Below are positions 1 to 64,000 of a stretch of 64,000 bases of DNA, in pieces. The DNA is from Lunularia cruciata (lineage: Eukaryota; Streptophyta; Marchantiopsida; Lunulariales; Lunulariaceae). The DNA lies in contig OX419756.1 of assembly GCA_948567375.1 (NCBI GenBank), positions 46,390,333 to 46,454,332 of the forward strand, given 5' to 3'. The notes beneath the pieces are model-generated. The model saw only the letters and a program-made list of their open reading frames with translations. It did not search any database and was not told the DNA's origin. A program made the position numbers and the translations under genes. How positions within the stretch are numbered: the stretch's first letter is position 1; each line of letters opens with the position of its first letter.

Positions 1-414
1 TGGTGACTTCCAGGAGGAAGCTTCTTGGGAAGCTTAGCTTGCATGCCAAGTAGATGGCTTTTAGAAAGAAGCTCCTTGGGAAACTTACTGACTAGCTTAG
101 CTTGCATGGCAAATAGGTGGCTTTTAGAAGGAAACTTCTTGGGAAACTTCCCAACTAGCTTAGCTTGCATGCCAAAGTAGATGGTTACTAGAAAGAAGCT
201 TCTTGAGTAGCTTCTTGAATAACTTGGCTTGCACTTGAGAAGGCGGCTTTTAGAAAGCTTATTGAGAAGCTTTTCAAGAGCCTTGTATGTTTTTGATAAG
301 TACCAAAGTTTAAGCCTATGCTAGACATTCAAATTTTCCCTCATTCAAGAATCCCAATGTGATCTTTCACTCCAATCTTCTATTCTCCTTTTTTGCTCTT
401 CTTGGTCTTTTATA
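1..414 (+). repeat. LTR family A, copy a (5' end cut by window edge)
   Basis: Right part of an LTR of the chromodomain-type Ty3 family. It shows the family signature: tandem units of about 60-70 bp, each with AGCTT-rich palindromes followed by a 'tagcttagcttgcatgcc' block, then a short downstream region ending in a decayed TTTTACA. The same sequence recurs at 2942-3436 (minus), 9604-10019, 12407-13436, 13715-13920 and 37964-38386. The start lies outside the window, so no target duplication can be judged. It is followed directly by leader sequence of a family B element, so it probably inserted into one. Confidence 0.75.
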
Positions 415-655
415 TTATTCTCACTTGCTCACATCGGATATACATAATCTTGATGTAAAATGCATCAAAAATGGAAAGTATAGTGTAGGAAGTTATCCTC
501 TAGGAGTCTCCATTGTATCCTCTCTCTCTAAAACACCCCTAATCTATCAATTGCACTACATTTTCTCCCCTCAAAATTACTCAATCTCACTAGCTTGAGT
601 TCCTCCAAGAGGGATGATCCACTCTCTTGGATTAAAACGCTTGCTATGATACCAT
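415..655 (-). mobile_element. leader of a family B LTR element, with primer binding site
   Basis: Read on the minus strand, the stretch begins with a match to the initiator-Met tRNA primer site (TGATACCAT at 647-655 is the complement of ATGGTATCA) right beside the LTR B fragment at 656-780. It then runs into an untranslated leader. The same leader recurs at about 2615-2854. No coding function is seen; short open frames here are not conserved beyond the repeat itself. Confidence 0.6.
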
Positions 656-780
656 TATAATGTTTTGAGGACATGAGATCCCCAAGAGAAAGACAAGAGA
701 AGAAATACAAGGCTTCAACACTCAATACTCTGATGCCCCAAAGAAGCACTTCGACTTTATTTATATGACAAAGAAGATCC
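656..780 (-). repeat. LTR family B, 3' fragment
   Basis: The R/U5 end of LTR family B in minus orientation. The complete copies at 50434-51230 (plus) and 55637-56398 (minus) show the same block with a TATA box and a terminal TTACA. Here only about 125 bp remain, and the fragment abuts decayed protease sequence at its high-coordinate side. Confidence 0.6.
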
Positions 781-2560
781 ATCCACAACATGCCTAAGAT
801 CACATCATAATCTTTTAACCATATCACTTGCCACTCAATTTCTTCTTGATACTCTCCTATAGAGAATGTTACCTTTCTAGGCAATGTCTCAATCTTCTTT
901 GTCTAACCATGAGGTTAAGTCTTCTTCTTCATTCTCATCCTTCTTTAGTTCCATCTCCACCTTATTGCAATAGAGCAAGACAAGAAATTCTCTATTGCTC
1001 CAAGGCCTATCAATACTGACACTTTATTGCCTTCTAGTGCTCTATTTATGAAAATCATTTGTGTGTTTGCCTTCCTAAACCTTTGTGTTCTTGTCTTCTT
1101 CTTCACTTTGCTTTTACTCATCTCTATGGAGCCAATAAAGCCATGAGGTACATTTACTAGTGATACTCATTTTTTGATGTGATTTCAGCATCCTCCTCTT
1201 CAATTTGTCTTTCTATGTTGGTCAAAGGTTGCTTGTATGGAGGCCAAGGGCCTCTAAAAAGATGAGCATGAAAATTGATGGCTATGTGCACAACTCGGCC
1301 ATAATTGTAACAACATTGTTGTCCTACTTGAGCCCCTTCCCTTCATGGGACTTCATCTTTCCTTTCTTCAACCTATCCTTGTTCTCCTTAGAGCACTAGT
1401 GCTCCTTGATCTTGGAACCAAATGTTGCCAAGTTCCATAGGAATTGGTCCACCAAAGTGCAATGTTTCAGCCCACTAGTGTTGAGTCAGGACTACCTCTT
1501 CACCTCTTCCAAGTGCTCCTACTATTCTTTGAGCATAGGCAATAGCTTCAAAAATAGTGTGAGGATTTTATACCATTATCTCTTGGTGAATTTGCTCTTT
1601 TAACCCTTGTTTGAAATTATCAAGAGCTTTTGTTAGTCTCATATTGGTTATCATGACTTGCAGATCAAGAAATGCCTCCATGTACTCTTGTATGTTTTTC
1701 TTCTACTTCAACTGCCATAGTTAGGTTCATGTCATCTACATGGAATCCATGGATTGGAAATTCTTCAACAGCCCTTCTTGCATTATCATTCAAGAGATCT
1801 CTCTTCCTTTTTCCAACATTGATTGTTCTCAAGAATTGTACTATGTGAAAGCTTTATTGGTCAAAAGCCCACATGTAAACATGCCTATAGAATGATTGAT
1901 GATCTTAGTTGTGAAATAATTGAAAGTATCAATTTATTCTTGAAATCTAGCTTTCCACTACTCCCATAGAATTTTGTCCCTTGTAAGGCTTGATGTTGCA
2001 TATCTTCTTCATTTGTAGTAACAATGTAGCTTCATTGTTGATCAAGGTTAGTGTTATTGGCATGAGTAATTCATTATGTACTTAGGCCACTAGTATTGGA
2101 TTTTGGAATGATTTCCCTTCTTGCATTACTATATCATTCTTGAAGGTAAGTACTTGACTTTGCAATGCCTCTATTGTCATCTTGGTCTCCCAAAACTTAT
2201 TCAACATCTCTACATTCCTTGCATCAAATCTTGCAATTATAGCTCCATGATTCATACACACACAAAATGCTCAATTGCTACTTTGTATTTCAATAGAGAA
2301 TTAATATGATCACTTGGTAGGAAACATGAACTATTGGGACTACCATTGGAACCTTAGAGGCTATCACTTATTGATAATATTCCTTAAAATTATTGACTAC
2401 TAAATCCCTAAACATCACTTTTGGTCTAACCACATAATAGATTTCTACTTGAGTGTTGAAAGCGAAATGATTTGATATATTCAGATCCATTGTATTATAA
2501 AAAAATCTAGATTGTCAAATACCATGCTCTATCATATATCACACAAGTAGAATCATTGGG
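780..2560 (-). pseudogene. decayed Ty3 gag-protease region
   Basis: On the minus strand this reads as the end of gag followed by protease. Around 1540-1700 a frame with a few stops contains gag-like text (FKQGLKEQIHQEIMV, then EAIAYAQRI). At about 790-880 the frame reads IGEYQEEIEWQVIWL followed by YDVILGMLWM, the flap and downstream hydrophobic strand typical of Ty3 aspartic proteases. Stops and frameshifts are frequent. The family is uncertain: chromovirus A is likely, given the pol remnant at 3371-6060, but the order on the strand means it is a different copy. Confidence 0.55.
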
Positions 2561-2614
2561 TTTGGTGAATTCATCATTATGTCCATGAATTCTACTCCAA
2601 AATGGTAAACAAGA

Positions 2615-2941
2615 TATACTCTCACTTGCTCATGCTAAATGTACATAATCTTGATGTGGAATGGATTCAAGAATGAAAAGCAAGGTGCAAGAAATTATCC
2701 TCTAGGAGCCTCTATCCCATCCTTTCTCTAAATCACCCCCAATCTATTGATTGCACTATGTTTTCTCCCCTTAAAATTACTTAGTCTTAATAGCTTATGT
2801 TCCTCCAAGAGGGAAGATCCACTCTTTTGGATTAAAACACTTGCCTGAATGCCATTATAATGTTCCAAGGACATGAGAACCCCCAAGAGAAACACAAAGA
2901 AGAAACACAAGGCTTCAGCCTTCAATACTCAAATACCTAAA
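2615..2941 (-). mobile_element. second family B leader plus LTR B stub
   Basis: A diverged duplicate of 415-780. It has the leader at 2615-2844, a degenerate primer site near 2845-2854, and an LTR B stub from 2855 that is cut off at 2941 by the LTR A beginning at 2942. The A insertion therefore postdates the B element here. Confidence 0.55.
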
Positions 2942-3436
2942 TGTAAAAGACCAAGGAAGAGACATATGAGAATAGAAGATCACATTGGGACTCTTGAATG
3001 AGGGAAACTCCAAATGCCTAGCATGAGCTTGGGCTTTGGTTTTTAAAGGGAACATACAAGGCGCTTGAGAAGATTCTTAAGAAGCTTCTTAAAATTTGCT
3101 TTCTTACAATGCAAGCTAAACTAACTATGAAGCTTTTTGAAAAGCTTCATTCTAGAAGTTGTCTACTTGGTTTGCAAGCTAAGCTAATTGGGAAGCTTCC
3201 TAAAAAGCTTCTTTTTAGAAGTCACCTACTTGGCATGCAAGCTAAGCTAGTTAGGAAGTTTCGAAAGAAACTTCCTCCTAGAAGTTACCACTTGGTATAC
3301 ATATAACCTTATACTTGGAAGATACCAAGTAGCTTACTAGATGCTTTTAGAATATTCTTATAATTCTTGGCTAATTTGGCCTATTTGATACTTCATTAGT
3401 CTTGACTACCTTGTCTTTAAAGTCCATATTATTACA
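2942..3436 (-). repeat. LTR family A, copy b (3' LTR of the minus-strand chromovirus)
   Basis: A 495-bp LTR. On the minus strand it starts TGTAATAATATGGA (ending at 3436) and ends TCTTTTACA (at 2942), so it has TG...CA ends. The U3 carries the tandem AAGCTT-rich units. It lies directly downstream of the chromodomain frame of the pol remnant, which makes it that element's 3' LTR. The chromodomain frame runs about 20 codons into the LTR before its stop at 3371-3373. Confidence 0.8.
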
Positions 3437-6060
3437 TATTCCTCCACTACTAGTTGGTGATGTCCTTGTAACCATGGAAACTTCAAACTCTTGGATGGCC
3501 ATTTGTGCATTATGGAGATGAGAAAGAGGCTTCCAAGTAGCATCATGAAAAGAATACTCTTCCCAAAGGACTTTGTACTTAGTATGTTGTTGGAGGCCAT
3601 GTTGACTTTGGTGATGTGCAAGGATAAGATCAATTTCATACTCCTCATGATCATTGATAAGGACGGAAGGAAGACGGAGTTGGACACAAGAGGAAAAGGA
3701 AGATGGATTAAAAACAAAGGGTTTCAACTTGGAGATATGAAAGACAAGGTGTATTAGCATATGAGAAGACAAGGCAAGTTAATAAGAAACAAGAGAAAAG
3801 ATTTGGGTGACATCAAATAGACCTATATAATTAAGAGCAAGTTTAAAAAATTGGGTATCAAGTTGGAGTGGTAGGTTACTAGAAGAAATCATGACCTCAT
3901 CACCAAGTTTAAAGGTGAAATCATAATGATGTTGATCCACATATTGTTTTTGACAATTTTGAGCAACAAGGAGTGAGATTTAGCTTGTTGTAAGGATTGG
4001 GATATTGTGGTCAAGAAAGTGGAAGTATGAGAGATATGATATGGAGGAAGAGCAAGAATGGAATCTCAAACAAGTGAGTCTTGGCCAAAACTAAGGAAGA
4101 AGAGAGAGAATATAGTGCTTGCTTGCTTTGATTTATTGCAAGCAAACTCAACAACTACAAGATATTTATCTTGAATGGTATGGTGAATGTTGACAAAGTC
4201 ATGAATCATATCCTCCAATATGAGATTTGCACATTTAGTTTGTCCATCAATTTGAGGATGAAAGGTTGTGGATAAAGCAAGCTTAGTTCCAAGTAGTTGG
4301 AAGAGTGCTTGTCACAATTTTCTAATGAATCAAGGATCATGGTCAAAGATAAGTATACAAGGTATCTCATGATGCTTGAAGATATTTTCAAAGTAGATAT
4401 GGGCCAATGTTGGAGCATCTACTATATCAAAGTTTGATGCCAAATGGATGCTTTTACTAAGCTTATCAACAAACACCATGATTGTTGTGTAACTTTGTTT
4501 TGTCTTGGGTAAGGAACGCATGGGAAGTGGTTGAAGGAGTCCATTTAGGTTTTATTTATTTTCTTTGTTGCATTGGCAGCTCTCACAAGATCAAAAAAAC
4601 TCTTGAACCTCTTGTGCCATGTTGGGCGACCACCATTAGCATTATAGGGTACCTAAGGTCTTATCCACACCCATGTGACAAATGATTGGTACATCATGGG
4701 CTTCTTGAAGGTGCACAAGTTGTAGATCACCCTTGTCTGGAACGTCAATCTGGTTCTTATAGAATAGAAGTCTTTCCTTGAAGGAGAAGGTGTTGGATTC
4801 CTTATCATGTGCAACAAGATGACCTTGTATTATTTTAAAGAAGAAGTCTTGTTGTAAAGTGGTTCTAAACTTGGTTTGGACTTTTAAGTCAATTGATATT
4901 GTCATGATTGCCACCATGATAAGAAGAAGAGTCATCAAATCAGGTCATCATGATAGGAAATTAGGGATAACATAGAATCTATTAAGTGTATACTCAAGTT
5001 TGATATCAAATAATTGAAGTTGTTCCTCTCATCAATGATGTAAACTCTTCATGTGCTCCAAATGTAATGTCTACAACAAAGATTTATGATCAATTTGCAT
5101 GATCACTTGTTTCTTTAAGAGATAATGCCTCCATACCTTGGTGGTATATACCATTGCTAGATGTTCTCAATATCAAACAAAATGATTCCTTTCTGCAATA
5201 TTTAGTTGGTGAGATAAAAAAAAGCAATGGGATGTAAACCATTTGGAAATTCTTGTTGCAATACAACTCCAATGGCAAAGTTAGAAGCACCAAAATCAAC
5301 CATACAAGATAGTTGAGGATCATATGTTTGAATAATGGGTCTTGAAGCAGCATGTGTTTCAGCTTTTGGAATGCTTCTTCGTGCTTGGTGGTCCATTGAA
5401 AGCTTGATGTCTTCTCCAAGAGATTGATCAATGGTGCGGCTACACAAGTATAGTAGTGGATGAACCATCAGTAAAAACTTGCAAATCCATTAAATACCTA
5501 CACTCTTGTAGCATCCTTTGTAGTAGGCTAATCAATAATGGCCTTGATTTTCTCCTTTTCCATCTTGATCCTCCCCAATGAGACCTTATGACCCAAGAAG
5601 GTAACTTATTTTTGCCAAAAAGGCACACTTTGACTTCTTATAGTAAAACATCCATTGACATAGCCATCTTTGGACTTCCCATATGTGATTTGTGTATTTT
5701 TCTTCCAATATATAAAAGTATCATCCAATAACACTACCACGTACCAATCCAATAGCCCATCCAACACTTAATGCATCTGATTCATAAAGACTATTGGAGC
5801 ATTAATGAGCCTGATTGTATTGTTTATTGATATTAGGGAAGAAAACAAGCTTTCAGTAGACCACCAAGTATATTGGTAAATAATAGGTTATTCCTTTGAA
5901 GATACAGGTGGAAATAACAAGAATTGAAGAAATGTATAACTATCTTGTAGTTTATCTATTATTGTGTATTTAACTTCTTAGGCAAGAAATACTCCTAGAA
6001 GAAGGTAGTGCTACCTCTTGTGGTGCACTATAGAACATGGAAAACTAAAGATCATTTTCA
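3371..6060 (-). pseudogene. Ty3/gypsy chromovirus pol remnant (RT, RNase H, integrase, chromodomain)
   Basis: On the minus strand the order is as follows. RT palm is near 5640-5870, with 'NAPIVFMNQM'-like text and a LLDD catalytic box. The RT connection lies at about 5400-5640 and RNase H at about 5200-5330 (VDFGASNFAIGVVLQQ). The integrase zinc-binding region is near 4650-4860, and the integrase core near 4330-4521 with IFKHHEIPCILIFDHDP. A clear chromodomain lies at 3440-3650 (EYEIDLILAH..., then YKVLWEEYSFHDATWKPLSHL). Frames are broken by many stops and shifts, so the element is dead. The 5' end is lost near 6060. The chromodomain places it among chromoviruses, whose integrase tails target modified histones (family knowledge). 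Confidence 0.85.
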
Positions 6061-6338
6061 CTACAAGTAAATTCCAAGTTAAGCATAAAGGTGATGGTTC
6101 AATGTACTCCAAAGGCCACTTCACCCAAAAGATATCAACTTCAAGGTAACGTGCTACTCTTCCTAAAAGGCACAACTCCAAAGGTGTTTGTGCATTGGCT
6201 AAATATCCTTATTTTTATTGTGTTACTTTCACTTTTTTGGCTTATCTTTGACCCTCAATATAGTGCTTTACACCTTTAGAACCCCAAGGATCACACATCC
6301 CAAACAAGTAAAAATATTTCCTTATACTCAAGCGCTTA

Positions 6339-7034
6339 TGTTCTATGAGCCAGCATGTCTCTCACTCACAATGAACATCTGATGGCTATTATGGTAGCGC
6401 ACCATAGACTAAGAAGGCAAATAATCTCAACTCCATCATACTCCTCTAAGGCTAACACTCCAAGACTCAATACATTGCTCACTATAGAACTAATTGAGAG
6501 AAAGATAGTTGTAAATAAAAGGATGATGAATACCTCCTCATCCCTAGTTTATATACTTGTGAAATAGTTACAAGCCCAAAGTTACTAATAACTAGAGTAA
6601 CTCAAGTTATTAGGCTAAAAGTCAAATAAAGTCAAAGAGCTAAAGGAATATCCATAGTCATGGGAATATTTTCCTAAGCATGTGGTCTTATCTTGACCCA
6701 ACCACTAAGTCAATGATTCCTTTACATGGGCTATCCTTGGACTATAGAAGAATCCAAAACAAAAAGGCTTGTGGGCCCAAGAGTTCTCAACTCTTTCTTC
6801 AAAGCCAAACACCTAAGAATAATATAAAGTCAATACACTAGAATCCAAAATATTGGTGCTCATCTTTACTACTTTCTCTAAATTAAGATCTCCTCTATCT
6901 TAGCTATGACTAACTTTAGCTAATCATGACTAAGGTAGAACCATCTTTTATCTATATATAATAATATCTCTCAAGTACTTGTAATATCAAACTAAATATC
7001 ACAACACCACACACATGCACAAATGGGTGTTACA
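6339..7034. repeat. repeat family C, copy 1 (LTR-like, 696 bp)
   Basis: This stretch is repeated almost collinearly at 18054-18751 in the same orientation. Both copies begin TGTYCTATGAGC and end GGGTRTTACA, so on either strand the unit has TG...CA ends, like an LTR. Flanking five-base words (GCTTA before, TTTCT after) do not match. It may be one LTR of a larger element or a decayed solo LTR. The transcribed strand is not obvious. Confidence 0.6.
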
Positions 7035-8560
7035 TTTCTTACTACAAAGATTCCTCATCACTACTCAAAGAAGACATTCACCGATACTCAAGTTGTAAGC
7101 AAAAATAAATAAAGATAACTACAAAGGCTTTTCTCACCACAAGTATTGACAACTACAAAGTTCTATACAACTCCAAATGCCTTCTTTCCTAAAGTTATTT
7201 ACAACTACAAAAATTTGTACAACTCATGAGGTCAAACAACTAAGCAAATCTTATAATTAAGAAGGTTTTTTTGGCTCTAAATATTACTACAAAGAATTAC
7301 CTTTGCCACTAATTTTTCTAAGGAGGAGTCACATTTCCTTTAGTTGCATCTTGTGCAATCTCCATAAACTGATCACAAAGATCTTTGGAAACTTTCTTCT
7401 TCTTCATACTTTTAGCTTCTTCTTTGGTCTTGGTGTTGAAGAGGTCCATGACTTTGTTGGTTACTGCCTCCATAAAGGAATTTTTTTCTATTGCTTTGGC
7501 CTCCTTATCCTTCTTGAGTTCTTCATGTGCAAGCTCTAGCCAAAGAGCAACCTTTGTCTTGTATTCCTCCATCACCTTTGAAACCCATGCAAATTTTGAA
7601 ACTTCAAATGCTCATAAATTTTGCTACAACACTCCAAATGTTACAACATTGGGTGTTAATGGAGAGCACTGGAGAAGAAACTTCTAATGAAATAAAGATC
7701 GCTCCATTTGGACACATAATCACTAAGATATCAGCTCCAAAGGTGCACGTAGTATAATTCCTTTGAGGTTGAAGACTCTTTGGAGTAGGATCCTTTGGGG
7801 GAAAGACTCTTTGTACCTATTTTCTTTGTACCTTAGCATGTGCAAAGATAATTCTAAAGAATACACAAGCAAGAGGTTTCTTTCTCTTAACATGAAAATA
7901 TTCTCTCATATCCTTACCAAAAGATAGAAAACAAGACAAAATTGCAGATTTTGTTAAAAAATGTGCACCACAAGTAACAATGATAAATTTTTGATATCAA
8001 GCTTGAGTAAAAATTGAGAAATTTCTATATCATTCTTAATACCTTGCCATGATAACTTGATTTGAATATTCTTCTTGAATCTCTCATAGCAATGGCCATT
8101 ACCATGTTGTTAATTGATTGAAATATCCAAATTGAGTTCAATATTGCTTTGCAATAGGACCTTTTCTTTCATCTTGTGCAAAGTTGTCTTGTAGTACATG
8201 ATTAAGATTACAACACCCTTTCATTCAAAGATGAAGCCTTCTCCTTTGCAAAAATTAAAGCTATATTCCAATTATGATATATCTATGACTTGATCAAGAG
8301 GCACATGACTTACCAATAGTTGGTCACATGGGTTAGCACAAGACCTTGAGTACCCTATAGCATCAATAGTGGTGGCCAAACATAGCACAAGAAGTTCAAG
8401 TTTTTATACAACCTTGTGAAAGTTGTAACTCAACAAGGCCAGCAATAAAAAAATTGGGTGGACTACTCAAACCAATCTCAATTCTGCCTACCTGATGGGA
8501 ATATATAAGTCTAGACTTCCTCAAATCCTTTTCAAAGACAAATTAATGCCATAGAGCAAT
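7035..8560. other. decayed repeat DNA without recognisable gene
   Basis: The only notable content is an 85-codon minus-strand frame at 7318-7575 rich in Lys/Glu (coiled-coil-like, with a KKKK cluster). It resembles in composition the broken coiled-coil unit at 37870-39907. No domain is recognised. The rest is AT-rich with many stops on both strands. Confidence 0.35.
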
Positions 8561-9603
8561 TATAGTGTTGGAGCACCCATTGTGGATACCATGGATGCTC
8601 CAACATTGGTCCAAATCTACTTCAATATGATCTTCAAACACCATAAGATGCCAAGGATTTTCATCTTTGATTCATTGGTAACTTTTAACAAGTACTTTTC
8701 AAAGTCCTTGACACCAAGCTTTCCTTGTCTATAACCTATCATCCTCAAATGAATAAAATAAGCAAATTTTACTTGTGAAGATATATTATGTGCCTTTGTC
8801 AAAGTTTGGCACATTAATTATTGATTAGTGTACTTATCTTGTGGCTATCAAGTTTACCTACAATAATTCTTTGCATGCAAGTACAAGCTTTTCTCTCTTC
8901 TTCTTTAATTAGGTGCAAGATCCACTTGTTCTAGATTCTCTTTTTTCTCTACCGCCATCTCATGTCCCTCATACTTCAACCTTCTTATCCATGCTTATTG
9001 TGTCCTTACACAAAGACAAGTTTCATTTTCTTGTTACTCAAAATTGACAATAGCAATATGTTGATAACCATTGTTGTGATTCCACTTTCAAATTAGTGCT
9101 AAGGTTATTCTTTCCTCTAGTAATATTTTTCTCCCTCTTGACACCCAAGTTTGTAAACTTGCTTCCAATTGGGAAGGTTTCTTTGATATTATTAATGTTC
9201 ATTCATTCAATGTTCATTCAGTCAATTTCATTTCTCCAATTGCCTACAAACTTTCACTTCCTAGTCACATGAAGATCCATCTTATCTTCAATGTATGTAA
9301 GCTAAAACCCTTTGTTTCCAACCTACCTTCTTTTCCTACTTGTACAAAACCTCCTCTTCCTCTTCAAATCTCTATGGATCATAAATGATCATAAAGAATA
9401 CAAAGTTGACCATATACATGCACATTGCAACATCTAACATAGCCACCTATGAAAAAATAGATATAAGATCCTTTATAAAGAGTATCTTTTTTCATAATGT
9501 CACATGTGAGCTTATTTCTCATCTCCAAAATGTGCAAGTTGCTATATGTGAGTTTGAAGATTCTATGGCAACAAGGATATCACTAACTAGTGGTGGGAGA
9601 ATA
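8560..9603 (+). pseudogene. second chromovirus remnant: integrase end and chromodomain
   Basis: This is a plus-strand relative of the minus-strand pol at 3371-6060. Around 8600-8760 the text matches its integrase core (the 'hatgatcttcaaacacc' region corresponds to IFKHHEIPC), with stops. Around 9240-9560 it matches the integrase tail and chromodomain: KLKPF-like text, then a NDHKEYKVDHI-like start, ending in the same SGG-ICNN codons that run into the LTR. The downstream LTR begins at 9604. Confidence 0.7.
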
Positions 9604-10019
9604 TGTAATAATATAGAGTTAGCATAAGCTAGTGGAGAGGGAATATATAATAATAATAATATAGAGCTAATAAAAGCTAAATATAACTAAAAGGAGATAG
9701 AACTAGCATAGATCTAAGAAAATTTATGAATGTTTTAGAAAAATCCGTGAAGCCACTAAGAAATTTCCAAGGATTGAGCAACTTGTATGTCAAGTTAATG
9801 ACTAGTTTAGCTTTCTTGCAAAGTAAATAGCTAGCTTAGCTTGCACTTCAAGAAAAGTTGCTTCTAAAAGGAACCTTACTTTGAAGTTTCTTGCAAACCT
9901 TATACCTAGGTTGCCTATAAATACCAAAACTAAAGCTCAAACTAGGCATTCAAAGTTCATTCATTTGAGAGTTCCAATGTGATATTCCATTCTATTATTT
10001 CTCTCCTTGATCTTTTATA
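9604..10019 (+). repeat. LTR family A, copy c (3' LTR of the plus-strand remnant)
   Basis: Starts TGTAATAATATAGAG and ends near TCTTTTATA. It contains the AGCTTGCA blocks and a CTATAAATACC TATA box near 9912-9922. The first ~40 bp are partly duplicated (9604-9630 and about 9640-9680). It follows the chromodomain remnant directly, as expected for a 3' LTR. Confidence 0.75.
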
Positions 10020-12406
10020 GAAATTGTAACTACCTATAATGTTGTTAATGATATAATGTATGACTTGTTACAATTTTTGAGGTCCTCTACAAAGGATAAC
10101 TACCATAATTTTATTAAGTATTTAAGATGTGCAATATCACAAGAGAGTGGATACCTCACTTGAAAATAATATCAATATGCAATGTAGATGATATAAGTTA
10201 GCTCAAACTTGTATATGGTTTGAGATGAGTGACAATTGTAGATGTTTTGATTATGGATCCTACACACAATATAATTTTAGAGAGAGTGATTGTCCATCCT
10301 CTTGGATAAGCATGGCAACAATCAATGTCTTCCAAGTATAGGAGTATATGCAAAGGTCACTTCTTTATTCTTCTATCCTTGGAGTTATATGAATTTATGG
10401 ATACAAATTTTGACAAGTTTTTCAAAGATTTTACAAGAGCCTACCTTATGAGACAATAGGTGGATTACTTTTACTTTTCTATTTTATAATTTACTTTAGG
10501 TTGCAATGTACTTGCTTAACATAGATACTTATTAGTGTAATCCATAAGAAATCAATCATACAAAGTGATGTTTCTTTGGGTATTCTAGTGATATGTAGAC
10601 CATTTGACTATATAACTATGAGATTTGATTTTATTAGCTATGACATTGATTTCTTCAATTTATCATAACTTATTACTATTTTAAGCATTATGACTTAGAT
10701 TCATTTTATCTTTTAGATTTTATCCTTGTATAGCTTGATGGAGTGTATTTGAGTACTTCTAATTATCCTCTATGCATTCCATGTACATACTAAGAAATAA
10801 AAATTACAAATGACTTAAAGGTATATAAACTTTGATTATATCAATACACTTTACACATTGAGAATGAATCTAGATATTAGAATATGTTATCTTTCATTTT
10901 GTTTTTATTTATAATTTTAATAGATTCATTAAAAATATTTTATTATAGATAAATTGGAAATAAAATTTGTAATTTCTCAAAAACTAAAACATAAAACTAC
11001 ATATAGCCCTTTGATGGAACTCCCATTTGATAAATAATGTTTTTTGGAAAGACCCCAAACACACATTACACTCATATTAGGGGATGAATATTCTGCACAT
11101 GCAAGGAGTTTATTCAGAAAGTTTGGCAAAACTCACAAGCACGCCAAAAAAAACCCTCTTGGGAGTGTATTTTTAGTTTCCATAATTTTTCTTAGGTGAA
11201 AAATTGTCCAATATATTAGACAATGCTCAAAGTGGTAGATTTCCTAGTTTGAGAGTGAGAGTGATGTTAATAGTATGTGTATAATGCTCACCGTTTTCAT
11301 AGAGTAGCATGATCAATCTACATAAGCTTGTATAGTGGCACTCTATCTTTTCTAGATGATGATAAAGAATTTGCTAATGGAGATCACTTTATTAATTTAA
11401 TATTACCTAAGGTTGAACGCTTGGAAGATTTTATGTTGGGGCATGCATCTATCTTTTATACAATGACAATGTTCATATTGTTTGTATGGGGGCAGTTTTG
11501 TACTAGAGTTTGGCCTATGTGCAACATAATCACCATACAAGAAGCATTGAAGTCAACAAAAGGCATCCCACCAAATTATCACCCTTTAACCATGTATTTT
11601 CTTATGTTTTATATGTTGAACATAACATTGTGGAATGTCATGAGGCAAAAAAATAGATTGGCTTGCATACATCATTGAATTTGTATGCCACATTTGTAGC
11701 TTTTACTATAAATATTTCTTTTCCTAAAGCACTTAGTTGTGTATGACCAAAATTTCTTAGCTACATTGGTCACATGGATGGTACATTGTGCCACATCAAT
11801 TGATCAAAAATTGAGCTCCATAACTACTACTACAACAAGAGGAAAGTGATGTATTACTTGAATAACCTTCTGATCATTGATCAAGACAACCTGATAATTT
11901 ATTTATATGGATGTTTGATATGCCTGTTCATTTAACAATATTAGGTGCTGCAAGTCATATTTACAATCATGACATTGTTCAAGAATATAAACTTGGAGAT
12001 CCAAGTTATATGGTGAAAAAATACTTGTACTCCAACATATAGATGGAAGTGAAGTCAAGAATATACAAGCAGCAATCCGATATAACAAGCATTCAACATG
12101 CAACATGCTTAGAGATATATCAAGGTCAAGTGGAGAATAGGGGGCATTAAAGTCTATTTTAGAATAACTTTTACTATGTGCTCTAATTGACATGATATAA
12201 TTAATTTGATGTTTGGATCTTGTTGTAGATTGAAGAATTTTATTCATTGTTCTTACTTGGATTTTTCTATTGTCTATTTTGGAGACATTGTCAATAAAGA
12301 TCTTGCAACCAAAGGATTTGTAAATGATTGAGCTTTTGATATATAAAATTTCATTTGTATCATTTCTTTTACACCTCTTATATCACTCTCTACCTTTTTT
12401 GTCCTT
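10020..12406. other. AT-rich stretch without supported gene
   Basis: Both strands are rich in stops. A 116-codon plus frame at 11328-11678 has no recognisable domain and an erratic, hydrophobic composition. I see no tRNA, no intact repeat border and no splice-supported exon. Confidence 0.4.
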
Positions 12407-13436
12407 TATAATAATATGGAGTTTTCAAAAGAGTTAGTAGAAGCTAAGGAGTTAGTGGAATTAGCTACATATAGCAAAAATAAGGTAGAACTAGCGTAAC
12501 CTTAGGATTCAAGAATGTTCTAGAGGCATCTAGGAAGCTTCATGGTAGAATATTCTAAAAGCATCTAAGAAGCTTTGTGGTGAGAAGCTTCTATGGTTTA
12601 AGTAACTTGTATGCCCAATGTAATGTTCCAAAAATAGGAGAATTTCCAAGAGAAACACAAGAGAAGAAACAAAAGGTTTAATTCCTCAATACTTTGTTGT
12701 CCCAAAGGAGCATTATGACTTTATTATATAGTGGAGAAGATCCCTTCCAAGGGAACTACATCCTTAGATTTAATACATGGATACATGTCATGTCTACAAG
12801 CTACATGTCAACTTGGGTCACATTTGGTTGGTCAAACAAGTTTGACTATAGTGGATCTTCTAGGAATTTTCTTATAGAAAGCTTTGAACAATATGGAAGT
12901 GGTATTGTTGGAAAGATCTCAATGAGAAAAATTTAGGGAAAATAAAACAAGTCCATCTTCCTTAGGAGGGAAGGAAAATTATTTTTTTAGACTTAATTCA
13001 TTCATTTAGGCCTCCAAAATTGGCTTTGAAGTTTTTGGTGTGTTTTTTACCTCTACCCTACTAGTGGAAGTTCTCTTTTGGTGATACCTTTATTTGATCT
13101 ACTCATAACATTGTATAAAACATCCCTTACAATATTATCAAGCCAATTTCCACCTTTAGATAACTTATCTAGCTAAATGTATTACACCAAGTTGACTGCT
13201 AGCTCAATTTTCAACTTACACGCCAAGTAAATGGCTAGCTTAGCTTGCACTTCAAGAAAGGTGACTTTAGGAAGGAACCTCCTCCTCAGCTTCTTGAGAA
13301 CCTTATACCTCAGTGGCTTATAAATACCAAAGCCAAACTTCATGCTAGGCATTTGGAGTTTCTCTCAATTGAGAGTTTTGATATGACCTTCTATTTTGAT
13401 CTTCCATTCTCCTATTTCTCTCTTTGGTCTTCTACA
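12407..13436 (+). repeat. LTR family A, copy d, split by an LTR B insertion
   Basis: The left part, 12407-12618, starts TATAATAATATGGA. The right part, 13187-13436, ends TTCTACA. Without the inserted LTR B (12619-13186) the length is about 462 bp, matching other A copies. A TTATAAATACC TATA box lies near 13318-13328. Directly after the end, TTGGTATTAGAG at 13436-13448 matches an initiator-Met tRNA primer site, so this was a 5' LTR. Confidence 0.75.
12619..13186 (-). repeat. solo LTR family B nested in LTR A
   Basis: Plus-strand ends are TGTAATG... and ...ATTACA. Transcription orientation is minus, because the TATA/R/U5 side and primer site of related copies lie at this copy's low-coordinate end. 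It interrupts LTR A copy d. The bordering words CCCAA and CCAAG look like a decayed short target duplication. Length is 568 bp. No coding capacity. Confidence 0.7.
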
Positions 13437-13448
13437 TTGGTATTAGAG
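13437..13448 (+). other. primer binding site (initiator-Met tRNA type)
   Basis: TGGTATTAGAGA directly follows the terminal ACA of LTR A copy d. It differs at one base from the TGGTATCAGAG expected for priming by plant initiator-Met tRNA (family knowledge). It marks the internal side of this LTR. Confidence 0.6.
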
Positions 13449-13714
13449 AAATAATGGAATGGATGTAATCCTTCATATAAATCAAATAAATCTCTCCTAA
13501 ACCATTAGGATTTCTATATCCATGTTCTACCAAAATACCATTTCTAATAGTTCATCACCTCTTACTTTAGCCAAGACTTTCTAAATGCAATCACCTTGTT
13601 TGATGAACTATTAACCTTCCCATTGTAATTTATGGAGAGTTGTGGACATATTTCATCCCCATGTTAACTTAGATAATTTCAAGTAGATAGTTGGTAGAGT
13701 AGTAGTCATGGTGG

Positions 13715-13920
13715 CAATGCTTGAATAACTTCTTGGTTAGCTTGGCTTGAACTTTAATTAAAGAAAATTTTAAGATGCTTCTTGAGAGCCTTTTATACTT
13801 CCCTATAATACCAAAGTCCAAGCTCATGCTAAGCATTTTCAATTTCCCTCATTCAAGAGTCCCAAGGTGATCTTTCACTCCGATCTTCCATTCTCTTATT
13901 TCTCTCCATGGTCTTTTACA
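13715..13920 (+). repeat. LTR family A, copy e (3' part only)
   Basis: Matches the last ~200 bp of the other A copies: a CTATAATACC TATA-like box, then 'gctcatgctaagcatt', 'cattcaagagtccc' and the terminal GGTCTTTTACA. The U3 tandem units are missing apart from one decayed block at 13730-13760. Confidence 0.65.
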
Positions 13921-14700
13921 ATTTCCAAAACCAAACATAGTTGAAGGTAAGAATCTATCAAGTGTACTAGAGAATTGTGTGTTTGATTATAAACATTATT
14001 TTGAAGCCATAGATCTCCTAAATGATTGGAGACAAATCCTCTTTGCCTTAACTCAACAAGATAGAGCGGCAAAACTATGGTGGCAATTTTGGGTGGAGCA
14101 AACTCAATGACAATTTGCTTCTCCAATTTTGAGATGAGGTCTTCAAGTGTACAATCATTGTGCAATTCCAACTTGTGAATGTTGCACAAGTTGCATGAGA
14201 TTGACTTGCTGAATTGAGGCAAATTAGTTTAGTGAGATTTTGTATTTTTTCAATTCCAAAACACAATGATGTTTATTTTGGACATACAAGAAGGTGAAGC
14301 CTTGATTTGCAAGAAGCTTGAAATCATGCACCAAATTGGAAGTAACTAAAAAAATCCATGCATCTAGAAGAAGCCATTCAGATAGTTGAATGCTTTGACT
14401 CTTTGGTTACCATGAATTGGTTCCAACTTAGACTTCCATAGAATGTACAAACACACCTTGCATGAGTAGATGAGTTGGCATTGATGGAGATTGATGTCAT
14501 CCGAAGGAAACCACTTGGTGTGATAGATTGGGAGAGATTGCAACAAAATGGCAGCTACTTCTTTGTTGCAAAATTGGATATCACATTATTGAATGTCCCT
14601 TCCAAAATAAAAGATCTAGACCAATGGTCTAAATTGAAGTTTGTGGAATGCAATGATCAAGGAAACAAAGAGTTCCACTATGAGATATAGAGCCACTTAT
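13921..14700 (+). pseudogene. gag remnant downstream of LTR A copy e
   Basis: A plus-strand frame near 13960-14110 reads like Ty3 gag: YFEAIDLLNDWRQILFAL followed by DRAAKLWWQ, the usual helical 'D..A..WW' segment. It ends at a stop near 14110. A 71-codon open frame at 14475-14690 follows with no recognised domain and may be further internal sequence of the same element. Confidence 0.55.
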
Positions 14701-15285
14701 TGAAAATCTAATTAGTTCCAATGGGTTTGAAGTCTACACCTCAAACAAAGACTCAAACTTTCCAAACTTTTGATAATAACATCTATTTAACATAAATCTT
14801 GCACTTGCAATACTCCAAAAAATTTATTGGATAACTAGTATTCATGGTGACCAAATATTCTATCTCGACAACTACCTTATCTTTTTTGCCACAAGAGAGC
14901 AATCATGGAAAGATTACTCTCTTGTGGCAATCTCTATAGTCTTAGTTGCTGAAATGATTTTAGATGTCAAAATGGATGCTTGGGATGTGAAGAACTTATC
15001 ATTTGTTGTTGAAATGGTTGTGAGCTAAGAGTGATGCACCTTCTAAACTTTATTTAGCATAAACAGATTTTCCCTTGTGTTTCAAACCATAAATTTTATT
15101 ATCAGTAATGTTAGTTTCTTGCTAGTTTAAAAAAGGCCCGCTTTTACTTTGCAGATGACATTAATAGCAAAATTCCTAACGTATGCTTTTTGTTTAGAAG
15201 GAAGAAGGCGACTGCATAGGAAAAATGAAGGATGGGAAGACCCCATCAAGCCATACAAGGGAGAGACAAAAAAGGTAACATGGGG
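14701..15285. other. no gene seen
   Basis: AT-rich sequence with stops in all frames. It probably holds the 3' tail of the adjacent minus-strand non-LTR element near 15130-15285, but no poly(T) or clear border is visible. Confidence 0.3.
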
Positions 15286-18200
15286 CTAAGCCCCAATAGA
15301 GTCTATATGAGAAATCTGCCCTACTGCACCTAAGATATCTGAGCTATGCAAGTAGTATGGTCTACACACAACTAGAGCATCCAAAGAAACATCAGCTAAT
15401 GTGATTGCTCTTCTATGGATTTCACCAGCCACTGCCCTTTGTAGAGCAATGGACACACGTTGTCTAAAATATGTTACAAAGTATGAGAGTGAGTGTGGTA
15501 CTCCCTGACGTCTAACATGATAAGCTCTTGTGCACTCCCTGACAAATGTGTCAAATGTTGTGTCCATTGCTCTATATAACTCCAAGGCTAGAGGAACAAA
15601 GAGGTGACTTTGCTACATGCCCCTATACTTGGAGACCTTGCAACCTATTGCTGCACTCGCCGCCCATCTAGGAGGATGGGTAATCACTCCCTCCAAAACT
15701 GTATCCCGTGTAGGGTCCGTAACCACAACATCCGCTACTGTCACCTAATCATCTCATACCAAGTATAAGTCTGCCCTGACACATGTCATCTACAAAGCAT
15801 ACAAACTCTCCCTCCAAGCTAAGTATCCACTCTCTCGTGCCATAACAAACACTGTGTCCCTAATGGCATCATGGGTAGCTATCCTTTGTCCTCCAAAAGG
15901 ACACCATGTCATGTGAACCATTGTTGCATCTAGTGTAGAACCACCCTCAAAAGTGAGTAATGAAGATGGAGATGGGTGGACCAAACCTAGGCAAAACCTC
16001 ATTGCTATAGAGAAAGTAACTGGTGTGAGTTGGAATGCCCTAATGCACAGTTGAGCTAGGATCCAAGAGCTTGCATCCTTGTTGGAGCAAGAGTGAAGAT
16101 GCGCTTTAGTAGCTTGAGGAATGGACAAGTCGCCTAAGGGAGAATGTAGTGTATGCTCACATTATTGCTCCATCAAGGAAGACTATAAACCTCTAGTCCA
16201 ATCTGACGATAGTGAAGCAAAAGGTGGAAAATCCTCTCATGCTTGTGGGGGTAAACTATATCTTGTCTACCGCAATAACACCTAAAGAGAAAAAGGATCC
16301 TCCCTCCACCTTTGTCACATAAGTCTCCAAAACCGGCCTATCAGCAACCACAAAATGAGAGGAAAGTAGGAGTGCCGAGAGGGCCAAACTACCCAAAAAT
16401 GTTATAGGTGCCATCTCCTCCATAGATAGCAAGCCAACCATACCACATGAGATCAGCAGAGCCTTCTGTCTACATGCCAAATCCCCTGTCACACACTCAT
16501 AACTCTTGGGCCCAATAATATCACCAAAGATTCCCATAATCCTCCTATCAAATGCTCTCAGACGTGATAAGAAGAACAATGAGTGGAGAACTATACAGAT
16601 GAGGTAAGATGGTCAACAATCAATACTAGAGGAGAGTATACCAAATGCCACTTGTGGATCTCCTAATGGTTAATGTCATCTACATGGATAATGACCTCTA
16701 CAAGGGCAGCATCTAAGAAGTGTGTGACAAAATCCTCCAATCCTACTGGCACTCCAAGAACACGAAGTCCATTTGTGGATGTGATACATCCCTCTGGTAG
16801 CTCAAGGTGGGGAGGGATACCTAAAGCAGACCATGCCCTACACTTTGACACCTTGACTCTCAAGCCTACTAAATGTAGCTCAATAGTCAAGTAGTCAAAG
16901 GCATGCCTAATCTGATCTACATGGCCTACAATGTGTATATCATCTGCCAAGGAGGGAAATACACAACTTGGCATAGCCAAAGTAGTATATAGGAGAGCTC
17001 TAAAGTGATTCATGGCAAATAAGGCCCCCCCCCCCAAAGGATCTCCCTGACGTGTACCAACAGTTGACTCCAAGACGGTGACTCCCTCACGTGAACCACC
17101 ATGTTGGAGGTAAAGGGAAGCAAGAGAGCCATAAAAAGACCGCACAAAAGGAATGAGACTCACCAAAGATCCACCAGCCTCCTTAAGCTCTCTAAAGATG
17201 GATGCCCATGAGACACTATTAAAAGTGTTCTCCACATCCACCTGTAAGACAACCCACTCCAGATGGATATCTAGGAGTGCTCTAATGCCTAGAGATATAG
17301 CCTCACATCTTCTAGATGTAACTACTCCAAACTAATGTAGATTGAGGTGTTGTCAAAAGTGAGAATGATGTTGAAGGACAATGGTATGACTGACCAAATG
17401 CAAAAAGATCTCTCCAATAACAATCGGTCTAATGCTCCTCGTGTCCTTCTCCATCACAAGAAGTCAATTAGCACCTAACACCCGACTAACAAACATAAGA
17501 ATGTCTCTTCTTGCTACTGCTACAGACACTTGAAACAACTCGGTAAAACTACTAGAAGGATCATCTACTTGGAAGCAATCTCTAAGGTGCTCATAAACCA
17601 TCCTTGACAAGCCTATTGAGGAAAGGCAAGGAGCAGTGCACAATGCTTGTGCAAATAGCAACCTATCAAGACATAAAGGCTGCTCATGCTTATAATCTAA
17701 GACTTCTAGTGGTAGTCACTCTACTGCTATAAGATGTAGTAGTGTAAGGAAGAGATAGTCTCATCATTAGGACTCTCTATAAATAAAGGGTGTAGCGCTC
17801 ATACCGCTCTACTAAACTCTCCCACTTGATCCAATGTCTTATACCGTTGTAATCAAGTGGACTCTATGGTATCCTATGGAAATGAATGTCTCCTAAATTG
17901 TGCAGCCCTAACAGACTCCTCCTAAAGGGCTACCAAATCCCTTGCTCGGAATTGATGAAATCTAGCAGCCACCCTCTCTATGCCCCACGCGTCCACCTCT
18001 AGCATAACAAAGACACCATCAAGGAAGTAAGAGGAATATGAACCATGCTAACTTGTCCTATGAGCTAGCTTGTCTCTCACTCAAGATGAAACTCTAATGG
18101 TTATTATGGTAACGCACCATGGACTAAGAAAGCAAAGAACCCCAACTCCATCATACTCTTCCAAGGCTAACACTTCAATACTCAAGACATTGCTCACTAA

Positions 18201-18930
18201 AGAACTCAATGAGAGAAAAATAGTTGCAAAAGAAAGGATGATGAGTACTTCCTCACCCCTTGTTTATATACTTGTGAAATAGTTACTCACCAAAGTTACT
18301 AATTATTGGAGTAACTCAAATTACTAGGCTAAAAGTCAAGTAAAGTCAAAAAGTATAAAGGAATATCTATCCACATGGGCATATTCCACTAAGCATTTGA
18401 TCTTATCTTGACCTAATATCTTAAGTCAAGGATTCTTTCACATGGGCTATCCTTGGACTATAGAAGAATCCAAAACAAAAAGGCTTGCGGGCCCAAGATT
18501 TCTCCACTCTTTCCTCAAAGCCAAACACCTAAGAATAATACCAAGTCAACAAACTAGAATCCAAAATAGTGGTGCTCATCTTTTCTATTTCTTCTAAAGT
18601 AAGGTCCACTCTATCTTAGTTATAATTAAGTTTAGTTAATTATGACTAATGTAGAACCATCATTTATCTATATATAAATAATATCTCTCCAGTACTTGTA
18701 ATACCAAGCTAAATATCACAATACCACACACATGCACAAATGGGTATTACAATCCAAGGGATCATATGCCAAATTATCAAGTGGTATGCAAAAAGCATGT
18801 CTAGCCTCATCATGGAGTGTGCGGGGTAGCCTATGGAATAGACGTGGACATGCAAAACTAGTCTCAAATAACCCCAATCTACAACACACCTGAGAAACTA
18901 ACCACTCCCATGATTAGATCGGTATCCTTG
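15286..18930 (-). pseudogene. non-LTR reverse transcriptase with nuclease-like C-terminal region, interrupted by repeat C
   Basis: Minus-strand order: an N-terminal part near 18760-18900, a C repeat insertion (18054-18751), then RT. At about 17400-17480 the frame reads LLVMEKDTRSIRPIVIGE (RT motif 2-like). At 16663-17241 it reads DVENTFNSVSWASIF (motif A), then GTRQGDPLGGGALFAMN (motif B) and SLADDIHIVG (motif C). Further down, 15790-16128 has Cys/His residues, a WCPFGGQRIATHDAIRD segment and ESGY. Across a few stops this continues with a 'VADVVVTDP...K..KY' pattern near 15650-15760 and FVPLALELYRAMDTTFDTF. I infer a PD-(D/E)XK-like nuclease from that layout. An 11-base C run at 17025-17035 lies in motif B. 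Several stops make it a pseudogene. Confidence 0.75.
18054..18751. repeat. repeat family C, copy 2, inserted in the non-LTR element
   Basis: Collinear with 6339-7034 over its full length. Coding-like text of the non-LTR element resumes on both sides: a minus frame with 'LFETSFACPRLFHRLPRTLHD'-type sequence at 18770-18880, and RT upstream text left of 18050. It is therefore an insertion into that element. No matching target duplication was found at its ends. Confidence 0.65.
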
Positions 18931-19560
18931 GAACGATCAACAAAGGGATAGAAGAAACGTATGTAATCTCGAGTGTCACTATTGTTGATGTGATCACTCA
19001 TCTCACATGTGCATCCCAAGTGGTCCAATCATAATCCTTGTGTATCTTTCACACATGGATCTTTACCCCTTACGAGGTAAAGTGTCGATGATACACCGTG
19101 CATGGTGTATCCTGAGCCGCTCTAAATGACTCTACATGGGAAAGTGTAACCATGGTTAGCACAAGAATAATAATAATAACATATGATTCTCTCTCTATAT
19201 CTCTCCATATCTGCAAATTACAACTTTTCACATCCTAACTCACCTAAGAAAATAATCTCTCCGTACCCTAAAATCTATAAACTCTCGTGAATTTCAATTT
19301 TTATTTCCAAAATTTTTAAATTAAATTCTCATAAAATTTAATCATAAAAACTAAAAAATTGAAAATGAAAATTCTAGATCAATCATTCTCAATATATAAT
19401 GATTACTCTATCCTAAAAAAAACTAAAAAATTCTTAATAATTTTCTATTCCATTCTCCATCATTTTTAATCTAGATACCAATGGAACCAAAATTGCCAAA
19501 AAAAAAAAAAAAAAAAAACTATTCACTCGAATGCTATATTCTAAAGAGCACTCAAAAATT
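18931..19560. other. AT-rich boundary with a 21-base A run
   Basis: Upstream end of the minus non-LTR element followed by AT-rich sequence. A pure A run at 19498-19518 marks the change from repeat-rich to GC-richer genic sequence. It could be the poly(A) tail of a plus-strand non-LTR or SINE insertion, but no body is recognised. Confidence 0.35.
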
Positions 19561-20541
19561 ATAGATATCTTCTCGGGTCACTCCCTCTCCTCTCCCGTCT
19601 CCCGCGGCTCCGGAATGTACTCTTCAATGTCCTCTTGTTTAGGGGGTCTTCCCATCTTCTTGTGTTCTATGTGATCGTCTTTGAGAGCTTTTTGTTTATG
19701 TAAAAGTATCTCCAGAAATTCTACCTTTCCACCCGGGCGAAGAAAGTGAGTCAGTCGTCAGGTCTGACAGAGACGGTACGGTAGCAGGTGCAGACGGACG
19801 GAATCACTTCATATGGACAGACATGAGAGTGATGGCACAACTACGGCAAACTCTGCTCATAGAGAGCAGAGAGGAGTTTCCGCTGAAGAGAATGCGTTGG
19901 CTGCGTCACCACTTCTCACTTCACTCACCTACTACTCATTACTGTATTCTGTTTCGCGCTGGGTCTGCACCTCGTCCAAGCCTGAGCTCCTCCTCTCCTA
20001 TTTGTTTCCTTTATCCTTCAGTGGATTTCATTGTGGGTATCGTCCGCCTGGGACAACAATGTCTATGAACCCAAGAATTTGTTCCGAAATCGCAGGAGCA
20101 CAGAGAGAGACTCGGAGCAGTCTGACTTTTCGGTTCTTGAATTAAATTTCAGCTGTTTTGGTGATGATAGACGGACAGGAGAAAATATCAGGGAAGCTGC
20201 AAAATCAGGGTTGTCTTGCGAGGTCAGCTGCGACGACTTTGGTGTGGCTTGAAGGAGTTGATACGAGGGATTGAGGGGCTAGAGATCGATCAGCGGATGA
20301 GAGCTATGCACAGCGGTGTAGATTACAGTAGATAGTTGGGGAAGAAGAACTGGGCACAGTGTTGGAATGGTTATTATCAATGCTAGGATTTGTGACTGAT
20401 TTCCGTCCAATGCTGATGTCCCAATCTAGAGTAAGAGAAGAGCTGCATGGTGTTTTCCTTACGTTCGGACGAGCTCAGAGCAAATTTGCACCCGAGGATT
20501 TTATTTCTGTCAAGCTTCTCTTGAGGATTTTTTCATTGAAG
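19561..20541 (+). promoter_or_regulatory. probable promoter and 5' UTR exon of the membrane-protein gene
   Basis: Pyrimidine-rich, GC-richer sequence with CTCTCC tracts near 19580-19610, followed by G/A-rich transcribed-looking DNA. The exon would end at 20541, just before a GTACG donor at 20542. No clear TATA box. Short open frames at 19813-20252 overlap each other and look like upstream frames in an untranslated leader rather than genes. The transcription start is unknown. Confidence 0.4.
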
Positions 20542-21450
20542 GTACGTTGAGTTCAGGACTCTTTATTTGGTGCTCTTTGCAGTTGACTGATAAGGCCGTA
20601 CCTGTTATTGTAATTCGTGGATTCCGTGTTCACGGTGTCAGCTGCTGATGAGTAGTCTAAGCAACCCATCATTTTGGCTCGAAGAGAGTGACGATACTTC
20701 TTAGGGACTACTGTACGAATAGTAGCTTAAAACAGCGGACTGTTTTGTTCTGGAAGCAATAGTTATAAATATTATATCTTTTGGAGTTTTTAGTTCTGTC
20801 ACTCTCAACCAACTCCTACCTATTTGCCAGGGACAAACTATCGACCTATTAGTCCTTGTAGTGCCTTCTCCCAGTCATCCCCCTAGTTATTCGTCGTCTT
20901 CTAGATGAACTGATTGATATCGAGTGAACCGAACCGATAGATAGATACTTCTCGCTCCACACGCTCTTGTAGTTCGTACAACATGCTCTTTTTCTTTAGA
21001 AATGGGACTCGGTGTCTATCAAAGCATGCCATATTTCTCGTACACTTGGACAACATCACTGATCAAAAGATGGAATTCTTGCTCTCCTGCCGCATACCTT
21101 CCCGATCGGATACTTAGTTTCCTTGACTTAACCAGCACACGCACGACAATGCGATACCTGATCCAAAGAATATATCTCTTGCACTAGTTAGAAAAGATTT
21201 GCAGGAAGTGTCGGAACACTTTCCCCGACACTTCCTGCGAATTCAACCTTCACAGTGTATGTTTGACTTCCTGTTTTATATCATCTTCAGTTTGCTACCA
21301 TTCAAGATGCCTCTTATCTCTCTGAAGCTGTAGCACAAAAGATGTGAAGCATAGGAAGTAACAGGATTCATTTCATAACTTACTCGTAAAATCATCTCTT
21401 AAGTTGGAGTACACCACACCTGAGCAGAAACTTGTTTATGGTAATTTCAG
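20542..21450 (+). other. probable 5' UTR intron
   Basis: A donor AAG|GTACG at 20541/20542 and an acceptor TTTCAG at 21445-21450 with a pyrimidine-rich lead-in bound 909 bp. The downstream exon (from 21451) reaches the ATG at 21522 after 71 nt. Long introns in the 5' leader are common in plants. The intron contains the hairpin at 21201-21238. RNA evidence is lacking. Confidence 0.45.
21201..21238. repeat. perfect 14-bp inverted repeat in the leader intron
   Basis: GCAGGAAGTGTCGG at 21201-21214 and its exact complement at 21225-21238 are separated by 10 bases. The core GGAAGTGTCG appears a third time at 21474-21483, just upstream of the start codon. It could be a small mobile-element relic or a paired regulatory site. 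Confidence 0.8.
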
Positions 21451-21521
21451 GGGCCGACTGTTAACCACCTGGAGGAAGTGTCGAGTTTAACAAGCTGGGG
21501 AATACTTGCTGCTCCGGATCG

Positions 21522-23415
21522 ATGGCTACCTTGACTGGAAGAACAGACAGCATGAATGGAATCACGGGAAGAAATGGTCCAAGTCATGTTCGCCAACGGT
21601 CCGAAATTGACAGGTAGTTTTCCCACTCTGAAATTTCCACTTTTAGTTTATTTACTACCAAAGCGATCTCAGTTGTGTCCACCCACAAGAGAAATGTCAA
21701 AATGTCACAGGCGGGTACTTACTTTACTTGCGTTATGCAGTCTGTCGCCACAAATGCGTGCAGCTCTACATTCGACTTTCGGTGGAAAGCTGGTCGAATT
21801 AAGGTCGCAATACTCACTAAGAAGGCTAGCTGAGGAAGAAGACCGCAAAGAGGCAGAACTGAGAGAAGCAGAACTGGAAGCACAGCGGAAGCAAGGGCAA
21901 GAGAAGGAGAATCCCACCTCAATTCCATCACCAGCAGAGGAAGCAAATGAAGACCCCCTCGATCCAGAAAAGGAAGGAACCTACTTGGTGGCCTCTTACG
22001 TTATTGGAATAGCATTGTCCGTTATAATTCTCTGGTTAGCTGGGAGAAAAGTCGACGGGTATGAAGAAACAGAAGAAGGCACGGTGTGCGTGAACAGCAG
22101 ATGCTTGCGAGTATACGGATACGTAATACCCCTCGGGCTTTGTGGATTCAACCTTCTATGTGCGGTGGTCTTCTCTGTGTTCGATATATCATTTGGTATA
22201 TATAATGCTCTCTCCACTTTCGACAAAGTTTTTCTTTCGGATAATCCTTTCAGCTTCTCAGCGGTTCGTGATCTGGCCCTTTCACATGTTCTGGACACCG
22301 GCTTCATCACAATTGCAGTTTCGCTTCTCTGGCTGGTCAGGACCTCGATTGTCGACCCATTCTATACTTTCTGCGAAGAAGGAATTAAGCTGTACTGGCT
22401 ACTAGGATTGATAATCATGGCAGCTATAGTATTCTGCTGCGCTGTGAAATCAGTTCAAGATCCTGCATCCACACTGTCAAACATGAAGGGGGCTGCAAGG
22501 ATTGTATCCCTTCTGTTTCTCCTTTTCAGTACAAGCTCTCTCGTCTACTACGTAATGTCTCCTCTCAAACCTGAAGGTCGCCAATGCCAAATGATTGACA
22601 TCGATCCGGTTAATGGAACCACCGAGGACCACCATTTGCAGCTGTATAAAGGATGGTTCTACGAAGAACCTGTTCTTCATCAGCTCCAACTCTACAGTGA
22701 CGCTCACCAGTTCGACTGGTGTCCCGGTCAACCATTCATTGATCAGTGCGAAGCGAGGTACGATCAAGAACTGTGCGAAGCGAGGTATGATTGGGGAATG
22801 TGCAAAGCGAGGTACGATCAAGGCATGTGCGAACCTAGAAATAATCAAGGAATGTGCGAACCTAGGGTGGTTGGTCAAGGAATGTGCGAAGCGAGGTATG
22901 ATCAAGGGATGTGCGAAGCGAGGTATGATCAAGACATGTGCGAAGCCAGGTATGAACAAGGGATGTGCGAAGCAAGGTATGATCAGGAATGTGAATGGCC
23001 TTGGCTGAAACGGATTGAGGTCTACGAGCACAAGGAGAAATGCAGATACGATTGGCCGCAATGCGACTGGCCCTGGATGAAGCAGATCCAGGTTTACGAG
23101 AGCGAGGACAATTGCAAGTACCAGTGCCCGAGTTGTGATTGGCCATTACTGAAGCGAATGCAAGTGTATGCACGAGAAGATTGCTGTGCGCCATTAGAGC
23201 TTCCGCAATCCGATTGGCCTTATTTGAAGCAGATCCAACGCTATGAGGCGGGAGGTCGATGCCAGTGCAACGACCGACCGGTGTGTGATTGGCCCTTAAT
23301 GAAGCAGCTTCAGGTTTACGAGCCGTGGAATGAGTGCGATTGGGTGAGGACTTGCGCGACAGCAGCCGTTCCTGTCATATTTTCCACTAATACAAGCAAT
23401 CCTGCAACTCAATAG
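21522..23415 (+). CDS. multi-span membrane protein with CEARYDQ and CDWP repeat tail (family not recognised)
   Basis: Two coding exons, 21522-21613 and 21741-23415. The GT at 21614 and AG at 21739-21740 bound a 127-bp intron that has stops in the used register, and splicing is in frame to give 588 residues. An alternative unspliced start at 21556 is open but less likely. Exon 1 begins MATLTGRTDS at the first good ATG. By spliced numbering, residues 47-84 form a charged, probably helical stretch (RRLAEEEDRKEAELREAE). Hydrophobic spans lie at about 111-132, 153-178, 214-231, 248-266 and 281-303. The tail starts with nine 9-residue repeats like CEARYDQGM (367-447), then five repeats of 24-25 residues or more opening with C/S-D/E-W-P and K-(Q/R)-(I/M/L)-(Q/E)-(V/R)-Y. 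I do not recognise the family. A surface or lumen-facing Cys-rich tail is inferred. Confidence 0.7.
22747..22986 (+). repeat. coding minisatellite, 27-bp units
   Basis: Nine units of the 27-bp word starting TGCGAAGCGAGGTAYGATCA begin at 22747, 22774, 22801, 22828, 22855, 22885, 22912, 22939 and 22966. One unit is 30 bp, keeping the frame. The central units are most alike, as expected for expansion by slippage or unequal exchange. Variants (CKARYDQ, CEPRNNQ, CEPRVVGQ) lie in the older left half. Confidence 0.9.
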
Positions 23416-25216
23416 CTGGCAGATGCAGAGCGAGAATGAGCTTTTCGTTGTCCATACATTCCCCCATTAGAACCGATGCCCTGTAGCCAAAGTATATTCC
23501 AGCTGACAACAACTTTACGCTTAGAAGTTAGAGCATAGTCTGAGCACTTCACCAAGCACATGCTGAAAAAGCATATAATGTACCGTACTGTATCAAAGTT
23601 CCAGCAGATTCCAACTAGTCGCGCTAGCCATTGAAGCTGCTGTCCCCTTGAGAGGCGCGCATTTCACTTCCTTGTATTCGAAAGTACATTGTCAAGAAAC
23701 GTATGTATTTCATTCCTTGTTTCCCGCGTCGGTATTACACCTGGGAGCCAATGGTAAATTCTATGGATGTGTGGATGGATGGAAATATGGTATAGGGTAG
23801 ACGTCCTGTCCTTGATAAGGATGCACCAGCTCCTAGATAACTAGAAGACTTTCGATGTACAGTAGACCAGGCATGCTTGTCAGGCTGGACGGCAATGACC
23901 ATGGCCAATGCTGATGTATGTCTGTGCTGTACCTCTTTCATGAATGGTACAATGGTTACTGACTGCAAGTGCACTCAGTTGAGATTTGACTTCTCACCGG
24001 AGCGACGTGCAGTCAAGCGCAACGAAACCACACATTCCAGTGCGGTTGAATGCACTCGTGATCCAGCCCCTAGCGCCTCCGATGATGGTCCAGTATGAAG
24101 ATCCAGGTACAGAGTAAAACTCAAGAATCTAGGTGTAGTCAAAAAGTGCGCCCGAAGAGTCGACCTGTCTCTGACGACTCGCTCAAGCGAACAACTACTA
24201 ACAACGGTGCACTTCCCAATTAATGGCAGGGGTCGTCGGCACAAACACTAATATATCTCATGAGATTCCATTACAAACAGGTACATTAGAGGTTGCTGTC
24301 TCCCTAACAGGAAGTTGCGATCGCAATGGCAGAAACTTCAACGGTTTACCCTTTTCACACCTCGAGGATCAATTCCGCTCTGAACAACCTTTCCGTTTCC
24401 CTGAGCCCAAGGTTTAGTCAAATTCGAGCACTCATCCATCAGCATCACAACATTGCCTTGAAACATCAGCAACTTTCTTTATTAGTCCTAGGAGTTCTCG
24501 TGCAAGGCCAAGACGAGAAGATGTGCGGCCAGCAACTGAGACTACACAACCACAGCAGGATACTAGGCACGATTGGAGAATCAGCGCGGAATATATATAA
24601 TCCACAGGGGCAAGTACAGACGGATAGACGCTGGTAAAAAAATATGGGAAGATTTTCTCTTTCAATGCAAATTTTCAAATTTCAGTGAGCCTCCCAAGCC
24701 GGGGGCTTTCTTGATCGAGGATCATCAGCCTTAACCAGCTCGTGCGTGTGCTTGCATACATGTTAAAATCAGCAATTACCATTACAGTGGTAATGGGAAA
24801 CAATATTGGACTGCTTAACTGGGAACGACCTACAAATTGGAGATCCGCGAACTGTCTGCGACGACTCAATAAGGAATACCTACCGAAAGAGTTAATGCCT
24901 GGCAAATCTTCTAATGGCCAGAATCAAGCTTTCACTGGACGGACTGAGGGATCTGAACATACCTACAGAGCCACGCAGAATACATCCAGACATTCTACAC
25001 CTCAGTTATTTCACCTATTAATGAATGGATTCCCTTGGTTCACCCTTGGGAGTCAGGTTTAGTAACAGTTCAACAAAGAATATTTTGACACCTACAATCT
25101 TACAAGATAAACTCATCTGGCGACTAGATTGGCGAGGACCAACGCACCATCACTACAAGTTAAGCAATGCGCTGCCTTTTCAAAACGATAGGAAGTTTAT
25201 GGTTTCAGGGTATAGA
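23416..25216. other. 3' UTR of the membrane-protein gene and tail-to-tail intergenic region
   Basis: No frame here has domain or composition support. Open frames at 24223-24417, 24326-24637 and 24742-25062 overlap on both strands and look random. No AATAAA was noticed close to the stop. The two flanking genes converge here. Confidence 0.45.
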
Positions 25217-27499
25217 TCATTTGCAGCGTCGCTTTGCTTCACTATACAGGATGACTCCAAACACTGTTAGACCATAACCTAGCATCCCAGTTACAGAAAC
25301 TGGATTCCTGAAGATCAAAATCGAGACAACGACAGCCACGGCACCCTTCGCATTGCCAAGCACCTGATAAAACGACAAAAGACCAAATTAGACTCCAAAA
25401 GACTCACAAAGCCAATGTAGGATAAGCTAGACCCTAACTCACCTCAACCAGTGAGCACTGGTTGCCTATAGTAATTCGGCTTCCATCTCTATTTCTTCCG
25501 ATATCTTTTTTCTTACACAAAGATGTTTTACTTACTCGTTTTGCCTCCCCTTCATCACAGATGCCAAGCAGAAGCACAACTAAGGTCGTGATGAATTATG
25601 CAAAACATGACACTGCGGTATGTATGATTGTTAATAAGGGGAAACATCTACAGGCCATGAATCCAGCCTAAAGACTGATAATTGGGGTGCTCAAACACTG
25701 CTGTATCTGAGATTTATGACTATATTCTCTTCTCCATTTGTGTGTACCTATCTCCTATTCTTTAAATCCCTTTTCGTGTAATGACACAGTAATACCCTTT
25801 CGTTGTCTAATGGAGTGTCTAGATCGCATCCGAGAGTGAGGTACAACGTCTTTCGTGCAACGGACATTGCTGAGAGCTTGACGAACTGAAAATACTCATA
25901 GAAGACGGAAAATCGCACTCTGAAAAGAGAGGGAAAGTTAGGACAGTCTACTAGGAGAATCTCGGATGGAGATATGTGGCTCGTGCCAAGTATGCTGCAT
26001 TGAACTTACCTGAAGAGTTAAAGCACTTGTGTGCTTAGTAACAAGAAAATTCGTCAAGTTGACAAAATATGCCATGGCAGAATTCACCGAAAGTAAAAAT
26101 ATGATCCCTGGGTCCACTCGTGCCTGAGCGATTGTGATTCCAAGCACATTCGGCTCCAAAATTAGAGTGGCTGGCAATAGTACCACAACTGCAATCGGTG
26201 CCATGTAGAGGAGGAGATTCATCGAATTCAGCTTCTCCCTGCACCGACCCAACACACATTTCAATCCATAAACGTCCACAACACCAGGTCCCTCACTTTG
26301 ATGGCGACTCTTTAGTGGAATTCAATGGAACGGGAAAGCTCTATATCAAGAGTTGGAGAACAATGTATGACACTGTAAGAAAACAAGGATTGAGCTCAAT
26401 AACAGGAATCTATTAACGAGCTCAGTAAACAAGAAGGTGTTTCAACCTCTTAAACGATGTGCAGGATCAACAAGGATGGTCACAGAGATCAGCACCAGAC
26501 AACCAGATAATTCGGGTAAGAGGGATCTTACCCTTCGTTAGACAGTAGAATCCCTTGAAGAACGGACTTGAGGGCTCTAGCAGCTGTAGCTGTAATGCAC
26601 ATGATGAAACCATAGAGATGGAAGCTCGGCTCCCCCTGAGAACAACGAAGAATCAGAGTTCAAAAATTTAGCTATTGCTACTCAGGCTCATCAAGAGATA
26701 GGTATCACAGCAAGATATTGCAACAACGGCAAAGTCGAACCCACTTGACAGAGATGACAGAATTTCTCAGACTGAACGAAGGGATCGGGAAGGAACATCA
26801 ATTCGATCTTCTCTCGTTTCAGTCGGAATCCTTTGGTGTGTATAGACTCTACTCACGGACAGGAGTCACCTCGAGGCAAGCGCCGAGCAGCTTCATAAGA
26901 TCACGGAAAATTGTATCGCAAAGACAAAACTCCAATTACAGGTCACACTGAATATAGACAACAGAACTTACCCCACTGGCAATGATAACTCCCGTCACGA
27001 CTGGTATCAAGGTCGCGTAAGTAAGCCACGCCTCTCTCCTGAGTGTCATGATGTAAGCGAAGACGGCTGTAAAAAAGGGAGTCGTGGCGCCAATTGCTTG
27101 ATTGAAAGATACTGGTAGAAATCGAAGCGATATATTACCGCTCACCACTGATGTGCAGAAAATCACACTTAACGCTGCAATTTTGACGAACTGGGTGCGG
27201 GATCTGACTGCCTGCATTGGGACAATCTTCATCCAGGCAATTGCTATGTAGCTGAACAGCGCGCAGGCCGTCATGTGACACATTGTGAGAAAGATAGGGA
27301 ATTTAAACCCATAATTGCTTAGGAGATACTTGTTCAATAAGAGCACACCAATGTTGGAGAAGTACCATGATACAATTAGTCCTACCGTAGAAAAACTGGC
27401 GGGCACTTTGCTCTTTATGTCGGAAGGGATGCTATGACCGGGATTCACACCACCTCTCAAGAAAGGCTTCTTCTCCTCGTAGTCTGTGGTGCCCCCCAT
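25217..27499 (-). CDS. sugar-phosphate/phosphate translocator (TPT/NST drug-metabolite transporter family)
   Basis: Four exons on the minus strand: 27499-26972, 26635-26532, 26238-26010 and 25363-25217. All introns are GT-AG, and the exon lengths (528, 104, 229, 147) sum to 1008 nt, i.e. 335 residues plus stop. The product begins [17 protein letters not shown] and has the family's repeated hydrophobic spans. Recognisable segments are [67 protein letters not shown] (across the first junction), [16 protein letters not shown] (across the second) and [14 protein letters not shown]. It closely resembles the Arabidopsis At3g11320/At5g05820-type 'probable sugar phosphate/phosphate translocators', which lack a chloroplast transit peptide and are thought to act in the secretory system. 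The substrate is unknown. It looks intact and is probably a housekeeping gene. Confidence 0.93.
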
Positions 27500-28700
27500 C
27501 TTTGCTGTATGTTATTGAGATTTCCTTTCAGTCCTATTGAGTTCCTAAGAGAAACCTAACTACATTGACCGGTCCTGCTGCATTGCAACTTCCAGAAACC
27601 CATGCCAAGCAGAGACAAGTCGTAGATCCTCACACCAAGGGGACAGGTTCTGATCCCCACGCAACCGGGCCCTGAGTGACAAAAACTCTTGACTCGGATC
27701 CGTTGGGAGTTAATAAAAGATCTGACCCACACTCAAGCAAAATGTGATCCGTCCTTCCCGGAATCCAATTTCCAGTCTTCAAACTCTCAGCATTCCCCCA
27801 ATCTCCAGCAGCAAGCCTCACAAGCATTGGCTCATACTCAACTCTCGTCTCGTTTCCGCGTCTCACCGTCCTCCTCCTCCTTCTTCTCTGCGTCAGTACT
27901 CAACTACCCTAGCATTACCACCTCGGCACTGGATCTACGCCCTTTCTCCTCGTCCTCCCTCCCGACTCTCTCTCTCTCTCTACACCACCCTCACTCGGAA
28001 AGCCGTTCCAGGCCCCCGACGACACGACACCCTCACCAAGAACTCCACCAAATAGATATCTCCTCACCCTCGCTCAAAGTTCTTTACTCCATCCAACACA
28101 GCACAGCATCAACAGCACGAGGATAGACAGAAGAGGAAATGCCACCACCTCTACGGCCAAGAAAGACGACCTTTCACTTCCTCGTCCTCTCTACCTCAAC
28201 CCTCCCGACCGAGGAAAGAGTTTGGGGAACAAAATCGTCTCCACCACCACCACCACCACCACCACTTCAACAGCAAAATGGATTCAAACCTCGGGGCAGG
28301 GCAGGCTGGCAGGCCGAAGGCAGCAGTACCGTAGTAGATAAGTACACAACTAGTAGAGCTCCTTCCCCTTCTCTCCTTTCCCTGCAGCGGAAAGCGGCGA
28401 GCGGAGCGCAACCAATGCACGCGCGTGACGGACTGGACGAACGCAGTGTGATTCCTCCCCTTCGTGTCTGGGGAACGAGGCAAAATTAGAGGGAGGAAGA
28501 AGAAGATCCGCTAGTTGCTGCTGCTGGCTTGCTTCCTCCACCGAAGAAGATCGCTTCCCTACTCTTCTAGCAAACAACCACCTCGATGACGAATAGGAAC
28601 ACTTTCCAATTGCGGGGGAGGAGAGAAGAGGAGAGGATTGGAGAAGGAGCAGCAGCAGCAGCAGTATCAACACAATGGTGAAGTCTGATGGTGACTGACG
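27500..28700 (-). promoter_or_regulatory. 5' UTR and promoter region of the translocator gene
   Basis: Upstream of the ATG at 27499 (minus strand) is sequence rich in CT/GA, with a CT tract near 27968-27982, a CCA-repeat at 28241-28263 and a GCA/CAG repeat near 28646-28664. Such simple repeats are typical of plant 5' leaders. Open frames on both strands here are low-complexity and overlapping; I do not count them as genes. No clear TATA box was found. Confidence 0.4.
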
Positions 28701-29705
28701 GAAGGACGACGAAACGCGACAATATAGTCAGTCACTCAACACCTCCCAAATCGCAAACACTCCGGAACTTTGACTCCGCCTCTCTACGGCCGTCCCCCCT
28801 ATCCGTCAGTGTCCGTCCGACAAAACCGACCGACCTACCTGACGGCGTCACTGGTAACTACCGTGTAACTCTCAATTTTCCCGGATAGTTTAAAGTTTAC
28901 CGTTCCCCGGGAAGCATACATGCTGGACACGGGATCTGCCCATATTTACCTGAATAGGCCTCGTTGTAGTAAAGTTCTTTATTCCAACGACCCCCTAAAG
29001 AAATCGGACACTTGGATCGGATCTTGTGGAAGCGGGGTTAAGAAGCAAGGGCTAGTCAAGCAAGAAAGTCTGCAGTCTGTCAGAATTTGCTTAACTGGAA
29101 CCTCGACCTAGCAGGCAGGAATGAGGTGCCAGCATGTCGGTAGACGGCTCTATCAATTACAGATTAAAGTCTGTTCCAAGAGAAACGGGTCCCATCGTAT
29201 GCATTATTCTCGTCGCGCGTTGGGCTGAGTTTTTGCGCGATCTTTAAATCGCGTTTCGTTGTCTGGGAACTTGTGAACGGGGTCGGGTTGAGTAAATCCC
29301 GGTGCACTGGTTACGTTCCTGATGACCGTGGCGGGGTCCGGTCGAGGGAAGTTTGTAAGTCTACTTCTTTCGCAAGATGATGCGAATCTTCCAAAACCAT
29401 CCAACGTAGGACTCGGCCCTGACACCGCACGTTGCCCGCGGCGCTCGATCACCTAAGGGCGTGAGGCGACATGGAAGACTAGACGGTGAACGTCTGGTCC
29501 CGACTCTCTCGTCGCCACCAGCAGTTCGTTCTTCGGGCCGCGTATTCAGTGCCTCTTCCTCCATCATCCCTCACTCTAAACATCGTGTAGCGCAGGTTCG
29601 CTAGTTTCCACCCCTATCTTAGCGCTGTTGTTTCAGGTCCCCCGGAAGTCTCGCAGCGGGTCGGCACGAGCTTCGTCTACCGCTTAACGGGTCGGGTGCT
29701 CGTGA
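28701..29705. other. GC-rich upstream DNA without supported gene
   Basis: Includes a GC-rich part at 29200-29650 with short open frames on the minus strand (29204-29567) that match nothing I know. It may be the promoter side of a plus-strand gene starting near 29.7 kb, back to back with the translocator. Confidence 0.3.
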
Positions 29706-29968
29706 GTCAATGGCATCACGGTCTGGGCCCTTGAGGCATTTACTGGGTGCACCAGAGATGTTCTCCTCTATGCTTCTTGTATCCTGCTCAACTCTCAAGA
29801 TGAGGAACCACTCAAGCCAACCCAGGAGGAGGATTCATATGAGTTCCAGACACCTGACGGGCTCTACATCAGCATTAGAACAAGTGTAGCTTGTCGTCCG
29901 TCCGAGTATGATTCCTTCCGCCCGAAAGTTCGAAACTTGGTATCCGAGATCCCAGCTGAGGGGTCCAA
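29706..29968 (+). CDS. candidate exon of an unrecognised plus-strand gene
   Basis: A plus frame is open from just after a TGA (29703-29705) and reads VLLYASCILLNSQDEEPL, then EEDSYEFQTPDGLYISIRTS, with balanced amino-acid composition unlike the surrounding DNA. It meets a strong donor (AA|GTAAGT) at 29968/29969, and in the same frame a TAA follows at once, so splicing would be needed. No in-frame Met is present, so an upstream exon is expected. A different frame has an ATG at 29710 with 59 codons. Function unknown. Confidence 0.3.
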
Positions 29969-32900
29969 GTAAGTCCTTAGTTGCTAGTTTCTTATTCTAT
30001 CTTCTGTGATTCGTTCTATTTGTTCATCTCTCCGCCTCTTGTCAAGATTCTTTCCTTCTTCTCACACGTCTGGGTTTACCATGCCTTGACGATGACTTGA
30101 AGTGATCACATCATCATGTGGATTCTCTTTGCCTTCACCAAATGAGTGATAGTTTCTTCGTCGTCCCTCAAGGAGTTTTATAATCACATAAAAAAGCTGT
30201 CTTTATTGACTCCGTATGCTATCGTACCCATATTCTCTTTATCTGATTTTCTTTACCTTTTTCCTTTTTCACTGTTGTATTATTTCACCCGTAAATGTTC
30301 TTCACGTTGATCTGGTCCTACTGGTGGTAGTGCGTTGGTGGCTAACGCTATAGTTGAGCAAATTCCGCCTGCAGTAGCACTCTATTGTATTTCATAAACA
30401 TGAACACAAATTCCACCGTACGAAGAAACAAGTACCAATGGAAAAGACTTTCATAGATCATTCGTCATACGGCATCCTTGTCTTTGCTCAGATCTAGCTC
30501 AGTTATGCAGTCCTTCGATGAAAATCCGAGGAGGATTTGAGTGTTTGCTTCTTGACAAAGTTGGCCTTATTACCTGACTGGGACAAAAATCACCTGAGCT
30601 GTTCATCTCTTTTCCCCGGACTTTTTTACCTTTATTAAGTCACTTCCTTGCGAGAACTCCATTTTCTTTGCCGTGGCATGTTCTTTTAATAATGAGGAGT
30701 TGCGTGCATGACATATTGTTAAAGCTCACTAGGTCACTACTTCACTCAGCTCTTTTTATAAACAAGTTCACAATGGGATGGATTTCGCTCTCATGCATCC
30801 ACATATGAATTGCGGGTTTGGAAGAAAAAGGGACAACATATACGAGACTTTGTCTTACTCCTCATCAAACTCAGACGTGAATTTTACTCTCCACTGCTAC
30901 TCGTTTCACGCGGAAAACTGTAGTGACGTCGCTTTTTTTGTCCTTATAGAGTGACCATCCACACTTTTTCATGTCACATGTACTCGAACGATCTCTTCAC
31001 CCAAGAAGTACCTTTTATTATGTGGTATAAACTTCCACGAGAAGACACAACGTCCCACTCACTTCCGGGATCATATTCCATGGAGGTATATCGTGGCACT
31101 ATTCCGCAGTATGGTGGAGAGCTCAGCTGAAACGGTGCTCCTCTCCTATGACCGTGGTCTACAAATAAACTGTGTGTCCCCTTAACGATCTGTCGGGTTC
31201 TTGGATCGGAAGTTCACCATCTAAGTACTGTAGAGCTAATCATACCTGTGATCCATGCTATGTCCGCGGTCGGAAGGATTTTGTTGCGTGAAGAGAGGTG
31301 TACATATTCGTCGAGCATCATGTCATGTTTCTAGGATAAAAGTGGATCAACCGAGGCTTGGTCTGCTTATCTAGACAACTTAGTTTAATTAGAATTTTCA
31401 CCTTGATGAGACAGATTTCCATTCTAATTTACTTTCATATATACGTTCTTATTAGTAGATCCTTACTAGACAACTTGTCCATACCATTATATCGAATGCA
31501 TGATATATAACTCCTGAACTAAGTGTGAGAATTGGAGATGAATTTTCCACACATGCAGGAGATGAAACGAAGCAAACAAATTTATTGAAAAAGGAACTAA
31601 CGCTATAAACTTTAAGCTGTTCAACAGTGATAGAATAATTGACTATTACTTATCCGTTCTGAATTTAGTATCATATGGCAATATCTACAATATATTTTGA
31701 AGGAAAGAACGTGCAAGTCAATATACAATGAAATTGAAGAAATGAGTATTTTGCTCTCTTTTTTGTATCCGATCCTCATTTCATTCATAAAGACATTAAA
31801 ATTTTATATTACAGTATAAACACTTTATAATATAAAATAATTAGATAAATGAAGAGTAATCCCTGATAAATGTTCGCTTACCATTAGCCTCTTCTGAATC
31901 TAATCGTTTGATATGCATACAGAATCATCCTTAAAAGAAGAAACGAATAGTTTTTTAGGGCGTTGGGCTTAAGATTATTGCAATTCTCCAACGTACAAGC
32001 ATAATCAAAAAATTTCACAATTTTGCAAACAAAATATACACGGTGATTAAGTATCTAATTAGCTAAAAATGTTTTTTTCATCCTTTATGTGATACCTTGA
32101 GAGATATCCCACAAGAATAGAACACAAGCAAATATTAACATCATTTATTGAATAGTAGTTTATAGTCTTTATATTTACAAGTGAAACTTGACCTCAAGGA
32201 CAACACCATTTATTGAAAACATCCCCTGATGAAGTGAGCTTAATAATCTCCCACAATTCATCCATCTGATTTAAAAGAAACAACAATGTTAACCATTCAA
32301 AGAATCATCATTTACTATGCAATCATCAATATACTTATTATAAACCTTGCATTTGATAGTGCTTATGAAAACAAGACTCCTCACAAAACCAAGGAAAAGA
32401 ATTTTCATTGCCAGTTTTTTTTTTATTGTAATGGTACATGCTAGTTGCAATAGTAGTCATTGCAATTTCTTCTTTGTATAAGGTTAGAAGCTCATACATG
32501 TGTAATACTTTTCATCGATGGTCCAAAGGAATCTCAAAAATCTAAGGAGCCTAACTAGTATTATTAATGCTTTTTGAGTCAATATAAAGTACATTAAAAT
32601 AATAGCATAATCAATTCATATGGTTTATTATCTTAAGTTGCACTTACTCAATATATATTAAGATAAGATTCAATACTTGTACATAATTTTTAATTTTTGT
32701 ATGGTTAAATATAAAGAAAACATTAAAAATAGCTTCATTTTGGAAAAATATCTATAGAAGACTATATATATAGAAGACTTAATCTTTTAAATTTCATAAA
32801 ATTTCAAATTAATGAATCTCACAAAATTGAAATTCTAATTAGGATAATTATTGGATTATGAAATCAAAAGAAAACTAAACAATAAAATATTTAACCTAAA

Positions 32901-35809
32901 GATTTGACAAATTAACACACTCAAATCTCATCAGCAATATTGGTAAGTAAGTAGATGATGAAAGTTTATGGGTGAAATTGACTATAGATAAGAGTCTGAT
33001 GAGTACTTTGTGAGTAAGATTAGCCATGTATTTCTTTGTAAAGTCAATCATAATTTGTGACTAAAGCTTAGTATAATTGGTCAAGACTTCAAAATGAAGT
33101 CTTATTATTACATTAGACTTAAATTTTACATTAGTCGAATTTGCCATATCATAAATCCATACAGTAGATTATGTAAAGAAGTGACATCTTAGATCCAAAT
33201 CTCAAAGGATGTAAAAAAGACAAAGTGATCCTTAAGTACATCTTACCTTTGGACTTAATTTTAGAGAAGTCTTGGAATATGCACAAGTTACATCATCCTA
33301 TAACTTTTATAACAATAATATAGATACACTTTTAAGTGTTCTTTGTCACTGAATACTTACCAAGAATAAAGCAAGCTTACAATCTTTACTGTCATATCAT
33401 GTATATGTTCAAGATGTTAGCATCGTAAAAAAGTGATGTTGATGTCAAGACCATCATTAGAAGTTTTACATCTAAATTTTTTATAAACTAATCTTAAATC
33501 TGATGACATAGTCTATTAACAACCTAGATGTACGTGATTACTTTTTTATGGTCTAAGCTTTCTATATGTAACAAATTTCAAAGGAAAATTAATTATATTT
33601 TCATATTGATTACTAAATTAAAAAGTGTAAAAACATGAATTCATATAGAGTATAGATAAGAAGTATCTTCTTTAAGCAAATTAAGCTCCAAGGTACTAAG
33701 AACTAAGAATTTATTGCAAAGGATCAAGAACTAATGATTGTATAGAAAGTTCAATATCATACTTGATTATGGAATGTGAAGGTATTTAGCATGCTTATGG
33801 CTTTTTCAAAACCATACATTAGGAATTTTTAAAAATAGAAAGAAAAAAATGCCAAATCCATTGATAAATCACATTTTGATAAAGTCATAAAGGAAAAATG
33901 AATTTTAATTGTTTAAGTTAAGTAGGTAACTAGTTGAAATTATAAAGGAATATTTGAAGTATAAGCTCTTTCAACGATATGATAGCCAAATCTACGTATG
34001 AAATATAACTAGTAAAGTGGTAAAGAAAAAATTAAGTTTTGGATTTTAATATCAAATGACATGGATTTTGATTCTCACCAAATACAGTTAAGCTTCTGAC
34101 TTATTCCAATGCAATCTAGATATCAAAATTTTATGGAAAATTTTAAGAGATAATATAGTTGGAGTATATAACAATAGTCTTGTTGTCAAACTACCATTTT
34201 TGTTGTCTACTCTTATTTACTATGTTCATAATATAAGGATTATAGGAAGTAAGAAAAATCATAGTTCTATTATTAGTGTAGTGTTTTTGAGTGACATTTT
34301 CTTATACTGGAGTTATTACTCAAGTTAAGATTGTTGAATATATGATTCTAAAATTACTCTACATATCCAATCTACCTCATATTAACATAAGAATGCATTT
34401 CTCAAGGTTTTGTTTTTTTTCAAAGTAGTTGCATCAATATTGATGAAAGACCTTATTGCAATAAATACAGTACCTCACAAGGTTATTCCAACAATGAAAA
34501 ACTGATATGAGGAGCCTAGATCCATGACAATTTTTCTATGATTTCCCATCCAAAAGAAATTTTATAATCATTTTATAAACCTACATATATAGAACACATT
34601 CATATATTTGCACCATGCTACAAATACTAGCCTAGAAATTTGCATAACTGTAGTGATTTAAGATCAATTATGGATTATTTTCTTGCCATTTTCCAACCAA
34701 CAAAATCGTTTACTATTTCAAGCAAGCTGAAAGTTAGTTATTGTAAGGTGCGGATCATTTGTTTCTACAAACATAGAAAATGAATAGGATTCAAAATTCA
34801 AGCGGATAGAAGTAAAAAAAAGAAGGCCTGTGGATGAAATGCACTAAGGTGCTGTTATCTTGATTCACGTCTTCTAGCTTATCTTTAGATATTCTGTGGA
34901 GAAGGATGACTATATCTTACTTTATTTGCATAAAGATGGCACTTAATATTCTAAAAGACAATTAATATTATCCAAAGGAGAGAATAGTATAGTGGGTAAA
35001 AGAATAAAATATCATAGAACGATATAAAAAAATAGGTGAAGCAAAATTAGATATATTATAATCCAATTTTTTGGATATAATTAGCCTTGCTTTTGATTTG
35101 TTTCAGAAAGAAAATAGTCCAGTTAGTGTGAAAGCTTTTATTATGATGAAATTTAGATTGTTGATTGGATCTTCTAATTACACATTTAATGAAGAAACTC
35201 ACTTATTTAGCATTTGTGACAGGAAATTTTGTAGTTAAGCAATACAAAGAGTTTAGTACATAAATAATAAAAGTAGATAAGAATCAATCAAAACAAGAAC
35301 TCCCATGAAGGAAGATATAGAGATACAAAATAAAAAAATACCCTATAATTTGACTTAGTTGAATCTCATGGATATAAAATACATCAAATAAGGAGATTAA
35401 AGCACACTGCCACAAGAAGGTAGATCCTATCTAGAGGAAACAATAGAAGAAAAGGAAAAATAAGCAAGTAAAGAAAAAGGGAATTAAATTAAATATAGAA
35501 ATATATGAAGAGAAATAAATTCAAGATTAAGCTTACCTCCTATAATACATGAGGCTACAAGTAAGGAGATCAAGATTTAGATTTATATTTCAAGAAAATA
35601 CCGTTAAGAAGACAACTAAGTACATGTTTAGAATTTTATTTATATATTTGACTAATTGGGTACTCAAAATCTATGGATTTGGAAGTCTAGTGTTGTTTGA
35701 TGAATAATGTTTGGTGTATTTTGGAGTTGGAAATACAAATCTTTGGATTTGAATGACAATCAATGAGCATAAAGGCTATCATGAACAAATACATCAATGC
35801 ACACAAAGA
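29969..35809. other. long AT-rich region without recognised features
   Basis: Nearly 6 kb with no frame above about 60 codons on either strand. It grades from mixed composition (30-31.4 kb) to very AT-rich (31.4-35.8 kb). I see no LTR borders, RT text, tRNA or inverted-repeat ends. It may be an intron or old decayed transposon DNA. Confidence 0.4.
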
Positions 35810-35990
35810 GTTTCTTATTTCTTAGAAAACCTTTTATATTGATAAAAATAGATCACAATTTGAAGAAATCAAGTTTTATGCCAACAAGTTTACTTGGGGT
35901 GAATGGTTACTTTCTTATTTCTTATAAACTCTATATGATGATAAAACAAATCATAATTTGAATGGATTAGGTTTTATGCAAACAAGCAAT
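35810..35990. repeat. tandem duplication, two units of about 85-100 bp
   Basis: The block with 'tttcttatttctta', 'tgataaaa', 'atcacaatttgaa' and 'ggttttatgc(c/a)aacaag' occurs at about 35810-35892 and again, diverged, at about 35909-35990. Confidence 0.6.
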
Positions 35991-36265
35991 GCTTTATAGA
36001 ATTAAACCCTAATTCTTTGTTACCCATTACTTCCATGGCAAGCCTCTACCATACTATCAACCATTCACAAGGAAAACATTTGAAGGAAGCATTTATAATC
36101 TATGGTTGGGGAATTTGTTGAGTTATCATAAATCACTTTAGCACCATTCTAGCATGCATTGGTCTTTTATCTAATAAATACATCCATTCCAAAATTCAAG
36201 AGTTTTTGCATATATTAGCTTTATAATTACTATGGTTATTTGAGTAGCAAAGTACAATAAAAAAT

Positions 36266-36503
36266 GTAAATGATTTAATGAGCCATTTGTAGTTTCATCG
36301 TCAAAAAGTGTTTATATGCATGGCTTAATCTTTGAGATAAGCATGTATCTAATGGTGGGATAAACCAAGAAATAAAAATTAAAATCACATAGGTAAATGA
36401 TTCAATGAGCCATTTTAGTTTCACAATAAAAAAGTTTCATACTTACACATGCATGGCTTAATCTTTGAGATAAGAATGTATCTAATGGTAGGATCAACCA
36501 AGT
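36266..36503. repeat. tandem duplication, two units of about 110-120 bp
   Basis: Both units share 'gtaaatgatt', 'aatgagccatt', 'catggcttaatctttgagat' and 'gtatctaatggt'. They lie at about 36266-36372 and 36391-36503. No coding potential. Confidence 0.7.
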
Positions 36504-37869
36504 GTTAAATTTTCATGATACTTCCACAAGGCCTTATGCAACCTCACTTTGCAACTCAGGTGCTTCCTTGGAATGCATATTTTCAAGTTCCAAAGAACTC
36601 AAAGCAATACCTGAAACATATTATAATTTTTTGCCAAAAATGTACTTGACCATAGCCAAGTTGGAAGTGATAAATGAGCACCTATGCTTGAAATATATGT
36701 GATTCCTTTGCACTTATTTTGATCCTTGCAAGATGGAGTGTCTGAACACGACACTCGCTTTATTAAGATGATAGATAGACGAGCACCACTACCAATTGTG
36801 TGTGGATTTGCATCCCCCAAAGATCTTCACCAAAATTTAGTTTGGTGAAGATCCTTTAGAATGTAGCACATACATATTTTGCATTTTCTATTAATTATCT
36901 CTTATTAGGCCACTTCTCTTTTCAAAGGAAAAACCTTCTTAGAGGATTTATGTTTAGAAAAGAGGTTAGATTAGGTAAAAGTGTGGAAGACACCAAGGTG
37001 AAATTGAGTCACTTGGAAAGACATAACTTTGAGGAGTGGCATCAAACTTGAACCAAATAACTTTGGCCAGGAAAATCTTTGACCAAAGGCAAAGTATCAT
37101 GGATTGCCTTTGGCCTAAAGTACCTTTGGTGCAAAGTTCAACTACCCCCAAAGTTCATATAGATATTTGAATGCACTACCATATGGTTAAAGAACTGTAC
37201 CTAAGGACCATCTGCATTTGGCAAAGACCACACATTGGTGAAATGTACAATTTTGGTGAAAAAATTTGCGTTTGTGGAGAGGTGTCTCATCAAAAGTGGA
37301 TGATAAAGAGTGTTAAACCACTATCTACCCTTTAATGATTGAAGAATGATATAAAACTTTGCCACAAAACCAAGTGAGCACTATCCAATTCCACTTTTTC
37401 TAGAGTGGAATTTGCAATTGGCTTTGACCTCAATTAGCAATTGTTTAAGTCTTCTAGCCTTCATAGAAGTTCCTAGTTCACAACTTACTTACAATTCAGC
37501 AGTTTATCATACTTCCTCCAAGAGGCAAGATGGTATTTATCCAGAAACCCATGAGGAAGATCCACAAGCCACACTCACCTTGTTGTCAATAAGTGAGCAA
37601 TGTATTATAGAATAAGGTAATCTAGAGCAAGCATTTAGGTTTCTTGCTTTGGAATTGAGATCTGAGTGACTTTGGCATGATCCACAAGATGAATAAAAAT
37701 TACCATTTAGGTTTTTTGCTTTGGGATTGGAAGCCGAGTGACTTCAGCATGATTTATAAGATGAAGGCAAAGAAGGAGAGAATGGTAGGAAGTCTAAGAG
37801 GAATCCACATAATTGGATTGAAGAGAACTAGAGGACAACACTTGGTGTAGATGTAGGTGAACCTTGAGT
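36504..37869. other. no supported gene; short tandem duplication at 37635-37765
   Basis: Small unrelated frames only. A ~65-bp unit ('catttaggtttcttgctttgg...gagtgact...catgat') occurs at about 37635-37690 and 37705-37765. The rest is unremarkable AT-rich sequence. Confidence 0.4.
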
Positions 37870-37963
37870 GATGAATATCAACATGAAGTATGCAAAAAAA
37901 TACTCAACCAATGATATCATGGCAACCTTTGAGGATAAAAAAGAAGAAGACCAATGGACGAAG

Positions 37964-38386
37964 TGTAACAATATGGAGTTTAGCGACAAAGTTTGTCGGG
38001 CTTACGAAGTAGAGAATAAGACAAAATAGCCTAGAATATTCTAGAAGCATCTAAGAAGCTTCTTGGGAAGCTTCCCAACTAGTTAACTTCTGCCCTAAGT
38101 AGGTAGCTTCTAGAAGGAAGCTTCTGGAAGCTTCTAACTAGCTTAGCTTGCACGCCAAGTAGGTGGCTTCTAGAAGGAAGCTTCTTGAGAAGCTTCCTAG
38201 TTAACTTAGCTTGCACTCCAAGAAAGCGGCTCAAGGAAGCTTCTTGAGAAGCTTCAAGGGTCTTGTATGCTACCTATAAATACCAAGGCCGAAGCTCATG
38301 CTAGGCATTCAGAGTTTTCTCTCATTCAAGTGTCCCAATGTGAGTTTCCATTCTCCTATTTCTCTCCTCGGATTTGGTCTTTTACA
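37964..38386 (+). repeat. solo LTR family A, copy f, with target duplication
   Basis: Starts TGTAACAATATGG and ends TCTTTTACA, 423 bp. It is flanked by CGAAG (37959-37963) and TGAAG (38387-38391), a 5-bp target duplication with one change. Joining the flanks restores the surrounding Lys/Glu-rich reading. The U3 holds tandem AAGCTT units, perfect heat-shock-like arrays (38034-38046 and 38117-38134) and a TATA box CTATAAATA at 38274-38282. This is the best-preserved A copy. Confidence 0.9.
38034..38134 (+). promoter_or_regulatory. heat-shock-element-like arrays in LTR A U3
   Basis: GAATATTCTAGAA at 38034-38046 is a perfect three-unit nGAAnnTTCnnGAAn array. TTCTAGAA at 38108-38115 is followed by the perfect four-unit GAAGCTTCTGGAAGCTTC at 38117-38134. 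Further GAAGCTTC pairs lie at about 38056-38075 and 38176-38198. They sit about 75-240 bp upstream of the TATA box. HSF binding to such arrays is established; heat control of this element is inference. Confidence 0.65.
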
Positions 38387-39907
38387 TGAAGAGTAAAGAG
38401 TTACAATAATTTGGGCAAAAGGGCATTGTGAAAGCTATTATGAACTTGTTCAAGCATAAATGAATAAATTATCTATAACATAGCCAAGTGGTCTTCTTCC
38501 ACTATATGTCCAAAGGAAAGCCAATGAATTGGGCAAACATGTTCTATTTTCAAGCAAGGACTCTTCACCAAAACTTCAAAGATGAAAGTGGAGTGATTTA
38601 CTTAGCAACACTTTGCAATCCATTTCTACATGGGTTTGAACTTGCTGAAAAAGGAGGAGAAGAAGTGTGTCTCAAGCTACTTCAAACTTCAATACCCAAA
38701 TCAAGGGAAGTGGCATGATAATGGGAGAGAAGTATTGGGATGTAAATGCAAAATTGGCAAAGATAGGGAGGTTTGTGCCGATAGAAGGTCTTGCACCAAA
38801 GTCCAAAAAGAAGAGAGCTCCTCCAACCAAGAACACAACCCCATCCAAGCAAGCTTGAAAGAAAACCCAAGTAAAATATTTCTCCTTGGGAGAAGAAGTT
38901 AAAGATGAGGAAGAAGAAGGAGAGGAATCATTCATTCTCCAAGAATTGGGAGCAAATTGCGACAAAGGAATAGACTTGTATTATGATGCACAATTGACAA
39001 AAAATTTGGAGCCAAGAAAAGAACAAGTAAATAGCCCAAAGATGAAGGAAAAATTTCCCTTCATCTTGGAGCACCTTCCAATCCTAAACCAAAACCTACA
39101 GCCCTTGAACCATGACTGGAAGGAGAAGACGCCCATGTAGAGATAGAATTGTATACCAAAGAACAGATTGATATTTAGACCAAAGTTCTTGATAGGTTTG
39201 AAGCCAAATGCACTCCTCTGATTAAAATAGTCAAAGAAGAAGAAGCACCTCAAGGGACTTTGGTGCACAATAAGAAGGAGCACACTTTGTCATCCATTTG
39301 GTAGGAGTATGTAACCATTTATGGAGCTACTTCTTCCCTAATGGTAGGAGAAATACCCAAAAATAAACAATTATAAAACACTAGTAAGACAAATGCACAA
39401 GGACATATACACAAAGAAGGCCAATAATGTGAAGACAAAGGAAGAACTAGCCAAAGTTCTACGACCTTTACAAAGAAGAAGCTAAGAAAGTGAATGTGTT
39501 GACCCAAGACCTTCATGAGAAATGAAGACAAAATACCTCCTTTGCAACAAGTCAATAGGAGCAAGAGAAAGAATTGGAGCTAGTGCAATTGGAGTTAGGA
39601 CAATTCAAAATGGAGAAGAAGAGTATGTAGTTGAAGTAAAAAGACCAACTCCAAGCAAAAGACAAAGAAGTAATTAGCATTTGCTCCAAATTGGAGAATT
39701 CCAAGGTTAGAATTGTCACTCTTGATTTACATGTGGCCAAATAACAAAGGAATGTCACCTTGAAGTGGGAACAGATGGAGGAAGAAGAAGAAGGCTTATT
39801 AAGAATTGATCACACCCAAATGTTAGAAGAAGTAAAGAAAGATGTGTGCAAGTAAAGAAAGATGTTTGCATCTTGAACCCACACTTGGAGGAAGAGAAGG
39901 CAAAGGA

Positions 39908-40359
39908 TGTCACCCCATTTGTAGTTCCGCATCTAGCTGCTCGGACATTGGAGTTCCAATGATAGTAGTTAGAGTTATTCTAGCAGTTTCTCAGGGACTA
40001 CTTTCCGACAGTCAGATTTGGTGTTCAGGGTATTGACTTCACGGTGGAGCCCATCGTCACTTTGCACCGTTCGCACCGTCGAGTGTGCCGTCAGCGGGAC
40101 TATTAGGGTTTCAGTGCTAGCTCAAGTCCAGGGGGTATAGTTTCAAAGGTGAGCTCCAGAGAGCTCACTTCTCTGATGTTGAGCCTTCGAGTTCTTGGCT
40201 ATGGTGGACAGAGGCCGGCGAGCGTCACCTGGATTCTCTATGCTTGAGTGGGTGTGGCTTGACTGTAATCAGTGCCCAGTTGTTGGCAGTTTATAGAGTG
40301 ACAGATCAAGTACTGATCTAAGTTGAGTTGAGTTGAGAGTGGTAAGCAATCTGATTACA
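39908..40359 (+). repeat. element D 5' LTR
   Basis: TGTCACCCC... to ...CTGATTACA. Homologous to 49216-49669 from its first base to CTGATT, after which the two diverge. It contains the palindromic GAGCTCCAGAGAGCTC block and a TTGAG repeat near the end (three units here, four in the 3' copy). An initiator-tRNA-like TGGTATCA occurs at 40411-40418, about 50 bp inside, which is farther from the LTR than usual. Confidence 0.85.
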
Positions 40360-41824
40360 TCAGAGAAGTGAAGTCAGGGGGATATCAGGTGCAGGAACTG
40401 TGAGTGTTGGTGGTATCACCAAGCTCGGTGGATTGTTGGTAGCTCGATTCAAGTTCTGTGTTTCCCTAGTGTGCAGAAGCTTGTTCAAGTGATGCAGATT
40501 TGGTAGTTAGGCGGACGGTGTGCGGAAGCACTGGCCAAATTTTGAGCAAAGAAGGAGCAATTTTTGAGCAATGGTTGTGATTTTGAGCTCAAGAGGTGAA
40601 AGCAAGACCAATTTGCTGCGAGTTGGGCTCAAAAAGTCAAATTGAAGGTGGAGTTGGGAAGCTCTTCTCATGAATTTGTGATTTGGAAAAACTCATGTTG
40701 TGAATTTGGCTCGAGTGGAAAGTTAGCAGAGGATTTGGCGGACAGCCATCTTTAGGGTTTATGTCAGATTTACATCAGATTTAGGGCTAGATTTGGAGGA
40801 GTTTTTGCTGTTTGGCCAGATTTGGAGGAGTTTTGCTAGTTTGGAGGAGTTTCGCCAAGTGGAGGAGGTTTGAAGTTGGCAACAAGAAAGGCCTTATTTG
40901 GCTGAATTTTGGCGTTTAGAGGCTTTGAGGCATAGGGCTGTGGGCTATGAGAGGCTACAAAGGCCTAGCAAGCCAGCTTGCTGGCGTGAGGCTAGCTAGT
41001 TTAGAGTAGATCTTGGTCATTAGTTGGCAAAATCTGCCTTTCTTGCTAGATTGTGCGCAACAAGGTTTGATCCCTAGATCTCTTGTTCCTAGACTAGTGC
41101 CCTAGCCAACTGGTCCACCCTCACTTGTTGTCTTAGTGATTGTGCCACTGTTATCTATACACATGTAGCTTTGGCTAGGAGAGGCAGTTTGATCCCATTC
41201 TTGGTGATCCTGGTAGCTTAGGACTTAGATACAAACTGCTTTTATGTCAAATGCCAAATGGTGGCAGAGTCAGTTCTGTGTTGTGTTATGAGATGAAGGG
41301 TTTTCGTTTAGATTTCTTGTGATTGGACCCCCTCCATTCTCTACTTCCTGTTTGTGCACCACGTTTGTGTGAGGTGCCTTGACTTTTGAGCGTTGGTGCT
41401 CTGGTGTGCTCTCGGTAGTGAGGCTGGAGTGATGACCAGTCAGACTACCTTTGTTTCTCTCCGGTGAGGTAGGAAGTGATGACCTACAGACCGTGAGAGT
41501 GCGTGTTATGATGGCAGGTTACAGGTTGCCCTTCCCCTAGTGTAGTTATCTTGGTTAGAATTACATTAGAGGGTGGTGTTTAGTTGGTGTTGGCACTTGG
41601 TGGGGCACTTGCGGTTGTGACTTGCGGTTGCAATTGGTGGTTCAGGTTTGCTGTTGCGGTTACTTTGTCACAACAAAGTTTGTTGGAGATTCCAAAGGAG
41701 TTAGCCCTACAATACGCAGTGGGTTTACTCGGAGTGGTGCTTGGTATCAGCTTGTATCTCAGGTCCCAGTGAGGGAGGAGATTGACTATGAGTTGGAGTT
41801 TGACACAGGAGCTGAGCACTTGGT
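40360..41824 (+). other. element D leader with antisense tRNA-Arg-like segment
   Basis: About 1.5 kb of untranslated leader, rich in TTTGG/GAGG words. The minus strand of 41050-41125 resembles plant tRNA-Arg: a GGTGGACCAGTTGGCTAGGG region (A box), CACTAGTCTAGGAACAAG (anticodon arm) and GGGATCAAACC (B box). The second copy keeps the same segment at 53311-53384. No gene product is expected from the decayed form. Confidence 0.55.
41050..41125 (-). tRNA. tRNA-Arg-like pseudogene in the element D leader
   Basis: On the minus strand, GGTGGACCAGTTGGCTAGGG, CACTAGTCTAGGAACAAGAG and GGGATCAAACC follow the spacing of A box, anticodon arm and B box of a tRNA-Arg-type gene. Terminal stem pairing is poor. 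Its retention in both element copies shows it was part of the element before they diverged. Confidence 0.4.
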
Positions 41825-43780
41825 GTGTCCGCACCATTGTTGTGGGACATGGATGAGATTTATGGGGCCTCCAAAAGCCCTAGGCGTTACTCTGGTACAG
41901 TGGGTACCATTGAGTTGGATGACTTCATCCAGGAGTTTGATAGTTGGTGTGATCTGCAGCAGATGCGGAACCCGACTTTGTTCACACCCTTCATGGCATG
42001 GAAGGGGTTGTTTTAGCATCTGGAGGGTCCGCCGATGGATGACTACCATGAGTTCAGGAGAGCTCATTTGGAGGAGATTGAGTTATGGAGACAAAATTGG
42101 TCTCCACACTATGTCTCCATCACTTCAGGCTCGGTGGCCAAGAGTAGATCAGTTGTACCCACGAGTTCTAGCTCGAGTAGTGTTGGTGGAGCTAGTAGAG
42201 GTGCATTAGCTGGAGATAGTGCTACTACGAGTGGAGGTACCGTTGCAGGAGGTGGTGTGGTACCGGGGTTTAACCCCATGGTTGAGTTCTTCCTATGTTT
42301 GAGGCAGAACTACCAAGGAGTACGGACTAACAAGCTAAGGAGCTTGCAAGAGTTCCAGCGGAAGGCTGGAGAGAGCCTACGCGAGGCATACACTCGCATG
42401 AGGCGGCTGATCAGTTTCACTCAGGGAGTTACTGAGGCCCAGGCAGTCCAGTTTTGGTATGGGATACTAGACAGGGAGTTGCGACATAGAGTTCGTGATG
42501 CTACGTTGTTACAGGCTACTTTGCCTACTTTGGCACTAGTCTTTGGTTTGGCTGAGCGGATTGAACTCAATATGGTGGAGGAGAGAGTGGTGACATCTGG
42601 ATTTGGTAGGGAGACCTCATCCACAACTGTGACTTCTTCTAGAGTGCAGCAGAGTGCACCACACCCAATTGGTTTTTGAGGACAGGGTGGACAGCCCAGG
42701 TCCTATGGAGCGAGTGGAGGGCCTAGTGGAGTTAGACCCTTACCCTCGTTTTTGGGTCAGCAGTAGCCAAGGAGTGGTGGTGTTGCTTGTTGGACTTGTG
42801 GTGGACCTCACCATAGGAGAGAGTGTACTCAAGGCAGTGGACCTGATACCTCGGGTGCATCACAGCCAGCACAGAGGCAGTGTGAGCACGGCCACAGATT
42901 TGGTCACACTAGTGACCGGTGTTTTGACCTACACCCGGAGTTACGGAGTGGTAAGGCTGCTATGGCAAGTAGTAGAGGAGCTCCAATTCATGGAGGACGA
43001 GGTGGTAGAGGTGGTGGTAGAGGATCTACACCTAGTAGGGGTGCAGTACCTGCCCTTACTTCTGACACAGCTATGGCTACTTGGATTGAGCAGTTGGAGC
43101 AAAGATTGGCTAGTATGGCTATTGCTCAGAAGAGATCAGATTCGGGTGCTGAGGCTTCCACCTCATATGTTGGTGATAGAGATGCTTTGGACTTCATGTG
43201 CGGAGCAGCACAGGTGGATGCATCAGCAGCATTGACTAGGAGTGCAGTACGTGCTCCAGAGCCTAGAGGAGCATCAGTGGAGTTGGACCCACAAAGAGGA
43301 GAGGTTGGGAGACAGGTCAGACTTCCCCAGTCTTTCATGCTATCTGAGGCATTGTAGACAACATCCATGGTTCCTAAACGTCCCAGTGCAGGTGTGGTAG
43401 GTGGTGATGGAGTACATGATGGACTACATGCTAGTCAGCCACCTACTACTACACAGACTAAGTCTAGCATGATGTTGGGAGTGGCTCAACTGATTATGCA
43501 CCATCTTTTGTTTTCAGCCAGTGACATGTTTACATTGGGGGTTGACCCAACCCCAGTGTTCCGGTTGGCTGCCACATTGTGTGAGAGTAGGGATGGTGCA
43601 ATTCCTACTACTAAAGAAGATGTGGTTGGTAGTGGAGCTGACTTGGTTTAGGAGCATGGGATCCGTTCAGCGACCAGTGGTTTATGGCAGGCAGCAACGG
43701 CTAGACTGGAAGAGTTGCCAGCTAGACCGGCCTTTGAGAGAGCGCAGTTTACACCTGGTGTTGTCCTATTGGATAACCAG
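41825..43780 (+). pseudogene. element D Gag
   Basis: One frame with nonsense codons (TAG at 42014, TGA at 42677, TAG at 43355 and 43649, one more near 42760). The N-terminal part has ELDDFIQEFDSWCDLQQM. The capsid-like core at 42280-42560 contains FQRKAGESLREAYTRMRRLI and the typical QFWYGILDRELRHRV. A zinc knuckle CWTCGGPHHRREC lies near 42790-42830. A second knuckle near 42885-42930 has lost one Cys (CEHG...GHTSDRC). A Gly/Arg-rich patch follows (GGRGGRGGGRG), suggesting nucleic-acid binding. Confidence 0.8.
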
Positions 43781-44300
43781 AGGGGGATTTTTTTTTTGGT
43801 GAGACCTTCAGGGAAGGTCTATACACCACAGAGAGTCTTGTTAGACTCTGGTGTGTAGCCCTTTATGTTGGGGAAGGCTGTAGTTGTCGGTCTGGAGTTA
43901 TAGAAGACTGATGTGGAGAGGTGTCCATTTCAGATCCAGACATCTCTAGGTGGTGGTTCGACACAGTACATCACACGTGGAGAGCTTGTTGTCCAAGTTT
44001 AGCTTGATCATCCGACTGATAGCTCAGGCTATTGCGACGATAGTTGAGTCATATGATGTGCTAGTTGGGGGAGCAATGTTATACCCTATGGGTTTCAACA
44101 TTGACTATTGGGAGGAGACAGCCTCTTATGGACCTGGTTGGCAGTCTGGTGAGGGATGGGTATGTCTCCTACCAGTACGCTTCAATAGTGGCAGTCTTGG
44201 CTCACTACAGTTTGGGACCATGGTAGCATCAGTTTTAGCTTTCAGCGATGCAGTTACTTGGCCTGGTGACTTGTTGGAGGGGAACGCCCATGTAGAGGAT
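43781..44300 (+). pseudogene. element D aspartic protease
   Basis: VLLDSGV at about 43835-43855 holds the catalytic Asp-Ser-Gly (43844-43852). It is followed by GKAVVVGLEL and ITRGELVVQV and, after a frame change near 44020-44040, by ESYDVLVGGAMLYPMGF at about 44055-44105, the downstream protease segment. Stops are TAG where Gln is expected. The frame it ends in runs straight into the methyltransferase. Confidence 0.7.
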
Positions 44301-44499
44301 ACTCCAGTACCAGAGGAGATCACTTGGCTTTGGAGTACGAGTGGGATTGTTCCATCCACCTTGGATGTTCCATTGTGGAGTTCAGAGGAGGCATTGCAGC
44401 AGCATGCAGATCAGTTGGTGCAGTAGGCTTGGAGTGGAGCCTTCATACCATCAGAAGATGAGTGTGAGGATGAGCCTCCGGAGGCAATTGCTTTGACAC

Positions 44500-45530
44500 C
44501 TCTGGATACCACACTCATTGCTTGGCAGTATCCAGTAGAGGAGATATGCCTGTTAGAGTTGTTTGGTGGGATCAGCACCGGACTAGCTGCGGTGTTACAG
44601 GTGGGTATAGGAGTACAAAGGTACTTATGTGTAGAGAGAGATGAGACTGCTAGGCGAGTCTCTCTACATCATGTGGCACACTTGGCCTATCGGTACCTGG
44701 AGTTATTACCAATGTCAACAGTCAGAGGTTACCAGAAGGCCCTACCAGGAGACATTTCCTTATTGGGGGCGCATGACCTAGAGAGACATGGGCCTATTCA
44801 CTTGGTGATTTTTGGATGGCCATGTCAGGGACATACACGTGCGGGCAGTGGTTTGGGTTTTCAGGATCCTTGTTCTGGTGTGTTTTGGGAGATGTTATGC
44901 ATACTTTGACATCTCCAGGTTCATCAGTCTGTTTCTCCAGCTTACCTTTTGGAGAACGTTCCTTTGATGGGTGATTCTTGCACTAGAGTGGTGGCAAGTA
45001 CACATCAGGTCCATTCTTGGATGGGACCTGCTGTATTGTTAGATGCAGCCAGAGTGGGATCACGGGCTCATTGTCTTTGTCTTTGGTGGACAAACCTCTT
45101 ACCCAGAGAGGTTCTACAGCACGCTTATAAAGGGATTCAGCGACTAGACCACATTCTTGTTGATGATATCTTGGATGTTGGACGTTAGTCTCAGACAGTG
45201 GTAGTGGCTGATAGGTCACCTATGGCAGTGGTGAACCTAGTTGGACAGCCTAGAGCTGCATTTCCCACACTCATGAGTTTCCCAAGCTCTCATGCTTTTT
45301 GAGAAGCAGGATCTAGACTTGTTTGGGACTCATAGTTACAGTAGTTGGTGGAGCCCAATGCTGATGCGAGAGAGCAGGCAATGGGTTTTCGCACCGGTAT
45401 TACCGCTATTCCAGTAGTGTCAGAGGAATCTAGGCGTCTAGTGTTAGGTCAGGCTATGGACCTAAACTATTTGACCTGGATTGTGAGCCTTGGCTTGGCG
45501 AAGGAGCGTAGGATGCGCTTGATAGGCATC
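44500..45530 (+). pseudogene. element D C5-cytosine DNA methyltransferase domain (DNMT3-like)
   Basis: In the same frame as protease end and RT. Motif I: LLELFGGISTGLAA (from 44553), the S-adenosylmethionine loop. A motif II-like acidic end follows in YLCVERDETARR. Motif IV: FGWPCQGHTRAGSG with the catalytic Cys codon at 44823-44825. Motif VI: LLENVP (ENV at 44952-44960). Motif VIII-like: DAARVGSRAH followed by WWTNLLP, close to the AKEVSxxHRAR...FWGNLP pattern of DNMT3 enzymes. C-terminal motifs are QPRAAFPTLMSFPSSHAF, REQAMGF and LGQAMDLNYLTW (motif X-like). In-frame stops at 44907, 45186, 45300, 45333 and 45342 inactivate this copy. The intact ancestor would transfer a methyl group to cytosine C5. 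Biological role in the element is inference. Confidence 0.88.
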
Positions 45531-45829
45531 ACCACTCGGACACTTGTGAGCCCTGTGCCTAACAAGACGATTCAGGCACATGCTGGGGGCGATGGACCGA
45601 GTGGACATGGTATTCTTGGGACACATCCAATAGCTACTAGGGAGAGTGGTCTACTTGGAGTCCATCTAGGTGAGCGTGGGCTACTTGGATTACACCCTTG
45701 GTCCACATGGGATGCAGCTAGAGGACGTGTGGAGCTTGTAGCCAAAGTGGAGGGAGTTTTTCACATAGAGGTTGGGACTTCTAGTGGTCAGGAGCATGAC
45801 ACTATTGCTCCCAAGGGCCTAGTGTAGCA

Positions 45830-46850
45830 GTCAATCAGTACGTCTTCCACTCCTACTACAGTTACACATGATACTTGGGAGCCAGATCTTGGACCCAAGC
45901 TTACTGGAGAGGAAAGACGGAGGGTTTGGAGGTTCTTGAAGAGTCACACGAGTTGTTTTGCCTTTAGTATGAAGGATTTGGGTGCTTTGAAGGGACCTGG
46001 TATACGGATTGAGCTGACTAGCGACACACCAGTTTTCCGACGTCCTTATTGATATAGTGAGATGGAGAGGACATTGATTCAGAGCCGGAGTAGTGAGCTT
46101 TTTGAGGCTAGTTTGGTGGAGATTTCACATGGAGAGTATGCATCAGCGACAGTGATGCCAGCCAAGAAGGATATGCATGGCAACTATAGAGATAGGCGGA
46201 TGTGTGGAGATTACCGTCCTATCAACCGACAGACCAGGGCTGATTGGTATGCCATGCCTACACCGAAGGAGATTTTTGATGCAATTGGGCATGCAAAGGT
46301 CTTCAGTACTTTGGATCTTCGAGCGGGATATCATCAGTTGCCGATCAAGGAGGAGGATAAGTCCAAGATAGCATTTTGGGCTATTGATCCTCACGGCAAG
46401 GATGTGTTATATCAGTGGAGGTTCTTACTATTTGGGTTAAAGAACGCTCCTGCTGAGTTCCAAAGGGTCATGGATAGGATCCTAGCTGGATTGGATTTTG
46501 CTTGGTGCTATATTGATGACATTTTGGTTTATAGCACTACTGTGGAGGAGCATGAGAGACAATTGTTGGAGGTGTTTGAGAGGTTGAGATTTGATGGACT
46601 CAAATCACATCCTGGGAAGTGTAGGTTCTTCCACGAGTAGGTTGAGTATTTGGGTCACACTATCTACCCTAGAGGACTTGGTGTTCAGCAGATCAAGGTG
46701 GAGGCTATTGCACATATTCCTCGGCCTACGGATGTGAGCAGAGTGCAAGCATTCCTTGGGTTGGCGAACTTCTATCGCCGCTATGTTAGAGGATTTAGTG
46801 CCATTGCCAAGGCCTTGACGAGGCTGACCAAGCTTACACAAGTGGTGTTG
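45830..46850 (+). pseudogene. element D reverse transcriptase
   Basis: Standard Ty3 RT. The N-terminal strand VFRRPY lies just before a TGA at 46050. Next are ATVMPAKKD, RRMCGDYRPINRQT (fingers), FSTLDLRAGYHQLPI (first catalytic Asp), WRFLLFGLKNAPAEFQRVMD, and CYIDDILVYS with the YIDD box at 46509-46520. A TAG at 46638 precedes VEYLGHTIYPRGL and FLGLANFYRRYV. Upstream at 45900-46020 is the usual linker. Same frame as the methyltransferase. Confidence 0.9.
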
Positions 46851-47330
46851 GGGAGATGAGCAGGAGAGAGCTTTTGTAGAGCTCAAGGAGAGGTTGACAT
46901 TTGCTCCTATTTTGAGGAGACCAATCAGGGGACGACCATTTCAGGTTCACACTGATTGGAGTATGTTGGGGCTTGGAGCGGTGCTCACCCAGCATGATGA
47001 TGAGGGGAAGGAGTTTGTAGTGGCCTATGCTAGTCGCTCCAAAAATTCAGCGGAGGCAAAGTATAGTTCATATGAGGGAGAGTGCTTGGCAGCAGTTTGG
47101 GCAGTAGCACATTTCCGATGTTACCTATTTGGTAACCTCTTCACTCTCATTCACTGATCATCAGCCGCTGAAGTGGTTGATGGAGTCCAACAAGCTTTCA
47201 AGGAAGCTTGCACGATGGGCTCTGATTTTACAGGAGTATGATTTCACGGTTGTTCATAGACCTAGAGTGGTGAACCGTGATGCAGATGGGTTGAGTAGAA
47301 ACCCATGTCCCAGCCAGCAGGATCAGACCG
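46851..47330 (+). pseudogene. element D RNase H
   Basis: After a one-base shift near 46850, the text reads FQVHTDWSMLGLGAVLTQHDDEGKEFVVAYASRS-type sequence (first Asp in HTD), then AEAKYSSYEGECLAAVWAV (Glu). Beyond a second shift near 47153 it continues TDHQPLKWLM and VNRDADGLSRNP. Catalytic residues are present, but the frame is broken. Confidence 0.85.
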
Positions 47331-47479
47331 GAGCACATTGGCATGGTGAGACAGATGAGGAGATGGTGCCATGTTGGCATGCATTGACCTTTCTGTGTAT
47401 ATTTGCAGAGACTTTGGTGGTATTTCTCTCAGCGCATATAGGAGGAGTTATTGAGGTCACAGATCCAGAGAGTGAAGAT

Positions 47480-48720
47480 ATCTGTACAATTCAGTGAGAC
47501 ATTCATGATGATGTCTTAGTGATGTACTATCTTTGCACTGGTGTTGTGGGTGGCACAGTTGGGGCCAAGGAGAGAGACCATGTTCTTCAGCAAGCCAGAC
47601 GGTTCAGATTGGAGGGTAGACACCTTTTGCGTGTATGGGAGGATGGTAGAGTGTGAGTAGTACCACTTCCATCTCAGAGACCACAATTGGTCCGTCATGC
47701 TCATGAGGAGCTAGGACATTTTGGAGTAAAGCATACATATAGCTTACTCTAGAGTCATTATTGGTGGCACGGTATGCAAACCAAGGTGTAGCAGTTTGTT
47801 GCCAGATGTGTGGTTTGTGACCGAGTTAGAGCATCATTCAATGCTCCTATGCCACAGTTACACCCATTACCTATCATGGGATTGGGTTACCATTGGATTT
47901 TGGACTTTGCCGGACCTTTACCGCTGATTGTGAGACATCATCGGTATGTTTTAGTGATGGTGGAGCACTTCTCCAAGTGGATTGAGTTGGTGGCACTTCC
48001 TGACAAGTCTAGTGAAGGGATAGCTTACTCGTTCCTGGATCGAGTTCTTAGTCATTTTGGTGCACCAGTTGAGGTTTTGACTGATCAGGGTACAGAATCT
48101 TGGGGGAGTTTCAGGTCTTGTGTGACAAGGCTTTGATTGATCATCCTACTACATCCCGAGATCACCTTGAGGCAGATGGCTTAGCAGAGAGAGTGGTTCA
48201 GACGGTGAAGAGAGGATTGCGAAAGTATGGTTTGCAGAGAGGCCACTTGGGAGATTGGGATCTCCATTTACCTTGGTTGGCCATGGGCTATCGGTTCAGC
48301 CGGCAAGCCTCCTTAGCATCCTTCTCTCCATACTTTCTACTCTATGGACAAGATCCAGATTTACCTGTAGCCATTCGTCAAGATGCTACTATAGTTTTGG
48401 ACTTGGATGGTCCCAATGTATGGATGAGCGCATGTTCTCAGCGGGCAGAGATCTTTTGGAGAGTGATGCCGATGGCCTTTGAGAACTTGACAATTGCTCA
48501 ACATAGAGATACTTTACGCTATACAACCATTTGAGGAGGAGGTTATAGACCCTTGATCCATCGATTTCATCCAGGCGACTATGTATATCTACAACAGACA
48601 ACATCGACAACACTTGATGTTTCTATAGGCCGCACTATCTTGAGAGTGCACGAGGTTCTGCCATTTGGAGTCCTTGTGTTAGAAGGACGTGATGGTGTTG
48701 TTTGGAAGGATCATGTGCGC
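47480..48720 (+). pseudogene. element D integrase
   Basis: The zinc-binding HHCC region lies at 47690-47825 (HAHEELGHFGVKH, then CVVCD). The DDE core follows: WILDFAGPLPL (first Asp), KWIELVALPDKS, VEVLTDQGTE (second Asp), a one-base shift near 48100, then ADGLAERVVQTVKRGL (Glu). The C-terminal part at 48550-48720 (FHPGDYVYLQQ, then VLVLEGRDGVVWKDHVRNC) is a GPY/F-like module. Stops near 47495, 47656, 47750, 47790 and 48532 are TAG/TGA. Confidence 0.88.
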
Positions 48721-48798
48721 AATTGTGCGCCATGCCACCTCCCAAACATTGATGGTACTATGGACCCAAGCTTGGCACTTGTACGTGCAGGCTTGAGG

Positions 48799-48939
48799 TG
48801 TATGTTATGTGGCTCTTTTGGTGGAGCTGCTACTATGTTAGTGTGTGATAGCTATTCGAGAGGATGGCATATGGCATGTATGACTCCTCCCCTTACGGTG
48901 GTTCCTCAAGGACAATGGTTATGTCCTAGATGTACTTGA
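48799..48939 (+). pseudogene. element D C-terminal PHD-finger-like domain
   Basis: Fused in frame after the integrase C-terminal module. The pattern is CMLCGSFGGAATMLVCDSYS, then RGWHMACMTPPL, and WLCPRC before a TGA stop. It matches a PHD finger (C4HC3, with the CD..S..GWH..C..PPL...W.CP.C core) except that the fourth zinc ligand is Tyr (codon 48853-48855). PHD fingers usually read histone H3 tails (family knowledge), so it may replace the chromodomain as a targeting module. The older copy at 63413-63545 has the same Tyr. Confidence 0.82.
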
Positions 48940-49215
48940 CCTATAGCTAGTTCATTCTTTATATGGTATAGATTGCAGACAAGCGACTAACGATGGGGCT
49001 CCATAGCACCTGGCCTCTTGATCTTTGCCCATTAGAGGGTATACCATATACTTAGAGTAGATGGCTATCTAGAGTTAGAGGGACCTAATTGCTAGCTAGG
49101 GAGGCGATTGTGGCACTTTAGAGTCTATGTATGACTTATGTGTGAATTGTGCTTCTATAGTGAATGATGTTGACAGCAATGTATGTTGTGTAGCGATATA
49201 TATATGCACGATAAC

Positions 49216-49776
49216 TGTCACGCCATTTGTAGTTCTGCATCTAGTTGCTCGGACACTGGAGTTTATGTGATAGTAGTTAGAGTTATTCTAGCAGTTTCTC
49301 AATGACTACTTTCTGATAGTCAGATTTGGTGTTTGGGGTATTGACTTCACGGTGGGGCCCACCATCACTTTGCACCGTTTGCACCGTTGAGTGTGCCGTC
49401 AGCGGGACCGTTAGGGTTTCAGTGTTAGCTTGAGTCCAGGGGGTATAGTTTCAAAGGTGAGCTCCAGAGAGCTCACTTCTTCGATGTTGAGCCTTCGAGT
49501 TCCTGGCTATGGTGGACAAAGGCCGGCGAGCGTCACCTGGATTCTCTATGCTTGAGTGGGTGTGGCTTGACTATAATCAGTGCCTAGTTGTTTGCAATTT
49601 ATAGAGTGACAGATCAAGTACTGATCTGAGTTGAGTTGAGTTGAGTTGAGAGTGGTAAGAAATCTGATTTTTGTGGCACTTTAGAGTCTATGTATGACTT
49701 ATGTGTGAGTTGTGCTTCTATAGTGAATGATGTTGACAGCGATGTATGTTGTGTAGCAATGTATATACTCATGACA
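49216..49776 (+). repeat. element D 3' LTR with aberrant right end
   Basis: 49216-49669 matches the 5' LTR. It is then followed not by the expected end but by a copy (about 49671-49771) of the ~100 bp lying just upstream of this LTR (49110-49215), and by TGACA at 49772-49776. The switch happens at a GATT shared by both places. Host sequence resumes at 49777. Confidence 0.8.
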
Positions 49777-50427
49777 AGGCCATCCAACAATTGGAAGAGG
49801 TGCATGATCAGTTTGTAGCCATGATGAAGGAAGAGCTCAAAGGGAGGGCCTTGAATGCAAAGATATACAAAGGGAATATATATACGAGGAGGAATGCATA
49901 GACTAGCTAGCAATTTGACATAAGGAGCATTTGGATAGAGAGCTCATACAAGTCTATGATACTTACTTATTATGCATAAGCAAATACTTAGAGTGTACCA
50001 AGGAATGGTTATTCATACTTAGAGGGGAAGTTAGTAGACCATAGTTAGAGCTCCTTGTCAAAGACACTCCTCTTGAAGGAAGTCCCTTAATAGCCATAGT
50101 TCAAGAGTAGGCCAAATACCTTTGGCCTTGTGTATAATTTGTAAGAAGAAGGATGTTGGCCTTGCATCTCAATTTCAAGAAGAATGCCTTTTGTCTTGTA
50201 CAAAGTTTCTTGGAGGAAGGAATTTGGCCACATATTAAATCCTTTAGCTAAGTACCACTTTAGAGTAGTGTACCTCAAACTAACATAAGGAAAGACCGCA
50301 CACCTTTCACTAACACATGTAAGAAGCTTGATTAGTTTGAAGAAGATTTAGATAAGATAAGGTTAGAATCATAAGTATGTGATGTAGGATTAAACAAAAG
50401 ATTACCAAGAAACCACCTTATTGACTT
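49777..50427 (+). pseudogene. broken coiled-coil unit, 3' part, then unassigned DNA
   Basis: Directly after element D the frame continues as KAIQQLEEVHDQF and MMKEELKGRALNAK, ending in a stop near 49900. It joins in frame with the EEEKAK codons left of 39908 if the element and one target-site copy are removed. From about 49900 to 50427 no gene is seen. Confidence 0.5.
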
Positions 50428-50433
50428 TGTAAT

Positions 50434-51230
50434 TGTAATACCAATAGCTTGATATATTATCTAAAAGTGAAAATTGACTTGGTAATATCTAAAAGGATGT
50501 TTGGTATGATGGGCTAGGTATATCAGATAAAGGTGTCATAGAAAGAGCACTTCTACTAATAAAGTAGGAGCCAAAAACAACTTTAAAATGTAATACTAAT
50601 AGCTAGACATATGATCTAGAGGTGAAAATTGGATTGGTAACATTTAGGAGGATGTTATAGATAATGGACTAAGTAGATCAGAAAGCTTCAATCAATTGAT
50701 TGAATCAGCTTCAATCAAATTGATTGAAGCTTTTAGATCTCCAAGAGATTACTTCTACTAATAGGGCAGGAGTCAAGAATAGCCTAAAAGCTTCAATCAA
50801 TTTTGGAGGCCTAAACAAATGAATTAGGCCTTGAAAATGTGCAAACACCCCCTCCCAAATTGAGGAAAGGTTGGCCTTCCCTCCCCCTAGGTTTGTCTCA
50901 TCAAGAGCTTTCCAATGGTACATCATTCATGCGATTTGGAGATTCTTATAGGAAGATTCCCTAAAGATTCCCCCTAGTCAAAGATGGTTTGACCTACCAG
51001 ATAGGATCAGAACCAACATGTCACCCATGCATGAAAATAATCTAAGGGTTGAGCTTGCTGAAATTTCACCAATCCATGTATCTGATCCAAGGGTGGACCT
51101 TCCTTTAGGGGAATCCCCTTTGCTATATAATACAATCAAGGTGCTCCTTTGGGGCATTGGAGGATTGAGTGTAAGGCTTGTGTTTCTTCTCATGTGTTCT
51201 CTTAAGGTCTCTTATCCTCAAAAGGTTACA
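50434..51230 (+). repeat. solo LTR family B, full length
   Basis: TGTAATACC... to ...GGTTACA, about 800 bp. The first ~270 bp hold a tandem duplication (unit near 50434-50575, repeated near 50590-50715). A TATA box (GCTATATAATAC) lies near 51120-51131, about 100 bp before the end, so the transcribed strand is plus. CTTTG occurs just left (50425-50429) and immediately right (51231-51235), probably the target duplication. Confidence 0.8.
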
Positions 51231-51235
51231 CTTTG

Positions 51236-51720
51236 GAGTAAAGAAGGAATTATATATAAATATTTGGCTAAATAATCTACATGTTAACTTTTCCATGCAA
51301 CTTTATGTATAAATTGAAGTTTAGTTCTTTATAGTATATTATTCATTTTTCTTGAATGTTGAAGGGAGGCATATGCAAAAGTAGAGGTGAAGAATTTTAG
51401 AGTAGGAATGCAAGTGCTCAAGTACATGATGGTGGATTTGTACTTGATCAAGATATCTAATTCCTAAGGGTTGAGAAGAAGCGAAGTAATGCAAAGAAGA
51501 ATCAATTTGATTCATAACAGTACCACTACCATAGAAACAAAAAGCAAGGGCATTAAGCAAACAAGAAGACTCCTTTAGGGTCATGCTTTCTAAGAAGTAT
51601 AGTACATGCTTTCATAGTCATAGTCATTGGAGCAAAGTGAACCATCACCTTCAAGAGTAACTAGGAATTTATTAGCATTGAATGCAATTTTAGTTTTCTT
51701 TTATTGTAGTGTGCTCGTCA
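51236..51720. other. no gene seen
   Basis: Short AT-rich spacer between the solo LTR B and the older Ty3 copy. Open frames are short and unsupported. Confidence 0.4.
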
Positions 51721-52150
51721 TGACATTTGTAACATCAAAGCTAGTTTGTTATGTTGCTTGAGTGATCATTTTGGTGGTCATTGTGTGTTATTAGTAGTTT
51801 CTCAAGGACTATTTAGTGGTAGATAGATATGGTATTATGTTGAATAATTGCACCATTGAGTTATTAATCACACCATTAAATGGGCAACCAAATATGCCAT
51901 TGGAACTAGATTCTTGGCCACTCCAAAGGAGGTATACCTCAAAGTGACACTCTTAAGAGCTCACTTCTTCTATGTTATGTCTTCCAGCTCTTAGTTAGAC
52001 GGGCAAAGGCCGGCAAGTATCACCTTGATTCTTTTAGGTAGAGTTGGTGTGGCTTGACAATGTGATCAAGGCTTGTTGGTAGTGTACATAAGGTATTGAG
52101 TTTTCATATTTGAGACTTGATTTGAGTTGTGATAAATTCCTTAGACTTTA
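51721..52150 (+). repeat. older copy 5' LTR
   Basis: Starts TGACATTTGTAACATC. It follows the element D LTR through 'tagtagtttctcaaggactatttag', 'gagctcacttcttctatgtt', 'gggcaaaggccggcaagtatcacc' and 'gagttggtgtggcttgac'. The right border is uncertain by tens of bases. Confidence 0.7.
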
Positions 52151-53310
52151 GTAATAATCCTAAGTATGACGTAGATCTAAAATCTACTAAAATGGACAAT
52201 CCTTCAAAAAACAAACTCAAAAAGGGCCAAATGGTGTGGGAATGCCCCACATGTTGAGGCATTGTCAATAAAAAAGGATGAACATTCCATAAGTTTATGA
52301 TTTTATGCTTTACCCAAGACTAATGAGAGAGGTCTTTTGGCCCTTACAAGCTAAAGAAGCCTCCTTGGACACTTTAGGGCCTATGGTATTTATGCATTAT
52401 GGGGAATAGGATTCTCATATACTATTGATTACATAGAAGAAATGTAGAGTGAAATTGAGCATTGGTTGTATCTCTAAGCTTGGTGTGATTGATTATATCT
52501 TTGATAGTTGTCACTCAAATTTGATTTTAGTTGAGTGGATCATGTGTTATTGACTTTGCTATAGATCTCACATTCAAGTTTGTAGTTGAGTAGAAGTCTT
52601 GCTCAAATTTCTCCAAATTAAGATTGATTTGAGGAAGAGAGGTGTCCAATTTCATTGATTGGAGAGGCCAATTTGAGAATGAGGGATAAAATTTGTGATT
52701 GAGGCTTGTAAATTTGAGTTGTGACCAAAATTTGGGTTGGATTGTAGAACCTATCCTCCTCAATTAGGGATTTGAAGTCTTGAACTATAAATTTAGGAAA
52801 ATTAGCTAGATTTGGTAGAAAACAAATTTGAATTGGCTAGATTGGATGCACATCTTCATGTATTCTTGATTTATGGTCTAATTTGGTGGAAATCAACTAG
52901 ATTGAAAGGTCTACCAGATTTGGCAAAGGTCAACTAGACTTGGAGAGTGTTTGAATCCAAATCCCTAACTACCAAAATTGGGAAATTTGGCCAAATTTGG
53001 TAGAAAGGAAGTTTGAATTGGCCAGATTTGAGCACACCCACCTTCATGTATTCTTGTGTCAAATTCAGAGGTAGTAGAGGTTAGCTAAATTAAGAGGTAT
53101 TATATTTGGTTGAATTTATTATATTTGGTAAAATTCAACCAAATTTAGAAAGAGTTTGAAGTAGAAAGAAGAAAGACTTCTTTTGGCTAAATTTTGGCAT
53201 ATAGAAGCTTTGAGGCATATGCCTATAGGCTAGAGAGGTCACAAAGGTTTAGAAGAGTTGGCTTGCTACCGTGAGGCTAGCTAATTTAGAGGATTTAGCC
53301 TCTTAGTAGT

Positions 53311-53384
53311 GTATATAGTAAGGTTTGAATCTTGGACCTTTGGTTCTTAGACTAGTGCCTTAGCCAATTGGTCCATCCTCACTT
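53311..53384 (-). tRNA. tRNA-Arg-like pseudogene in the older leader
   Basis: The minus strand reads GGATGGACCAATTGGCTAAG, then GCACTAGTCTAAGAACCAAA and a B-box-like AGATTCAAACC. It resembles plant tRNA-Arg in the D arm (GGCTAAGGC), anticodon arm and T arm. It sits at the place in the leader equivalent to 41050-41125 in element D. The acceptor stem is not clearly paired, so it is a relic. Confidence 0.4.
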
Positions 53385-53894
53385 GTTGTTTAAGAGATTG
53401 GTAGATTCATATCTATACTTATGTAAGGTCGGCTAAGAAAGGATAGTTGATCCCATCCTTGGTGATCTTGGTAGTATAAGAGTAATAAAACATTCTTATT
53501 ATATCAAATATCAAATATCAAATGGTGTAGAGTAGTTTGATAGGATTTGTGAGATGTAGGATTACCATTTGGACCTCTTGTGATTGGACACCCCTTCCAT
53601 TTTAGACTTCTTGTTTTTGCATCATATTTATGTGAGATGCTTTGATATTTTGAGCTGATCTAGTGTGCTCTTGGTAGTGAGCCTAGAGTGGTGATCAATC
53701 AAACTATATATATTTCTTCTTGATGAGGTAAATGATGAACTATAGACCATGAGATGTGGTGATGAAAGGTTACATGTCGTCTTTTCTCTTAGTATAATTG
53801 ACATGGTTAGAGAAATTAGGTTGCATTAGTGGGTGATTTATGGTTGTTTGTGGGACTTGGTAGTTAAGGTCTTAGTTTGGGGTCCATTATCACA

Positions 53895-54396
53895 TGTAAC
53901 AATCTTAACACAAAACATACCATTGAAATCTCCAATACTCCAATGCTTCAAAAGAACACTTTAACTTTAGTAGTCAAGAGCTACACCCTAAGATTAAGTA
54001 CATGGGTTGGTGACATGTAAGTCCTAGTTCCATTTGGTTGGTCAAACAAGTTTGACCAAAGGGAATTTTTTGAGAATCATTTTGTAGAAAGCTTAAAATA
54101 GAATAAAAGTAGTACCATTGGAAAGATTTCAATGGACAAACCAAATAGGAGTAAAATCAAAGCCTTGTCTCCAAAAGGAGAAGTAAAATTTTATTTTTCA
54201 AGTGCTAATTCTTTGTTTAGGCCTTCAAAATTGGCTTTGAAGGTTTTATTATGTTTTTGGCCTTTGCTCTATTAGTGGAAGTCCTCTCTTGGTGACCTGT
54301 GTATCCACTCAACTTAGACCATCATGTATAATATCTAAAAATATAATGCCAAGCCAATTTTCATCTTTAGCTAATTTTTCTAGCTAATGTATCACA
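53895..54396 (-). repeat. solo LTR family B in the older copy's leader
   Basis: TGTAACAATC... to ...GTATCACA, 502 bp, minus orientation. Flanked by TCACA (53890-53894) and TCACC (54397-54401). The matching place in element D reads TCACA once, so these are a target duplication with one change. Confidence 0.8.
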
Positions 54397-54529
54397 TCAC
54401 CATATAGTTCTTTACGATTTGAGATTTAGGGTTTAAGGTTTACACTTGATATCAACTAGTATTTGAGGTCTTAGTGAGGGACTAGATTGATTCTGATTTG
54501 GAATTTGACATAGAAATTGATCTAGTTGA

Positions 54530-56760
54530 GAGTGCACACTGGATGTCTATATCATTATTGTGAGACATGGAAAAATTTAAGGAGCCTCCAAAGGCCTCAA
54601 GTGCTATATTAGTACAATGGGTACCATTGAGTTAGATGATTTCATCCAAAAGTTTGATAGTTGGTATGGTTTGTAGTATATGTGGAACCTAACTTTGTTC
54701 ATACACTTCATGGCATGAAAGGAGCCATTGTAGCACTTGGAAGGTTTAGCTATAGATGACTATCATGTGTTTAGTAGACTACCCTTTGAGGAGATTGAGC
54801 TATGGAGATAATATTTTTCTCCACTTTAGATTCAATTTCTAGAGGCTAACTAATAGTACCCACAAGTTCTAGATCTAGTAGTATTGGTGTATCAAATGGA
54901 TATAAACTAGTTAGATATGGTGCTACTATGAGTGGAGACACTATTGCAAGCGGTAATGTAGTATCAAGGTTTATCTTCATGGTGTAGTTCTTCTAATGTT
55001 TTAGGTAGAAATACTTGTAAGAGTTCTAAAATAAAGCAAGAGAGAGCATATGCAAGGCATACACTTGCATGAGATGGCTAATCAATTTCACTCAAGTAGT
55101 AATGGAGACATAGGCCATCCAATTTTGATATGAGATAGTGGGTAAGGAGCTGCAATGTAGAATATATGATGTTATGATGTTATAAGTTACCCTACCAACT
55201 TTGGTGGTAGTCTTTAGTTTAGCATAACACGTTGAGCTCAATATGGTAGAGGAGATAATGGTGACATTTGGATTTAGTAGGAAGACCTCATCCATAGTTG
55301 TTACTATTTTTTATTATAATTGAGTGCAAGACAATATGTGGGCTTTTGAGACAGAGTGGAAATCCTTGATCTTATAGAGCAAGTGGAAGGTCTAGTGCAC
55401 TTAGACCCTTGCACTCATTTTTTTGTCAACAACAACCAATGAGTGTTGGTGTTTCTTGTTGGATTTACGGTGAACCTCACCACAAGAAAGAGTGGACCTA
55501 GGGTAGTGGACATAATACCTTGGGAGCACCTCAACCAACCTAGAGACAATGTGACCATTGTACAAATTTGGTCACATTAGTGAGAGATACTTTGATTTAC
55601 ACTTGGAGTTACAAAGTGGTAGTGCTACTATGGGAATGTAATCTGCTAAGGATAGGAAACATGAAGAGAAATACAGAAGAAGAAACACACAATTTCACAC
55701 TCAACCTCTGATGCCTCCACATATATATGCACCTTGATATGTATTATATATTATTATAGGGGACTCCTCCAAAAGAAGCTTTACCTTTGGATTCGATAAA
55801 TGAATTGGTGACCTATAAGTGAGCTTTGCACTAAGATTGGCTGCATGTATGGGTGACATGTCAATTTTGATCCTATATGGTTGGTCAATCCATCTTTGAC
55901 TAGAGGTAATCTTTAAGGAATCTTCTTGTAGGAATCTCCAAATTGTGTTGATGAGGTACCATTTGAAAGCTCTTGGATGAGACAAACCTTGGGGAGAGGG
56001 AGGCCAGCCTCTTTTCTATTGGATGGGGGGAATCTGCACATTTTGTAGGCCTAATTCATCTATTTAGGCCTTTGAAATTGGCTCTAAAGTTTCTATGCTA
56101 TTTTTGGCACTACCCTATTAGTAGAAGTCCTCTTTTGGTGACACCTATATCTGAACTACCTAGCCTATCATGCATAACATCCTTCCAGATGTTACCAAGA
56201 CAATTTCCACCTCTAGATAATATATCTAGCTTTTGGTTTCACAAATTCAAGCTATTTTTGCCTCTTGCCCTATTAGTAGAAGTACTCTTTTGGTTACACT
56301 TCTATCTAATCTACCTTGCTTATCATACATAATATCCTTCTAGATGTTACCAAGCCAATTTTCAACTCTAGATGATATGTCTAGCTATTGTGATTACATG
56401 CAAAAGGTAGAAGAGCCACAGATCATGGAAGGCAAGGTGGTAGAAGTGGAGGTAGAGGATGCTCACCTAGTATGGGTAGTATACTTGCCCTTACATTTAA
56501 TATAGCTATGAATGCTTGGATTGAGCATTTGGAGCAACAAGTGGCTAACATAGCTATAGATTAGAGGATATTAGATTCAAGTGTTGAGGCTTCCACCTAT
56601 TATGTTGGTGATAAAGATTTCCTTGACTTCATATGTGGATCAACAAAGTATATGCATTTAAAACAATAACTAGGAGTGTAATCCATGCTCTTGAGCCTAG
56701 AGGAGCATCAATGGAGTTGGACACACAAAGAGAAAAACCTTGTAGACAAGTAGATTTCCT
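54530..56760 (+). pseudogene. older copy Gag, split by LTR B
   Basis: Follows element D gag: the 'ttgagttagatgatttcatccaa' start, a core near 55010-55260, knuckles near 55460-55600 (a cttgttggatttacggtgaacctcaccac region, then tgtgaccattgtacaaa, which keeps the Cys lost in element D). After the LTR B insertion (55637-56398), the Gly/Arg-rich and C-terminal parts follow at 56399-56760. Stops in every frame. Confidence 0.7.
55637..56398 (-). repeat. solo LTR family B inside the older gag, with internal tandem duplication
   Basis: Begins TGTAATC and ends GATTACA, a 7-bp terminal inverted repeat; 762 bp. Bordering words GGGAA (55632-55636) and TGCAA (56399-56403) each differ by one base from GGCAA, the single word at the matching site in element D. 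A ~140-bp tandem duplication lies near 56110-56395, like that in the plus copy at 50434. Confidence 0.85.
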
Positions 56761-57189
56761 TAGTCTTCCATACTTTTTGAGACACTATAGATGACATCCA
56801 TGGTTTTTAGATGTCTTGGGCCGATTATGGTAGGTGGTGATGGAGTGCAAGATGGACTAGATATTAGGCAACCACCTATTTCTACCAAGAATTTTTTTAG
56901 CATAATATTGGGAATAGCTCATTCTATTATCCACTCTCTTTAATTCTCAACTAGTAAGATGTGTACATTGGAAGTTGATCTAGCTCTACTGTTCCTATTT
57001 CCTACCACCCTTTGTAAGAATATAGATAGTGTGGTTCTTCCTTCTAGAGTAGAGGTGGTTGATGGTGCAACTAGCTTGCTTAAGGAGCATGGGATTTGCT
57101 CTACTATTGTTGGCTTGTAGTAACTACAAATTGCTAGATTGCAGGAGTTACCTACTAGACTTGCATTTGAACAAGTAAGGTTTATACCG

Positions 57190-57534
57190 TGAGTTATCTT
57201 CTTGGACAACTAGAGTGGGATTTCTATTTTGGTTGGAAATTCAAGGAAGATCTATGCACCACAAAGGGTATTGTTAGACTTTGGTGTGTAGCCTCTTATA
57301 TTAGAAGAGGCTATAGTTCTTGGTCTTGGGCTACAAAAGACTGATGTTGAAAAGTATCCATTTTAGATTTAAACATTTTGAGGAGGTGTTTCCACATGGA
57401 ACATCATATGTGGGGAGTTCATTGTCCAACTTTAGGCTAGTCATCCAATTGATAGTTTGTGATGAAACCCCATGCCATTGTGATAATAGTAGAGTTGTAT
57501 AATGTGTTAGTTGGTGGACCATTGTTATACCCCA
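57190..57534 (+). pseudogene. older copy protease, cut by a TIR element
   Basis: Matches element D from 'ttattgttagactttggtgtgtag' (the catalytic DSG has become DFG) to the 'gtgttagttggtgga' segment. It is interrupted at 57534 by the TIR element and resumes at 58968. Confidence 0.65.
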
Positions 57535-57666
57535 TGTGCAAGCCTTCTTAATAGTAAGTTTTCCTACGTATAACACAAATTTCTTATTTGAGGATAAATT
57601 AAATTAAATTTGTGGTATTTTCAAGTTAGATGTGATTTATTTTTCTTTTCTTTCTACTGATTTCAT

Positions 57667-57873
57667 TGTAGAAATTGGACACTAAGCTTTCAAGATTTGT
57701 TTCTTAATACTTTATAACACCTTCTTCTTCTATTTTTAAATCTTATACAACATCATTGTTATCATCTCTATATAATATATGCTCTATAAGATATAAAAAT
57801 AGAAGGAGAAGATGCTACAAAGTATTAAGAAACCAAAAAATCTTGAAAGCTTACTTTGCAATTTCTATAATGA
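57667..57873. repeat. large imperfect hairpin inside the TIR element
   Basis: The arm at about 57667-57747 (GTAGAAATTGGACACTAAGC..., TTTCTTAATACTTT...) is complementary to 57790-57873, with roughly 80-bp arms and a ~40-bp loop. Foldback of this length can feed small-RNA production; that use is inference. Confidence 0.75.
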
Positions 57874-58379
57874 GTAAGTGAGCCATAGACTTTGTAGCAT
57901 TATCATTATAGGTAAGAGCATATGGTTTGTCTTGTACTCACCAAGTAAATTCACCCCATAATACTTGATTTACTTGATGGATAAAAGTTGATTGACTAGA
58001 AAGGAAGAGATATGCCTTAAAATTTCACTTTCTTCTAAAAAATTATGTTTCTCTAAAAAATTAACTAATTCAAGCAATTTAATGAATTTTCACAACATGA
58101 ATCATGAATCCTCATTGTACTAACTTTCTCATGGGATATAGAAAGGCAATTGCATAGTTTAGAATGTTTGGATATAAAAACATTTGTGCAATTTAGAATG
58201 TTCTAGTAGTTGCACATTGTTTCATGTTCTCAAATATTTACAAGAAACACATTTGGAAAACCTCCAAATAAAATGATCCCACCAGTGAAGAGACAATAAA
58301 GGATCAACTTCTCATTTACCCCTCAAATCATGTAATACATGAGGAAAGGAAGTTGAACTACAAGCACTCAAAAATGTAA

Positions 58380-58840
58380 ACTATGAGGTAGCGGATTGAA
58401 CAATAAGCACAAAGCAAGTAGCAAACTACAAGAGAACTAAGAATGCAATTTAGGGGACAAGAACTAAAAATGTAATTTTCAAGGGCAATGGGCTGAATGA
58501 TAATCACATAGATCATAGAAAATTGCAAGAGAACTAAGAATGCAATTTACAAGGGCAATGGGCTAAATGACAAGCACAAGAACACATCAAAATGCAAGAG
58601 AACTAAAAAAGTAATTTATTGATTGTAGTGGGCTGAATGACAAGCACTAAGAATAGAGAAAATTTCAAGAGAACTAAGAATATAGTTTTTAAGGGTAGTG
58701 GGCTAAGCAAAAAGCACAAATAATGCAACAAACTACAAGATACAATTTTGGGTAGTGGGTTGACTGAAAAAACTGCAAGAGAACTAACGAATATAACTTA
58801 CAAGGTAGTAGGCTGACTTAAAGAACTACAACTAACTTAA
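58380..58840. repeat. degenerate tandem repeats, unit about 75-80 bp
   Basis: About six units share 'gcaagagaactaagaatgcaa' and 'gggctgaatgacaagcac'. Units become less alike toward the right. They lie within the TIR element. Confidence 0.7.
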
Positions 58841-59389
58841 GAAAACTTAACACAATTGACGTGAAAAACTACAATTAACCTATTGGTTATTTGTGGGGTG
58901 TGAAGAAGGTCCATTTGTGGTATTTTCAGGTCTTGTAAATCAAACCCAAAAAAAGGAGGCTTGCACATTGGTTTTGATATTCATTATTTGGGGGAGATAT
59001 CTTCCTATTGGCAAGGTAAGAAATCAAGTAAGGGACATGTATATTGCCTATTGGTGTGTTGTAGAATTGGCATTCTTGGCTTGCTATAATCAAGGAGCAT
59101 GCATCACTTTCAGTTTTCAATGGTTTTGTTACTTGGCTTTGTGAGTTATTGGAATGGAATGGCAATGAAAAGGATACTCTGGTACCAAAAGAGATCACTC
59201 AAATGAGGAAAAAAAGTGGAGTTTTTCTCATCCACCTTGGATGTATCATTGTGGAGTTATAGCATCATATGAATAGGTTGCTACAATAGTGTTGGAGTGG
59301 AGCCTTTGTACCACCAATGGACTAGTTTGATGATGATCCTTTAGAGTTTGTAACCTTGTCAACTTTGGAGACAATACTTATTGCTTGGA

Positions 59390-60250
59390 AATATCTAATG
59401 GAGTGATATACCTATTGGATTGTTTGGTGAGATCAACATTACACTACTTGTAGTATTGCAAACAAACATATGGGTTAAGAGGTACTTGTATGTGGAGAGG
59501 GATGAGATTGATAAACAATTATCTTTACACAATGTTACACATTTGAGATATTGGTATCTTGAGTTATTACCAATGTCAACAATTAGGGATTACCTAAAGA
59601 CCTAATATCAAACATTTTGTTGTTGGGTGCACAAGATCTAGAAAGCCATGATATTATTCATTTGGTGAGTTTTGTATGGCCATGTCAAGGATATACACAT
59701 GTTTGCAAGATCTTCATTCTAGTGTGCTTTGGGAGATATTATGTTTAATAAAACATCTCTAGGTTTATTAGGTAGTTTACATAGCATAAATTTTAGAGAA
59801 TGTCATTTTGATGGCAAAGAAAATATCAAGTCTAGTCTTGGATTTGCCTTGTAGTGTTGCTAGATGTGGCTAAAGTTAGATCTTGAGCCCATTCTCTTTA
59901 TCTTTGGTGGAAAAACTTTTACTTAAAGAGGTTCTACAATGTGCTTTTGATGGGATTCAACAACTATCTTACCTCACTATTGATGATATTTTTTATGTTG
60001 GGTGTCACTCTCACATGGTGAGAGCAATTGATATACCATCCTTGGTAGTGGTGAACTCTGTAGTGCAGCCTAGAGCCGCTTTTCCCACACTCATGATTTT
60101 ACTATCCTCTTATGCTTATTGGAATAACCATAGGAATAAGGTCTTGGACTTGTTTTGGACTCATAATTATAGCAATTGATAGAGCCCAATGTCAATAAGA
60201 GAGAGTGGGAAATGGATTTCCATATCAATAGTACCTCCATGTAGGAAGTA
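59390..60250 (+). pseudogene. older copy methyltransferase
   Basis: Matches element D through the motif I region near 59415-59455 (degraded), RYLYVERDEIDKQ, TTATTACCAATGTCAACA, a WPCQG codon run near 59680-59692, a shifted LENV near 59794-59806, the VAKVRS.AHSLYLWW region near 59868-59905, and QPRAAFPTLM near 60068-60097. Stops and shifts throughout. The motif X part is cut by the LTR B fragment at 60259 and reappears near 60775. Its presence shows the domain was in the family before the two copies separated. Confidence 0.8.
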
Positions 60251-60258
60251 TTAGTGTT

Positions 60259-60740
60259 TGTAATACCATTAGTTAGATAAATTATCTAGATGTGGAAATT
60301 GGCTTGGTAATATCTTTAGAATTATTATATACAATGGTGTAAGTAGATCAGACAGAAGTGTCCCCAATAGAATACTTCCACTAATAGTGTAGAGGCCAAA
60401 AATACCCTAAAAATTTTGGAGCCAATTTTGGTGGTCTAAACAAATGAATTAAGCCTTGAAAATAGAAATCTTCCTTCCTCTCTAAGAAAAGGGGCATTTT
60501 CTCATCTTTCTCTTGTTTGTCTCACCAAGATCTTTCTAATAATACCTCACACATGTTATTATGAGCTTCCTACAAGAAGATTCCCCAAAGATTTTGTTTG
60601 GTCAAACTTGTTTGACCAACCAAATAAGACAAGGATTGACATGTCACCAATCCATGTAGCTAATCTTAGAGTATAGCTCATTGACATGTCACCATTCCAT
60701 GCATTTGGTTATGGGTTTAGCTACAAGAGTCTCCAACTTT
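60259..60740 (+). repeat. LTR family B fragment in the older methyltransferase
   Basis: Starts TGTAATACCATTAG and follows the plus-orientation copy at 50434 through 'ggtaatatct', 'aagtagatcaga', the 'agccaattttgg' block and 'gttgaccaaccaaat', then breaks off near 60740 without the R/U5 end. Confidence 0.7.
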
Positions 60741-61329
60741 AAAGAAAATTACCTCTACTTTGGCTACCAACTCCACATGAAGTATTTGACCTAGATTGTG
60801 AGCCTTGGATTGGCTGAGTAACATATGATACACTTGACAAACATCACTACTTGGATACTTGTGAGTTTTGTTTGAGTACATATCATTCAAACCTATGCTT
60901 GGAATGATGGATAAAGTGTGCATGTTATTCTTGGTACACAACAAGTAACTAATAGTGAGAGTGGTCTACTTGGGGTACATCCAAGTGAGTGAGATCTTCT
61001 TGTGATACATCATTAATTTACTTGGGATGCAACTAGAGGATGTGTGGAGCTTGTAATCAAAGTAGAGGGAGTTTTTGCTCTAAATTTGGGGACTCTTGCA
61101 ATTGGGGGTTTAGTATTCCTCCCAAGGCCCCAATATAACAACTAATCAGGGTGTCCTCCACCTCTATAGCAATTACAAAGGATACTCGGGATTAAAACAT
61201 TGGACCCAAGCATACAAGAGTGGAAAGATAAAGAGTTTGGAGACTCTCAAGGATTGACATGAGTTATTTGTCTTTTGTATGAAGGATTTGGATGCTCTAA
61301 AATAATTTGAAATTTGAATTTAGTTTACT

Positions 61330-63140
61330 AGTGATACATTAATTTTCTCATGTCCTTATAGAAATAGAGAGAACCTTGATTCAAAGCCAAAATAAAGACC
61401 TTTTTGAGGCTAGTGTGGCAGAGATTTTCTACAAAGAATATGCTTTAGCTGCAATGATGCCAACCAAGAAGGATATGCATTGCAACTACAAAAATAGACA
61501 AATGTGTGGAGATTATCATCTAATCAACTTATAGACTAGAGTTGGTTGGTATACTATGCTTACACCAAGGAGTTTTTTCATGTAATTGAGCATGCAAAGG
61601 TCTTCAATACTTTGGATCTTTGAGCAAGATATCATCAATTGCCAATCATGGAAGACATGATTGGCAACAAGAAAACATTTTGGATAACTGATCCTCGTGG
61701 TAAAGATGTATTGTATCAATTATGGGTTTCTATATTTAGGTTAAAGAACATTCTTATTAAGTTTTAGAGGATCATGGACAAAATCCTACTGAGATTGGAT
61801 TTAATTCTTACTACATTGATGATACTTCAGTCTATATCACTACTATGGAGTAGCATGAGAGAGATTTGTTGTAGGTGTTTGAGGGATTGAGATTTCATGG
61901 ATTCAAATTACATCTTGGGAACTGCAAACTTTTCCAAGAGCAAGTTGAGTATTTGGATCACAATGTCAATAATGGTGGACTTGGTGTTCAATAAACCAAG
62001 GTGGAGGCTATTTCATGTATTCTTTGGCCTACAAATGTGAGTAGAGTGCAAGTATTCCTTGGGTTACAACCTTATTTCACCAATATGTAAGAGGATTGAG
62101 TGAATTGCTAAGTTCTTTATCAAGCTTACACATGATAGTTGTTGGGAAGATGAGCAGGAGAGAGATTTTATAAAGCTTAAGCAAAGGTTGATATCTACCC
62201 CTATTCTTATGAGATCAATTGAGGATATAGATTTTAGGTCCATACTATTTGGAGTACTTTGGAGCTTGGAGCAATGCCTACAATAGGATGATGAGGGAAA
62301 GGAGTTTGAGGTGAGGAAGAATGCTAAGCAATAGTGTGGGCAGTAGCACATTTTTTATTTTACCTATTTGGTAGTCTCTTCATTCTCATCATTGATCATC
62401 AACCATTGGTAAAATGGTATGAATACCAATGTATGGCAGTTTGTTGCTTGATATAAGAATGAGTTATAGCATCATTCAATGCTCCTACACCACAATTATA
62501 CCCACTAATTACCCTTGGATTGTGTAACCACCAGAGTTTGCTTTTTGTTAGACCTTTATCACTAATTGTGAGACAATATTTCATATGTTTTAGTTATGGT
62601 TGAGCACTTCTCCAAATGGATTATTTTGGTGGCACTTCCCAACAATTCCAATTAAGGTAAATCTTACTCATTCTTGGATTCAATTCTTATTCATTTTGGT
62701 GCACAAACTAAGGACTTGATTGATCAGGTTATAAGGTTTGTATGAGAGTTTCAAATCTTGTTTTTCTAGGTCTTGATTGATCATTGTACTACCTCCCAAT
62801 GTCACCTTGAGGTAGATGGCTTAGTGGAGAGAGTGGTTCAAATGGTGAAGAAGGGATTGTGTAATTATGGTTTGTAAAGAGGCCACTTGGAAAATTAGAT
62901 CTCCAATTACCTTGGTTGGCTATGTACTATGAGTTCATTTGGCAAGTCTCCCTATCATCCTTCTCTCCCTACTTCTTACTCTATGGATGAGATCTGTATT
63001 TACCTAATAGCATTAGTTGTGATGTAACTATAGTTTTGGACTTGGATGATCCAGATATATCCGTGAGCACATGTTCTCAAAGAGTAGAGATCTTTCAACA
63101 AGTGGTACCAATGACCTTTGAGACCTTAGTGATTGCTCAA
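61330..63140 (+). pseudogene. older copy RT, RNase H fragment and integrase
   Basis: RT segments recognisable at 61430-61520 (MMPTKKDMHCNYKNR, then RQMCGDY), 61600-61640 (TLDL*ARYHQLPI) and 61805-61825 (YYIDDTSVY). RNase H survives only to about 62405, with the start of 'TDHQP' text, and is then joined to integrase sequence from 62410. The integrase core at 62540-62860 keeps 'MVEHFSKWI' and 'DGLVERVVQMVKKGL'. Many stops. Confidence 0.75.
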
Positions 63141-63412
63141 CATAGGGATACCTTACATTATGCCACTATTTAAGGAGGAGGTTATAGATTCTTGATATGC
63201 TGGTTCCATCTAGGTGATTATCTGTATCTATAGTAAACTACAACAACTCTTGATGTAACTATAGACCACATTATCTTAGAAGTGTACAAGTTTTGCCTTT
63301 GGAGGACATGATGGTGTGTTTTAGAAGGATCATGTGCACAATTTTGTGCCATGCTACCTCCTAAAAATTTATGGCATGATAGACCCCAACTTGGCAATAA
63401 AACATATTGGCT

Positions 63413-63545
63413 TGTAGTGTATTTTATGTGGCTCTTTCAGTGGAGCTATTACATTGGTGTGTGATAGCTATTCAAGAAGATGGCATATTTGACCCCTTCC
63501 CTTATGATGAATCCTTAGGGGCAGTGGTTATGTCCTTCATATATT
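63413..63545 (+). pseudogene. older copy PHD-like domain
   Basis: Reads CILCGSFSGAIT, LVCDSYSRRWH and, after a small deletion, GQWLCPS. The Tyr at the fourth zinc-ligand position (63469-63471) is the same as in element D, so it predates their split. Confidence 0.7.
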
Positions 63546-63826
63546 TGATGCTATAGCTAGTCTACTCTTATGTGATATTGATTGCAAGTATGTGAATAAC
63601 AATAGGATTTGATAGAAACCAATCTTGTGATCTTTTCTCATCATAAGACATATCACATACTTGGAGTAGATTGCTATCTAGAGTGAGATGGACCTAACCT
63701 CAACTAGGGAGGAACTAGTGTGTGTTTGGAGTTTATGTGTAACTTCTATATGAGTTGTGCTTCTATAGTATATGATATTGACAATGATGTATGTTGAGTA
63801 GCTATGTATACGCACAAAAGCTATCA

Positions 63827-64000
63827 TGGCATTTATAGAATCAAAGCTATTTTGCTACAATGCTGGAGTGATAGTTTTGGTGGTCATCATGTTATCACTA
63901 GTTGCTTAGGGACTACTTAGTGGCAACAAGATATGGTATTTTGTTGACTGATTGCATCATCATTGAACTGCCATTCACCTTATCAAATGTGCCATTATGG
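63827..64000 (+). repeat. older copy 3' LTR, cut by window edge
   Basis: TGGCATTTATAGAATCAAAG... matches 51721 onward ('caaagctagtttgttat', 'gtgatcattttggtggtca', 'gggactacttagtgg'). Preceded by the ~100-bp block homologous to 49110-49215 in element D. Confidence 0.75.

Follow-up and report, generated by a model that had tools for sequence, protein, structure and literature searches.

A Ty3/gypsy retrotransposon family in the land plant Lunularia cruciata carries a DNMT3-type DNA methyltransferase domain ahead of a putative leaky stop codon

Does Lunularia cruciata harbour a retrotransposon that encodes its own DNA methyltransferase, and what would such an element do with the enzyme? A first-pass annotation of 64,000 nucleotides of contig OX419756.1 (the window, to which all positions below refer) had placed a DNMT3-like C5-methyltransferase (MTase) between the protease and the reverse transcriptase (RT) of a Ty3/gypsy element, and had suggested that such an element might mask itself, methylate its new copies or interfere with silencing by the host. 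The window contains two copies of one Ty3/gypsy family, 68-74% identical over blocks of more than 700 bases. The extent first given for copy 1 proved too short, as the element spans 39908-49776 and ends with a PHD finger downstream of the integrase. The parts of both copies are the following.

39908-49776 (+): whole element, copy 1, 9.87 kb, with termini TGTCA...TGACA
39908-40356 (+): repeat A1, the 5' terminal repeat, without B before it; 91% identical to 49216-49669
42017-42676 (+): gag, first of two open pieces; 60% identical to Marchantia P0005
42767-43354 (+): gag zinc-knuckle part, second open piece; 53% identical to Marchantia P0005
43950-44423 (+): protease-side stretch of ORF1; 56% identical to Marchantia P0005
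44427-45485 (+): DNMT3-type C5-methyltransferase domain with motifs I to X, interrupted by five in-frame stops in copy 1
45825-45833 (+): putative leaky-stop context TAG CAG TCA at the MTase/RT boundary, a match to UAG-CAR-YYA
46053-46637 (+): reverse transcriptase (PF00078, E 8.6e-25)
46828-47154 (+): RNase H (PF17919, E 9.9e-33)
47792-48531 (+): integrase (PF00665, E 2.7e-9), core 47792-48133 and C-terminal part 48085-48531
48784-48936 (+): PHD finger, 3' of the integrase (PF00628, E 7.8e-9); one zinc ligand missing in copy 1
49109-49214 (+): repeat B1, adjoining A2 on its 5' side; 93% identical to B2
49216-49669 (+): repeat A2, from the repeat comparison with A1
49671-49776 (+): repeat B2, the 3' end of the element, from the repeat comparison with B1
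51715-64000 (+): copy 2, older, CpG-depleted and with nested inserts, running past the window end
About 51715-52150 (+): repeat A of copy 2, followed by its MTase (within 58967-60219) and its leaky-stop site (61136)
63716-63822 (+): repeat B of copy 2, followed by A from 63824 beyond the window

The assignment to Ty3/gypsy is borne out by the coding part. RT, RNase H and integrase follow one another in the Gypsy order, the integrase is of the DDE type and the RT of the Gypsy type. Among PDB sequences, the RT has three matches at E up to 1e-8, of which the best two (E 2.3e-29 and 1.6e-28) are Ty3, the entry 4ol8 being one that we take to be Ty3. The integrase core is 76% identical to Sphagnum P0040 and the C-terminal part 75% to Marchantia P0043. 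A simple DIRS element was rejected, as the window and its relatives carry an rve/DDE integrase and not a tyrosine recombinase. The gag stretch (42017-43354) matches PF03732 at E 0.014, under the Pfam cut-off; the protease motif gave no Pfam match in copy 1 and reaches Pfam in relatives P0178 and P0180. Copy 2 is more AT-rich than copy 1, and copy 1 itself is dead, with five stops in the MTase, a broken motif VIII lacking its near-invariant arginine, and an incomplete PHD zinc pattern.

Outside the two copies, the window holds a host sugar-phosphate/phosphate translocator gene (25220-27511, -; four exons read by eye) that groups with Calypogeia (SH-aLRT 91 in a quick-method tree), remnants of another LTR element (3374-5467, -; chromodomain PF00385 E 9e-9, weak RNase H E 0.006), a further reverse transcriptase with a non-LTR look by eye (16666-17331, -; PF00078 E 1.6e-7) and a 619-codon open frame of cysteine-rich CEARYDQGM-type repeats (21556-23412, +) without a match in Pfam at E 0.01. 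The grouping of the translocator gene, together with the nearest kin of the MTase, points tentatively to a liverwort host. One repeat, a few hundred bases long, is dispersed in both orientations, at 12803-13189, 50434-51230, 53973-54399, 55637-56398 and 60257-60707; three of these lie within copy 2, which also contains a cluster of about 70-bp repeats (58388-58758).

The MTase motifs are located exactly where the annotation had put them: LELFGGISTG, PCQ with its cysteine at 44823-44825, LENV (ENV at 44952-44960) and AARVGSRAH...WWTNLLP. The C5-methyltransferase motifs I, IV (PCQ), VI (ENV), VIII and X occur in unpermuted order. With X at the five stops, the domain matches PF00145 at 25.2 bits (cut-off 22, E 1.4e-5), and the longest unbroken piece alone gives 18.2 bits (E 0.0018), under the cut-off. 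Its best PDB sequence match is DNMT3A (E 2.7e-6, or 5e-22 with a 23-row profile), and in the profile search of the PDB the DNMT2 match is far weaker (E 2e-4). Both by sequence and by fold, the domain is nearest to DNMT3 among C5-methyltransferases (PF00145, PDB sequence and structure searches), in agreement with the class first proposed. It is a DNMT3-type C5-methyltransferase, for which de novo activity is predicted at most. A DRM identity was rejected, since the motifs run I to X and not VI-X before I-V; the permuted one is the DRM gene of the host itself (L039). Copy 2 also has the domain, as annotated, with a match at 58967-60219 that shows 68% DNA identity over 44088-45388.

The claim of a reading frame common to protease, MTase and RT was half right: the frame is shared with the RT, yet it is not open, with eight stops in 44040-46637. 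Among these, the stop at 45825 is conserved in relatives, and the remaining ones look like decay. In L027, a 9.3-kb contig (1-9285) holding a Gypsy-DNMT3 element whose ends overlap by 127 bases, ORF1 (Gag-protease-MTase) closes with TAG CAA TCA and ORF2 (RT to PHD) starts, in frame, with the codon that immediately follows. L027 is filed in a cyanobacterial metagenome-assembled genome, AVDCRST_MAG81; plainly a eukaryotic element, it is a contaminant in a public genome. The homologous stop reads TAG CAG TCA in copy 1 (45825) and TAA CAA CTA in copy 2 (61136). For tobacco mosaic virus (TMV), CAR YYA 3' of UAG is described as essential for readthrough, and UAA as lowering it (PMC2754532). This context follows one of the 299 stop triplets in L027 and six of 3,783 in the window, two of the six being the sites of copies 1 and 2. 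In 20 copies sampled from the genome, the stop is always TAG, and 18 show the full TAG CAR YYA motif. A TMV-type leaky stop would have the MTase made together with Gag and in excess over RT and integrase. The annotated order of protease, MTase and RT is kept, but the MTase, preceding the leaky stop, forms the C-terminal end of the Gag-protease product and is therefore not simply a Pol domain between protease and RT. The leaky stop is not universal, because P0177-P0180 carry MTase and RT in one unbroken protein without a stop between them. RNA structure 3' of the stop is not claimed as a family feature, its signal being strong in L027 (z -3.4) and absent in the window copy (z -0.9).

To what extent do other copies share this anatomy? 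The host assembly comprises 565.8 Mb in 74 contigs, eight large ones summing to 558 Mb. One 24-mer, common to the 20 MTases sampled, has 1,537 exact occurrences in the genome (752 forward, 785 reverse; reversed control 0), a lower bound on MTase copies; if full-length at 9.9 kb each, they would make up about 15 Mb. The 20 copies were taken from the 123 best PF00145 matches in the host genome by picking roughly one row in six, with rows counted by hand; such sampling favours well-kept copies and guarantees an MTase, so that the MTase in these 20 is no finding in itself. Downstream of it, RT and PHD finger are present in 20 of 20 copies, and gag in 16, in line with the view that the MTase is a stable part of the family. 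RT matches found independently of the MTase were compared by eye where the two lists overlap on contig C1; of the seven there, five have the exact MTase 24-mer at the expected distance, 1,176 bases upstream, and two lack it. As regards the grounds on which the annotation could have fallen, PF00145 is matched, and the MTase recurs in family members beyond the window locus. The MTase is free of stops in five of the 20 copies, three of which have all five checked motifs; motif I is intact in 14, IV in 18, VI in 18, VIII in nine and X in 14, and the PHD zinc pattern is kept in 17. Eight copies without both full ends in the 10 kb fetched were dropped from target-duplication and age counts; in the other 12, the 5' and 3' A repeats diverge by 0.014-0.054 (K2P), against 0.081 in the window copy.

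The repeats follow the order A-coding-B-A-B: all 12 copies with both ends read begin with A and close with B-A-B, so the ends are not two identical full LTRs. In none of these 12 was a B found ahead of the 5' A, and only three had more than 107 bases of flank; for the rest, the absence of a 5' B rests on the target duplication directly before A. The copies end in TGTCA...GACA (in one, AACA instead), and 11 of the 12 sister copies are flanked by perfect 4-bp target duplications, giving the TG...CA termini with short duplication of an LTR element. On either side of copy 1 stand AGGA (39904-39907) and AGGC (49777-49780), which probably represent a 4-bp target duplication in which one base has changed. 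Where the inner B meets A, most copies have the sequence GACA-2nt-TGTC; in the form GACAGCTGTCACGCCA, this joint is counted 612 times in the host genome (reversed control 0), and GACAGCTGTCACG is also present in L027. The joint resembles two element ends that were joined and retained within the element. In L027, no match to a tRNA-Met primer site was found with up to two mismatches allowed.

The PHD finger has CHD4, KMT2D, PHF12, PHF21A and KDM5 fingers among its nearest solved relatives. The tryptophan of the H3K4me3 cage seems to be absent, judged at the position that we take to be its place, and our guess is that the finger reads unmodified H3.

A search of 5.8 billion proteins, with 7,995 candidates scored, returned 51 relatives of the MTase at E below 1e-3: 19 from Marchantia polymorpha, two from Calypogeia fissa, two from Sphagnum and 28 unnamed. 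Identity to the window MTase is 55-64% for Marchantia (ten covering more than 90% of the query), 64 and 55% for Calypogeia, and 56 and 45% for Sphagnum. As 43 of the 51 match the protease-side stretch of the window and 27 its gag, they are retroelement proteins. A second search, with a distant relative as query, returned 40 proteins, among them new ones from Closterium and Mesostigma viride as well as whole polyproteins; no Klebsormidium-named protein was returned in either protein search, whereas Closterium and Mesostigma were. Relatives of the MTase also occur in metagenomes, and a viral-contig scan gave 26 loci with short matches at 25-56% identity. In several algal or metagenomic relatives (P0178, P0180, P0184 and P0185), motif IV reads GWECQG in place of GWPCQG, glutamate replacing the proline before the catalytic cysteine.

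P0178 and P0180 run in the order protease-MTase-RT-RNase H-integrase, and P0180 carries a PHD finger. P0181 and P0183 have the MTase on the Pol side, after RNase H and before integrase, and a PHD finger follows the integrase. These two and P0182 cluster with P0047, whose order is unknown, in the MTase tree (100/99), and also cluster in the RT tree (98/96); a smaller tree does not resolve them. Given its different position in this clade, at least one shift of the domain within the polyprotein is probable. The phylogeny places 19 retroelement MTases in one clade (100/100) on a long stem, apart from human DNMT3A and from the host's own DNMT3-like gene (L038, at least two exons) and its permuted DRM (L039). 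A pseudogene of host DNMT3 or DRM was rejected, as both host genes lie outside the retroelement clade. Partial matches were omitted from the trees (12 of 51 in one), and two others were built on chosen representatives. Among the sequences sampled, the retroelement MTases appear to have a single origin; since the tree held only three cellular sequences, a second capture from an unsampled donor is conceivable. MTase and RT identities between 12 elements correlate (r 0.80, permutation p 0.0002).

Retroelements of this type are known, and the annotation was right to place them in charophyte algae and dinoflagellates: de Mendoza et al. 2018 described DNMT-bearing retroelements in dinoflagellates and Klebsormidium nitens (PMC5890265). 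As presented there, KnitGypsy-Dnmt3 shares with the family here an LTR Gypsy domain set, an in-frame DNMT3 domain, a streptophyte host, the lack of a DRM rearrangement, a divergent clade apart from multi-exonic DNMT3, and repeats stated to be DIRS-like, as is A-coding-B-A-B here. It differs in that its MTase is in the Pol ORF, whereas here the MTase comes before the leaky stop; in that the main text of that paper does not contain the word "PHD", whereas the family here has a PHD finger; and in that its host is an alga, whereas the host here, which has no fewer than 1,537 MTase copies, is a land plant. The two are likened by description, not by sequence. SymbioDIRS-Dnmt3 and SymbioLINE-Dnmt of dinoflagellates likewise are retroelements with a cytosine methyltransferase in large numbers, yet belong to other classes (DIRS with tyrosine recombinase, and LINE) and are described as independent captures (PMC5890265). 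A 2025 paper reports such elements in streptophytes and dinoflagellates and names Copia and DIRS families (PMC12344493). An orchid Gypsy element with an AlkB m6A demethylase is also a plant Gypsy that captured a nucleic-acid-modifying enzyme, but the enzyme is another one and sits in an additional ORF; the 121-angiosperm-genome screen in its main text names no DNA methyltransferase, a term absent from that text (PMC9289625). The host DNMT3 of Physcomitrium (PMC6453930) and L038 are of the same DNMT3 catalytic class as the element MTase; plant host DNMT3, here L038, differs in having two or more exons and a place outside the retroelement clade (100/100). Marchantia is described with MET, CMT and DRM, a list that does not include DNMT3 (PMC5784723), and the relevant passages of five plant or bryophyte methylation papers (PMC5784723, PMC6453930, PMC8566409, PMC9516144 and PMC10952607) make no mention of such elements. 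The suggestion that a land-plant family may be undescribed agrees with our literature search, which found no report, preprints and most subscription papers lying outside its scope. Collectively, the family is a new land-plant member of the known Gypsy-DNMT3 type, and its predicted leaky-stop expression and its putative chromatin-reading PHD finger were not found described.

Taken as a whole, the fold class, the architecture, the leaky-stop context, the repeat layout, the target duplications, the copy number and the single clade among the sequences sampled are best explained, with a probability of about 0.5, by an MTase made on the Gag side that methylates the element's own cDNA, the PHD finger aiding site choice. 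A large, recently active Ty3/gypsy family would have acquired a DNMT3-type de novo methyltransferase in the distant past and retained it since. Translation would yield Gag-protease-MTase and halt at the leaky UAG, with a fraction of ribosomes presumably reading on to RT-RNase H-integrase-PHD. Produced in Gag-like excess, the MTase would be packed into the particle where the cDNA is made, and would most likely methylate this cDNA before or during integration, such that a new copy would arrive pre-marked and be spared treatment as foreign DNA, or do less harm to the host. The PHD finger on the integrase would probably read histone H3 and help to choose the site. Several observations count against cDNA methylation by a Gag-side MTase: KnitGypsy-Dnmt3 was inactive in yeast, a result that its authors call inconclusive (PMC5890265); within-genome selection on the MTase is weak, and its dN/dS overlaps that of a control; the MTase is less conserved than the RT, with motif VIII kept in nine of 20 copies and motifs I and X in 14 each; the window copy gives no RNA-structure signal; P0177-P0180 do not have the leaky stop; and the MTase is on the Pol side in P0181 and P0183.

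Alternatively, the MTase might act on the host and not on the element's cDNA: by causing methylation to spread or go astray, for instance, or by competing with the host DNMT3 and DRM, it would weaken targeted silencing. Although the very high copy number beside the host's own DNMT3 and DRM (L038 and L039) and the chromatin-reading PHD finger in the same polyprotein are consistent with such counter-defence, we consider it unlikely. The ratio of observed to expected CpG is 0.35 in copy 1 and 0.05 in copy 2, against 0.81 in the host-gene region, so neither copy escaped methylation, and production on the Gag side points to the particle. The window copies evidently were methylated and then lost CpG by deamination, as repeats there generally did; the element's own MTase, therefore, does not keep it methylation-free. 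This loss is not special to the family, since the repeat-rich window 1-20000 is depleted too (0.16); L027 stands at 0.78.

It is similarly improbable, in our judgement, that the domain is a passenger, retained for folding, nucleic-acid binding or packaging while catalysis no longer matters. The inactivity of KnitGypsy-Dnmt3 in yeast (PMC5890265) and a motif VIII broken in 11 of 20 copies would fit this, as would the selection analysis. Between copies 1 and 2, the MTase has a dN/dS of 0.45 [0.32-0.63] and the RT one of 0.36; non-coding controls read as codons give 0.65-0.86, with intervals overlapping that of the MTase. Within the host genome, the nonsynonymous-to-synonymous ratio of the MTase is 1.04 for shared variants (those in three or more genome copies) and 1.86 for single ones (p 0.11), 5 of 47 shared MTase variants involving stops, so selection on the MTase is suggestive at best and not significant. 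Shared variants are less amino-acid-changing than single ones in the RT (p 0.02) and on the protease side (p 0.025), and the integrase core shows the opposite (p 0.41). From the window to Marchantia, identity is 66% in the MTase versus 76% in the RT (P0009), and 60 versus 73% (P0018). Against a passenger, however, the catalytic cysteine and the EN of motif VI are kept in 13 of 13 aligned relatives, and the five stop-free copies are 71-75% identical over the MTase to P0002 and P0003 (Calypogeia), P0005 (Marchantia) and P0016 (Sphagnum).

That the MTase methylates the genomic RNA of the element is improbable to a still greater degree. A Gag-linked enzyme would meet RNA first, and de Mendoza et al. 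raise RNA for the LINE type, but SymbioDIRS-type DNMT3 domains methylate DNA (PMC5890265), and the enzyme here is DNMT3 by sequence and fold, DNMT2 matching far more weakly. Chance similarity, or an assembly artefact fusing a host gene to a retroelement, might be suspected from the longest unbroken MTase piece of the window, which falls under the Pfam cut-off, but is refuted by the copies, the arrangement being repeated in sampled genome copies, in Marchantia and metagenome proteins and in L027.

With methylation of its own cDNA by a Gag-side enzyme as the preferred reading, a wider picture may be drawn, which we hold tentatively and would not yet bet on: one ancient DNMT3 capture may have founded a green-line lineage, from streptophyte algae to bryophytes, with a leaky stop and a PHD-bearing integrase, that may shape the host methylome. 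If true, a DNA methyltransferase would be made in structural-protein amounts, and one polyprotein would both read chromatin and write DNA methylation. Per host DNMT gene there would be perhaps a hundred to a thousand element copies (1,537 against a few). Counts of bryophyte DNMT genes by domain search could be misled by such copies in any case. Why a transposon should encode a transposon-silencing enzyme has been a question since 2018, and this family extends it to land plants including Marchantia, where genetics is available and where the anatomy described here, with Gag-side expression, a PHD reader and repeats arranged so as to preserve joined ends, would be testable.
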